This document shows, one piece after another, positions 1 through 64,000 of a stretch of DNA of 64,000 nucleotides (the first letter of the stretch is position 1; every line of letters starts with the position of its first letter). Below the pieces are notes generated by a model, which saw only the letters and a list, made by a program, of their open reading frames with translations, was not told the DNA's origin and made no database searches. The DNA comes from Cytospora piceicola (Eukaryota; Ascomycota; Sordariomycetes; Diaporthales; Cytosporaceae): NCBI GenBank assembly GCA_023375675.1, contig JALQBC010000082.1, positions 1 through 64,000 on the forward strand. The letters are read 5' to 3'. The translations under genes were made by a program, and so were the position numbers.

Positions 1-82
<82 letters not shown>

Positions 83-84
83 AT
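1..84. repeat. (TTAC)n tetranucleotide microsatellite
   Basis: Uninterrupted TACT units run from the first base to about base 84. On the other strand this is (AAGT)n, the same simple repeat that forms the centre of the composite repeat family at 15-25 kb and 45-46 kb. It is therefore read as the central repeat of the element copy at 85-650, cut by the window edge, and not as a telomere (no TTAGGG). Confidence 0.9.
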
Positions 85-650
85 TCGAATCTAAAGGCTT
101 ATATAAGCCTTCGGTAATAAAAAAGAAAGGGAAAGTCTAGGGTTCGGGTTAAGAACCTTAAGAACCTAGAGAATTAAAACTATTAGCTTTAATAGTAAGC
201 CTACCTTTAAGGCTACGATTTAATTAAATATACCGTGTAATAGCCCTGTTTCTACAGATTCAGATTTAGGTAAGTGCTTTTTATTCGGATTAAAACTCGA
301 GCGTGCATCTTAGTTCGAATCTAAGGTCTTCGGTAAAGAGCCTTATCGTAGGCTTAGGCCTTATCGTAGGCCTTAAAATGACCGTAAGCCTTCCGGCAGG
401 CATTAAAGGCCTTATAATTGCTAGTGTATTTAATCACGGAACGACTAAAATCACTGCTTTCAGCATCTAATCAAATACTCTAAACGGGTGCTACAGCGAA
501 TCAGCATAATTGTAATTCAGAGCCAATCAGAATCAAAAACAGGTAGCATAAATCTTAAGGGCAACAATTTTCTATTGTGCTCGCCCGCCTTGTAAAACAA
601 ACATCAACCTTCCTAACGGAAGGCACTAACAACCTTCTTAACGGAAGGCA
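85..650 (-). mobile_element. Composite (AAGT)n-containing repeat element, copy A (5' block)
   Basis: Read on the minus strand this starts at the conserved 5' end TGCCTTCCGTTAAGAAGG and runs about 565 bp into the (AAGT)n repeat. The same block recurs at 14458, 15062, 23641 and 44786. This copy still has CpA and TpG dinucleotides, so it is the least RIP-mutated one and the best template for a consensus. Its first ~26 bp unit, with CCTTCYGTTARGAAGG, is tandemly duplicated here. No protein is encoded. The 3' block with the long hairpin would lie outside the window. Confidence 0.7.
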
Positions 651-1910
651 ATAGTGGGTTTTTCCTTTAAAATGTGAGCACGGTCTAAGAGGAGTGAGCT
701 GCTAATTCCGAGCCTTACCTCGAGACTATTATTTAGCTGCAACTGAGAAGCCGCTTCCTCGTCCCGCGGAATTACAGAGAGGGAAGAGAAAAGACGGATA
801 AGCCCGAGGCTGGGTTTAGAGGCGGAAAGTTAGGACAGAGGATCGGTGTGGTGGAATGGACGATGGAGGCGAATCCCCTCTGGCGACGTGTTCGCTGTTG
901 GATCTGGCGTGGATAGTAATGAGATGGTCAGAATCAAAGGCAACGCTGGTCCGGATATGCATGAGCATGCTGGCTGTCCACCCCCGCTCATCCTCGATGG
1001 ATCCCGGTGATATCGTGGGTGATTCGGACTCTGACTTTGCGGCACTGGTTCTGGACCAGGCTTAAGGCCTTTTGGGTATGATTCTCGTTGCGATGACGAC
1101 GTTCATTGACATCCAAGATCAGACAGGGGAGCTCCAGCGGATAAAAGTCGCTGCTTCGACGCCCCTGGACATGTCAAATGATGGTTGGTGCGATGGTAAC
1201 TGCTCGTCTTCCTGGAGACTGAGGCTGGATGATACGGTCCCTGAACCTGGAAGTGTTGTTGCCCCTAGAGCCCGAGTACATCACAGACTGAGACAAGGAA
1301 TGAAGCCTCGGGTATCTCCAAGACGAGATGTGAACCTGTCTTCTTCCTGCTGCATACTCCCACAGGCCTATGATCAGCAAGGCTCGGGTACCAGCAGCCT
1401 GGTCAAGCAGCCTCAGCGTCTCGCGCGACAACCCATCTTCAAGGCCGCCACTATGTGATCTTCAAGGCCGCCCCTATGTGGCGGCAGTAGCCGAAGTCAA
1501 AGTCATCATCGTCGTCGTCGTCGTCGTCATGTTTCTTATACCCTGGCGTCGTAATATCGTTGGTCGTGGTCTCCCTTGCGTCCTAGTCCTGCAAAGTTTA
1601 AAGGTGGATGAGGTCGACATCCCAGCCACAAGGAAGGGAACAGCTACTTGGATGATATCATACAGAACAATCACCCCCGTCCAACGCGCCACCAGGCTTC
1701 CAGTGTTTCAGGCGTCTTGAAATATAGAGAACCGGACCGGAGTCAAGTCTGCAGAGAGACCGCCGTTTAACATGGGGAAGACCAAATCCACCCAAGCCTA
1801 CCGCATATACATCCATAAATGGCTGATGGACGAGTGAAAACCGTATTTATGTGTGTTGTGGAATTGAGTCGCATCGTGTACCTCTCTATAGCTATGTCAC
1901 CGTCACCATA
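651..1910. other. GC-normal stretch without a recognisable gene
   Basis: Only short overlapping reading frames on both strands occur and none resembles a known family. A 23-bp direct duplication (ATCTTCAAGGCCGCC...) lies around 1435-1485 and a short CGT triplet run at about 1510-1530. It may hold gene remnants too decayed to read. Confidence 0.5.
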
Positions 1911-3000
1911 TCACGCATTACATGCCCCGTCGGTTTCGCAGGCGTGATTGAGTTGCTGTTGCTGACCATACGAATGGACAACCTCCTCCAATTTATCCAG
2001 GAACTCAACGAAGCACAGATGGAGAGAAGAGAACAGGTAGCCTGTGTCTTCTGCATCGGAGTTCATTGTGTTAGTAACCGAGCCTGTGGAGGATGTTGTT
2101 GATGTTGTTGGCGTTACGACTGCTCGTGTTTGTGGTGATCTTGTTGCATATAATGATCGAGCGCGGTCGATATAAGCCTGGAATCTCTCCATTCCGGCAT
2201 CTTGAGTAGCTCCGAGGCGCCGAGAGCTTGGATAAGTCTGTAAAGGTCGGCGTTATCGTTCTCTCGTGATGCTGGTGAGGTCGTAAGCAACAAGATAGTA
2301 CCAATAGTAGCCCGCACTTGCTTGGCTATGTCGGCGTCACATGCGTGATCTAGCATGCTCTTCCCGTCACCATCGGACCAGTCGCAGTCCACTGTTGCTG
2401 CTGCTCCTATACTGCTCCTGCTTCTAGTCTAGTTTCGGTGCTCGTGGCCTCATCCTCCACTTTGTTGTTGTTTCCTTGTAGAGACAATGCCTCTCATTTC
2501 TTAGCTCGGCGAGCCACTCAGCCATGGCCCAAATCCACCTGGAAGTAACCACATGTAACAGGGCCACCCCCGCCGCTCAGCTAGTAATGTACCGTACAGA
2601 TTCAGGTCGCGCTAGGAAGGACCAGCTTCTGTGCGACGGCCTCGTGCCCGTGCGGAAATGCTGCTACCAACGGCGTGGCGAGCGGCTAGTCAAGGGGGTT
2701 CGTACTCGAGGGGGCGTGGATGGCCAGACCTGGTGATGGATAGAGACAGGCGAGCGCCACGGGTAAGTCGAGGATCATGTTGTTGCAGAAGCATGTCTAC
2801 CACGGCGGTCTGCCAGTGTTGCGCCCCGACGTGAAGCACAGTGGTGTACGCGGAAGCCTTGTAGTCGGCTCCAAAGTCGGGGTACTACATGTGGTTGCCG
2901 CAGGCAAAGAGTGTCGAGAACTGTGTAGCGAGGTACTTACTGTTGCACCCTGTCGGTGTCCTGGTCCCTTCCCCCGTCCCTGGTGTTGGTATTTCCCTGC
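1911..3000 (-). pseudogene. Degraded ankyrin-repeat protein gene
   Basis: Several minus-strand segments look like pieces of an ankyrin protein similar to the intact one at 47-49 kb. Around 2780-2880 a segment reads TTVLHVGAQHWQTAVVDMLL, a typical ankyrin helix pair. Around 2500-2525 there is MAEWLAELRN, matching LAEWLVEW of the 47-kb protein. At 2114-2392 comes DWSDGDGKSMLDHACDADIA, a repeat-like segment, and 1911-2192 continues in another frame with a helical tail (FVEFLDKLEEVV). In-frame stops and at least one frame change separate the pieces, so it is called a pseudogene. Ankyrin proteins act through protein-protein contacts; no specific role can be given. The upstream limit is uncertain. 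Confidence 0.5.
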
Positions 3001-3719
3001 CGCTTCGGGATGCCATCATCGGTATGGTGATTGGACGTAGCAGTACTGGCAACACTGCCGACCATATTTATGTAGGAATTCCGTCGAGTCGGTGCTACAG
3101 GCTAGGAGCAGGACAGGGCCCGGGCTGTTTGTGTCCTGGTCGCGGTAGCTTCTCCTTAGATTTGTCGGGTCGTGTTTGTATCTTGCCACGTCGCCGCGAC
3201 AGCGGAAGCCCAGAAGAGGTAATCGATGATATAGGCAGTTGGAGCGAGGCCTGGGCGCATGACGATGCCGAGAAGGCAGTCGGGTTAGCCGGCGATGTCG
3301 GTAAATGATGTGAAGGAGGAGTTGGGTAGGCAGATGATGATGATTGGAACGAGATATAGATAGCAGGCACATGGATTGGCCTTGAAAATTTGACTGTAGG
3401 TGGGATACAGGTGAACAAGGTTAAAGCTATGCTAGAGATAGAGCACACACAGCATTAGAGGTGGACGGCACCTGGTGCATAGGTTCTTCTATACCGGTAT
3501 AAGCAAGGTAAGGTGGCATCTGGAGAAGATGTGATAGGGATGAGTATGTGGTCGACATGACTATGATGAGTAGTAGTAGTAGTATGAGTGTAGACACTGC
3601 AATTCTTCTCTCCTATGTCGTCGTCCGCCGTAACATTCACCCGTAAGCCCAGTATTGCGAGAGTTTGTACCGGCTCTCGATAACAATCGTGGGTGCAAAG
3701 TCAAAGCCGTGGGTGGTAC
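3001..3719. other. No clear gene; possible upstream remnants of the ankyrin pseudogene
   Basis: Minus-strand frames are open for about 110 codons in two phases between 3016 and 3448, but they are low-complexity (Ser, Pro, Arg, His) and show no domain. A short TAG/TAC trinucleotide run lies near 3570. Confidence 0.35.
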
Positions 3720-3905
3720 GAAAAGTCGTGACAGAAAAGCCGTGACAGCAGAAGCCGTGACAGCAGAAGCCGTGACAGTAAAAACCGTGACAGCAAAAGC
3801 CGTGACAGCAAAAGCCGTGACAGCAAAAGTCGTGACAGCAAAAGTCGTAGATATAGAAAGAAAGCTGTGGTAGAAACGAAAAGCCGTGACGGCAGAAAGC
3901 TGTAA
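3720..3905. repeat. Minisatellite, 15-bp unit AAAAGCCGTGACAGC
   Basis: About ten head-to-tail copies of a 15-bp unit (AAAAGCCGTGACAGC with variants GAAG.., AAAAACC.., AAAAGTC..) are visible. The multiple-of-three unit keeps a frame open on both strands, giving artificial repetitive peptides. The core AAAGYCGTGR is shared with the minisatellites at 9.1 kb and 52.9 kb. Confidence 0.9.
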
Positions 3906-6900
3906 CACTAAGAACTCGTAATCCTATCTAAGATTCGGCAGAATTCTGCCCTAGACAATCTGTAGGGCATGCTCTACTAATATATGCGAATTTTATAGTC
4001 TCCCCTCCGAAAAATAGTGAAGGGGTTATTGTAAGATATAGAACAGATCCTAGGCTCGACAGACAGCCCGGAACAGAAGTCAATGGCAGCTTTTCATCTG
4101 TCAACACCTACTAGCTTCTTCGTGGAGAGTGTTGATGTCTTCGAGCCACCCTCGCAGCACTTCCGGTGCCATTGAACGCATGCGATACGTTTGGATCATG
4201 GCACGATGGCGTGGCCAACCGAGGAAACAATACGGTTGGGCACGTTCTCGGGGGCGAGGTGGCGATAGCTTCACAATCTGATCTGACACTCACATATGAC
4301 AGCATCATCGCTGTATATTTAAGGCGGTCCACCAGCTGCGTGCTTGAACGGTCGCTTTCTGTCCAGCTGTTCCTTTCATCCAGGCTCTTTCGCTCTGGTC
4401 TGATCTCTGAGACCAGGTTTAAACGAGTCGGTCGAATTGAGAAAAACCTGACAAATCGCGTTTTCAACCCAGCAAAGACAGCCTCAGGAGAACCCTTAGG
4501 ATAACCCGTTAATCTGTTTTGTTTTTGGCTCGACCAGGTTGGTGAAAAAGCTGCCGGAGGCCGGGTTTAGCAATCAGAATTGGTAAGGATTACCGGTTAT
4601 TTTGTAGCAATTAACCCAGTTTCACTAATGTTCCTCGTTTCAAGCTACATGTTGATACCGCTTGGCACCTTTTGCGATACTATTTTGTGGGTTGAGAGCA
4701 TCATGAATCTGGCCGTTAGTCCCGTTGATATTCATCGTTCTATATCTCCAGGATATACGCCGTCCCCGGTTAAATTCCTCTAGGCTAGCGGAGCCGGTAC
4801 TGAACCTGCAACATGAGTGTGTGTATGGTCGTGGTGACCGTGGTGGCTGCTGTAGTCTCCCTAGCTATGAATCTTTAATAGTGATAACCAGTCAAGGCTC
4901 TTCCTCCACTTTGGTTTCTTTCTTTGTCTCTCACACACTCACACACTCACATAGACATGGAACGCAATCATTAGACTTTAGCGTAGCGGCGGGTAATTAC
5001 TTATATCATATAACATTCCTCCCAATTGGTATGTATCTAGATAACCATCCATTTCATGCTTCGAATATTCCCTCGAAACGCCTATCGAGTCTTCTTGGGT
5101 CAGCTTAGTCCATTTCATGACCTGTGAGAAACAGTAGTACAATTATCGGAGGCTAGGGACTGTAAAAGAGGACTGACTACGGTAGCGCATCTCGGAAAAC
5201 TCCCCCTGTCACCCTCTTACCATGTGAATGCCGTTGATCCCAACCGCATAACATCATCTAATAGCTTGCTTTTAATTGCCAGAGCATGTTGTGTTATATC
5301 ATGACATCCATCCCGGCCAGAGCTCACAACGTGACGTCTGGACCGGTTCCAAGGCTGTGCGGTTGAAGCCGCCCGCTGCTTTGTTCTGCACTTTGCTCAT
5401 CAGTTATGTTGTTTGAAAGAAGGCCAACTATTCGTCACAATGAAATAGGATACAACTTGAACAATAAAGTCACTCCCCGTCTCCTGGACGGACCTTAAGC
5501 CAACCGAATTTCTTCCACTGGAGGGCGGGAGGGCGGCAACAAAGACGACAGCGACAACACAAAGCCCATTCAGCAGCCCCGGACCCCAATTTTGTCTGTA
5601 CATACTGATTTCCGACATATGTTCTGGTATTGTCTTTTGTTTTGCTATATCTGTGAACCGTCTTGTCTTGCCGTTCCGTTCCGTTCTTTTCTTTCCTTAT
5701 CTTCTGTGACTTGTCGGAACCAAACGTTATGCAACGTCTGCTGCTAACGTTTTGCCCGACGTTTCCAAGGGTCCACCGAGGTACATACAGAAGTAGTAGT
5801 GACATGATATCAATTGTTGCGAGGCTTGCAGACGTTGATAATGTACAGTTGAGATTACCTGATTAGACCGGATCTGACGCTGATATTTCCGGCCGAGTGA
5901 GTGCCTTGTTCATATCCTACAACCACAACTAAATCGCTGTATGCTATAAGGCTATATGGCTGCATGGCTGCATGTTCACAACCAGGCTCTTGACGGCTGC
6001 TTGTATAAAAAATGAAGGCTTTAGACTAATTCGATCCTCTCTGTGCGCTCGCTGCCTGGGGAATAGGTTTCCCATGTTACTCAACATGGGCATATATGTA
6101 CCCGCGACAACAAGAGACATCCTAGTATATGTATAGTATCTTCGCTAATATAGAGGAAGGCTAGTCTGTTGTATTATAGATGATATTGCATCCCGCTTGG
6201 CAATCGGTCGGAATGTCTTACTTAACCAGGTCTTACGTAAGTGCGGTCTTCCAGCTTTACTTCGGTCCTACATACCACGCCACCTTGGCTGTACCTGAAT
6301 TCTTTTGTGACCGTCACCCGAATAAGGGTAACACGCGATAAAATCCGTGGTAAGTAAAAGGTGTGGATCAATATGAGTTAATCAGGATGAACTAACCGTC
6401 TAGGCCACTAGCCGAGCACCACTAAGGACTGCGAGATGTCGAGGTGCTTCTTAGGCGGATCTTTTATTTGATGCGGCGAAAGGTTAACGATAAAGTTAGC
6501 CGAAGTAATGGGAACAAAAGCCGTGATGGAGACAATTCAATGAATCCGTACAGTTGCGTAGCGATATGTCAGTCCAGTAAGTAGACTGGATTACTTAGGT
6601 ACTATCCATGTCGGTATGTCTAAGAAATGAAACTCCTTATCTACTCTGAAAGTTTCGATCTGCATTCAAGATCTAATTAATTTCAGCTTGCTATGGTTCT
6701 GATTAAATCCTGCCTCTTCTTGTAATGTTAGCAAGCAACTTGGTCGGGGGTTTCCAGTTTTATTTGCGTATAACTCGAGACGTTGATGATGGTGATGGTG
6801 ATGGTGACAGCGATTGATTGTACTTGGCTTTTCTTTTTCCACAAACACCGACACCTCGTCACCTCGGGCCGTCCTCAACATTGGTGTGATCGCATTTTCC

Positions 6901-7189
6901 TCTCTACTACTTGTCTTTCTTCTCCAGAACACTATATCACCACAGTACCTATCACATCGCCATTCCTGTCATCTCCTCTGTTTTGTCACGGACCCTGAGG
7001 CCCCCACTGGAATCACGAGTATCGTTAGGGTTGCACCGTTAGTGTTGGGTACTTTGTGGTTGTCGACGGATGAGGTTCGACCTGATTAATTGGCTGTGTT
7101 GATTGAAGCTGCTGCTGCTGCTTATTTCTTTCCGCCTTTATCGTTGTCCATCGTCTCCTCGCGCCAGTGGAACTGTGGGATATGGACGA
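3906..7189. other. GC-normal intergenic or relic DNA, no gene recognised
   Basis: Short reading frames only, none with a recognisable domain. Short simple repeats occur (ACACTC around 4935; GATGGT around 6785). A single minisatellite-like core (AAAAGCCGTGATGG) is at about 6515. Unreadable gene remnants remain possible. Confidence 0.45.
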
Positions 7190-7310
7190 CTGCTCCCCGA
7201 GTCTAGGCCTCTGCCCTCGCTAAATGGGAATCTCTCTATGCCCTGTGACCACGATGGAGGGCCTGTTTTGCATAATGTTTTATTTCTTAAGGCTGGCTGG
7301 GTATCCCACT
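7190..7310 (+). repeat. Outlying copy of the 26-32 kb repeat module
   Basis: The segment with GTCTAGGCCTCTGCCC, CTATGCCCTGTGACCACGAT and GAGGGCCTGTTTTGCAT closely resembles module copies at about 26.2, 27.5 and 31.5 kb. No conserved protein frame is evident. The upstream half of the module (GGTGGGCTTGGGT...) is not recognised here. Confidence 0.6.
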
Positions 7311-8504
7311 CGTAGACGCCTTCAAGCGATTCACGCACAATGCGCTTCGACGTTATACTTCGACTATAACCCTCGACCAGGCATCTCGCCCAGATATCTC
7401 GCCCAGACACCTCGGAAACACTGCCTCTCTCAACGCTCATCGACAAACATCGACCTTGCTTCAGCACTCGTCACCTTGACTGCAACCCACAGGCACATAC
7501 CTTCACCTAAATGAGTTGTTGGTCTGTTTTTCACACTCAAGAAGAGACAGGTATGGCTTCGTCCCTGCTGATATGTTCCACAATTGGCTAATCAGCATCG
7601 ACGAGATTTTCCGTCCTCTTTCTCTGAACAGTCCCATATTTGTCGTCGCACCCTCAGCTACAAAAACACTTCCAGAAAGTAGCAGCTGTTCAGGACCTTA
7701 TTGAGTTCTACCTTACACACTACGTTGGCGTGACCTTTCCCCCGCCGGCCCATATTATATCACATTCTAAAGACATGCGGACTTCCCAAGCCCTCCATAG
7801 TACCTCTCTCGCCTCCGCAATCTGCACAACGAGCTGCGCCCTCCGCGGTGTAAGGGGACCCTGACGATCGTGCTTAGTCCCCCTTAGCTGCAGGGCTGGC
7901 CCTTTGGGGCTGGTTGCGAAAGAGACAGCCGATCGAGACCTGGGAACGTAATGGTAGACTCGCGGCACCTGGGACTTGGCGGATGGCGGGGATTTGGGAA
8001 TCGAGGTACTTGCAGAGAATTCACTGTCTGAAACGGCGACGAAGCGCTGCTAAAATCTTCAGTACATCTTTTCTTACCTTTCTTGAAAGAAAGCGTTTTT
8101 AACCCTGATATTGTCGCCGTCGATTGGCATTGTGCCCATAGAGGTGGTGCTATGTCGTGACCAAAGCATTCCGGCATAAGTATTTATTTGACTTGGCAGT
8201 CGGCGTTCGGTGTTATATTACGATTGTTACCTTGACTGCTCTGGACTAAAGAACCAGAGAGCAAAGGAGCAATGAGGGTGGTTGCGATGTAGCCTCGTAT
8301 CTAGCCATTATTACACTTGCGGGCACACGGCCGACGTTGTTTCGTCCATAATGCATGTCTTCAAATGAAAAGGTTAGGTGACTTTCCGTCTTCGCATGTA
8401 ACTCTACGGTGTTTTCAGCCATGCCTCCGGTCTTTTTCTGAACGCTGACAGGACCCCAGATCGCTCTTTACACGCCATATACCTATATAGACCTCCCTCT
8501 TTGG

Positions 8505-8605
8505 CTTCTTTGTGATAAAGGTGGATATGCCCTATGCCCGGGTGGCTTCGATGGACGAGGACCCGGTTTTGTATGATGGCTTCTAGGGTGCTGGGCGGGA
8601 CGGGC
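8505..8605 (+). repeat. Second outlying copy of the 26-32 kb repeat module
   Basis: GATATGCCCTATGCCCGGGT, then TTCGATGGACGAGGACCCGG and TGTATGATGGCTTC match the module core in order and orientation, with scattered substitutions. Between this copy and the one at 7.2 kb no gene was recognised (the frames at 7.6-8.2 kb are short and unremarkable). Confidence 0.5.
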
Positions 8606-9084
8606 GAACCTTTCTCAGTCGTCAGAACACAATATATGCAATTAGTGATAGTTCAGCATATGTTTAAACACTGGTGTTGATAGTTGAGCCTAGCTACTAC
8701 TGGTGACCCGCTCGCCTGGCTGGCTTTCTTTCACTACCCTGAATAGTCTTATCTTTGCTCCCTCTATATCTTACCGTACTCTGGACTTGAATACTCCCGC
8801 GTGAAGTTTTTTGACAATTTTGACTAGCCACTCTTCCCTTCCCCGACTTGCGGATGTTTCCAGAGCTGTCACCCAGATCATATCAAGAAGCATGTCGCTG
8901 TCTTAGCTCCTCTTCGTTCAGGCCGATAAAGTTTACTTGGATGTCCTTTAGATAGCGCTTTACCTCACCAAAGCCGACGCATGTAAGTACTCATAGTGGT
9001 CACCTTGTAGAATTTGTCTAGCTTAGGCCGGGACGGTGTCTAAAAACATGTATCCAGTCCGCCTACTGTCTAGAGAAAGTTGTG

Positions 9085-9245
9085 AAGGAAAGCCGTCGAG
9101 GTATAAATGATCTCGTGGAGATTTGAAAATCGTGAGGGTGCATAAAGTCGTGGAGATATAAAACCCGTGGGAATAGAAAGCCGTGGAGGCGTAATTACCG
9201 TGTGGATAAAAAGCCGTGGAGGCGTAAAAAGTCGTGGCGGCAGCG
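9085..9245. repeat. Minisatellite, ~18-bp unit AAAGCCGTGGAGGCGTAA
   Basis: About nine imperfect units of the form AAAGCCGTGGAGGCGTAA, with variants AAAACCCGTGGGAATAG and AAAAGTCGTGGCGGC. It is more diverged than the arrays at 3.7 and 52.9 kb but has the same AAAGYCGTGR core in the same orientation. Confidence 0.8.
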
Positions 9246-12200
9246 TAGCTAGCTAAGAAACAGTGCAGCCCTTATATCTAGCGCACCTAGTTACAAACTG
9301 TAGCAGTAGTTAATATAGCTAGGAACAAAAGCTTAGATAAGGAGAAGAACTAAGGGAGGGTTATTGCCACTGCCGCCGCCTACTGTTCTTAGCAAGAGCT
9401 GTAATCAATCAAGGGTGTACCATTTTTTCTGTGCTTTAGGGCCGTGTCCTTGAATTCCTTCCTCTTGTTCAATGTGCCCTTGTTGTTGGTGAATAGATGT
9501 CGTTCGCCTTTTAATGTAGTGGTTTGTGCCCTTCGCTTGCGTCTTTGTCGTATAGGAGACTGTGGCTAGAGAAGGTAGGGACCGAGGGCATTGACGTTAT
9601 CTCGGCATCGTTCTCAACGGATTGTCGCCGTCCACGTCGACGCCGCTAGTTATACAGAGTCTCGTTGTGTAAGCAAGGCGATGGTGTAAGCATAAGGCGC
9701 AATAACTGAAGCTGTTCCGGAATACTGCTGCTGCTGCTGCTCGTCACTACAAGCAATAAGAATATCCCTACCACCACCATGTTCTCTTCTTCTGCTTCTT
9801 CTTCTTTCTCATCATCATCACTACCATCAGGATCCAGGTATAAGGTGTCGTACTAGATGAAGTTATCTGAAAGCGAAGGGGTAAGGGCGTCTCTAGTAGA
9901 GGTTATAAGTGAGAGTGGAAGCAGCGTTCGAAGAAAAGAGTCCTCCAGGTATACTGAGGGTAATATCTGCCCCTGTCCCTGTTCCTAACATCCCCCACTT
10001 TGGTGATGTTTAGAGCGTCTACGGCCTCCTCCGCCGTGGGTTGGGCCTGAAGTTAGGTCGTCTGCCTGTCGGAGAACCAGAGACTAAGACTAAAGCTGAG
10101 ACTGAAGCTCGTCCAGGTAAAATTCCTACCTAATGTTCCTGAACAGGATAACAGTCTGCTATAGGCGTAAAGGCTAAAAGGGTGTCCCGTTGAACAATCA
10201 ATATGATGGATCATATCTGTCTCTACGGTTTTGGCTTGAAAAATAATGATTACCGGCTGCTGCAAATATAGTTTGAAATTGTATATGTTATATACTAAGA
10301 TCGGGAGGGGAGGGAGGAGGGGGGATAGTTCGCATGATAATAATATCCATGTTACTATCCAGCAGCCATGTGTCTCTAAGCAGAGGAGTATCGACAGGGA
10401 AGTCAAGTGGAATCTCATTACTACTACTACTACCTTCATGTCCTCTCTGACTCGACCGTTTCTCAGGACTATATGGCCAATATATGGGCTGTATGGAAGT
10501 ACCCTGGAAAGCCGGAATCGCTAGTGGCTAGAAGAGCAATTATAATGTGAGAATAGTAGGCAGAAGGGCTCAAGGATCCATAAAGATTCCTTCCTTTGTA
10601 CAACCGCGATTAACACACTCATTTAACACATTAAAATCCCCACACTATTGACACTTGACGGCGACCTTAACAAGGTTTACGGTTCGAGAGTGGGAAAAAG
10701 AACTTGGTCGTCACCAGCCTGAGCAGGCCACAGTTAAGCAACCGAAACGCGGCACGGAACAAAAGTCTGGATTTGGACGACTCCAGCAGCAGCGGCACAC
10801 TCCGACAAGATTCGGAGTCTAAAAACAGTCTCCTGCAGCCAAACCTTGTCATTCGCGACTGTATTCAGTCCGGGTATCGAGCCGCCTTATCATATGTAGG
10901 AAAGCCACGTCGCTTTTGCCGCAGAGAGGCAACGGAACACTCGTCCTGAACAGCAGAACAACGACCTTTTCGGGATAACGAAGAAGCACAAGAGGGATAA
11001 GGTGATAATCCCCTCAGGCGCCATACTCCTCACAGGCCCAGGGCCTGGCGATCTTAGGCCATGCAGCATCTCGCCATGCTCCTCACCAGCCTCAGCCTCA
11101 AGCTAGGGCTTTCACTTCTCTCTCTAGGGCAGGTAATATTCCATAAACTTGGCTGGGGGAGGGGGGACGCTACAAGTAGGCCTCAGTCTCAGTCCCAGTC
11201 TCAAGCGAGCTTCCATTTCACGAGCAGTCCTTCGGTGTGACGACAAGGAGAAGAGAAGGACGAGGACAACACACAACGGCCATACCAAAAACAAGAACAA
11301 GAACAACAGAGAGGTTCCTATCCGAGAGCCGGACTATGGACGCCGGATACTACTTCACCACCGCTCTCGCTGCTACTATCGCTGTTGCCGAAAACACTAC
11401 CACCGCCGCCAGCGATACCGATGCTACTAGAGCTAATAGCAGTAACAGCAATAATGACAAGTACGGCTAAGTAAGTACCAGCTCTCAGATAATCACAATC
11501 TTCAAGGCCTTTTGTTGAGCCACTACCACTAGCACAAAAAATGGTGGTGTCACATCAGACCGATCTTGTTGGAATCGCTGCTCCAGAGGAGAAGGAAAAC
11601 AATAGCAGGAGTCAGTACTTGTGCAGTTAGTGCTTGTGCGGACCGTTACCGCATACATGGCTACAGCAAGGGCCTCCTCCTCAAGTCATATGGGCAACAA
11701 CAGCCACTGACCTAGTGGCGATGGCGACGATATCAGTGGTGCATAAGGAGATGAAGCCGGGCAGATAGAAAGGCAGTACCGCCACCACTACCATGAACAC
11801 CGCCGGCGCCGCCGCGACCTTATGCACTGGCATCCTTAGCACCCGTGACAGTTGACCTGGGAAAAACATGGGGTATATATCTAGGGAAAGTTGGCAAGTT
11901 GGTGGGCATATGGGCATGTTCAACCTTGAAAGTGAGAACCGGAGGAGATAGGAACTCCAAAGTTAGACTAGGACTTGTTTCCCAGACCAAACCTGTTTGT
12001 GTACTTGGGCAAACTGCCTGACAAGCTTGAAAGACGCGTTTCTGTCTGTTGTGAGCGCTGCGTGGTAGCAGTAAAATAGACAAACTACCTGATCGACGAG
12101 CGATAAAAGATCCAAGGAACAATGACATCGTCAATAAGGCCCTGGATAAGTTTGAGAGCCAGTATCTGGCCAAGGCCGACGGTATAAACGTCTACTTGTT

Positions 12201-13145
12201 CTGCTGTATATGTGGGTACCTAATACCAATCCCGGATCCGACCTAGCACCGATCTCGTGTATAATAATCATCAACGACTTAGACATCTGCGAGCTTACTT
12301 ATGCAAGAGCCTGAGGTGGGGTATTTACTAGTCTATCGATACTCAGACCAACATGCCCTTATGTGCTTCTCCATCTCACCCAACTGTTCGGTGATGATCT
12401 TGGTACAGATCTTCCTGATGCAGTCCAAATCTACCTCACTGCCAGGACTATCAAGTCGACTTCTATTTTTGGAGCCACCAGCAGCTTCGAGCCCTGCTTA
12501 AAGTGTAGCGAATACTGCCGCCGATCAGGCCTTTGCGTTCCAGGAAAATGCGAGGAACTTACCGGCTACGGGATCAGTAGGCAGTGAGATGCCACGTTCG
12601 TCGTCGTAGGTAGGCAGTGGAGGGGGCTCTCGACCGGAGGCTCAGTCAGGTCCTCGGCGGAACCAGAGTCGTGGTTACTAATGCTTACCAGGCTGCCGCC
12701 CTGCCCATGGTAGTGACCGCGGAGGTCTGTTGGAAAGTCCTTCGACCCGAGCCCATTCCTAGAACAGCCCGCGATTGCGTCTGCTATAGCTCCTTAGGAA
12801 CAGCCTGACCTAACAAGTGCACCGTGAGAGAGCCCTTGATGGTAGGCGAGAAGCGTGACCGAGTCTACGACCGCACACGGGTCCTGTTCCTGGGGCGCAC
12901 TTTTGGATCGGGAGCAGCGACATCTGCAAGGCTCGTCAGCTTGATTCGCAGGCAGACCGGATCTCGTGGCCGCCGTTGTTCAGCACCAGCACCAGCACCA
13001 GCACCAGACGACGTGTTGCTGTGCTGGCTTCACTGGTGTCGGGCGGATTCTCAAAAGTAACCTTATAGACGAAGAGGATTATATTGAAGTTGATTAGTAG
13101 TCAAAACAACAAAGAGCTGGTGCTGCACCCCTGCCATTTAGCTAA
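9246..13145. other. GC-normal stretch without a supported gene
   Basis: Contains short low-complexity tracts (GCT and TTC runs near 9725-9815, CAGCAC near 12985-13008) and many short overlapping frames. None has a recognisable domain or a convincing start and splice pattern. Some may be relics, since the GC content equals that of the real genes nearby. Confidence 0.45.
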
Positions 13146-13979
13146 TTACTCATTGCTGCCCTTGCTGCCATCGCTGCTACTATCATCGTAATCCCAGATC
13201 ATTCCTAGTCCTTTCAACTTGGAGGTATCAGGGCTGGAGTTGAGGTCGTGGTCAGGGGCAGCCGGGCCATCATCATCACCAAGGTCAACAGCAGCCGCAG
13301 CAGCAGCATCAGCAGCAACAACATGACCATGCTCTTGCTGTATGTCCACGTCTTTGTCGCCACCTAGGTAGCTCGCAGTAAGCCGTTCTACCCCCAAGAA
13401 CCAGGCCATACTGCGTTGACGTTGGCGCTCGCCATCTTCCTGATTGCCCGTGTCTCGCCCTTCTCCTCCAGGTCGTATCTTCTCCTTGTCGCTGTCGTCC
13501 ACCGTTTCAGTATCAACCTCGGCCAGAATCTCGTGGAAGAGCAAGCCCCAGCATACAAGGCGCGTTGGGATGGCTCGCCATTCCTCCCTCGTCAATATCT
13601 GTCCCTCTTGGAGCTCGTCCATGATGCTCAGCGATATCTTGCATCCTGTTCCTGTCCCTGTTCCTGTTCCTGTTCCTGTTCTCGTTCTCCTTCCCGTGCC
13701 TACGTCGCTTTCCCCTCCCTCCTTCGGCGTACTGTCCCTCCTGTAGCACATTTTGATTGCATCCTTCAGCTCCGCCCGAAGCGCATCGAACCGGTTTCTC
13801 TCCCTGGATGCAGAAGCAGAGGAGGAGGACGAAGAGTAGGCTGCAGACTCGTCAAGCTTGGTGTTGGCCGCCGTGTTGATATTCACAGGCTCGGTGGTTT
13901 TGGCGGACTCGGTAGTGTCGGCAGTGAAGGAAGAGGTAGGAAACGAGGTGGCAGTTGCTATTGGTGGGAAGTAGGCCAT
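13146..13979 (-). CDS. Hypothetical protein, 277 aa, low-complexity with a short conserved-looking core
   Basis: This is an intact ATG-to-stop frame of 277 codons. The N-terminal 60 residues are Ser/Thr/Ala-rich. At about residues 62-85 a charged helix begins (RFDALRAELKDAIKMC). A Gly-Thr repeat follows around residue 100-112, encoded by a CCTGTT-type hexamer tract. The best candidate for a folded core is about residues 118-160 (SIMDELQEGQILTREEWRAI, then LVCWGLLFHEILAEVD), followed by an acidic linker and MAWFLGVERLTASYLGG near residue 195. The tail is Ala- and Asp-rich. No family is recognised, and no signal peptide or membrane segment is seen. The long plus-strand frame overlapping it is taken as a shadow. 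It is the only intact gene found in the first 47 kb, so it may be real or a young relic. Confidence 0.6.
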   Translation of the reverse strand: MAYFPPIATATSFPTSSFTADTTESAKTTEPVNINTAANTKLDESAAYSSSSSSASASRERNRFDALRAELKDAIKMCYRRDSTPKEGGESDVGTGRRTRTGTGTGTGTGTGCKISLSIMDELQEGQILTREEWRAIPTRLVCWGLLFHEILAEVDTETVDDSDKEKIRPGGEGRDTGNQEDGERQRQRSMAWFLGVERLTASYLGGDKDVDIQQEHGHVVAADAAAAAAVDLGDDDGPAAPDHDLNSSPDTSKLKGLGMIWDYDDSSSDGSKGSNE

Positions 13980-14457
13980 CTTGTTCTCCCGCAGAAACCA
14001 TTAGGGTACTGATTAATGTAAGTATAGTTGCTCCTGTAGCGTGTGAAGGCCAGGTAGGAGAGGATTGTAGATACTTACTTGATTGCTTTGGACGCCTGCT
14101 TGATTGCTGCTTCGAAATTCAAAGAGATCCGTGTTATGATTGTTTGTTATCAAATAAGGTGATGTTCTTTTGTCTTTTTTGTTTGCTCCTTCTACATACA
14201 TATACAGGGCAAACGAATGCAGAGCCGTTTAAGTCTTTGCTATAACTGTTTACAAGTATAAATAATATTTGCATATAGAAATAAGCCTTTTAAAATATAG
14301 TTATTAAACTAACCTGTTAAGAAAAATATATAAATATATTAATTTACTATATAATACCTATATATATATATATATATATATAAGTAATAATATTATAGTA
14401 TATTAAATTTGTATTTTATATAATATATTATAATAAAGATTAGTTTTATAAGATAAA
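13980..14457. other. Promoter side of the 13-kb gene and GC-to-AT transition
   Basis: The first 220 bp have normal composition. From about 14220 the sequence becomes AT-rich, with a (TA)n run near 14360-14382, and CpA/TpG disappear. No gene is seen. The sharp change marks the edge of the RIP-affected block. Confidence 0.7.
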
Positions 14458-15060
14458 TGCCTTTTATTAAAAAGGTTATTATTTATTTTATAAAATAGGT
14501 AAGTATATAGAATTATTGCTTTTAAGATTTATACTACCTGTTTTTAATTTTAATTAGCTTTAAATTATAATTATACTAATTCGCTATAGCACTTATTTAA
14601 AAGATTTAATTACCTGTTAAAAGTAGTGATTTTAGTTATTCCGGGGCTAAATTTACTAGTAATTATAAGGCCTTTTAACACCTGCCGGAAGGTTTATAGT
14701 TACTTTAAAGCTTATAATAAGGCCGATTAGGATAGGGCCTATAATAAGACCTTTTACAGTAGACCTTAGGTTTAAACTAAGATGTACGCTCGACTTTTAA
14801 TCCGATTAAATAAAACTTACTTAAATCTAAAACTTAAGAAAAAGGGCTATTAAACGGTATATTTAATTAAATCGTAGCCCTTAAAGTAGGCTTACTATTA
14901 AAGCTAATAGTTTTAATTCCCTAGGTTTCTTAAGTGTTTTAGGTTCTTAACCTAAACCTTAGCCTTTCCTCTCTATTAAAGACTTATATAAGCCGTTAGA
15001 TTCGAACTAAGATACGTGCTTAACTTTTAGTCTAATTAAATAAAACTTACTTAAATCTAA
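14458..15060 (+). mobile_element. Composite repeat element, copy B (5' block, RIP-degraded)
   Basis: Starts with TGCCTTTTATTAAAAAGG, the RIP-changed form of the family 5' end, and follows the family order to the motif TTCGAACTAAGAT near 15000. A second partial stretch of the same 3' sequence (to 15060) is appended. No central microsatellite follows, so this copy was truncated or rearranged before copy C. Confidence 0.7.
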
Positions 15061-15061
15061 A

Positions 15062-15853
15062 TGCCTTCTGTTAAGAAGGTTAGTGTTTGTTTTATAAGGC
15101 GGGCGAGTATATAGAAAAATTGTTACCTTTAAGATTTGTGTTACCTGTTTTTAATTCTGATTAGCTTTAAATTATAATTATACTAATTCGCTATAGCACC
15201 TGTTTCTCGGATTTAATTAGATAGTAAAAGTAGTGTTTTTAGCTGTCGAACGGCTAAGAAAACTAAAGATTATAAGGCCTTTTTAATGCCTGCCGGAAGA
15301 CTTACAGTCATTTTAAAGCTTACGATAAGGCCTACGATAAGGCCTACGATAAGGCCTACGATAAGGCCTACGATAAGGCCTTTTACTATAGACCTTAGGT
15401 TCGAACTAATATATACGCTCGAGTTTTAATCCGATTAAGACGTACTTACCTAAATCTGAATCTGTAGAAAAAGGGCTATTAAATAGTATATTTAATTAAA
15501 TCGTAGCCCTTAAGGTAAGCTTACTATTAAAGCTAATAGTTCTAATTCTGTAAGTTCTTAAGGTTCTTAACCCGAACCTTAGCCTTTCCCTTCCTCTTTA
15601 CTTACTTAAGCCTTTAAGTTCTAACTAAGATGCACGCTTAGGTTTTAATATAATTAGAAAGCACTTACTTAAATCTAAATCTTTAGAAAAAGGGCTATTA
15701 AACGGTATATTTAATTAAATCGTAGCTTTTAAGGTAGGCTTACTATTAAAGCTAATAGTCTTAATTCCTTAGGTTTCTTAGGTTTCTTAAGTTCTTAACC
15801 TAAACCCTAGTCTTTCCCTTCCTCCTTACCTACCTAAGCCTTTAAGTTCGAAT

Positions 15854-15857
<4 letters not shown>
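15062..15857 (+). mobile_element. Composite repeat element, copy C with a duplicated 3' portion
   Basis: Begins exactly with TGCCTTCTGTTAAGAAGG and is collinear with copies A and G. It has five tandem units of ACGATAAGGCCT around 15318-15376, where other copies have one or two. A second copy of the 3' portion (about 15625-15857) follows and runs into (AAGT)n. The matching 3' hairpin block lies beyond the LINE, at 22861-23020. Confidence 0.75.
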
Positions 15858-15895
<38 letters not shown>

Positions 15896-16135
15896 GGTAA
15901 GTTTGCTAGTAAATTAGCTAGTAAGTAAATTAGCTATTAAGTTAGTAAATAAGTAAGTAAGTAGGTAAGTAAGTAAGTTAGTTAGTAAGTTAGCTAATAA
16001 GTAAATTAGCTATTAAGTAAGTAAATAAATAAGTAGGTAGGTAAGTAAGTAAGTTAGTTAGTTAGTAAGTTAGTTAGTAAGTTAGCTAGTAAGTAAATTC
16101 GCTATTAAGTAAGTAAGTTTATTAGTAAATTAGTT

Positions 16136-16171
<36 letters not shown>

Positions 16172-16270
16172 GGTAAGTAAGTAAGGTAGGTAAGTAAGTT
16201 TACTAGTAAATTAGCTACTAGGTAAATTAGCTATTAAGTAAGTAAGTAAGTAAGTAAGTAGGTAAGTATA

Positions 16271-16332
<62 letters not shown>

Positions 16333-16365
16333 GGTAAGTAAGTAGGTAAGTAAGTAGGTAAGTAA
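15854..16365 (+). repeat. (AAGT)n / (TAGC)n microsatellite, central part of copy C
   Basis: About 500 bp of AAGT units with interspersed TTAGCTAGTAAG variants. It resumes after the LINE at 22667, so it was one tract before the insertion. It is the longest simple-repeat tract in the window. Confidence 0.9.
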
Positions 16366-16381
16366 GTATATAAGCTAGTAG
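16366..16381. repeat. 16-bp target-site duplication, left copy (LINE 1)
   Basis: GTATATAAGCTAGTAG occurs here and again, identical, at 22651-22666, directly flanking the LINE body. Target duplications of this length are usual for target-primed reverse transcription. Confidence 0.8.
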
Positions 16382-19300
16382 AGAGAGAGAGATGAATTTA
16401 ACCGCCGAAGGGCCGAAGGCTAAAGGCGGTTAGTATCTGTATATATCTATATTATACGTAGCGTTACAGCCGGCCTGCCTCTTATAAGGCTTATAGCATA
16501 GCGGTGTTTAAGGGATTACCGGAGGGGTAATTATATAATCTTAAATAAATATAGCGTAACCCGGGATATAGTTCTTTAGCTAACCGTAACGTAATACTAG
16601 ATTAAAGGGGAAACTTATACTTATAGTAAAAACTACTTATTATCTAAAAACCTATAACTAGACTTAAAATACTATACTAACTAAATAAAACCTTTTATTT
16701 AAAACCCGCCTTACCTTTATACCGCTATATTAAAGGTATAAAGCACTAACTATTATCGTAACTATAAACGTTTAGTCGGTTTCGGGTATATCTGTAATAT
16801 AATCGAACGACCCGGCCTTTAAAAAAGAAAGCTAAAGTTAATTACTAAAGCTCTGTAACAGCTTATTTAAAAAAGGCCGCGGGTACTACTAATATCGAGG
16901 CGTAAGAGCTAAAAAGGGAAATAAAGTAAAGTAAAAATAAAAGTAGAAATAAAAAAAAAGATAAAGAAATAGGGTATCTTTAAAGCGAAGAGAGAAGGAT
17001 ATACCGCCGTATTAAAGAACCGAAAGGCAGTATTTTAGTATACCTATAAGTATCGACGTCTAATAAGATAAAAGAAGAAACCCGACCGCTTTACTAAACT
17101 AAAGTACTTTAAAAAGTCTTTACCGAGATACCTATAAGTAGCTTTCGCGCTTAAAGGTAATATCTTTAGTTATAAAGTATAAAGGATATAAATATATCGA
17201 AAGATATATTTTAAAGTTTTCGGCCGGCTATAAAGGTATTTTAATATAATATTATAATATTAAAAACGCTAATAATACAACTAAAAGTCGTTATAGCCGG
17301 TACAGGTAGTAAGTAGATACCGTAGAAAGCGTTATAAAGCTAAAAGCTTAAAAAGGTATATAGTTTTCGTAGCTAATTTAAAAGAAGTATAGTACTTTAG
17401 TATAGCTTAACGTTATTAAGCTTAAAAAGCTTAGTTAGTTTACTTTTTTATAGTCTATCGAATAGCAGAGAGTAAAGAAACTACTATTAACTTAAAAAGA
17501 ACTAAAAGGTAATAGCTTTTATTAGCTAGTCTATCGGCTTTTTTATTATTAAAGATATTTATATACTTTAAGGTTTATCGTATATATATATAGTATAGGC
17601 TTTATATCGCGGCTAAGGCTTAAAAGGAGATATACTTTTATTAAGATAAAGTTAGCGAAGTACTACGGAGGTAATAGATAACTAAAGAGTTATTAAAGCA
17701 GACGTAAATATTACGAAGGCTAATATTAAAGTCGGCGATATAGTATATAAATTAAAGCCTTTAAAAAATATTAGTTATCTTAACGTCGAAAACCTTTACT
17801 TTACCGAGGTAACTTTTAAAAGAGTAGATTAGAGATTTACGTTAGTAGATTATAAACCTTTAACCTACCTTTTTAGTCTTTTATTTCGACTTATTCGAGT
17901 ATATTACTAAGTCCGATATAAAGACTTTTACTAACTACTTTAAATAGTAAATCGCCGCTTTTATCTTACTTTTAAAGATAACCGGAACGTAAGCCGACTT
18001 AATATATACCCGGGGGGTAAGCGTTAGCTAAAGGAAGGACGAGAAAAGGGTAAAGAGGTATTCGAAGTTTATAAGGGGCTTTTATCGACGGTATTATAAA
18101 AGGAAGGGCGATAAAGGGGGAAGCTTAGTAATTAAAGGATATAGTAGGTTAAAAGAGCTAAGGCGGAAGGTAAAGCGTTTTTATACCGCGGTAAAAAAGA
18201 TATCGGAAAGAAGGATATTTATTTCGCGATAAAGAACTATCTTATATATAGTCTTTTATACCGGAAAAATAACTTTTAATATAAAGAATAAGTATAACTC
18301 TATCTTAAATACTAAACTGTTATTATTAACAGGTATTAAATTATAAAGAAGGTTTCGTCGTAGCTTTTTATAGCCGTAATACTAAACCTTAATATTATAA
18401 GTAGTAACCGACTTAACGTAAGCCCGAACTATAAAGTAGACTAAATAAATAAGAAGGCTCTGTATAGTAGTATAAAGGCTATATAGATGTTAAAAGACCT
18501 GTTAAGCTTTAGCCGTTTAAAGTTCGACGTATAACTTAAACCGTAGCTTATAGTTAAAGTAAATATTTAACTAGCAGAAAGACTTACTTAAAGACTTAAC
18601 GACCTTTTTGTAATAAACTACGGGTAGGGAATTCTCCCGGTATCGTAAAAAGTATATAACCTTTATTTTATTAAAGTTAAAGTAAACTATATTCTTATAG
18701 CCTTAGTTAAAAAGTTTAATAATCTTTATAGTAAACTAAGTAGCAGTTTTATAGAACGTACCTATAATAGAAAAGAGATAGATATTATTAACGTAACTAA
18801 ACCGCTTAATAAGCTTAGAAAGCCGATAGATAAGCTTTATATAAAAGAGAAAAAAGATTAAGGAAAAGGAAAAGCTTTAAAGAAAGCTATAAAGTAAGTT
18901 AAAATAACCTATAATAGCTAGCTAAAGCCGGACGTAAGCTTTATAAAAGGTTATAAAGAACTAAACGTAGTATATAAACGTATCGGATTAGCCTTATTCT
19001 TATAAACAGAGGATTAAACAGTTATAAAAGATTAAGTTAAAAGCGTTATAAACGTTATACGTAGTTATAATAACAACTTTACTTTAAAAAAGAACGGCTT
19101 TAACGTTATAAGTTATAGCAGTAGTAAGGTTTACTATAAAACGTTAAAAGAACGTACCGACTTAATTAAAGTAAAGTATTTAATAGGTAAAGGTAAGGTA
19201 AGAAAGTCGTTAAATAACTAACCTTTTTAAACCTTTATTAAAGTAAGAGAGGAAGGTAATAAGACGTTATACCTATATCGAAGATATATTGCGTTTATTA

Positions 19301-22300
19301 AGCTTTAAGATTATAGTTACTTTTATTTATCGAAAAATAAGCGGATAGTAACTAAAGGTAAGGTAACGCTTATATAAAAGATAAACATACTTACCGATAT
19401 AAAGCTAAAACTCTTTTAAAGCGTCGATACTAATTTAGTCGATTTTAAAAGTCGTATTAGTTATATAGATAGTATAGTTAGCAGCTTTATTAATAAAAAC
19501 GTAAATATTTTATAATACTGTCTATTAAGTAATAAAAAGGATTTAAAGGTTAAAGATATTATTATTAACAGAAAAACGTTATAAAATAACCTGCTTAAAG
19601 GCTTTAACCTTATCGTGCTATATAGTATATATTTAGTTACCGACCGTAAAAAGAGGAAAGGTAATAGTAAGCCTTTTATAGAACTAGTTAGTAACCCGGT
19701 AAATGTTTTTATAGGTTTTATAGTCTTTAATAATACGATATATATAATCGCGTTTAATACGGCAGATAGCTATATAGAAAAGTTAGTAGGTATAATAGTA
19801 CTCCGGATATAGCTAATCTAAAAACTTCCGGTATACGACGAAAACGTTATATTATTAGTCTTTATACTTATCTATCTACTAAAAGGTATTAAAAGCGGAA
19901 GGTCTGCTAATACGTTTTATAAAACGTAAGGACTTTTATAAAAGGTCTACTAGTACTTTTATAGTTACGTTTAGCTTAAAAATAGTTAACCTAACCTCCG
20001 GAAGGCCTATAAGTCTTTACTCGACTAACGTAGCTATTTATACTAATTCTTCCGACGTATAAAAGAGCTTATACGTCGAAAGGTTAAAAGCGTTTAATAT
20101 AAGGAAAGATAATAAAAGAGTAAAATAGTTAAAGCTAATATTAAAGTATTCTTTTATATTATACTACGCGAAAAGGATATTAGTAAAAGTTAAGTCGAAG
20201 GTATTACCGTACTTATTAATAAGCTTACTATATTTATTAAGTAGTTAAAAGTTATAGTTATTAATTTAGTTAACGAAAAAACTATCGATATTAGTAATAC
20301 CTTTATCGCTTTACTAAAGTAGGTATATAAAGTTAAAGTCGCTTTCGATAAAATAACGTTAAAGTAAGTATTAAACGGTAAAAATATACCGGATTTTAAA
20401 GGTAATAGCCGAAGAGTAAGGTTAGTTATATACGTTAATAAAAAGTTATCTATTAACCGAAACTTAATAGACGTTGTAAATAACGATAGAAATAATCTAA
20501 TCTATAAGAAACTTACGTTCGTAGTAAACGTAAGTCGCGGTATATAAGCGAGTAAAGTAGTCGGTTTAATAGCAGACCGGCAGAAAAAAGTCGAACTTAA
20601 AATAGGTTTTAGTCTAATAATAACTATTTAAAAAGACGTTTATTTAAAGTTTTTAAAAAAGAACGATATTTACCTTACTAGCTTAAGTAAAGGCTAACGT
20701 AACGTTATAGATAGCACTATATCTTATACCCCGGTTAATATTAAGCTAAAAAACAGTAATACCGCGTTATAGCTAATAGCGTTATAGTTATAAATACGCT
20801 ATAAGCCGATTTACTATAAAGAAAAGACTAAATTAATAAAGCCGGTATTGTTTAACGGAAAAACAATAGTAATAGTAGTAGAGTTAATCTTTATAGTTAT
20901 ACTAGCTTAAAGGTTATTATCGACCGACTACTTAGCTTACCGGAATAGCGGTCGATAGGAATTATAAAAGGCGAAACCGCTAATAATAATAGTAATAGTA
21001 AAAACCGCGGTTAAAAAAGTAGTAGCTATAATAAGCGTTATAAAAGAAATAGCCGAAGGCCGCTTTTAAGTTATTATCGAAGCAGAAAGAATAGCCGATT
21101 TAAAAAGAGTTAAAGTAAAGGTAGTATATAAAGCGTAAAAGGCTTTATCGCTAACGTTTCGCAGTTTCTTATAGTCGACCTTAAAAAAGCGTATAAACTA
21201 GCTACCCTTTTTCCGAGGTTATATAACGTATAAGGGGTTATTTATAACGTAAAGAAATCGGTAATTAATATACCTAAGGGCTCTGTTATAGCCGTTTTAA
21301 TAGCTTTTTCCGTCGTATTATCGATAGTACGCTTTATATAAGTACCGATAGGTTTCGTAGAACTCTTAATAGTTAATATACTAAAAGAAATAAGCTTTCT
21401 TCTTTAAAAGGCGGCTAAGCTAGCTTTAACCGAAAAAAGTAAAGCGCGCTTTTATTAAGGCAGTAAAGGATATAACTTAAATATAAGTATTTATTTAGTT
21501 ATTAATAAAGCGGCTAAGTCGGTAAAAAACTAAAGATTACTTAGTTTAAGTAAAAACTTCCTCCGAAACTACCGTAGTTATATCGATTAAGCGACTTTAC
21601 TAATCGCAAAGCTATATAAAGATATCCGTTATATAGTAAGTATACTAAACTACGTTAAGCTTTACCGAGTTATAGTTAAATAAAGACTAAAGCTTAGCTT
21701 TTTTAATAAAGAACGTAGCTTTAGTAATTTCGTTATATAGCCGGATAAACTACTTTATATAGATAACAGTCGTATTAAAAAGATTTATAAACGAGATCTT
21801 TATCGTATTATAAATAAAACGGTAAAGTATAAACGTTTTATATTTTTAAATAAGGTTTATTTCGTTATTTAAACGGAAGAATAAATAAAGGTTATTTTTC
21901 GTTTTAGCTTTAACGTAAAACTTAAACGTTATAGGTTTTACAGATTTTTTTATTTATCTTTTACTATTATAAGCTACCGTCGGTAAAAGAAAGACTTTAA
22001 AAACTGCTACTATTATAGTCGTATAAAAAGATACGGCTAAAATAAAAAAAGTAGGCTTAGTAAAGGAAATATAGGTAGTTAACGTATTTATCGGAATTAA
22101 AGGTTTCGAAAGGTCTTTAAGAATAGTCGAGGCGAGAAAAACGCTAAATCTCGTATAAAAGTTATAAGCCGTTTAAAGCTAAACTTCGGTAATAAAAGTT
22201 TTAAACGTATTATTTAAAGCTTATAAAAAAGTAAAGAAAACTTCGTTTCGCGTTTATAAATTAGCTACGCTAACTGTAAACAGCTTAGTTAGCTTAAATA

Positions 22301-22650
22301 TACTTTTAACAGTAAGAGTAAAAGGGTTTTTAATAGGATTATAGGCTTCTTTAGATAGTAGTAACGAACTTAGGATCTTTTAAATCTTAGCGCGCCGCTA
22401 TCGTTTCCCGGTTTTAGTAACGACCGTATAGTCGTTAGTATTGTAAAGGAAGGCCGCGCAGGTATTTATAGACGTATAAGAGGTATAAAGCCCCGGGGGT
22501 AACGATAACGACGGCGGTTAAAACGCTATCGCTATCGCGATATCCTTAAAAGACGATTTAATGTTAAAGGTATATATTAAATAAATATATATAGTAAAAG
22601 GTAAAAGCCTTAATAGCGGCTGCTAAGACTTTAATAATTAAAGAGAAGGT
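16382..22650 (-). mobile_element. RIP-inactivated non-LTR retrotransposon (Tad1-like LINE), copy 1
   Basis: A 6,269-bp block between 16-bp target duplications. Read on the minus strand, the reverse transcriptase catalytic motif is SYVNNIYLFS (YVNN at 18784-18795), a YVDD motif in which both Asp codons became Asn by G-to-A change, as RIP does. The element is collinear with copy 2 at 34.3-40.4 kb: its 3' end (low coordinate) carries the same GGCGGTTAAATTCAT-type terminus, and its 5' end the same TAGCACC/TAGCAGC-type sequence. The catalytic motif lies about 2.4 kb from the 3' end, leaving room for an RNase H domain as in Tad/I-type LINEs; that domain was not verified. There is a short (CTCT)n tail and no poly(A). 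Dense stops make it non-functional. The small open frame at 19615-19812 is a chance survivor. Confidence 0.85.
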
Positions 22651-22666
22651 GTATATAAGCTAGTAG
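22651..22666. repeat. 16-bp target-site duplication, right copy (LINE 1)
   Basis: Second identical copy of GTATATAAGCTAGTAG, immediately followed by the continuing (TAGC/AAGT)n tract, as expected if the LINE jumped into the microsatellite of copy C. Confidence 0.8.
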
Positions 22667-23022
22667 GTTAGCTAGTAAGTTAGCTAGTAAGTTAGCTAGT
22701 AAGTAAATTAGCTAGTAAGTAAGTAGGTAGGTAAGTAAATAAGTTAGCTAATAAGTTAGCTAGTAAGTTAGTTAGTAAATTATTTAGTAAAGTAGTTAGT
22801 AAAGTAGCTAGTAATTTAGTTATTTAATTATTAAGTAAGTAAGTATATAAATAAATATTTCGCCGCTTAAGGCTGCGGAGGAGACGATAGAGTAATGCCC
22901 TTCGGGCGTTACTCTATCGGATCCGGAGTAGCTTAAGCGGCGTATTTACTTAAGTAGCTATTAAGATTCCGATTCTTCTTAACGGAAGGCCTTCTCGGCA
23001 GGCGGTCCTACCGCCGTTCCTT
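22667..23022 (+). mobile_element. 3' block of composite element copy C: microsatellite remainder, long hairpin and terminus
   Basis: After the LINE the AAGT/TAGC tract resumes, followed by an 82-nt hairpin at 22861-22942. Its outer stem is 11 bp (CGCCGCTTAAG paired with CTTAAGCGGCG); its inner stem is 16 bp (CGATAGAGTAATGCCC with GGGCGTTACTCTATCG, one wobble) and its loop is TTC. Then come CTTCTTAACGGAAGGC, the inverted complement of the element's 5' end, and the small palindrome GGCGGTCCTACCGCC, ending near CCTTAGT. Confidence 0.75.
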
Positions 23023-23029
23023 AGTTTTT

Positions 23030-23614
23030 AGTAAAAAGGCTATTAAACAGTATATTTAATAAAATTATAGCCTTTAAGGTAAGCTTACTATTAAAGCTAA
23101 TAGTTTAAATTCTTTAAGTTCTTAAGGTTCTTAACCCGAACCTTAGCCTTTCCCTCCCTTCCTCTCTATTAAAGGCTTATATAAGCCTTTAAAGATTTAA
23201 ACTAAATAAGTTATTAAGTATATATATAAGTAGCTAAGTAAGTAAGTAAGTAATTAAATATGTTAGCTAGTAAGTTAGCTAGTAACTTAACTATTAACGT
23301 ACTAGTTATTAAGTAAGCTAGTAATTAAGTGTATAAATTAGTTATTAAAGCTAGAAAGTAAATTAGTTAGTAGGTATATAAGTGTGTAAGTAAGTAAGTA
23401 AGTTAGCTATTAAGGCAGCTAGTAAGTAAGTAAGTTAGTTATAAAGTAAATAAATATTTCGCCGCTTAAAGCTATAAAAGATATAATAAAGTAAAACTTA
23501 AAGGGCGTTACTTTATTATATTTAAAGTAGCGTAAGTAGCGTATCTAGTTATTATATTTCCGTTTCTTTTTAATAAAAGGCCTTTTCGACAGGCAGTCTT
23601 ACCGACGTTCTTTA
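23030..23614 (+). mobile_element. Composite repeat element, copy E (5'-truncated)
   Basis: Starts inside the 5' block (AAAAAGGCTATTAAACAG) and carries its last ~180 bp. A diverged AAGT/TAGC tract follows, then a RIP-eroded version of the hairpin at 23460-23541 and the terminus near 23560-23614. Several inner-stem pairs are lost, so this copy is more degraded than copy C. Confidence 0.65.
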
Positions 23615-23640
23615 GTATATATAATAATAAATTAAGTTAT

Positions 23641-24799
23641 TGCCTTTTATTAAGAAGGTTAATGTTTGTTTTATAAGGCAGGCAAGTATATAGAAAATTG
23701 TTGCCTTTAAGATTTATACTACCTATTTTTAATTCTGATTAGCTCTGAATTACAATTATACTGATTCGTTACAGCACCTGTTTAAAGGATTTAATTAGCT
23801 GTTTAAAGCAGTGATTTTAGCTGTCGAACGGCTAAAAGAACTAAAGATTATAAGGCCTTTTAATACCTGCAGGAAGACTTACAGTTATAGTAAGAACAGA
23901 AAATAACCGATTACAACTAGATTTACTATAGTAAACCCCTTAAATTTCAGCACTTTTAAACCCTTATATCTTTGTAAATAAATAGTAAGTACAGTCTAAA
24001 TTTAAGATATATATAATACAATATATATATCTATAATATATTAAGAGTATATACTTTTACTTAATTTATTCGTCGGGTTAAGTTAATATTTAAGTTTAAA
24101 AAAACGGAGGTTTAAGTTATTTTAACTTATTTATAAAAGGTAAAAAAAAGAAGCCTTTTATAAATCGAAATACTAGCCGCTATAACCTGCTATAAAGCTT
24201 AACAAGGTACTTTAAATTATAGCGGCCTAAGATGTTTAAAACCTTTTAAGTTTTTTAAAATATTCTACTTTCAGCAAATACTTTTAAATAATCTTTTAAT
24301 ATAAAACTAAAGGGATAGAGTTAGTCTTTATAATATAGTATATATACCTATATTAGATCTAGCTTATATTTATATTATTAGTAGAGATATATAGTAGTGA
24401 AGTTAGAGGTTTACTATAGGAAAAGTGCTTTAATCGGTTATTTTTCAGACTAATTGTACTTTAAGACCTAGCTTACGATAAGGCTTACGATAAGACCTTC
24501 TACAAAAGAACTAAGATGCACGCCTGAGTTTTGATCCGATTAAAACGTATTTACCTAAATCTAAATCTGTAGAAAAAGGGCTATTAAACGGTATATTTAA
24601 TTAAATCGTAGCCTTTAAGGTAGGCTTACTATTAAAGCTAATAGTTTTAATTCTGTAGGTTCTTAAGGTTCTTAACCCGAACCCTAGCCCTTCTTTCCCT
24701 TCCTCTCTACTAAAGGCTTATATAAGCCTTTAAATTCGAATTAAGTTAATAAGTAAGTAAGTAGGTAAGTAAGTTATTAAGTTATTAAGTTAATAAATT

Positions 24800-24893
<94 letters not shown>

Positions 24894-25124
24894 TAAATAT
24901 ATAAATTAGCTAATAAACTAGTTAGTTATAAAGTAAATAAATAAATATTTCGCTGCTTAAGGCTGCGAAGGAGATAATAAAGTAACGCTTAAAAGGCGTT
25001 ACTTTATCGGATTTAAAGCAGCTTAAGCGGCGTATCTAACTATTTAACTAAGTAGCTATTAAGTTTCCGATCCTTCTTAACAGAAGGCCTTCTTAACAGG
25101 CGGTCCTACTACTGTTCTCTAGTT
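23641..25124 (+). mobile_element. Composite repeat element, copy F (complete apart from a nested MITE)
   Basis: Begins TGCCTTTTATTAAGAAGG. It is interrupted at 23888-24456 by a TA-flanked MITE and resumes at 24459 (ACTTTAAGACC...). It then continues through the 3' part of the 5' block, a long clean (AAGT)n tract (about 24740-24895), the hairpin at 24951-25032, and CCTTCTTAACAGAAGGC at 25072-25088. The end is TTCTCTAGTT. With the MITE removed it is about 915 bp and shows the full domain order of the family. Confidence 0.75.
23888..24456. mobile_element. TA-flanked MITE (569 bp) nested in copy F
   Basis: The two ends are imperfect inverted repeats: the left has AGAAAATAACCGATTA and CTATAGTAAACC, and the right, inverted, has TGAAAAATAACCGATTA and CTATAGTAAACC. 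Comparison with uninterrupted family copies shows that the host sequence continues exactly across a duplicated TA (23886-23887 and 24457-24458). A TA duplication suggests a Tc1/mariner-type non-autonomous element. No transposase frame is present. The interior is heavily AT-rich. Confidence 0.65.
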
Positions 25125-25552
25125 AAATATATATACTTAGTTTATAATATAATGTTTATTTTCCTATATAAAATTTATAAATTTTAAATATATATATACT
25201 TTTTATTATTAAAAAAAAGGAAAAAGTAAAAGAAAAAAAATGTTATTATTATTATTTCTATTTATACTATAAAATAGCTAATGTAGTAGTAATAGTAAGC
25301 TAGTAGGTACCTAGGTACGTAGTACCGTGTCTCTGCCCCGCCATTACCCCGCACCGTTGAGTTTTGATACGAGTTGCAGTTGACGTAGATAGGGCTGGTA
25401 GGTACTTAGGCCTGCTAGGTAGTATCTTCCCCGGGCCATTCCCTGTCTGCTGGTCCACTAAATGGCACAAGCTACCCCACCTGTCACCTCCAGGGCTGTC
25501 AACGATCGATCACTTACAGGGGAGTACCACAGGTACCAGCCCGTAGTATACC
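25125..25552. other. AT-to-GC transition, no gene
   Basis: AT-rich until about 25290, then GC-normal with no gene recognised. TAGGTACCTAGG-type words begin around 25300. Confidence 0.6.
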
Positions 25553-25745
25553 TGTTACAGTATACCTAGGTACCTAGGTATACACTACCTAGGTACCTAG
25601 GTATACACTACCTAGGTACCTACGTACCTTCAGGTACTACAGCCCTTCATCCTCACAAATTCTACAGCCTTACCTACAGCCTTACCTACCTAGGTACCTA
25701 AGTACCTAGGTGCCCAGGTGCCCAGGTAGGCATGTACCTAGGTAA
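25553..25745. repeat. CCTAGGTA palindromic repeat cluster
   Basis: Repeated CCTAGGTAC/GTACCTAGG words, including two consecutive units of TACACTACCTAGGTACCTAG type, cover about 190 bp. Each unit is its own reverse complement, so the tract can form alternative foldbacks. Similar CCTAGGTA-rich tracts are familiar from Sordariomycete intergenic DNA (general knowledge). Confidence 0.75.
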
Positions 25746-25901
25746 CTTGGAATAATTGCAGACCAGACGGGGGCGCCTGCCTGTACCAGCTGCAACCTCA
25801 AACCCCATTTTATATTATTTATTTCCCTTTTCCACCAAACACCAAACACCAAACCACAACACTACCGAACATTCTTCAACCATCACATTACATCACAACA
25901 T

Positions 25902-25902
<1 letters not shown>

Positions 25903-25937
<35 letters not shown>

Positions 25938-25940
25938 CAC
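25903..25940. repeat. (CA)n microsatellite
   Basis: About 17 CA units. Similar CA tracts lie at 28281-28301 and 29298-29323 (the last fused to CG repeats), a CT tract at 26957-26980, and an ACGACGCAC-type tract at 28720-28792. All lie between modules of the degenerate array and may be part of the ancestral unit. Confidence 0.85.
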
Positions 25941-26004
25941 ACACATCACCTCAATCAATTTCTCAGGACCGTCAGTAATTGGTCCAGCTCGACCGTCTGA
26001 CTAT

Positions 26005-26295
26005 CTTGCCCTGGCTGGAGATGCGGTGGGCTTGGGTGACTCTTGCGGAAGTCTTCCCATGTAACGCCACGGTCTCTGTAGTTTTGGACTCGGGCCTCGT
26101 GCTCCGGTCTGATGATGCACGCTGCCTGTGACTCCCCTGATCGCCCGTGCTCCCCACACACCTGTCTAGGCCTCCTCTCTCTCTGGCCCGCTATGACAAC
26201 TACCTGTGGAGATGTCCTAGCCCTGGTGGCTGCAATGGACGAGGGCCTGTTTTGCATGATGGCGGCTGTTCCTGGCGGCTGGGTACTCGACGACG
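26005..26295 (+). repeat. Degenerate array, module 1
   Basis: Two conserved words define a module. The first (G) has GCGGTGGGCTTGGGT, then TAACGCCACGGTCTCTG, then GCACGCTGCCTG and CCGTGCTCCCCAC. The second (M) has GGAGATGTCCTAGCCCTGGT, ATGGACGAGGGCCTGTTTTG and GGCGGCTGGGT. No protein frame is shared by all copies. A 194-codon minus-strand frame spans this copy but is not kept in the others. Confidence 0.65.
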
Positions 26296-26952
26296 GCGAC
26301 CTTCTAACGATCCATCTCCCAACGACCGACCCATCTTCCAAAATGAACTGACTACCTACTCTTCCGACTGGCTGCCTTGCTCGACGACCTCGAAGGATTC
26401 CCCCCACGGGCTCAAACCTTTCCCTCTTCTCTGTCTCTGTCTCTCTCCCTTTCCCTTCACCGCAATCAAGAGATATAATCAACAACAACAACAACAACAC
26501 CGACACCAACACCAACAACACCAACAACACCACCACCATGTCGAGCTATCCACATCACGAGACGCGCCCGGGCCCACGCTCACGAGATGTAATCAATCTT
26601 TAAGTTAATAGCCGCGTCAAGCTCGCAGCCAGCCATCCTTCCTCCTATCCTCCCACCCCCACCCCCACCACACATTACAGACCCAAGTCCTGCTTCCTCC
26701 AGTTACCTTTTACCTGCTTCATTCCTGCTAACTCTCTTCTCGCCGTATTTCCCAGTCACCTCTCTCTCATTCGGAGCCACACGTCGAGCTGTGCCATACC
26801 CGAGCCTTCCCCTGGAACTTCCCGCAACGTTTTGAACCCTGAACCTTGAACTTCTACCGTCCTCGCTCATCCTCATTGTCTTCATCCCGTTGCCTCTCAC
26901 AATCACGGCCCTCCACTTGCAATCCTTGCAGTCAGCATAAATCAAGTTCGCT

Positions 26953-26984
<32 letters not shown>

Positions 26985-27261
26985 TCGCTCGCTCAAACCT
27001 TCGCACGAGACCCGTACTGACCCATCTTCACCCACAGACTTCACCCCCCCGCACCGCACCGTCACCGTCGCTTGCATAAACAGCAATACCCCTCCCTCGA
27101 TAACAACGCGCCGCTGTCCAACTCTGCATTCGGGCACCACCTTGTCGTCTTGCGCTTTCAACGGCCCACTCCATACATATACACACACGCACTGAAAGAG
27201 AAGAGAATGGAGAAAGAAGAGGATCTGGCCGCCTTGGAGACCCGGCCTCACAGCCGTGCGG

Positions 27262-27540
27262 TCTTGGAGATGCAGTGGGCTTGGGTATACGGTTCGCCAG
27301 TCCCATATAACTCCACGGTCTCTGCAGTCTCACTCCGCGACGCGGTGGGCTTGAGTTCCGACCTCATCTAACTCCACGGTCAAAGAATGGTCTGCACGCT
27401 GCCTAGACCCCGGATTGCCCGTGCTCCCCACACCGTCTAGGCCTGTGCCCGCGATGACAATGTGGAGGTATCCTATGCCCTGTGGCCACGATGGACGAGG
27501 GCCTGTGCATGATGGTTGTTCTAGGTGGCTGGGCTTTCTT
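27262..27540 (+). repeat. Degenerate array, module 2
   Basis: The G word occurs twice (27268 and 27339, each ending in AACTCCACGGTC), followed by GTCTGCACGCTGCCTAGACC, CGTGCTCCCCACACCGTCTA, and the M word with CCTATGCCCTGTGGCCACGA. This is the most complete copy, with all sub-words in the same order as module 1. Confidence 0.7.
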
Positions 27541-28344
27541 CATCTGAACCTGACTTTTGCCTCGACACTGACCTCGACCTCGGTTCCCGACCGTGACCCC
27601 AGATCCAACCCTCCCTCACATTTGCACCTAGTTTGCCCTCTGCACTCTGCCATCTTCTGGCTCGATATCGATGCTTGTTCCAACATCAACGCCCTGCAGG
27701 TTTGCTTCTGTTACTTTAGCAGCGCCCTTGTGTTCTCCTGCCCTCTTGCTCTCGTCAGACCTCGGACCTCAGCTTGCTGCTTGCACATTGAAGCTGGCGC
27801 CCCCATCAGACCTGCCGCCACCAACATCGCTCCCCATGTCCACGACCAGGTCCCCCCCCCCAGCCCCTAGTCCTCGGCTCACTGTACGAGGCTCCTCATC
27901 GAGGCCACACTGCATTTTACACATCCTCCTTTGCTGACACGACAAGAGCAACGGCAACACTGTCATCGTCGGCTTCGCATTGTTGAAGCGTCGTCACGCC
28001 CGACTCATTGCGTGTCCTTCCCTTGTGTGTCCTTCCCCGTTATCCACCTAACTAATCTCGGTCTTCGTTGCTTCGGCCAGCCCGTCTCCTTTTCGGCAGC
28101 TGTTCATACTCTCGACGTTCATACTCTCGACGTGTAACAGGCCTCGTTTGCCAATCACACCCCCCCGCCCCCCCACCGTACCTGTGCAGTCGGCATATCC
28201 AAACACCCTGCAAGTCGCACATCGCACGGACAGACTATACAATCCCACCAAAACCGGTCGTCGGCCTCGGGCCGTGCCGTAAACACACACACACACACAC
28301 AACATACAGGAGCAAAGGAGTTCTTGCCTCGGCTCTTGGCCGCC

Positions 28345-28620
28345 CTGGCTATGATGCGGTGGGCTTGGGTGGTTGCACTGCGGCTGGCCTTCCCTTGTAA
28401 CTCCACAGTTATAATGGGGATGCGGTAGGCTTGGGTTCCGACCTCATGTAACTCCACGGCCAACCGGTCTGCACGCTGCTCTGACCCCTGATTCCCGTCC
28501 CTACCCTCCCTAACGTCTACTTCACCAGGGGACACTATAACAATGTTGGAGATGTCCTGGTGTCTTTGGGGGGGCTAGTGATGAGGGCCTGTTAGATGAA
28601 GGCTGTTCCTTGCTGTTGAG
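28345..28620 (+). repeat. Degenerate array, module 3
   Basis: Again has a doubled G word (28356 and 28420), GGTCTGCACGCTGCTCTGAC, and a shortened M word (GGAGATGTCCTGGTGTCTTT, GATGAGGGCCTGTTAGATGA). The G-doubling shared with module 2 suggests these two are closest relatives. Confidence 0.65.
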
Positions 28621-29288
28621 CCGTCTCGCGTACGCTCTCATCCGAAATCAATCAGAGGCCATCACCAGCAAGAAACAAGATATGTGGACGTTCCAACAAC
28701 AACAACATCTGCCCACACGACGTACACGACACACACGACGCACACGACGCACACGACACACACACGACGCACACGACGCACACGACGCACACGCGTCTCG
28801 ACCGTTTAGGTACTGCTTCATCTTACCCTCTTGAATCCTCGTCCTTGTATTCAGTCCCGCTCCTAGGGTCTGCCTCTCACTAATTAATCTCGGGCCGTCA
28901 GATTTGGTCCCCAACACCGACCACAGCGACCCTGGGACCACCACCACAGCCCGTTTACCCTTTTTCTGGTCTCTTTCCTCCACCATCCCCGCCAAACTGT
29001 CACACGTTCTCATCCTTGCTCATTTCATCTCTTACACTACTCTTCACACATCCCTCGCTGCTCGGAGTCCGAGGTCAAGGCTACATTCCGCAGCATCGAC
29101 AACCCGTTTCCATCTCCACCTCCACCTTTCTGTCCCAATGTTACCCATTTTCAATGCCTGATTTCATTTGTGCTGCTCCTTGCTAATTCGGAACAACACA
29201 CAGAATGGGAAACCTTTGTGACCCCTTAAAGAATAACAACACAACTCCTCAAATGCCTCAGAAGCCGCACGTCGAGCTGCGTCGCGCG

Positions 29289-29328
<40 letters not shown>

Positions 29329-29364
29329 AGGAGGATAATCTCTGGCTATCCACAACTGCGGCTG

Positions 29365-29525
29365 TAAGGCGGCGTGCTTGGGTGAATTATTTGGGAGTCT
29401 TCCCTTGTGACTTTGTAGTTGCACGCTGCCTGCCACGCCGTCTACGCCTCCTCCCGCGTTGATACCGTGAAGGTGTCTTTTGCCTGGGTGGCTCCGATGG
29501 ACGAGGGCCTGTTATATAATGGGCC
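29365..29525 (+). repeat. Degenerate array, module 4
   Basis: A shortened G word (GGCGTGCTTGGGTGAATTAT, GAGTCTTCCCTTGTGACTTT) is followed by GCACGCTGCCTGCC, CCGTCTACGCCTCCTCCCGC and the M word (GGTGGCTCCGATGGACGAGG). CACGTCGAGCTGCG lies about 100 bp upstream, as in other units. Confidence 0.6.
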
Positions 29526-31374
29526 GATATATCATCCACGACCACGACCTCGACATCGCCTACCTTTCGCCATCTGTTTGTTTTGATGGGAAGAGGCTTC
29601 AAGGCCATCAATTACTCAAATAGCCTTGTCGCCCTCAGAACTCAGCTCCTTCCGAGTCCCTCTGCACACCTCTGCGTGACGGAGCCACACCTCGAGCTGC
29701 GCCGCGAACAAAGCCAAGTATTTACACACTCCCTTCACAATATCCCACCAATACCTAGCCCGGGCGACCCCCCACACCTCGCGCTGGCTTACCCTGGGCT
29801 TGTTGTGGACAGGACACTGGCGGGCTTGCTCGGCCTCTCTGTCCCCGGGAATAGATCGCCCGTTGGTCAGGAGGGACAGCAGCTTCGCGGGATCCTACGT
29901 GTCGCCACTCGTTTTCGAATATTCTCGTCAATCTTGGTCTGTTATGGCTTCCGAAGTTTGGTTTGTGTGCATCGACATCGACATCAACGCCAACGATGCA
30001 GTACCTTGTTCGTTTCCCAGCCCGCATTGTATGCAGGTGGCCTCTGATATTCTCATACACCCTGACCACACCCTGATAATCACCACTCATAGAGAGTACA
30101 ATCAACCAGAGCACCACGCTTGATTTGCCCTCTCAGTCCTCAAAAGGTCTCGCAACAATTGAGAAGTGCCACTCACATCGAGCCGCAGAGATGCCCAATG
30201 CACCTCCTCATCAGGTGCTTTGAATAGCCACACACCCTCTTCTTCGTCAACTTGATTCCTCGCCTCCGCCCTATATCCTCCAAGTCGTCCACCAGAACTG
30301 CCCAGGTGCGGCCGGGGTACCTTTCCGCCCTATTCAATTTCGGTTTCAACCTCGACCTCAATCTCAACCTTGTCTTTTCGAATCCTCGACGGCCCGACTT
30401 CCTTTGCCACCAACAAACAGGTCTTGTCTGTGTGCCAACCGATCCCTATCCTCTCGTTCCGCCATATATTATATCTGCCTCGCCTCAATCTCATTCATTC
30501 CTTGTTCCTTGACCTCGCAGCTCCAGGCTGGCGTCATCTGCCAATCGACTTGTTATTACTGACTTCGCTATGGCCACTTTCATCGCCAGCTAAAAAATTC
30601 AATGCGCAATGATCCCTTCCCTCCTTCTTTAGACCGCCTAGACTCGCCTCGTCGCAGTCCATCTCAGTCCATCTCAGTCCATCTCAGTCCATCGTCTGCT
30701 CTCAAGGTCTGTCATCATCCACCTCTCTCTCATTCTCTCTCGCTTTCTACGACGCCCTTTGCCTTTGGACATAAATTCGTTCCCTACCTGCCCAGCTGTT
30801 TCCAGCCTCGCTAACCTTTCCTCCATAGTCATCATCATCACTACCAGCGTCCGGGGGCTTGTTGTGGGAGAACCATTTTAGGTGGCCGTGACCCGGAGGG
30901 GAAGGGCAACTTAGGTGGCTACGGTCTTCTTAAATGATTCTACGGTCTTGCTGATCTGCACGCCGCCTGCGACCGCGGATTGCTTCATTAGGCTCAGCCC
31001 TTCTTCTCGACACCCGCCACGACGGCACCAGCCCCGCTCCGTCCCTCTATGCAGCAGAAACCGACTCCCATCTCTTGTTGTCCCTCGTCCAGATCTTGTG
31101 GTCTATCAGTTCCAATGGTCAAGTTATGTTTGGACTTTTCCGCCTTCTCCCTTTGCTGCCTCCCCTTCTACCTGGCCGTCAAAGCTGTGTTACCGGCGGC
31201 TAATAGAGATTTTATTTCCAGGTGCAAAGCATGTCCTAAACTGTAAACCGTTCGAGAACGTACCAAGAAAGAAGGCGGATGTTCGCTAGAGCCCTGGGTG
31301 GTCCTCTCTGGATTATATGCAGGCTGTGTGCAGCCTTGAGCCCTGCCTGCGAGGAAACGCTCACAATCTCCTTG

Positions 31375-31625
31375 GAATGCGGTGGGCTTGGGTGGTCTCA
31401 CTGCGGTTGGCCTTCCCAAATGACTCCACGGTCCCTGCAGTACACTGACTCCGGTCTTGTCTGCACGCTGCTTGCACTCCAGACCTGCCCGTTTTGCGCT
31501 CCAATGCCTGGGCCTCCAATTTTGGGCCCGTCATGGTTTGGGGATGTCCTGTGCCTTGTGGCTACCGTGGACAAGGGTCTGCGTAGGGTACCCGGTTGCC
31601 TCTTGTGGCTGGGTGCCCGAGTTGC
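31375..31625 (+). repeat. Degenerate array, module 5
   Basis: GCGGTGGGCTTGGGTGGTCT, GGCCTTCCCAAATGACTCCA, GTCTGCACGCTGCTTGCACT and the M word (GGGGATGTCCTGTGCCTTGT, GTGGACAAGGGTCTGCGTAG). Between 29525 and 31375 only weak pieces are seen (GGTGGCTACGGTC and CTGCACGCCGCCTGCGACCG near 30910-30980), which may be a sixth, badly decayed copy. Confidence 0.6.
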
Positions 31626-31759
31626 TTGTTGGTTGCCCGTTGCTTCTGGTTCTGGTTCTGGTTTTGGTCGGAGTCGGGTTGGTTGCACCTGGTTGTTGTC
31701 TTCCACTGTTGGCACCGTTCAGAGGTTCCCAAGGTTTGGTTGTCTGAGATGGTACCCCT

Positions 31760-33430
31760 AGTTATCCATCTCCCGAGCTCCGTGGGCCTGCTAAGCACCC
31801 CTCGTAGGCCCTCAAGTCTGCCAAGTGGCTAGACACTCCCTCCAACCCCGCTGCCGTCAGCTTTCGTCACCATCGCCATTACCATTACTATTACCGTCGC
31901 AATCCAACCTTCTGAACATTTCATACGGTCGGCCACACGGTTCACAACTTGACCTTTTCCCTTCTCCATCACTCTTTGTTGGCTCCGTCCCTCCCCGTCC
32001 AAGGTATCAGGGTCCCTATCAGGGCAGAACACTCAACTGGTACTTGCACAGCGACGACACCATGCTAGCCTTGCTTTCTATAGTAGTCTGTGTTCGGGGT
32101 CCAGTGCTTCGCTGGACAGAAATCGTGCTTCTTCTGACACAGCAGGTCCTCCGCCCCTAAGCAAACTGGCCATCAATCATCGACTGCACCTTCAGAGATT
32201 CAGCCTTTTTTGCTTTTCCTCGGTCTCGAAGCATACGATCACATCCATGACGACGGTGAATTTTCTTCGACATGCTCTTCCTTGCAACAACTTGCCTCTT
32301 CAGTCCACCACCTCAGGCCACCAACCTTTCCCGTCTAATTCTCTTTGTCTTCTCTCTCTCTCTGCCTCTCTCCATAAAGTCAGCCAATCCCAATTCGCCT
32401 TCTCAGTACGGTCAACCCTCGACTAACATCATCACTTAGCTTCATTTCGTCAGTTCGATCTCTCGTCTTCCAAACCTCAGTTTCCAGAGCACATCACTCT
32501 TACTTCCTCCGACTCCTCTCCATAACGCAATTAGCCGCTAATATTCCCTGCTTCCAGCCTCCGGCCTGACTAGGTCTACCTCGTCAGCTTCCAGGCTCCT
32601 TGAAAATCTGCTTGCCTCGCCTCATCCTCGTCCTGATCAGGTGCCTACGTCGCGGAGCCTGGCTACCACCATCACTACCGGAAGATGCACGTCGAGCTGC
32701 GCCCGTGACCTGCACTTTCCTTGATTTGCTTCTCCCACGCATTCTTGGTACCGCTGACCCTTATAGCATTTCATACAACCAGCCTTCTCTAACAGCCTTT
32801 TCCGTTTATCCTCTCTACACTTGTCGCGATCCTACCTAGTTCGTTGTTTGGAAAACTGCACTTATCCCATCAGAGTTGCTTTACATCACACATCACCTTG
32901 CTGTCACCCAACGACCCGCTCGTCATTAACCAGAACAGGTCCTTTTCTTTTGACCCTATCGTATCGACCGGACTATTTCCAATAATGCTCGACCCCTTAT
33001 AATGACGTGGTCTTAGCTGTGAGCCCACTGCTTGTATCAGATTCTTCTAATGTCGACACTCACTACTGATTTCTGAGGCTGAAGCTGACTTTGAACTCGT
33101 AGATGATTCAGGATATAGACGTGTTTAGAAGTGAGACTTATGTGGAGATTGAACTCGATTCGTCCTGTCACGTCGCTATTTAGCAGCAGATGTAGATGGC
33201 TGGGGGCCTTGTCAAAGAAACGACGTGATGCGGCGGTCTGGAGCTCATGATTTTATCTGCCTGCCCAGCTGCCATGTAGCCCGACATGTTGGACATACTA
33301 ATAGTGTAGACCGCTTCCTGACGACATGCTATCATCCTCCGTTTAGGATTACCGGCTCTCCGAAGCATGGAGGCTCTGGAACATAGCGTATATGTGTGCA
33401 TGTATGCATTTCCGTCCTCTCTCTACCAAA
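31760..33430. other. Pyrimidine-rich stretch without a recognised gene
   Basis: Strongly C+T-rich on the plus strand to about 33000, like the array before it, with one more CACGTCGAGCTGCG word at 32687. No frame over about 110 codons and no domain. The last 370 bp lie just downstream of the Ulp1-like pseudogene stop and could include its 3' untranslated region. Confidence 0.5.
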
Positions 33431-34333
33431 CTACACACCCAGTCCGCCCCCCAGGCCCGTGACAAAGGTCCACATGTCCTGCTTGAAGCCGTCCAAAGCT
33501 TTCTTCTCGTCGTCAATGATCTCCTGAAGCAGGTCTCGCACAAGCTGCACGACGGCCTGCAACTCACCATCACCGGTACTCAGCACTTCCTATGCTGCCC
33601 CGCCGACGAGATGATGTGCCTGCGGTGGTGATATTGGCGCCGCAGCCTCGCGAGTCGTTCTACCTCCTTTCGTACGGCACGGGGCGCGTTTCCTGGGCGG
33701 GCTATGCGGAACCCGCACGAGAGGGACTGCTCTACTTGGGCCAGCTCAGCCTCATCGTCCTGGATGGCCGACAGCTTGCATACTTGCGCTTCGTCTCGAC
33801 AGGGTGCTGCCCTATGACGTGTCTGGCGATGGCATCGATGGATTTCAGGTCGACCAGCCGCCCTTGCAGTACGGTCTGGCTCCTGCGCGATGTCTGTCGG
33901 ACCCTGGCGATAACTTGCGTGAGCTGTGAGAAGACCGACCTGCCCTCTTCCAGGTAGCCGGAACACGGCACAGGTAGGTCAGGCGCAACTGACAGCCAGG
34001 AGTCATCATCCCCTTCCAGGGGTTGCGGTAGCGAAGACGACGGGTCTGCTGCGATCTGTCCTCGCCGTCGTCGTTGTCCCCTCCCCCCCCCCGCGGAATC
34101 TATCTCCTGTAGCTGTTTCAAGAAGCTCTGGGGCAGCAGAGACCAGAGAGGAGCACGGTTGGCCATATTCATGAGGACGCAGCGCCACAGCCGGGCATTG
34201 TGCAGTACATACAGAGCGTCGGTAGCCGACTGGTGATGGTGAAGGCTAACGAACACGGCATAGATGCCACAGTTGTATCTGTCGGGCTGCAGCTTTGACG
34301 GTTCAGGTTGACCAGTCTCTCTGGTAGTCTTAG
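33431..34333 (-). pseudogene. Ulp1-like (peptidase C48) protease pseudogene, C-terminal part
   Basis: Read on the minus strand from the LINE junction, this part contains QPDRYNCGIYAVFVSLHH. The NCGIYA block (Cys codon at 34269-34271) matches the catalytic Cys block of Ulp1/SENP cysteine proteases, which cleave SUMO-type modifiers. A predicted helical C-terminal extension follows, ending ...MWTFVTGLGGGLGV at a TAG (33431-33433). Frame changes near 33790, 33640 and 33590, plus a stop, break the tail, so it is a pseudogene even without the LINE. The N-terminal part of the same gene lies at 40376-41835. With the LINE and one target duplication removed, the Cys block is in frame with the His block and 64 residues after it, close to the 66 of yeast Ulp1 (H514 to C580). 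Confidence 0.75.
34320..34333. repeat. 14-bp target-site duplication, left copy (LINE 2)
   Basis: TCTGGTAGTCTTAG is repeated exactly at 40376-40389. The pair brackets the LINE and lies inside the Ulp1-like reading frame. Confidence 0.9.
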
Positions 34334-37300
34334 ATAGATAGATAGATGGATGGATGTATTTAACCGCCGTAAGGCCGTAGGCCGGCGGCGCAGTACGACC
34401 GCTTAGGGGTTCCTATAGCCAGAAAACCTCCTTAAGGGTATATAGCGTAGCTACGTACGCTAGGCGCCCGGCTAAAAGCCGGCCCGAAATTAGGTATATA
34501 ATTATATTTAAATAGTAAGGTAGAAGTCGTTATAGTAACCGGTAGAAATACCGATTATTATACGGTAAATACTTTAAAAAATAAAAACCCTTTTATCCCG
34601 TTCCGACTGTCTTTTTAATTTAGATCGTTTTAACGCTTAACTATTTCTTAAGCGTAAAACGCGAATATTATTTTAAACTTCGAACGCCTTATTTAATCGG
34701 GTATATTTGTAGTATAGCTTTATAACCTTACTAAAAAGTAAAAGAAATATTATAAAAATCTAGCGGATAGTTTTAAAAAAAGCTATTAAACTTAGTCGCT
34801 AGCTTTATAAAAGGCTATATATAAAAAAGAAAAAAACAGAATTAAAAAAAAGTAAAGTATATTAAAACAACTAATAAATAAAAACTACTATAAGGTTTAA
34901 AGGTTAACGTTATACTTTAAAGCGATAATAGTAATAGATATATATAAAAAAGAATAAACGTTCTGTTAAATTAATAAACTTTTTAAACTTTATATTAATC
35001 GAGAGATTAATACCGGTAATAACTAAAAGTATAAGCTTCGGTTTAAGCCGAAAAGGGATATAAGAATACTAAAAAATATATCCGGGGGTTTTTAAACGAC
35101 TATAGCTATAAACTAAAAAGGTATTATAGTAGTAAAAACGTTTATAATACTTTTTAAAGTCGTTATAGCCTATTCGTACTATTAAAAGATATCGAAAAAC
35201 TTATTTAAGTATATTTAGTTTTAAAAGGTAGCTAATTTTAGCTGTAAAGCTAAAAGATAAGTACTATAAAGGTATATAAGTAAACTACTACCTTTAAAAA
35301 TTAAAGTTAATATACTTTTGTATAATTCGGTAAACTGCTAATAATAACGTTTTTAAGTTAAACAGGAAAGGGCGTTAATACCTTTTATTTGCTAATCGGT
35401 CGGCTTTTTTATTTCCGGCTATATTTATATAGCTAGGACTTTAATAAGTAATAATGCTATTATATAGTTAAATAATTTATTAAAATAGTTAGAATTTAGC
35501 TTATAAAGACGTCGGTAACGTACCTTATAAGTAATATACGACTAAAAAGTTATCGATATAAACGTAAATACCGTTTACGTTAATAAAAAGATTTTAGATA
35601 TAGTAAGCCGTTTAAAAGCCTATAAAGGCTTTAGTTACTTTTATATTAAATACCTTAATATTATTAAAACAGCTATTAAAAGAGTAAAGTATCGATTTAT
35701 TATATTAAATAGTATATCCTTATCTTATCGCGCTAGTATTTTATTTAAACCTGTCTAAGTATATAATTAAGTTAAACTAAAGGACTAATTCGAGCTATAA
35801 TAAGTAATCTTTAATAGTAAACGCTTTATTAGACTATATAACCGAGATATACGATAAGCCTATAAAGCGACGAAAGATAAAGACCGGCCGAAAAAATTAT
35901 AGTAAAAAAGATATAGCTTTTTCGAAAGATATAAAAATATATCGGCGTATATTTTAAAAAAAGCGAGTATACTATATAACTAAAAGGTATATAATATTAA
36001 AGAAGCCGAGTCGAAAAGTAAAGCGATTTCGAGCTATAATAAAAAAGACGTTAAGGTATAAGATCCTTAATTCTTTATAAAATACTATCGTATATATTAT
36101 CTTTTAAACCGGAAGGATAATATAAAAGGTAAGACGAAAATAGTAATTAATCTTATTAATTATCCTACTTTTATTAAAAAGAATATAAACTGTAAGCCGG
36201 AACGCCGAAAGGTATTAATAACTAAAAAACTAAATTTTTAAGCTATAAAAAACTATAAGTTTTATATACGCTTATACCGCTTAACGGATAAAGCGCGACG
36301 GAAGGCTTTTCGTTATAGTATAAAAACCTTATAAATATCGAGAGATTATATAAGCTTTAACAGCTTAAGTATTTATATATATCCGAAAGGAAAAGGTACG
36401 ATTAAACTAAATATTTAGCTAACGTAAAGCCTTATTTAAACGTTTTTTATATCTTTTATAAAAGATAAAAAGGTATAAATTATTACGTTTACGTTATAAG
36501 AAATATATAACTTTAATTTTAACGTAATTAAAGTATATAGTATTCTCTTTACCTTAAGCTAAAAGTTTAGTAATCTTTATAATAATAGCCGCTATAGTTT
36601 ATTCGAGTAAGTTTTCGATAGAGAAAATAATATAGTCGTCGACGTAGCCGAAGTAATAATAAGGCTTTAAAAGCTAATAAATTAGCTTAATATAAAAAAG
36701 AAAAAGGATTAGCGATAGAAAAGAACCTTAAAAAAGGCTATATAACAGAAAAAAGTAGTCGGTCCGGACCTATTAAAGTCGTATATAAGTAAAGTAGTCG
36801 AAAAGAAAGGTAAATATAAGCTATATTAAAAATAAAGACTAGCCTTACTTTATAGCCGGAGTATAAACCGGTTATAAAAGATAAAGTTAAAAGCGTTTTA
36901 AATATCTAAAGTTATAAAAGTAATAACTTTATTAATAAATAGAGAAATTTTAACGTTATAAATTAACGTTATAATAAAGTTTATTATAAAGCGTTTAAGT
37001 AGCGTTTTAATTTAGTTAAAATAAATAACTTAATATATAAAAATTAAATATAAAAGGTAGTAAACGATAAGCTATTTAAAGTCTTTACTAAAGTATAAGA
37101 ATAAAGCGATAAGCTATTAAGCTTAAGTAAATAAAAGATTTCGTTTACTTAGTTTAAGAATTATAGCTACTTCCGCCGTTTTAAAAAAGGTAAAGAAATA
37201 ACTAAAGATAAAGTATTATTAGTATAAAGCTTATATAAGCTTATTAAAAAAGTTTTAAGCTAGCTTAAAAGACTATACTAAAATCTTATCGACGTTTAAA

Positions 37301-40300
37301 AACGTATCCTTAGTATATATAACGCTATTAGTAGCCTTATCGAAAGTAACTACTTCGTTTTAAGGAATAAATCGTTTAAGTATTAAAAGGATCTATAGGT
37401 TTATAATATCGTCTTCCGAGTTAAAGCGGTAAAGAATTATAACGTTTAAAGTATTTATTTTATTAATCTAAGTAATAAAAATTTCGTTTTTAACTATAAA
37501 CGGTAAAGGAGAAATAGTTAAATTAAGCTTTTACTAATTAATAATATAGTAAATATCTTTATAAAATCGGCTATTATCGATAAATAAGGTTACCTATTAT
37601 CGTTTAACTATACGAACTAAACGATAAAAAGCTTATTATATAATATATACGTTAAATATAAGTTAGTTATAGCCGAACTAATAGTAGTAAGTAAAAAGTT
37701 TATATTATTAAACGTTATAATTATCGTTTTACTAGCTAACGGTTTTACTTTTATTAGCTATAAAACAGCCGGCTATATAAAAAGAGTTAATAAGTAAAGT
37801 CTATAAAACGTTAACGAAATAGTTTAACGCGAGTAGCGAATCGTTAATATTTAAAAACGTAGCGATCTTTTATTTAATAAAAAGACAGAAACGCTCTTTT
37901 TTTTCTTTTATAAGTTTAATCCGGCCTTTAAAAGTAACGTTTAAAGTTAATAGTAAGAGTTTTATAATAACGGTAAAATAGTCGAAGCCGACGTTAAAGT
38001 ACTTTTCGATATTAGCTTCGACGTATAAGATATTAAAAAAAGCTAAGTTAAAAGTATTATTAAAGCTATTAGTAATAACGTTAAGCTTATTTAATAATAA
38101 AAGCTAGTAAGTATCGGTTTAGTCGGTAAAGAAAGTTTTAATACTAATAAAGGACTTATCGAGCTACTATTAATAGTAAATCGAGTTAAAATCGCCTGCT
38201 AAAAGGTAGTTATTAAAAAGAACTTAATAAAAAAGTACTTTAACTACTACCGAAAACTTAAAAGAAAAGTAAAGTATATTATATATATTAACGAAGGTAT
38301 AGCTATTTACTTTTACTTAATAAACGTTTTAAATCTAAACTAAAATAAGCTAGTTAAAAACTAAACCTTACCTATAACGAATATATATTATAACTTAAGG
38401 TTTAATATCTACGTTTAACTAATTAAAAATAGAAAGAAATAAATTAAATCTAAAGTAAGTTTTCGTATAGTATTTACCGTTCCGAAGAATTATTATCTAA
38501 AGTTTTTAAAGTATAATAATATTAGCTTTATTAGCTTAAGTAAATTATAAAGTAGTATTATATATAGCCTTATCTTATATATTATAATTAATATTAAGTT
38601 AAAAAACTCGGCTAAAGTAAAAAGTACGTTATTAAGAAAATCGTCGAAGTATACTAATTATAAGTTAAAGTATTAAAAGTAAAGTTATAAAAGTTACTGA
38701 AAACGGCTTAAATATTAATTTCTATATCGAAAGGTTAATTATCGGTTAAAACTCCGGTAGTATTAAAATCTAATCGATAGTCTTAAAAGCTCGGTTAATA
38801 CCGGAAAAGCCGATATAGAAACGTTATAACGTTAATAAGTACTAACGCGGTCGTTAAAGCGGCGAAAGTAATAGCGGTAATAACAGAAAAGGGATTTAAA
38901 GCGAAGAAAGCCTTTTCTCTTTCTCTCCGGATATACTTATATTATTCTTTAATAAGTCGGCTAGTATATTTATTCTCGTAGTAAGGCTTAACTAAGTAAA
39001 CAACGGTATCGGTAATATAAAGCCTTTTATAGTTTATATACTAAATAAGTCGATAGTATAAAATAGTATATACTATAATATCGGAATACTAGCTATAAAA
39101 TATATAATGTTTAATATAAGTATACTTATAGGTTTTATAAAATTCTTAATAGTTTATATATTAGCTTAAGCGGAATTTCCGCTTAATAAAGCGATTAAGC
39201 CGGCTTTAGCCGAAAAAATAAAATTAGTATATAATCGGCTTAATAAAAAAAACTATCTAAATAATAAAAGCTTAATACTTTTTAATAAAGCGAAACAGGT
39301 AATAAGCTATTAAAAACTATCTTATTTATGTTAAAACTTCGTTATAAATAGTAATAAGTATATCGAAAAGCTTCCTTTTTTAATTATAAAGCTAAGTTAA
39401 AATATCGGATAAAGTGTAAATATATTAAGTAATACTACGTTTAATTATAATATAGTTAAAAAGTACTATTAATTTTTATCGGTAAAAGAAAAAAGAATTT
39501 TATATAAGCTTATTATAAAACCGAATAGTTTAGTTTAAATATATTTAATTAACGTTAAAAAAATCTATAAACAGGATTTTTAAAGTCGTATAAATAAGAG
39601 TTCGGAATATATAAGACTTATATCTTTAAAAAGGCGAAGTTAAGTTTAAACGTAAAAAAATATATAGATTATCTAGATAAAAAAGAAGGTTATAAGTTTT
39701 AAACTAATCGGTTTTTAAATAGCTAGTAAATTAAATAAAGGTAAACGACTAAATAAACGTAGTTATTACTACTATTACGTATAACGTAATAGTAAAGTTT
39801 ATTATAAAGTTTTTTTTATATAAAAAGAAATATATTTCTAATAAAACGTTAAAAGTTAAGCTTAGTCTTTTATCGAAAAATAAGGTTAAAAAAATATAAT
39901 ATTTAACGTAAAAGTTTTAAATAGTTATAAGCTAAATACTCGAAATAAACTATCGTAAAATATTATTTAAAGTAATAAAAAAGGTAAGATAAACTTTATT
40001 TCGTACTTAAAATATAGTAGCGTTTTATATAAAAAGCTTAATAAAGCTTAATATAAAACACGATATATAAAACGCGAATAGATTATTAAGTAGTTTCTTT
40101 TAAAACGACGACGATAGCAGTTCGTACGACTATATAACGCGACGTCTTTTACTACTCGAGACGGTTTAAAAACCGTTAGTATTAAAAAGGAATACTTCGC
40201 GGGTATATATCGAGGTTTAAAGGGTAATAAGGCCCGGCGGTAATAGCAGAGCTATCGTCGTAATACCGTTGTAAAGACAGGTGTCGAAGTACAGGTGTTA

Positions 40301-40375
40301 AATAATAGTATATAGGTATAACTAAAAGCCTTAACAGCAGGTGCTAAGACTTGTTATTATAAGGGGAAGTTTTTG
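34334..40375 (-). mobile_element. RIP-inactivated Tad1-like LINE, copy 2, inserted in the Ulp1-like gene
   Basis: A 6,042-bp block between perfect 14-bp duplications. On the minus strand the reverse transcriptase motif GYVDDYIIFS is intact (YVDD at 36635-36646), 2.3 kb from the 3' end, the same position as in copy 1. The 3' end has a (ATCT)n/(ATCC)n tetranucleotide tail (34334-34356 on the plus strand as ATAG/ATGG units) in place of poly(A). CpA and TpG are almost completely absent while CpG is frequent, so RIP looks saturated. Stops occur throughout. It shares both termini with copy 1, so both belong to one family. Confidence 0.88.
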
Positions 40376-40389
40376 TCTGGTAGTCTTAG
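40376..40389. repeat. 14-bp target-site duplication, right copy (LINE 2)
   Basis: Second exact copy of TCTGGTAGTCTTAG at the 5' end of the LINE (minus-strand element). Confidence 0.9.
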
Positions 40390-40868
40390 GGATAATACCT
40401 TGCAACAAACATGCGCCGGACCCCACTGATGTTACCCCAACAACCCGGCCGATCAGCGGGAGTCATGGACGGACAACAGCAATCTTGCCCATGAGGTCCC
40501 AGAGCGTGCAAACCCAGTGGCTGTCTATATTTAGGGGTGAGATAACCTTGGGGGCGGTCTCGAGCTGTTGACGGATGGTAGATAAGGTCTGGTCGTCGGG
40601 TGATGACTGCTCTGCCGGGTCGGGCACCTCTTGAGGGTAGTACAGAGAGCTCACTATGACAAAGTCAGGGTTTGACGCCCCGGCCACCTCGAAGTAGTTG
40701 TTCAGGACCGAGTCATTGACCCAGCCGTCCGTCATCTCCAGACAGGATTTCCTTCTCTTTGAGCCCGATCACGAGGGCGTCGTCGCTGCCGCCTTGAGCT
40801 ATCTCGACACCAGAGGGGGTGTCGTCGTCGTGGTTAACCATGATGACCGGATCGGATTGTGAGCCAGT

Positions 40869-40904
<36 letters not shown>

Positions 40905-41835
40905 TCGAGGCGGTGGCGGTGGTGGTATTGGTTGCAGTGGAGGAGGTGGAGGCGGAGGCAAAATGAACGCGCGACCCTGCGGCAACTGTGTAGACTAATG
41001 CCCTTCTAAGAACTTATGTGCTTTTGAGGGAAGCCATAGCCGCGTGGCTTGGGGACTTCTAGACTGCTCAGGAAGAGGGCTCTCCCGATTTATTGTCTTC
41101 CCCTTCCTGACAGTGACATGCTCGGCGTACCCTATACTAGCAATGACACTGACTCTGGCACTGGCAGGACCCTCGTCGTCGTCGTTCAGTTCCAGGTGGT
41201 TCCGCTTGTCCGGTGGCGGCGGCGACAGCAGCCGGTGAAAATGTATCGGGAAGGGCGATGGACCCTGAAAGGTGTGTGGGGATATGTTGTCGGTAATGTT
41301 GACTGCGGGCGTACTGGCGGCGACCGTGAGATTCCCATCATTGTCCATCAGCAGACTGCCGTCGTCACCTAGAAAGTCCCCCCCTCCTCCTCCTCCTCCA
41401 CTACCACCGCCTTGCGGCTCCAAGGGCGGGAAACCGCCCCGGGCTGCTTTATGTAACTGTCTGGGGCTGGCCGGAACGCTGTCGGGGCGGATGTCGTGCG
41501 TGAGACTTGAGCCTGGAGGCGGCACCTCTCTTTAGGGCTGGAGACTTGTAGCGCGCTGCTGGAGGGGAACTTTGGGAAGAAGGTTAGGGAGTTGGCTCGG
41601 GCTCGGGCTCGTATGTATACATTAAACGTTTTAGAGGGTGTTTCCATGTTAACGCAAGAATAAGCCAGGCCCAGTCAGTTCTACCAGTCACTTGGTAACA
41701 GCCACTTACTTCGTCAGCCAAGAACAGGAGGTTATTGGAGATATGAGAAAGGAAGGGAAGAGTTGAGAAGGTGAGAAGACAGAGTAAGAGAAGTGATAGG
41801 GAGGAGGAGAAGGAGAAGGAAGCGTTGCTTACCAT
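40376..41835 (-). pseudogene. Ulp1-like (peptidase C48) protease pseudogene, N-terminal part
   Basis: The segment 40463-40740 carries the Ulp1 start signature DGWVNDSVLNNYF and the catalytic His block NIDSHWVCTLWDL (His codon 40517-40519). The Asp expected about 17 residues later coincides with an Arg-Pro-TGA (stop at 40463-40465); out-of-frame Asp-Ser codons overlap there, suggesting a small indel. Upstream, in another frame, is a low-complexity N-terminal region with Gly and Pro runs, poly-Ala from a CAG/GCA repeat near 40865-40905, and a stop at 40995-40997. A possible 5' exon start with a GTAAGC donor is near 41831. Frame changes plus the LINE make it a pseudogene. C48 proteases act on SUMO-like conjugates; whether this fungal family does is unknown. 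Confidence 0.65.
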
Positions 41836-41867
41836 GTTGAACTCTCGCTTGTTCGATACCGGGTTAG

Positions 41868-42713
41868 CTAGATGAGGCGGTTGCTGTCAGCAAAACCCAG
41901 CAAAGGCCAAGTGTGGTCTAGGATGCCTCTCCGACGGCAGAAGGCCTGGATGATAGAGCCGTAGAAGTAGCAGGGCCGTATGTGCACCCGCTGGCTGCGC
42001 GGTCCTTCCACCACTTGTCCAGGATGTTGGTCGTCTATTTCTTGTAGGCCGAACTTCCAAGCCATAGTCCTAGCAGTGCGTAGTCAGAGTCGCGTCCTAT
42101 ACCGACTATCTCCTTGAGTCGCTTCTGCCTCGGCCTGCCTCGGCCGTCGGGTATGTGGTTCTTTAACATGACCGACACCCTGGCCGTCTGTGACATGTCT
42201 TCCTTGAGCACTTGGAGTGCTCAGAAGGCGAGCGTGAGCGTCGCCTGCCCGTCTTGCTGTTGGTGTTAATGTTGATGTTGTTGTTGCTTCCTCGTTACGG
42301 GGCTCTAAGGGCTTGTCCGGTACCACCGCATTAAATGCCGCCACAAGGTCCTGCCTGACCTCGGCATCGGTGTGCTTCTTTCTGGCTCGGGAGCTCTGGA
42401 GGCTTACTATGGCCTTCATGAAGCTGGCAGGCATTTCCGGCGTGCCTTCGCTGTCTTGCAGTCTATCGCTGTTTCCGAGAGGGCCCATGTGGTTGTCAAC
42501 TTGGTCTTAGTCTTCTTGGTCTTTTTCGTCTGATGATGGAGAGGTGGGAAAGGAGGAGTAGGGTGACACGGCAGTAGCAGTACTGGCTTTTGCATTTACT
42601 TGTGCATTTGCATTTGCTATTGATCTGGCGGCTTTGGAACTGGTTCGATGGGTTCGACTGGTTAGCTGATAGGAGCAATAATATTCATAAAGGCACAGTG
42701 AGGCACTAAGCAT
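41868..42713 (-). pseudogene. Hypothetical reading frame with two in-frame stops
   Basis: One minus-strand frame stays open for about 280 codons except for a TAA at 42507-42509 and a TGA at 42084-42086. The first piece is Ser/Ala/Asn-rich; the middle has a helical segment (MPASFMKAIVSLQSSRARKK); the last contains TMAWKFGLQEIDD, faintly reminiscent of MAWFLGVERLTASYLGG in the 13-kb gene. It lies just upstream of the Ulp1-like relic on the same strand and could be its N-terminal region, with stops that are nonsense mutations or unrecognised introns. No family is recognised. Confidence 0.35.
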
Positions 42714-43660
42714 GGCTGAGGGTATGGTCAGTTTCGAGGGTACTCACGTCGATGATGTTCACATGGAAGCTGAATGCCCGGACAAGATGGGAGCCCCTGC
42801 ATCCCCAGAGCCAACCCACATAATCCTTTATAGCCTCGATGGCACTTGGATGGTAGCCCAGTGGTACGAAGGAGTCGTGACACTCGAGCGTCGGTCGTAC
42901 TGGCGGGCAGCTATCGCAACAGAAGCCAGTGATTACCTTCGCGGAAAGGATAGAGGACGGTCAGGGCACCGGGCAATCCGAGCAGCCGCTTGTGAATATG
43001 CGCGGTCGGACTTCGCCCTGCTCGTGGCTGAAAGGTTGTTCGACTATGGTGACGTGGCCTACACCACTGCTGCGGCATAGTCTGTCCATGACGATGTTAA
43101 CCTGGCTCTAGGTCGAAGTCCCTCTATGCTCGTAACGATGTTGTCTCGTGGCGCAGAGTATGGACGAGGGAGGGGGTCTTCTAGCGGACGTCGTTGTCTT
43201 TCCACCTTATTATCGCTGGATTGTTGTTCTCCTCGGCCTCCTTGTCCCCGTTGGAATGTGACCGGACTTCCGGGCTCAGCAGATAGATGCACAGGCATAG
43301 GGTGGATCGGCACACTAGCTACTCAGTCTCATCCATGGTCGAGGGCCGCATGCTCCAGCAGTAGCAGTCCTTTATCAGAAGGGATGCCTGTGTGAGGTGG
43401 TGTCGGCGCGGGTGAAGAGGTGTTGATTTGGGACAGCCGTGGCATAGGAAGTGTGTGGGAAACAGTCTGAGCAAGATTGGCCCGCGTCTCCTTCAACTAA
43501 TTATACCTCGTCTCTTGTTTTGCGCTCGTATGCTGTAGTGATATGGAACAGGCTGAGATTAGTCTGAAGACTATATATTCTTGGTTGCATGTGGTCTCGT
43601 ACTCTTTTCCATATCCGTGTCCGTGTCCTTATCCTCATACTGAACACCATCGGCAGCAGT
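42714..43660. other. No supported gene
   Basis: A plus-strand ATG frame at 42712-43080 (122 codons) has ordinary composition but no domain and abuts the opposite-strand relic, so it is not called. The rest holds only short overlapping frames. Confidence 0.4.
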
Positions 43661-44225
43661 CTAAAACTTCTTGGTAGGGCTCGACATGCGGGTATACTCC
43701 CCTTCAATAGCATCAAGCATGCGAGAATTTGGCCAAGGCAGTTTGCCCTTGCACTTCCCAACAGCCAGCGCTTGCATGTGTGATGAAGTCCGTCGTCGAG
43801 ATGGGAATGTGGGTGATGTCCGTGGAAGCGGGTGTCGATGTGGAGTTTCTGCCGTTGTAATTAGCAGTTGCTGTAGCGGTAGTGACTGCCGATGACAAAC
43901 TGTTGTCCTTGTTGTTTTCATTGCTGCTGTTGCTTTCTCTATTGCTGGCTGCTTTGGCGCTGATGATGTCTGGTATGCCAACCAGCTCATCCTCCACTAC
44001 CTCCTTAACCTTATCCTCTTTTATATCCTCCTTTAGATGGCTCTCAAGCTTCAGCCAGAAAACATGCAGCCTTGTCTTCTTCATCTTGCCATCCTGGATA
44101 TGCATTATCTCGATACAGCAGAAGAGGGAAGAGGCTGTCCTCGTGTCTCCTCTCGTATTTAAAATCGTACGCACGTCCGTCAAGTCCGAGACCGAACTCG
44201 GGCGATAGTCGGAGTTGCATAACAT
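43661..44225 (-). pseudogene. Hypothetical protein relic with a frameshift
   Basis: A 170-codon minus-strand frame (43713-44225) has a charged helical part (KLESHLKEDIKEDKVKEVVE) and a Ser/Thr/Asn-rich linker. At about 43770 the coding character appears to move to the next frame, ending CKGKLPWPNSRMLDAIEGEY and a stop at 43661. The start lies 10 bp from the left end of the MITE at 44238, which may have cut the 5' end off. No family is recognised. Confidence 0.35.
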
Positions 44226-44237
44226 GCTTTGCCGGTA

Positions 44238-44608
44238 TAGTGCACGAGAGCGCTTACTGTGACAAAACCCCTTTTTCCTTAATACGTATACTCCTTCCCG
44301 AGAATTTAGCCCTTTTATACACTTAAACAGTATTAAGGACTAACAGAATTAATTAAATATTAAATTAACAATGTTAAGTTAATTTAAGTTTAATTAATTT
44401 AAGTTTAATTAATTTAAGTTTAATTAATTTAAGTTTAATTAATTAAGTTAAGTTAATTAATCGATCGAGGCTAAGGTTAAGGTCTTAACTAGGTTAAAGT
44501 AATTAAAATGTCTTTAAACGGCTTTACAGATTTATATATATAGCGTGCACGGCGGTGTACGTTTTTTGGAAAAATGGGTTTTGTCACAGTAAGCGCTCTT
44601 ACGCACTA
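44238..44608. mobile_element. MITE with ~34-bp terminal inverted repeats and TA target duplication
   Basis: The left end TAGTGCACGAGAGCGCTTAC and the right end (inverted) TAGTGCGTAAGAGCGCTTAC match over more than 30 bp and continue TGTGACAAAACCC...TTTTTCC. Both are flanked by TA (44236-44237 and 44609-44610). This fits a non-autonomous Tc1/mariner-type element. The interior is AT-rich and contains about four tandem units of TTTAATTAATTTAAG (44385-44450). The inverted repeats are nearly RIP-free, unlike the interior. Confidence 0.8.
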
Positions 44609-44785
44609 TAGCCGTGGCAACTCGACTTCCGGACTCGAACTAGCCTAACTATAATCGTAGTCGTGGTCGTGACCGTGCCTATCCTGATAAGTCGCAACAA
44701 GCTCCTGCTTAAATTACTGGCTATCCTATTGCCGGACGGCTCGTTTCTTTCATTCTATCTTATACATGTCGATAGCCTGTCTGAT
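44609..44785. other. Short GC-normal remnant between two mobile elements
   Basis: About 175 bp of normal composition, presumably once continuous with 44225, now left between the MITE and composite element G. No gene is readable. Confidence 0.6.
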
Positions 44786-45372
44786 TGCCTTCTGTTAAGA
44801 AGGTTGTTGTTTGTTTTCTAAGGCGGGCGAGCATATAGAAATTATTGCCCTTAAGATTTAATCCTACTTGTTTTTAATTCTGATCTGCTCTGAATTATAA
44901 TTATACTGATTCGCTATAGTACTTGTTTCTTAAATTTAATTAGCTGCTAAAAGTAGTATTTTTAGCTATCGAACGGCTAAGAAAATTAGAGATTATAAGG
45001 CCTTTTAATGCCTGCCGGAAGATTTATAGTTACTTTAAGGCCTACGATAAGGCCGGCCGCTTACAGAAGACCTTAAGACCTTAAGACCTTAAGTTCGAAC
45101 TAAGATGCACGCTTAAGTTTTAATCCGATTAAATAAAACTTACTTAAATTTAAATTTTTAGAAAAAGAGCTAGTAATTAGTATATTTAATCAAATCGTAG
45201 CTTTTAAGATAGGCTTACTATTAAAGCTAATAGCTTTAATTCTTTAAGTTCTTAAGGTTCTTAACCCGAACCTTAACCTCTTCTTCTATTTCCTCTCTAC
45301 TAAAGGCTTATATAAGCCTTTAGATTAAAACTAAGTAAGTAAGTTAGATAGTAAGTTAGCTAGTAAGTTAGC

Positions 45373-45943
45373 TGTTACACACCGCTTAAGACCTTATGTA
45401 AGCAGTGTAGAGAGTAGGTTCTCTATATAAAAACAGCTGCAAATAAGGCCTTAGACCTACTTAGGCTACCTTACCTTTTAGCGTAATAGCTAGATCCTGT
45501 TATTATCTTATAATAAGTAGTAGCTATAATTATACTATTGCTAAATCGTAAGGTTATAAGTTCGAGTCTCTTTTCTTTACCTATATTAATTTTAATAGTT
45601 CTGCTTTATAATAATATAAGTAGAAACCTTCTTTAGAAATCTATCGAAATCGAAAGTACCTTAACTAAGTACTTCTATTAATAATATATTCTTCGGTATA
45701 TAAAATAGGTAATATAGCTAAGTACCTTTAAGTACTATTAGTTAAAGGCGTATAATATAGATTTTATAAATAAAGAATATCTTTTCTGTAGTAGTATATT
45801 TATTATATACTGCTTAAGACCTTATATAAGCAGTGTAGAGAGTAGGTTCTCTATATAAAAACAGCTGTAAATAAGGCCTTAAACCTACTTAAGCTACCTT
45901 ACCTTTTAACGTAATAGCTAGATCCCGTTATTATCTTATAATA
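45373..45943 (+). mobile_element. TRIM-like miniature LTR element (571 bp)
   Basis: Two direct repeats of exactly 143 bp (45373-45515 and 45801-45943) flank 285 bp of unique sequence, bordered by TTAGC on both sides (45368-45372 and 45944-45948). The 5' repeat starts TGTTACACACCGC; the 3' repeat has TATTATATACTGC at the same place, differing only by C-to-T or G-to-A changes. This implies canonical TGTTA...TAACA LTR ends partly erased by RIP. No gag or pol is encoded. The interior holds a tRNA-like T-arm sequence (GTTCGAGTCTC near 45561-45571). Confidence 0.8.
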
Positions 45944-46228
45944 TTAGCTAGTAAGTTAGCTAGTAAGTTAGCTAGTTAGCTTTTAAGTAAATAAGTAAGT
46001 AAGTAAATAAGTAAGTTAACTAATAAATACTTAAGTTAAAAGTTAGTAAGTAAGTAACTAGATAAGTAAGTAAATAAGTTAAATAATAAATAAGTTAAAC
46101 TATAAATTAGTTAATTAATAAATAAATAAGTATTTTACTACTTAAAGCTATAGAAAATACAATAAAGTAACTTTTAAAAGGCGTTACTTTATTATATTTA
46201 AAATAGCTTAAGTAGTATATCTAGTTAT

Positions 46229-46365
46229 TATTATAAAATAATAAATCTAGCTATTACGTTAAAAGATAAGGTAGCTTAAGTAGGTTTAAAGCTTTATTTA
46301 CAGTTGTTTATATAAAGAACCTACTTTCTATACTGCTTATATAAGGTTTTAAGCAGTATATAATA
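46229..46365 (-). mobile_element. Solo LTR of the same TRIM family
   Basis: A 137-bp sequence in reverse orientation matches the 143-bp LTRs end to end (starting TATTATATACTGC and ending ...TATAATA on the minus strand). It is flanked by a perfect 5-bp duplication GTTAT (46224-46228 and 46366-46370), inside the 3' block of copy G. Solo LTRs arise by recombination between the LTRs of a full element, which supports the TRIM reading. Confidence 0.8.
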
Positions 46366-46434
46366 GTTATTAAGTTTTCGATCTTTTTTAATAAAAGGCC
46401 TTCTCGGTAGGCGGTCTTACTGCTATTCTTTAGT

Positions 46435-47140
46435 TTCTTTTAAAAAGCACCTTATATATATTAGCTTAAAACTTAAACTATTATTTTAGTTAAAAAGCAT
46501 TTTATAATATAATAAAAAACTAGATATTTATAATATTATAAAGTCTTTTAAAGTTTATAATACCTTTTAAGTTTCTTTTAATATAAATATATTTTATAAT
46601 ACTTTATAATATATTATTAACGTATATAAAGTTAGTTAGCTATTAAATAACTATAAGTAGTTTTATAATAAATCTACTTATAAATATAGTATTATAGCTT
46701 AACTTAAAGAATAATAACAGCTATTAAAAGGTATAACTATTACTAGGTAATATATAATTACAGTATAGATAGCATTTATTTTCTTTAATAACGCTTAAGA
46801 TAACTTAGTTTTACTAGCTAAAACTACTTAATATACCTTCTATTTCTCTAAATATCTTCTCTATCCTTTCTAAGTAGCTTAAATGATACTTGCTTTAAGT
46901 ACTTACCAGATCCTTAAGTATAGGCCAGCCCTTTATAAGTAACTGTAACTAAAAGTGTAACCTAGAACTAGAACTAGAACTAGAACCGGTAATAGTTTTA
47001 AGTGAATCAGGACGATATAAAGAAGCCTTAGCTGAATACTTACTATATGTAAGCTGACTAACTAACCTCGAGGAAGAGGGTAATAGAAATATATATACGT
47101 ATGGGAATATGATTATCAATTAGCTAACTCGCCTGCCTTT
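46435..47140. other. AT-rich spacer before the F-box/ankyrin gene
   Basis: RIP-like composition to about 46900, then mixed composition with three GAACTA units (CTAGAACTAGAACTAGAACT) around 46963-46982. No gene or known element is recognised. Confidence 0.55.
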
Positions 47141-47240
47141 GTACTTATTCGGACTTCTCGAGTGTTACGCCGTTGTAGGCGAGGACACGAACATACACCT
47201 CATGATGAAACCAAGAGGTGTGAAGGGTATTCCCATCTTC

Positions 47241-49376
47241 TCAAATCAACAACGACCCCCCAACCGAGACCAGCTCGGCAGCCAGGTCGGAGTTCTCGTA
47301 AGCCAGGGCCAGGAGCACAGTCGATGTTGAGCGCAGCCCGTCCTCGGCCTCGGCCTCGTCATATTGTTCCGCCTCTACAAGCGCAGACAGGGCCCCGTCC
47401 AGATCTCGCTGTAGCAGGTCGAGGTGCTTGCAATGGAATGCCTCCTCCACCCTTACGGCGCGCCGGAATTTTGCAGCCGTTACCGCTGTGGTCTCCTGTG
47501 ACGTGTCGCCATTGTGACTGTCGTCATCATCATCATTGGTGTCTTGTTCTTCGTCTTCTTCCTGGCAAGGCGGGCGTCCGAGAAGAGAGAGCGCGTCCCA
47601 GTAGCGTATCTGGTGGCGTCGCAGAAAGGCCGCTGGGGCATGGCGCCAAGGGCTGGTGAGGCACGGCCTTGTGATGGCACGAGGAGGCGGGAGTGATCTG
47701 ACACAAGCAGAAGAAGCAGTGAGTCCATCCTGTGCCGCTTTGCCCCGATTCTGCTGTCCTTCTTCTTCCTCTTTTCCTCGTCTTTGTTTCTGTTTGGTTT
47801 CCTCCTCCACCACCACCACCACCTTCTCAGTCTCACGGGCCCTTGCAGAGATCTCGCGTTGGCCGTCTTGGATATATCGCAGGTATTCGATGATGGTAGC
47901 GCTGCCTGGGTTGGGATCTGCACCCAGTGACACGAGGGCTCGCATGAGGCGTCGGTGGTCCGGGGTGGCGGTGGGTTGTAGCTGCTCGTGAGGAGGCCCC
48001 ATGTTGATAAGTGATGATGGTGTTGGTGTTGGTATTGTTGCCTCTGCCGATGACGGGCTGGGCCGTTGCGTCGACAGGGAAATGTAGTGGAGCGCAAAGC
48101 GGCCTTCCCCATCGGGCCAGTCCCAGAAGACACGGTTCCGCCGCCGCGGCCGCCATGCCTCGTCTCTGTCCTTCTCCTCCTCCTTGCACCACTCGACAAG
48201 CCACTCGGCCAGGTCCACCATATTGTTCGCGGCGATCATGTGCAGGGCAGTGACTCCAGCGGCAGCCGAGCTTGTCGGCGAGATGGGGACGGACCATGTA
48301 GCACCGGCGGCGATGAGTTGCCTCGCCACGGCGGAGTGGCGGTGGGCGACGGCAAGCATCAGCGGGGAGGCGTCGGGCCAATCGCCGCGGAGAGGATCCG
48401 AGACCATGCCAGGGGCGCGGCCGAGGCCCATGGCGGAGCGCACGAGGGCGGGCATATGGCGCGAAGGGCAGAGGCATGCCAGAGGAGCCGGGGCATCGAG
48501 GGCCTCCTGGACGTGTGGCAAAGTAAGTAGGTAGTGGTCTGTCGTGGTCGAAGCCGTTGTTGTGCATGTAGATGCGACGGTGCCAGGGAAGACGGATTGC
48601 AGAGGGGCAGGAAGGGGGTTCTGTCGGAAGAGGAGAGAGTTGGTGTTGTTGGCGTTGTTGGTGCTGTTGTTGTCCGGATCGAGAAGGCAGAGAAGCAGAG
48701 AGACGAGGTTAGCATGGCCGTTCTGGGAGGCTGTGTGGAGGGCGGTAGTAAAGACGGTCGAGAAGGCAGGCGGCAGCAAGTCTGGACGGGAATGGAGATG
48801 GAGGATGTCGCTGACGTCGGGCCAGAAGGAGGACCAGTGGGACACAGGACAGTTGGTAGTTATACGGAAGCGGGTGGTCAGGTAAGCCTGACGAACGTAT
48901 AACAGTGGCAGCGGCGGCGGCGACGACGACGTCGATAATGATGATGATGATGATGATACTGATGCTGAGGTAGCGAGGCCGGTAGCAGCGTCGGCGAGCC
49001 GCTGGACGAGGAGAACGTTGCCGGTCGCACAGGCAAGGAGGAGGTGGCAGCGGGGAGCTGGAGCTGGAGATGTCGACGTGGCCGGAGGAGGACGGGGAAG
49101 AGGGAGGAATGAGAGGTCGGCTGGGGTCACAGCACAGTCGTGCATATCGAGTAGGACGGCGGAACGGTCGAGGAAAGGTGTGGCGAGACGGTAGAGTTTC
49201 CTACACGAGAGGACAAGAGAGTACAGTGTGTAAATCACTGGTGCTGGTGCTGCCGGCGGCAGCATGTATCGGAGGATGGCCAAGAGCAGCTCTTCTGGGA
49301 GGTCACACAGGGAAGAAGGAGGAGGAGGAGGAGGAGGAGGAGAGGACATGGTGGCAGGTGATGTGAGCCGTTGCAT
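47241..49376 (-). CDS. F-box and ankyrin-repeat protein, 711 aa
   Basis: A single uninterrupted 711-codon frame. After a Pro run (residues ~12-19, encoded by a GGA-type microsatellite), residues ~22-75 form an F-box-like region (LCDLPEELLLAILRYML ... LVLSCRKLYRLATPFLDRSA). F-box proteins usually bind Skp1 in SCF ubiquitin ligases. Ankyrin-type segments follow: HLLLACATGNVLLVQRLADA, TALHTASQNGHANLVSLLL, SPLMLAVAHRHSAVARQLIA, VTALHMIAANNMVDLAEWLV, and near residue 470-500 RRLMRALVSLGADPNPG. The C-terminal end again looks ankyrin-like (LALAYENSDLAAELVSVGGS). A second Met at residue 10 could also be the start. A role in substrate recruitment is inferred from the architecture only. No lesions are seen, unlike the ankyrin relic at 2-3 kb. 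Confidence 0.85.
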   Translation of the reverse strand: MQRLTSPATMSSPPPPPPPPSSLCDLPEELLLAILRYMLPPAAPAPVIYTLYSLVLSCRKLYRLATPFLDRSAVLLDMHDCAVTPADLSFLPLPRPPPATSTSPAPAPRCHLLLACATGNVLLVQRLADAATGLATSASVSSSSSSLSTSSSPPPLPLLYVRQAYLTTRFRITTNCPVSHWSSFWPDVSDILHLHSRPDLLPPAFSTVFTTALHTASQNGHANLVSLLLCLLDPDNNSTNNANNTNSLLFRQNPLPAPLQSVFPGTVASTCTTTASTTTDHYLLTLPHVQEALDAPAPLACLCPSRHMPALVRSAMGLGRAPGMVSDPLRGDWPDASPLMLAVAHRHSAVARQLIAAGATWSVPISPTSSAAAGVTALHMIAANNMVDLAEWLVEWCKEEEKDRDEAWRPRRRNRVFWDWPDGEGRFALHYISLSTQRPSPSSAEATIPTPTPSSLINMGPPHEQLQPTATPDHRRLMRALVSLGADPNPGSATIIEYLRYIQDGQREISARARETEKVVVVVEEETKQKQRRGKEEEEGQQNRGKAAQDGLTASSACVRSLPPPRAITRPCLTSPWRHAPAAFLRRHQIRYWDALSLLGRPPCQEEDEEQDTNDDDDDSHNGDTSQETTAVTAAKFRRAVRVEEAFHCKHLDLLQRDLDGALSALVEAEQYDEAEAEDGLRSTSTVLLALAYENSDLAAELVSVGGSLLI

Positions 49377-50404
49377 CTCTAGTGTTTAATTCAGACTTTT
49401 GATGTCGCTGATGGTTATGGTTGTGGCGATGTTGCCGAGGGTGCGACAAGACGAGACGTGACGAGACGTGACGAGACGAGACCAGAAGGAAGGGTTGGAA
49501 AAGAAAGGAGGAGGAGTACGAGTGGGCCTTTTACTTGGGACGGTACTATCACGGTCACTGTTACGGTCACTGTTACGGTCACTGTCACTGTCACTACTCC
49601 GTTACCACTTCGTTACCGCTTCGTCACCGTTATCGTTACCGTTACCGTTTTCAAGCAACCACACACATGAAAAATGTACCTACATATACACCGCCTGCAC
49701 AATAAATTGTTGTCAGTCTGCTTGCAGTCAGAATATTAATCCAACCTTGGTGCCTACTTGTTTGCACATGAGCTGATTATCAAGTAAGTGAGTATGTATG
49801 TATGTATGTATGTATGTATGTATGTACCTAGGTATGTATGTATTCCACATCATCCACAGCACAGCACGCCGTCCCGCCCATGTATACTTAAGAACCTGGG
49901 CATGTACAATTGACAGTCCCGGAATATCCTGATTTGCTTCCGGAACACCTCTGAATAACCTGGAACTTCGCCGGAGAAACTATCCCGGTTGTGTGATTGG
50001 ACGAGGCGATTTGGAGAAGGAGGTAGCATGTACCTGACCTGGACAACACTCATAAACGGGCCGTCGCTGGTCGCTGACGGTCCGTCAGAATGCGTCCGTA
50101 CCTAAGTAGTTTTTTAGCATACTAGACAGTGACCAGGAAGGAAGGAACGAAGGTTTGGTCGAAGGAAAAAGAGAAAGAGCATGAGTAAGAGCAAAACCCG
50201 TGACCAAACCAAATTGATGTGTGAGCCCGCATTTCGTCCCAGTCTTCGTATGTTCGTTCGTATGTTCGTTCGTATGTTCGTATGCTCGTCTTCAGGTATA
50301 TTCGTCTTCAAGTGCATGCATCAACATCAACATCATCGTCACCCTCCTCGCCGTCCGTCCTTTGGTACCAGTACCAGTACCAGTACCACCAGACCGTCAC
50401 CAAG
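49377..50404. other. Divergent intergenic region between two intact genes
   Basis: Holds several tandem repeats: GAGACGTGAC-type units at 49451-49480, GTTACGGTCACT-type 12-mers at about 49550-49655, (TATG)n at 49793-49828, and TTCGTATG units at 50246-50282. It should contain the 5' regions of both flanking genes, which point away from each other. No further gene is recognised. Confidence 0.6.
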
Positions 50405-51242
50405 ATGCCCGCTCCCGTACGTATATATATGCATACCAATACCTCCTCCTCTATCCCTCTTTTACCGGTCTGTCTGTCTGTCTGTCTGTCTGCCTGTCTG
50501 TCTGCCTTGTCTGTCTGTCTGTCTGTCTAGGGCATATGACATATCCACCTTTGGTGTTATGCCATATAGCAGCCAGCCATCTATCCAGACAGACAGATAG
50601 ATAGACGTGCCCTGTATATATGTACATATACACTTCCGGAGACCACACACAGAGAGAGATAGTAGAGAAACCTAGCAGGTAAACATGCCCGTGGATCATC
50701 AGTAACTAACCCATATCCATATGCTTCACCATCACCACAGAACTTTACTTCCAACTACCCCCTCGCCGCCCACCAGACCGCCCACAATGTGGGCAACTAC
50801 ATCTCCACCACCGTCGCCCCTGCCGCAGCCGCAGCCGCCAACCGTCGTGCCGCCTCCCGCGCCGCCGCCATCCTCCAGTCCAGCCTCCGCCACGGCGCCG
50901 CCAATGTCACCTCGGAGCTCTCCGCCCGTGCCCTCGTCACCCCCGCCGACTCCCGCCTCGCCTCCCAGATCCACGCCCTCCGGGAGCTCTTCTCCCCGGA
51001 ACTTGCCGACTTCTGCCCGGCCGACTGCTACCCGCGCCTCACCGACGGCATGCCGGCCGCCGACCTCGTCCGCGGCATGTTGCACATGGCTAGGGCCCTC
51101 TTTGCCGACGGCCGCCGCCCTGCCAGCCTCTGGGCCCATGGTGGCATCATGCGCCGCGCCCTCGCCTCCCAGGGAGGCGGCCCCCTGACCAGGAACGTCG
51201 TCACGAGGGCGAAGGAGCTCTTCAAGGCCGAGGAGTCGGCAA

Positions 51243-51305
<63 letters not shown>

Positions 51306-52004
51306 AGGAAGAAGAGGAAGAAGAGGAAGAGAGACCCCGCGCCGACGACTACCAGAACGTAAGTATCTTCTTGTCGAGTCCGGTCTTGTCGTGGCAGCCT
51401 GGAGAAAGCATCAGTACTAACCACACACACATATATACAGGACGACGGGCAGGAATTCGAGGCTGGTGATGAAGGAATGGGTTTCCAATCCGACCACCCT
51501 ACGCCGACACCCCGCCCCTCCTCGCCTTTACCCCATCGGCCCTCCTCTGCACCCCATGGTGCCGACGGCAATGATGACCCCTTCTCTTCCCCGGCCCAGA
51601 CACCGTCACCGTCACCGTCACCGCAGCAGCCACAGCCACAGCCACAATCACAGCCACAGCCACAGCAGCCTCAACGCCGGAGGGCTGCGGTGGCCCAGCC
51701 TCGTTCTCGTCCCCGTCCCTTGCGGACCGAGGCCGAGCTCGCCCGGGAGCTCGAGACCGCCCTCGCCAGGGAGGCCCGCCGCCTGCTCCGCTCCCGTTCC
51801 CGCGCCCTCCTCGACCGGTACGACGCGACGGTGGACGACGTGGCCGCCGCAGCCGCAGCAGCTGGTGCCGCCGCCGGTGTGCGCGCCCTGCTGGGCCTCG
51901 ATGATTATGATGAGGAAGAGGAGGAGGAGGAGGACCGGCGTCCCGTTAAGCGCGGCCGGCTGATCGACGTCGTATCTGATGACGACGACGAATTAGCTGC
52001 GTAA
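50405..52004 (+). CDS. Hypothetical protein, three exons, 397 aa, with (Ala-Gln)n and acidic tracts
   Basis: Proposed exons are 50405-50416 (MPAP), 50741-51358 and 51441-52004. Intron 1 (324 bp) has donor GTACGT, branch-like CTAAC about 35 bp before acceptor CACAG, and a (TGTC)n microsatellite inside. Intron 2 (82 bp) has GTAAGT, TACTAAC and ACAG; it joins DDYQN to DDGQEFEAGDEG in frame. Exon 2 encodes NFTSNYPLAAHQTAHNVG, a helical region (residues ~45-150; LRELFSPELADFCPADCYPR), then an Ala-Gln repeat (GCACAG units at 51246-51304) and a Glu run. Exon 3 has Pro/Gln repeats, a basic helix (TEAELARELETALAREARRL), a nuclear-signal-like RRPVKRGRL and an acidic end. No family is recognised; nuclear localisation is a guess. 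The tiny first exon is the least certain part. Confidence 0.65.
50462..50528. repeat. (TGTC)n microsatellite inside intron 1
   Basis: About 16 units of TGTC with two interruptions (GCC). It keeps several frames open and creates artificial Cys/Val/Leu/Ser peptides, but lies between a good donor and acceptor. Confidence 0.85.
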
Positions 52005-52826
52005 CTTGGGACAGTACCTGGGCTTGGGAACCCGGGGGACTCGCAGCACCCCGAAGCTCCTAGGGCGACAGAATTTCAATCAAAAAAAAGTGGACGAAGA
52101 AGGATGACACTATGAAAAGGCACGTCGAACTCCTTTTTCATTTAGTCTTCTTTTCTTTTCCTTATTTTTTCCCCTCGGACTCTGCGGCCTCCACGTGGCG
52201 TCGCCTGGTAGACCTTTCTGCTCAGAATTAGGACAACAATTGCTGTGGTAAGTGAAAACAAAAAGGCAGCAAGAGTTAGAACTCGATGTCCATGTCTATG
52301 TCATTGCCGAAAGGCCTGACTTTACCTGAGCAGAAAGGGCCAGCAGCAGAGACGGGGTTTTTTTTTCCCTTTCTTTGTCCTTCTCTTCCACTTCTCCTCC
52401 ACTTCTCCCACTTTCTTTCTGTCTTTTTTTGTTCGTTCTCACCTGGAAATTACCCATATAAGTCAGTTTGTTCCAGAGGGCCCATTGTTTCGCGTATTTC
52501 CTCGAGGGATCACGCACCAAGCATTACCAATCAATACCAAACATATCGTCTGAAGCAGTGCTGCGACCGTAACTTAGAGCTCTGATGTGTCTGGTATCAG
52601 CGAACTTGAGTTATAGTGCTTGAGGGTGGGTATCGCTGCACACCACCAGTAGCCCATGCTTCCACCCTGCCCGCCTAGCCACATTATAATACCTTGTCGC
52701 CGGCACTGTTGGCATCTTTCCGTCTTCCAGACATAGCGCAACAGATCTTCCTATATCGACACTATCGGACTTAGATTCGGTATTCAATCTTGCTGTCACT
52801 TCTCAGCGTATAATGATAAGTAAGAT
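52005..52826. other. Downstream intergenic region, no gene
   Basis: T-rich tracts (for example around 52140-52175 and 52365-52430) are compatible with 3' untranslated and terminator sequence of the upstream gene. No supported frame. Confidence 0.55.
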
Positions 52827-52831
52827 GTTGC

Positions 52832-53082
52832 AAAAGTCGTGGACACGCTGAAAAGTCGTGGACACATTAAAAAGTCGTGGACACACTAAAAAGTCGTGGA
52901 CACACTAAAAAGTCGTGGACACACTAAAAAGTCGTGGACACACTAAAAAGTCGTGGACACGCTGAAAAGTCGTGGACACGCTGAAAAGTCGTAGACACGC
53001 TGAAAAGTCGTGGACACGCTGAAAAGTCGTGGACACACTAAAAGTCGTGGACACATTAAAAAGTCGTGGACACACTAAGTAT
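52832..53082. repeat. Minisatellite, ~18-bp unit AAAAGTCGTGGACACACT
   Basis: About 14 head-to-tail copies of AAAAGTCGTGGACACACT with variants CGCTG and ATTAA. It is the most homogeneous of the three related arrays (others at 3.7 and 9.1 kb). It ends about 230 bp before the virus-like block. The minus-strand 76-codon frame inside it is a repeat artefact. Confidence 0.92.
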
Positions 53083-53313
53083 ATATACCAGCCGCGACCC
53101 TCAGCCCTCCGTGTAAGAGGTGGATTAAGGTGCACACATACACCGCTAATATAAACTTAGCAGGCAGCTACGTTAACCTGTAAGGTACGCATAGGTTCTA
53201 AACCAGATGTCGGTTAAGAGTTCGGCGTTCATGCTTAAAACTACTACGAATACCCCTGGTACTTCAGCGCTACTAAGCAACGCTTTAACAACATCACAAA
53301 CAACAGGCGAACC

Positions 53314-54035
53314 ATGTCGATCAACTGTGTCAAGCAGACCATTACCAACGCCTGCGGGCACGTCTCGATATCCTTATACAAGGCCTGCAACAACCACCTC
53401 TTGAACAGCGAACAGTACGGCAAGTGCTACAGGCAAAGCGTGGACACTACAGAGGTGAGCATCTCAATCAGCATCGGGAACGACTTCTGTAACAGAGGGT
53501 GTGAGGCCATAATGCTGGGGTGAATGTGCTGCAAATGCGTGTTCAAGCACGCGAAAGGGTTCAAGAACTGCTACAAGGGCCTGGTAGTCGACGAGTGCAT
53601 CAACGGCGATATACACATGTTCTGCGACAGGTGCCTGACGAAGCACGAGGACGTGACGTGCGACAGCAACATGGATCTATCCGGGTTGGTCAAGAAGATC
53701 AACAAGGATGGCGGCATCATTGCCACCAGAGGTTGAGGTCCAGGACCACGATCATGCACATGTAGTTCTGACGCAGGCGCCGAGGATATCCACGAGCATA
53801 CGACGACCACCATGACCACCAGGGTCGAGGCCACAACCGACATCGTCTTGTGCATCATCGAGAATAACCTGATAGACTCGCTGGACCAGTTGAGCATCAA
53901 CACCGGGTCCATCAGGTCCATCTATTGTCCCGAACAAGTACAGTGAGTTGTACCTGTTCGAGCCAATCGTCGCATCCGCGAGGTGGTGACCAACTACAAC
54001 ATCGGCTGCATGTACCTGGTCATGGTTTTGATCGA
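53314..54035 (+). pseudogene. Cys-rich, possibly virus-derived reading frame with in-frame TGA codons
   Basis: The frame starting at ATG 53314 stays coding-like for 210 codons but contains TGA at 53521-53523 and 53734-53736, then ends at TGA 53944-53946. Coding character may continue in shifted frames to about 54035 (YNIGCMYLVMVLIES). The first part has spaced Cys/His (NACGHVSISLYKACNNH); the second opens MCCKCVFKHAKGFKNCY and has MFCDRCLTKHEDVTCD, a zinc-finger-like arrangement. The third is hydrophilic and ends with a helical segment (ENNLIDSLDQLSI). Codon style (C/G-ending codons, frequent ATA and AGG) resembles the adjoining polymerase relic, so a shared viral origin is inferred. It could instead be two or three short genes. 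No family is recognised. Confidence 0.5.
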
Positions 54036-54036
54036 G

Positions 54037-55850
54037 TCACGACCACATGCACATCAAACCTATACTAGCGGTCTTCACCTTCCTTCTGAACATCATGTCG
54101 CATGAGAACAGCAGAGGCTCGACGCTTCTCAAGTTCGCGGCCTCGAAGATGGTGGATATCGAGTTGGTCACTTTCTTTAAAACCCAAGACTTGTTGTCTA
54201 CATTGGTGACCGTTATCCCTAGGCCGACTATGACGCTGATGTAGTCCCCGCCCGCCGAGTTGTACTTGTAGTGAGGCTGGCAGTTGAACTTGGTCTCAAA
54301 CATCGTCATGGTCGGTGGGATCTTGCCGGTTGTCATGGATGACATGACTGCCCAAGAAGATCGTCACTGACCTCTTCTTAACCCCAATCGGATTGTTTTT
54401 GTTGATCATGGCCAAGACATTCTTCGTCACGTACTTCGCGATGGGGAGCGTGTCTCTCTTTACAGGCGACATCCCCATGGTCTCGACGATACCATCCGAA
54501 TCCACGGTCGAGTACTTCTTCTTGGTGGTGATCAGCATGTGTCCGTAGTTGCCCTTCATGTCGGCTTTCACGTTCACGAACGGGGTGTTCTTTATACTCT
54601 CGTCGATTAACGACTTCAACTTTCGACCCGTCTTGTCGCACGCCTCTTTAGTCTTGCCACCTACCCAGGAGAAGATCGAGTCTGTGTCGCCGTATACAAC
54701 CCTGTACCCGTTGGTCTCCGAGACTGATATCATGTTCTTGACGTGGAACCTAGCTGTACACGTGATGGCATCCGCGCACACCTTCGACGACAGGATGCTG
54801 TGTTTGCCCCCAGTCGCGCCGTCGACGCTGACCAAGAGGGTCTTATAGCACTGGCCCAAAATCGTCCATCGACGCCAATCGACGGTGTCGACCCCGTAAT
54901 TTGACGCGGTCGACCTGGCCTTCGACCTCAGGTCTATGAGCATACCGATCATCTCGCCCAGGAGGGTCTCTTCGCCCTGCAGCACGGATATATACGTGCG
55001 CTTGGTCTTTATCACGATGACGTCCGCATTTTACACGACACCACCTACATTAACTTCATGGACACTATCAGGCAGCGGCACGGAGGTCTTCCTGTACAAC
55101 CCCTTGAGCGTGGTGGAGGACACACACCTGTCCACGTAGATCTGCAGGGTTTTCACAAGAGACCTCTACAAGGACTTGCCGTCGAGCATAGCCACACCCT
55201 TGTAGCAGCCCGGGATCGGGGGTACCACAAACCTACCTTCGTACTTGGAGTTGTCGGTCACGGACGAGTTTCTGCTCAGGTCAAGGATCATATCTCTCTT
55301 TAAGCCCTCCGACTGCTGCAGACAGAGCATTATCACCGCGGTGTTGTTAACGATCGCGTCCCACATCGTGCTTCGTGCTACACCGGCGAGGGTGCACAGT
55401 CGCTCGCACATCAACATCTTCTTCGGTAGCTACACGTGCAAGTCAGAGTCCCTGGCGTTGTACTTGACGGTTTTCGTGACATCGGAGTCGTCCGACACGG
55501 GGACCGACATGGTACCGCTATCCATCCTCGGCGGTAGGTCGAGCTTCTCGGACATTTTGGCGAGGGCTAGCGAGGGCCAGTTGCTCGTGGGCTCCGTGTT
55601 GGTGGTGTACATCGAGTCTACGATCATGGTTCCGTTGTCCAACCGCCAGAAGATACCCACACTGGTGTTGCCCAACCTTCTTTCCGAGAACGTCGGTCTG
55701 ATCATCGGGTCCATTGCGCTGGACGCTGCCAAGCACGTGAGGTCGAATTTGAAGCCGTTGTGCGCGTTGACGAAGTCGGGACTCAACCTGTTGATGATGT
55801 CGTATCGATTGGCGCTGGTAACTTGGATTATATAAGGAGGCCATGTAGAG
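54037..55850 (-). pseudogene. Endogenous virus-like family B DNA polymerase, 5'-truncated and inactivated
   Basis: Read on the minus strand, most of the relic lies in one frame. In order there are: an exonuclease II-like block (NAHNGFKFDL, ~55742-55771); exonuclease III-like YNARDSD (~55444-55470); motif A (GCYKGVAMLDGKSL, Asp at 55181-55183); a fingers region with a diverged motif B (KTLLVSVDGATGG); an intact motif C YGDTDS (YGDTD at 54680-54694); and the KKKY thumb-side block (~54511-54529). In-frame stops are TAG 55430-55432, TAG 55166-55168 (at the usual Tyr of motif A), TAA 55031-55033 and TGA 54296-54298. Near 54340 the frame shifts and coding-like sequence continues to 54037. The N-terminus and exonuclease I are missing. 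YGDTDS with this layout is typical of RNA-primed polymerases of large dsDNA viruses (herpesvirus or NCLDV type). The exact virus group cannot be told by eye. Confidence 0.8.
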
Positions 55851-56090
55851 CCTCGAACCCTATCTTGCCTTACCTTACCTCGCATCTCCGTGTGTGCCAG
55901 ACTCTTACTCTTGGTTATCAGGACTCTACGCCGTCGTATACTCCGTATGCTAGCTATCCGTCCATCCCCCGTCCTCATCTTAATTGTTAAGGCACGCCCT
56001 TTGCTGATCATTCAGCGAAGCCCGTAGGTCCCGAGGCGCGAAACGTCGAAGGGGCCTGCGGGCGGAGCGTTCTTAATACCTTTAAAATCG
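55851..56090. other. Junction between the virus-like block and the AT-rich Helitron block
   Basis: Normal composition to about 56080, including CCTTACCTTACCT and a GC-rich segment (GTCCCGAGGCGCG ... GGGGCCTGCGGGCGG, 56025-56070). The composition then changes abruptly. No gene is recognised. The polymerase frame runs on to about 56011, but that part does not resemble a polymerase. Confidence 0.5.
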
Positions 56091-59000
56091 TGCCGTATAT
56101 TTCTCGAGTATAGATTAGTCGTAGATAAGATCGCTTAATATAGATTAGTTAGTTCGGTTTTTAAGTTTTTTTAATTAAAGGCTAAGTAATTTCTTTAATC
56201 TAACCGGTATATTAGCTAGTTACCTTAACCCTATAACCGGCTAATATATCGGTTATATTAGTAAATAATACTAAGTTATTTTTTTACTTTAATATATATA
56301 AGGCTATAAACACTGTAGGCTAAAACGTTATAAGTTAAAGTATTATAAGTTAGCGTTATAAGTAAAAGAGGTCTTAAAGTTTTTTTTTTTAAATAATCTA
56401 GGAAGTATTTAATAAATCCGATTAATTATATACCTTTAAAACTATATATTAAGCTTTAATAGCTATTATACTTAATAATTAAAACCGGTTTATTAACCGG
56501 TTATATAATAGTTTATATATATAATTATAATATTATAATTTTAATATTAAATCGTTATCGGTTATAAATAAATTCTAATTAATTAAAATAACCTTTTTTA
56601 TAATTACTTTCCTTTTTTAACTATAATATATAGTTTACTTTAACCTTATAATAACTACTACTTCTTTCCTTTTTTAAAACTATTAACTTAATTTAACTTA
56701 TAATAAATAATAATAAATAATAATAAATAATAATTAGAAAACTTTAAACTATTATAAACCTCGATTATAAATAATAAGTAATATAATTTTTTCTTTTTAC
56801 TAATAAAGAATTTAATTACTAATATAGTATTAATTCTTTAGCTTTTTTACTAGCTATTAGGTATTACGATTATAGTTTAAAGTTAAGCTAATCGATTAAT
56901 ATATCTGCTATTATAGTAAGGCCTTTATTCTCTTTTTTACTTAAAGGTAATAACCTTTTCCTTTTTTATTAGTAAAATATACTTTATAAGACTAAAATCG
57001 CTAATATATCGAAAAAGTATTATATATACGATAATATTTAAAGCTTTAATAAGTTTCGATTTAAACGTAGAAATAAGCTTACTTAAAACTACTTTTTTTA
57101 TTATAATAAACAGATTATAGAATAAGTTAGTTCTTTTTTATCTTATACGTTTCTTTTAATATTAATTTATTTATAAAGTAAACTATCGTTAGTTTATAAC
57201 GTTTTATTATTTATCTTTATTCGAAAGTAACCTGTTATTATAGCTTAGTTATTATTTTTAAAGCGATTTAACCCTTTTAAACGTTATTTCGATCCTTAAC
57301 TATAGCCTTTTTAACTATAAGTTTTATAGCCTTTAAGCCTTCTACCTTTTTAAATACCTTCTTTATAGCTTTAAAAGCTTTTTTAACTCTTTTTTATACC
57401 GCCTTTTACCGTTATTAACCTTACTTTATTATAGTATACTACTATTAGACGAGGTTATAATTATAATATACTTTCTTAAGCTATTAGTATACGCTAGCTT
57501 TTATCTTATAATATATTGATACCGATATAGCCTCTGTTCTTTTAACCTTTATAGCTTTTATAACTTTTTAGTTTTAATATAATATAACGCTTAAAAGGTA
57601 TATTTTATTATACTTAAAACCCTGATAATATTTATATTAAATAATAAGCCTGTCTTTATTATAAAGCTATTTAGCGAAAGTATTATATCGAGTGTCGTTA
57701 TAGTAAAGTTATTAACCTTACTCTTTTACTTTAAGCTTTCTTTATTTAATAGTAGCCTTTTTTTAATTTATAGCATTCTCTTATAAGCTTATAATTTACG
57801 TTAAGCTTATAATTTATTATAAGTAGCGGAGATAACGGAAATAAGCCTTTTTTTTAACTATACGATATATCGAGTTTTATACTATACTTATCTTCGATAA
57901 TAATAAAACCTTAACATTTATATTTACTACTTTAGTAAAGATAACCTTTAAAATAAAACAACCTTATATATTTATTAGTAATATCTAAGAAAGCTTATAC
58001 TAGATTATTTTTAAGTCGGTAAAAATCGTTTAATCTTTTACTATAACTATCGTTATAATATCGATATCGGCAATAACGATAAAAGCTTCTTATAAAATAG
58101 TTAGCTTTCTTTTAGCTTTTAGCCTTTTTAGTCTTACTATAGCTTTTACGCTAATATTACGTATAGCCGTTAACGTTATAATCTTTTAGTTATATTTAGC
58201 TTTTATTTATAAAATGTTTTAAATATAGCCGATATATTAACTTAAAGTAACTTATAGTAGAATAGTTAGTTAGTTAAACCTTATATTGTAAATAAAGAAA
58301 AACAGCTACTATAAAACTTTTAAAATCGTTTAAGAAAAGAATCTGTTTATAACTACTATTTTAAATATAATTATAAGTAGTTTAATCTAAATATTACCTA
58401 AAGTATTTACTTAACGTATTATTACCGAAATAATAAAAAACAGCTAAATAACCCGGATTTCTTTTTAGCTAAAAATTAGCTTAACTTAAACGATGTCTTT
58501 ATCGACCTTCCTTTACCTATATAATATAAAAAGCAGCTTTTCGCTTAAATCTATATTTTTATTAATATTCGTTTTATTTATAAGTAGTAGTTTAAGTATT
58601 TTAAATATTATATAAGCTTCTTTTATAATATAAGCTCTCTGTTTAACTAGTTACCTTACCTTTTACAGAATATTAATATAATAGTATTACGCTTTAAAAG
58701 TATATAAAATAATACCTATACTATTCGGTTTTTAAAAAGAAGTTAAAAGTTTAACGTTATATAATTAAAAAGTAGCTTTACTACCTTTAAAAGTATTATC
58801 TTAACTATTAGAATATTTAAATCGATTATAAACGTCTTTTTTCATTTTTTAAAGATAGTAATATAACTAATTAAATTACTATTATAAACGTTAATAACGT
58901 TATAATATAGCTTAACTAGCCTTAGGTTAAAAGCCTTAATAAAAAAGTCTTTAAAAACGTTATTATAGCTTTTAACCTTATTACGGCGTATGTTAATCTA

Positions 59001-59900
59001 TATAGACTTCGTACTTAAGTTATAAGTACTTAACTGCTTACTATTAACCTCGATATTATTTAGCCTATTTAAAACTATATCGAGTTACCCGGAATTAGAT
59101 TTACGCTTTTTAACGATTTTAACTCGAAATTAGCTTTTATTAATTTAGCTATACCGTCTTTAATATCTTAAAGGTAAAGTAAGTTTAGTCTTCTTCGTTT
59201 TTATACCTATAATTAAATTATATAGGTAAGATATACTTTCTTTTAATATAATAGTCGATTTATAAGGTATAAATGCTTTCTTTTTATCGTTTTTAATACT
59301 TATATAAGGGCTTAAGTTAATAAAAAGAGTAACTTCTTTATTAACCGTTTTAATAGATAATTCTGTAATAAGCTTTAAACTATCGATAAGCTTCGAAAAG
59401 CTTTAAAGGGCGATACTCTTAAAGCTTAGTTTATTTTAGCCTTAATCGTTAAGTCTACTAATACCCTTAAAAACACTCGTCTTTTTTTAAGTTAAGCTTA
59501 AAATAAATTATAATCGATATATTATATTCTTAAGTACTCTTATATTTTTTTAACCTTTTTTATAGCTAATAACTATTAAGAATCTCTAGCTTATATTATA
59601 CTTAACTATTAGTAATAGCTAGCTTTTAATAATAATAGTAAGATAGCTATTATTAAAAAGAACTTTAAAGAAAACCTTTTAATCGCTGCTTAATACTTTT
59701 ATACTTTATTCTATATATTCTTCGAAGAGTACTTAATATTAAAGCTTAAGGTTATAGCTTATTAGTATCGGGTTAAGTAATAAGGTTATAATAGCACTTA
59801 TACTTACGGTATATTTTAGCTAAATAAGCCTTTTACGGCTTTTAATAAAAGCTTTTAAGATAAAGTCTTTAAAAAAGGAATTTATTAATTTTTAAGGTAT
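56091..59900. other. RIP-saturated AT-rich DNA, probably the 5' part of the Helitron or other elements
   Basis: CpA/TpG are nearly absent and stops occur in all frames. No motif could be assigned. Because it has the same composition as the Helitron relic that follows, it may hold that element's N-terminal coding region, but a separate element is equally possible. Confidence 0.45.
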
Positions 59901-62720
59901 ATATATAAGCGTATAAAACCTTAAGCTTAGTCGTTAGCCTTAACTTTAAGAAAATAACCTTTTAAAGTCTACCTTTAATAACGATATCTTATTTAACCTT
60001 TTATTTTACGTTTTTAACTATATATAGAAGTATTACTATATCGAGATATACTATTTTCGTTATTATAAAATAAACGATAGTTATATATTTAAAAATAAGG
60101 TTTATCGATTTTACTTTAAACGTTTAATCTATAAGGTTAAGACTATACTTATAAAGTATATTAATAAGTACCGGAACTTTTTATAAAAGGTTTTTAACGG
60201 TATTCGTAATAATAGTTATATAAATAACTATATCCGAGGTATTATACTTAGCTAGCTAGCTAATATTAATATAGCCCTTTATACCTCTTTCCGAGCTGTT
60301 ATTAACTATATTTTAAAATATTACTTTAAAGCCGAGATAAAGACTTAGACTTATTACGAGATAATATTTAAAATATTTTTAAAGGTTAGTTATATAAAGC
60401 TTATAGTATCTTTAATAAGTAAGATAATAAATAAGCTACTATTTAAACGAGATTAGCCTACTATAAAGGTAGCTTATTACCTTTTCGGTATCTTTTTAGT
60501 TAAGTTTAGTTACGTTTTTTAACGTATTAATTATCTTTACTTTAATTAGTAGTAAGCTAAAACCGTTATTAATATTAAAACTAATAAGGTTCGGCAGATT
60601 TGTTTTATTTAGTAAAAATACTATAAGCGTTTTTAAGGCGAGTAAAATAATCTTACTTACTTTAATATACTTACTTCTATTAACTATAAGAAGGAAGGTT
60701 ATTAATCCTTTTTTAGTTTTTAAACGAAGCCTTATATACTTAACTACTTCCTTTAGTATAAGCTTAAGCGTTAAAGTAATTAGTTTAAAGACTTTTATCG
60801 TATAAAGCTTATACTTTATTACTTTTATTATAGCTTTAAAGATCTTAAAACGGTTAAAATAGCTATTTTAATACCTTTACCGAAGTATACGATTATTATC
60901 TCGAGGTTTATATTAAAACTTATAAGTTTAACTATTATAAGAATATACTTTCCGAGCCTGTTAATAACAGTTTTAAAAAGAACCCGGAAGTAAAGTAAGA
61001 GTTTATTATTTAAGCTAACTAAAAGGCTTTTATAGCTTAGGTTTTTAATTATAACCTTAATACCGAAGATATTAATCTGTTAGGTAACCGTGAAATCGAC
61101 TTAGCTTATAATTAAACCCTTTATATCGGTAGGTATTATTACCTTTTATTTTAACGTTAGATATTTTAAAAAGGTTTACGTTTAAGTTAAATTTAAAATA
61201 AAGACAATTTTTCCGAAAAGGCTATTAATACCCTTAATATTAAACAGCGCTTACTATATAATATTATCGTAGACTATTAGAAGTCTATTCTCGAAAGTAA
61301 GTATAACGCTAAGGCTTAAAGCCCTTTTTAGCTTCTACTTTAAGTTAATAGCCTTAAAAGTATTAAAAAGTTATATACTTTAAAGGTTATTACGTTTTAG
61401 ATTCGTCGTGTCTTTATAAACTACGGTATCTAAGGTTTTATTTTTAAGGTTTATACCTTTACCGGCGTAACTACTAATACTATAAAAGGCTAAACTATCT
61501 ATAACCTTTTTTATATTCTTTATACGTCGATAGATAAACTTCCGGCCTTTACAGTAAGTAAAGCTATTAATATTCGTAATACTTTATATTAAGTACGATA
61601 TATTATTGTAAATAAAAAGTTTATAATCGGCTATCGTATATTATAGTATATAGATAGCCGTTTCCGGAGTATTTTTAAAGCTTTTAACGGCTTTTTTAGT
61701 AATTATAATATTATCTTAATAAGTAATTTCTATTAGCTGCCTCTTATATAGCAGATACCTCTTTTTACTTATAAGTTTAAGATTAACGATATTATAAGTA
61801 AGGCTAGATATACTATATATATTTAGTTTATAAAAACTATTCGCTTAATTTAGGTTATACGATAGTAAGGTAATAATTAAGCTTTTTTCTATAAGGTTTT
61901 TAAAGCTTTAAAGAATAATTTATTTACTTATATTTATTAATAATTACTAGCTACTTAAGTTTAGTTTACTTTACCTTTAAATAAAGTTTAAGTATTTAAT
62001 AGCGTTCTTCGACTATATAGTACTAACGCCGTTATAAAAGAGTATAATACGTCTTACCTCGAATACTTAGACTTTCTTATTATTAATGTTTAAGCTAATA
62101 ATTAAGGTACCGGAGCTGTTTCTATTAAGTTTAAAGATACTAGTAATTTTTATAATCGTTTTTCCTTATATTATAAAAGTTATATAATATTAACCGAAAA
62201 CCTTTAAGTAAAGGCTAGTATAGTTAATAACGTAACAGGCTATATCTATAATATTATATAAGTACCTAATATCGATTCTAACGATATTTATAAAACGATA
62301 CCGTTTATTATTTTAATAAAAATAGATAACTATTTTAGCCCTTTTTACTTTTTAAACGAAGACAATATCTTTAATAATATCGTATTTATCTTCTTATTAT
62401 TTAAAGAGTTTAATAAAGGTACTGCTATATACTTATAAACTTAATTCCCTTTAACGATCGCTTACGCTATTACTATTTATAAGTTATAAGGTTAAACTTT
62501 CGAGTAAGCTATACTTAATATTTTAAGCTGTAACTTTACTTTTAGCTTTACTTACGTTATAGTATTTTACGTTAAGACCTTAGCCGGCTTTATATTTAAT
62601 ATACCTTTCTCTTTTTCTAATATACTTATTAGAAAAGATAAGACTAGCCTTTAAAAGGCTTATAATTATTAACGTTACGTTATTATAAGTAAGGTAATAA
62701 ACTAAATAAGTATTTAAAGG
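59900..62720 (+). pseudogene. RIP-inactivated Helitron transposase (Rep-linked region and Pif1-like helicase)
   Basis: Despite many stops, plus-strand frame pieces match the fungal Helitron protein in order. At about 60310-60500 are LKYYFKAEIKT and VSLISKIINKLLFKRD, equivalents of the conserved block after the Rep domain (KYASKAE ... VSKxxNKL ... ERDW). The Walker A site is at 61359-61373, changed from Gly-Thr-Gly-Lys-Ser to Ser-Ile-Lys-Lys-Leu by RIP-type transitions. Next come TGVTTNTIKG (motif Ia) at about 61470 and the Asp-Glu-Lys-Ser site at 61608-61622, now Asn-Lys-Lys-Phe. A QLPP-equivalent lies near 61735, and the final helicase block PLTIAYAITIYKL is at 62449-62487. Helitrons move by rolling-circle replication. 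The termini were not found. Identification rests on motif order. Confidence 0.75.
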
Positions 62721-64000
62721 ATATAATTAAAAAGAGGTAGTTTAGCTTAAACGTAAACGTTCTTAATTAAATAGTTAGTATTATTATTAAGTTAGTTTAT
62801 AAATAAGGTTATTAATAGTATAGAATTAAAATTATATATATAATATTACTACTACTGTTATAAATTTAGCTTATAATTATATATATATTATTAACTTAAT
62901 AGGTATTAAATATATATTACTATAGTAATTTATATAATAACGCGTTACTATAATAATATAACCGATTACCGAACCGGTTATATTAACTATATAAGTACTA
63001 TATCTTACAGTTTTACCTTTCTTAATAATAATATATATTATAGTTAACATTTTTTTCTCTCTTTTAATATATATAATATATTCTCTTTAAGTTTATATTA
63101 CTAATATAATTTAAATTAATTAATTAATTAATTAATTAATTATATCTTTTATCGCCCCTTCCGTAACCTTTAATATTACTACCTTTTTTAATACCTTTTT
63201 AAACCGTTAGTTTTATTAAACGTTAAATAAAGTCTTTACTAAGTTTCGATAACCGGCCTATTAACCGGTTATAAAGGCCCCGGTTATATTAAGGTCTGTT
63301 TAAAAGGTTATTAAAGTAAAGTACTTAAAGTTAGTTATAAGATTTCCGGGTAACCGTCGTTTAACGAATTATAAAGTTAAGTAATTAGTAAGTATTATAG
63401 TTTTCTTTATTACGTTTATATATTAATATTTTAATAGCTTAACCTGCCGGCTATAAATACAATCGTTTACAACCTTCGTTAAAACTCCTGCTTTCGCTTT
63501 TAAAATATAAGTAATAAACGAAGTATCTGTTAAGTTAAAAACCTTGTTACCTTACTTACTTAAATTATAGGTATTTACGTTCCCAGTTTATACCGGCGGT
63601 ATATAAAAAGTAATAGTCTCTTTATTAAATACTATACTAACTTAAAAAGGTAAATAGTTTAAAGATTAAGTCTTATATTAATAATATTTATACTAACTAT
63701 ATATATTAAAAAGAGGCTTAATATTATCGGTAGCTTACTTTTTTTCTTATTACTTTATAGTTTAACCTATTATAGGTTATATAGTAGGTTACTCTTATTT
63801 AGTAAGTAGTTCTTACTTAGCCGGTTACTTTTACTTAGCTAGTTATTCTTTAATAAGCACCTCTTACGCCTTTTCCTCCTACCGACTTTATAGTAAATAA
63901 GAAAGGTAAAAACAAAGATATTTAAGGTAATAATAATAGGATATTTATAGATAAATTTAACGTAGTAAGTAATGTTATTATTAGACTACTATTAGCTTTA
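62721..64000. other. AT-rich RIP block continuing past the Helitron relic
   Basis: Same composition to the window end. An (ATTA)n-like run lies at 63115-63141, and ACCGG/CCGGT words recur (about 62960-62990 and 63250-63290) as they do near 56200-56240, which may mark related ends. No coding signal could be read. Confidence 0.5.

Follow-up and report, generated by a model that had tools for sequence, protein, structure and literature searches.

The contig of Cytospora piceicola examined here carries, on its minus strand, a broken family B DNA polymerase (PolB) gene, and the lineage behind this relic is the actual find. The relic is probably the dead, 5'-truncated chromosomal copy of a replicative polymerase from a DNA virus of fungi, or a virus-like element, that has yet to be described. 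We further propose, tentatively and at somewhat under even odds, that the source belongs to an undescribed lineage of dsDNA viruses of about 24-32 kb, infecting ascomycetes and chytrids, with a deeply divergent polymerase of their own that in one branch is fused to an anti-defence NADAR domain, and with integrations such as this one as their fossil record.

A decayed polymerase on the minus strand

The relic lies at 54079-55861 of the window (the whole 64,000-nucleotide stretch analysed), which comes from a contig of 65319 bases in a genome of 43.6 Mb. Its features are as follows.

54079-55861, minus strand: family B DNA polymerase relic, running from midway through the exonuclease domain over palm, fingers and thumb to the C-terminus (tblastn with P0008, and PF00136)
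55739-55777, minus strand: Exo II motif DFVNAHNGFKFDL, matched in 36/36 near-full-length relatives
55433-55462, minus strand: Exo III motif YNARDSDLHV, with YN..D kept in 36/36 relatives
55031-55432, minus strand: span with three in-frame stops (55430-55432, 55166-55168 and 55031-55033), from reading the frame
55169-55189, minus strand: motif A MLDGKSL with the catalytic Asp, running up to a stop codon; Asp and SLY kept in 36/36 relatives
54677-54694, minus strand: motif C YGDTDS, intact, as in 36/36 relatives
54512-54523, minus strand: KKKY motif, read in the relic frame
54037-54363, minus strand: C-terminal part, in another frame past the change near 54350, with its own stop at 54037-54039 (translation and tblastn)

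The Pfam family DNA_pol_B (PF00136) matched 54299-55030 on the minus strand with an E value of 2.5e-21, above the 23-bit cut-off. Using the intact relative P0008 as a tblastn query, we aligned its residues 434-946 to 55861-54350 with 72% identity over 513 residues, and its residues 948-1036 to 54348-54079 with 57% identity; the latter stretch also aligned to the C-termini of P0009, P0012, P0018 and P0041. The original prediction of a family B polymerase relic at 54037-55850 therefore holds, its span being close to the aligned one, and all the motifs it had named, namely the motif A Asp, an intact YGDTDS, KKKY and two exonuclease motifs, were located mostly in one frame and in the order Exo II, Exo III, motif A, motif C and KKKY. 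The N-terminus is missing, as had also been predicted: Exo I and everything before it are absent.

The prediction had counted four in-frame stops and a late frameshift. Three in-frame stops, two TAG and one TAA starting at 55432, 55168 and 55033, and a frame change near 54350 were found; because the frame has already changed before the fourth stop, at 54298, the count is strictly three stops plus the frame change. Three stops in 504 codons is nonetheless a low number, as few being reached in 0 of 1000 dinucleotide-preserving shuffles in any of the six frames. The RIP index (CA+TG)/(AC+GT) was 0.92 in 54040-56010 versus 0.09 in 56100-64000, in keeping with the claim that the relic is not RIP-saturated. 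The window copy is a dead chromosomal fossil, and a genome-wide search revealed no other copy of the polymerase in the 43.6 Mb.

Relatives in other fungi

With the relic piece as query, six protein rows were retrieved, one of which was the window itself; the other five were fragments, including ones from Xylaria cf. heliscus and Exophiala xenobiotica. Widening the length range gave nine rows, comprising seven near-full-length relatives at 58-76% identity and two distant prokaryote-type enzymes. The close relatives include P0007 from Hirsutella rhossiliensis, P0010 from Fusarium albosuccineum, P0013 from Conoideocrella luteorostrata, a protein from a Circinaria calcarea MAG, P0008 and P0009. 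A profile built from the seven, with the 7993 best-sharing candidates scored, retrieved at least 39 rows: the seven, 28 proteins of 782-815 residues (Saxophila tyrrhenica being the only organism named among them), two partial proteins, P0046 and one distant enzyme. Partial relatives came from Macrophomina phaseolina and Hortaea werneckii, and P0046, a protein of 1678 residues that is only about 25% identical, from the chytrid Clydaea vesicula. The relic is therefore not unique, and intact relatives come from environmental samples as well as from other fungi. Its named relatives comprise one chytrid and no fewer than nine further ascomycetes or lichens, and all members that carry an organism name (10/10) are fungal, with Hirsutella, Fusarium, Xylaria, a lichen and a chytrid among them.

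We aligned the 36 near-full-length proteins, setting the partial P0044 and P0045 aside, and found that Exo I (DIE), Exo II, Exo III, the motif A Asp, YGDTDS and a KKxY-type motif are kept in every one of them (36/36), and therefore that the family has been kept by selection outside relics. Other positions depart from the usual pattern: motif A reads as the unusual SLYG in 30/36, SLYP in 5/36 and SLYA in 1/36, and the usual motif B NSxYG is kept in only four of the 36. Judged from these alignments, the family is divergent but bears the marks of working enzymes.

In three of the seven close relatives (P0008, P0009 and P0013) a NADAR domain scoring over the Pfam cut-off precedes the polymerase, and NADAR was not listed for any of the 31 rows P0016-P0046. 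The fusion is a feature of one subclade, and the corresponding region is missing in the relic. The first 433 residues of P0008, which hold NADAR, the N-terminal domain and Exo I, had no counterpart in the relic or in the rest of the assembly except for a separate NADAR gene on contig C79. Likewise, the only genomic matches to P0009 as query were the window itself, cellular polymerases and the NADAR on C79. The C79 gene is a host-like, separate open frame and the only strong NADAR match in the genome, next to a weak one on C24; it is 35-36% identical to P0008 and P0009, or 45% over a shorter stretch.

Size and nature of the source element

The contigs that carry full-length relatives have a narrow top size. 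For 32 such proteins, the longest contig measured 22-33 kb in 18 and was shorter in 14 and longer in none, where size means the 'longest contig' of each protein cluster, compared without a control set, and where the gapped P0013 (48.6 kb) was set aside by hand and the long P0046 (21.5 kb) was not counted; with P0013 included, one of 33 is longer. Metagenome contigs are often short anyway. Related proteins lie on contigs of like size, with 24748 and 24423 bases for P0020 and P0021, and 27100 and 27162 for P0042 and P0043. Only 5 of 43 family rows are on contigs longer than 33 kb (including those from Hirsutella, Xylaria, Exophiala and Conoideocrella), which reach 1.08 Mb, and all five are fragments, of 292, 224 and 152 residues, or gapped (P0007 and P0013). 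This contig-size pattern, together with dead copies in chromosomes, suggests an intact element that would replicate freely and measure about 24-32 kb. These data and the spread of relatives across fungi also support the predicted hint at a lineage of DNA elements in fungi that has not been described.

We propose that this replicon would copy its own DNA with a proofreading family B enzyme whose exonuclease and palm are complete and which lacks a protein-priming signature. In the subclade that has it, the NADAR domain may strip ADP-ribose marks or signals, or act on related nucleotides, in conflict with the host. The element may be packaged in virions. Scans of IMG/VR and GTDB contigs for the family or for P0046, which relied on a few exact peptides, yielded no family member, and such an absence is odd for a virus; moreover, the window holds just one certain gene.

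The source may instead have been a capsid-less linear or circular plasmid, resembling the yeast cytoplasmic virus-like elements but with another kind of polymerase, a reading to which we give an appreciable chance, well short of even. Contig sizes of 22-33 kb fit it equally well. In addition, the polymerase of P0046 is joined to a part that resembles RNA polymerase Rpb2 (PF00562, 46.9 bits; archaeal Rpo2, E value 6.7e-10), as would be expected of a cytoplasmic, self-transcribing element; this part may be a hint of self-transcription, provided that P0046 is not a gene-model fusion, which it may be, and the protein is only distantly similar. The C. piceicola genome itself has three matches to Rpb2 domain 6, the number expected for the host Pol I, II and III. 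Yeast cytoplasmic elements use protein-primed polymerases, and here the polymerase signature speaks against such a source: the protein-primed family PF03175 matched none of four window pieces at E values up to 1 and none of P0007-P0013 at E values up to 0.5, P0020 reached 24.9 bits, below the cut-off of 25.8, and no protein-primed family was among the best 50 structure matches listed. The prediction that the relic is not of the protein-primed plasmid or Polinton type is in agreement with these searches.

The same searches weigh against a chromosomal mobile element, Polinton-like or another giant transposon, with its own polymerase. Relics on long chromosomal contigs of several fungi would be in line with such an element, but the polymerase is not of the PF03175 type, the 43.6 Mb genome holds a single copy and 0 of 32 full-length copies lie on a contig longer than 33 kb, so that we regard this origin as unlikely.

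Phylogeny and fold

In two trees the relic fell inside a clade with 100/100 support and a long stem, beside P0007 and P0008. It did not group with any other polymerase set sampled, whether cellular (Pol alpha, delta and zeta), prokaryotic, phage or NCLDV-like. Pol epsilon and herpes-, pox-, asfar-, nima- and mirusvirus sequences lay outside this sampling, so that a deep link to one of those viral groups may exist. The view that it is not a usual cellular enzyme is thereby upheld, as it lies outside the host Pol alpha, delta and zeta in both trees. The phage loci L121, L123 and L125 were nearest to the family in one tree (88.8/91), a link that may be an artefact of long branches. PHROG 262, a phage family B polymerase group, was the best PHROG match, with an E value of 1.4e-8 for the relic piece and down to 4.9e-32 for its relatives; among the best 20 of 296 phage records, tblastn identity was about 25% at most, and no record covered 80% of the query.

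A high-confidence structure model (pLDDT 88) shows the full replicative PolB fold, and the NADAR form was modelled with low confidence (pLDDT 34). As modelled, the fold is about equally near to phage, archaeal, herpesvirus, Pol alpha, asfarvirus and Pol epsilon structures. The best BFVD matches are a mixture of phages, NCLDV, hytrosavirus, herpesvirus and baculoviruses, none of which is well ahead.

These results do not sustain the herpesvirus- or NCLDV-like origin that had been predicted. The family forms its own clade; the two presumably NCLDV-like IMG/VR polymerases L118 and L119, which constitute the only NCLDV sampling, group with the host Pol delta; and neither the trees, with their thin sampling of these viruses, nor the fold supports such an affinity. 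Integration of a herpesvirus- or NCLDV-type virus at the window would be consistent with structure alignments over 696 residues for herpesvirus and 689 for asfarvirus, and with the match of the P0046 PolB part to poxvirus-type PDB polymerases at an E value of about 1e-14 (the PDB label F8 is one we take to be poxvirus). For that part, Sulfolobus enzymes give matches about as good as those to poxvirus-type enzymes, and we consider such an integration quite improbable.

Comparison with known systems

The nearest counterparts of the relic are the fungal polymerases of its own clade (P0007, P0013, P0010, P0008 and P0009), from which it differs in being broken and in missing the NADAR, N-terminal and Exo I parts. 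We found no description of this clade in the open-licence PMC literature, preprints lying outside this scope, so that an earlier description may exist, and the string 'fung' is absent from the main text of a survey of PolB groups (PMC7544198). According to a 2023 account, no dsDNA virus was known to infect fungi, the exception being giant-virus regions endogenous to early-diverging fungi, such as a 1.5 Mb asfarvirus-related region in Rhizophagus irregularis (PMC10640383). Like those regions, the relic places a PolB of viral type within the chromosome of a fungus, but it belongs to another polymerase clade, has ascomycete hosts and probably derives from a genome of about 24-32 kb. The yeast cytoplasmic virus-like elements (killer plasmids; compare PMC8472843) are small free fungal DNA elements with their own PolB, as is proposed for the source of the relic. 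An RNA polymerase part is common to them and to the one chytrid relative, P0046, whereas they use protein-primed polymerases and the members of the relic's family that were searched gave no PF03175 match above cut-off. Viral NADAR domains outside RNA-virus polyproteins are typically standalone, as stated in PMC9503650, while the close relatives of the relic, which would also be virus-borne NADAR carriers, fuse the domain to a DNA polymerase in three of seven cases.

If the proposed virus lineage is real, no earlier lineage of DNA viruses that encode their own polymerase would be known from higher fungi. Fossils of dsDNA viruses in fungi were reportedly described by Gong et al. in 2020. Chromosomal fossils and intact polymerases on contigs of narrow top size suggest that DNA replicons of this class are widespread in fungi, and they can now be searched for directly in public assemblies and cultures, and the NADAR-polymerase fusion offers a way to test ADP-ribose-based conflict between fungi and DNA parasites.

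Chromosomal setting

The surroundings of the relic contain the following features.

56010-57620, strand not assigned: RIP-mutated repeat abutting the relic, its left end common to copies on C52 and C74 (sequence comparison)
55862-56009, strand not assigned: about 150 bases without recognised homology between polymerase and repeat (tblastn and repeat comparison)
53239-54099, plus strand: possible decayed convergent gene with cysteine-rich pieces, perhaps a neighbour gene of the element (stop count versus shuffles)

The repeat is 87% identical to the C52 copy over 1614 columns and 83% identical to the C74 copy over 279 columns, all of them starting from 56010 in the window. G+C content around the C74 copy is normal, and by base composition that copy looks far less mutated. 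The RIP signature, along with the relatives, points to a filamentous ascomycete as host. On the other side of the relic, a 19-base minisatellite with a unit around AAGTCGTGGACAC occupies 52832-53081 and recurs at 3717-3859. We had considered the 52832-53081 array as part of the insert and treat it as host sequence because its type occurs at 3717-3859 and, at 71-80%, on seven other contigs (C83, C67, C42, C74, C66, C55 and C70); as a counter-sign, exact matches to the array pattern are confined to the window (12/12).

Host sequence on both sides, with the repeat from 56010 and the minisatellite at 52832-53081, thus accompanies decay in the form of stops and a frame change, as in an endogenous element. 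We envisage that part of the element's DNA became inserted in the chromosome, presumably by break repair, that the captured copy would then have decayed by point mutations and the frame change, and that it would now end beside a transposon-like repeat, itself apparently silenced by RIP. The contig is short, at 65319 bases, as an assembly contaminant might be, but host-type sequence on both sides, with repeat copies and the minisatellite type on other contigs, and a decayed copy as expected of a chromosomal fossil make contamination very improbable. A pseudogene of a cellular family B polymerase would share the PF00136 superfamily, but the host Pol delta (C36), zeta (C57), alpha (C7) and a further PolB (C38) are all separate from the relic and its family lies outside them with 100/100 support in trees that lack Pol epsilon, so that this explanation can be practically dismissed.

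The plus-strand piece at 53239-54099 has three stops in 287 codons, a number as low in 12 of 1000 shuffles; for the shorter 53239-53946 alone, 77 of 1000 shuffles were as low, which is not significant. It had no Pfam family above cut-off and no PDB match better than an E value of 0.99, and elsewhere in the genome it matched only itself. A few kilobases from the relic, the open frame at 47244-49385 encodes 714 residues, which contain ankyrin repeats and weakly match an F-box-like domain. Four A+T-rich blocks of 23-29% G+C with strong RIP indices (14200-25400, 34600-40100, 44600-47200 and 56100-64000) alternate in the window with gene-like blocks of about 50-55% G+C.
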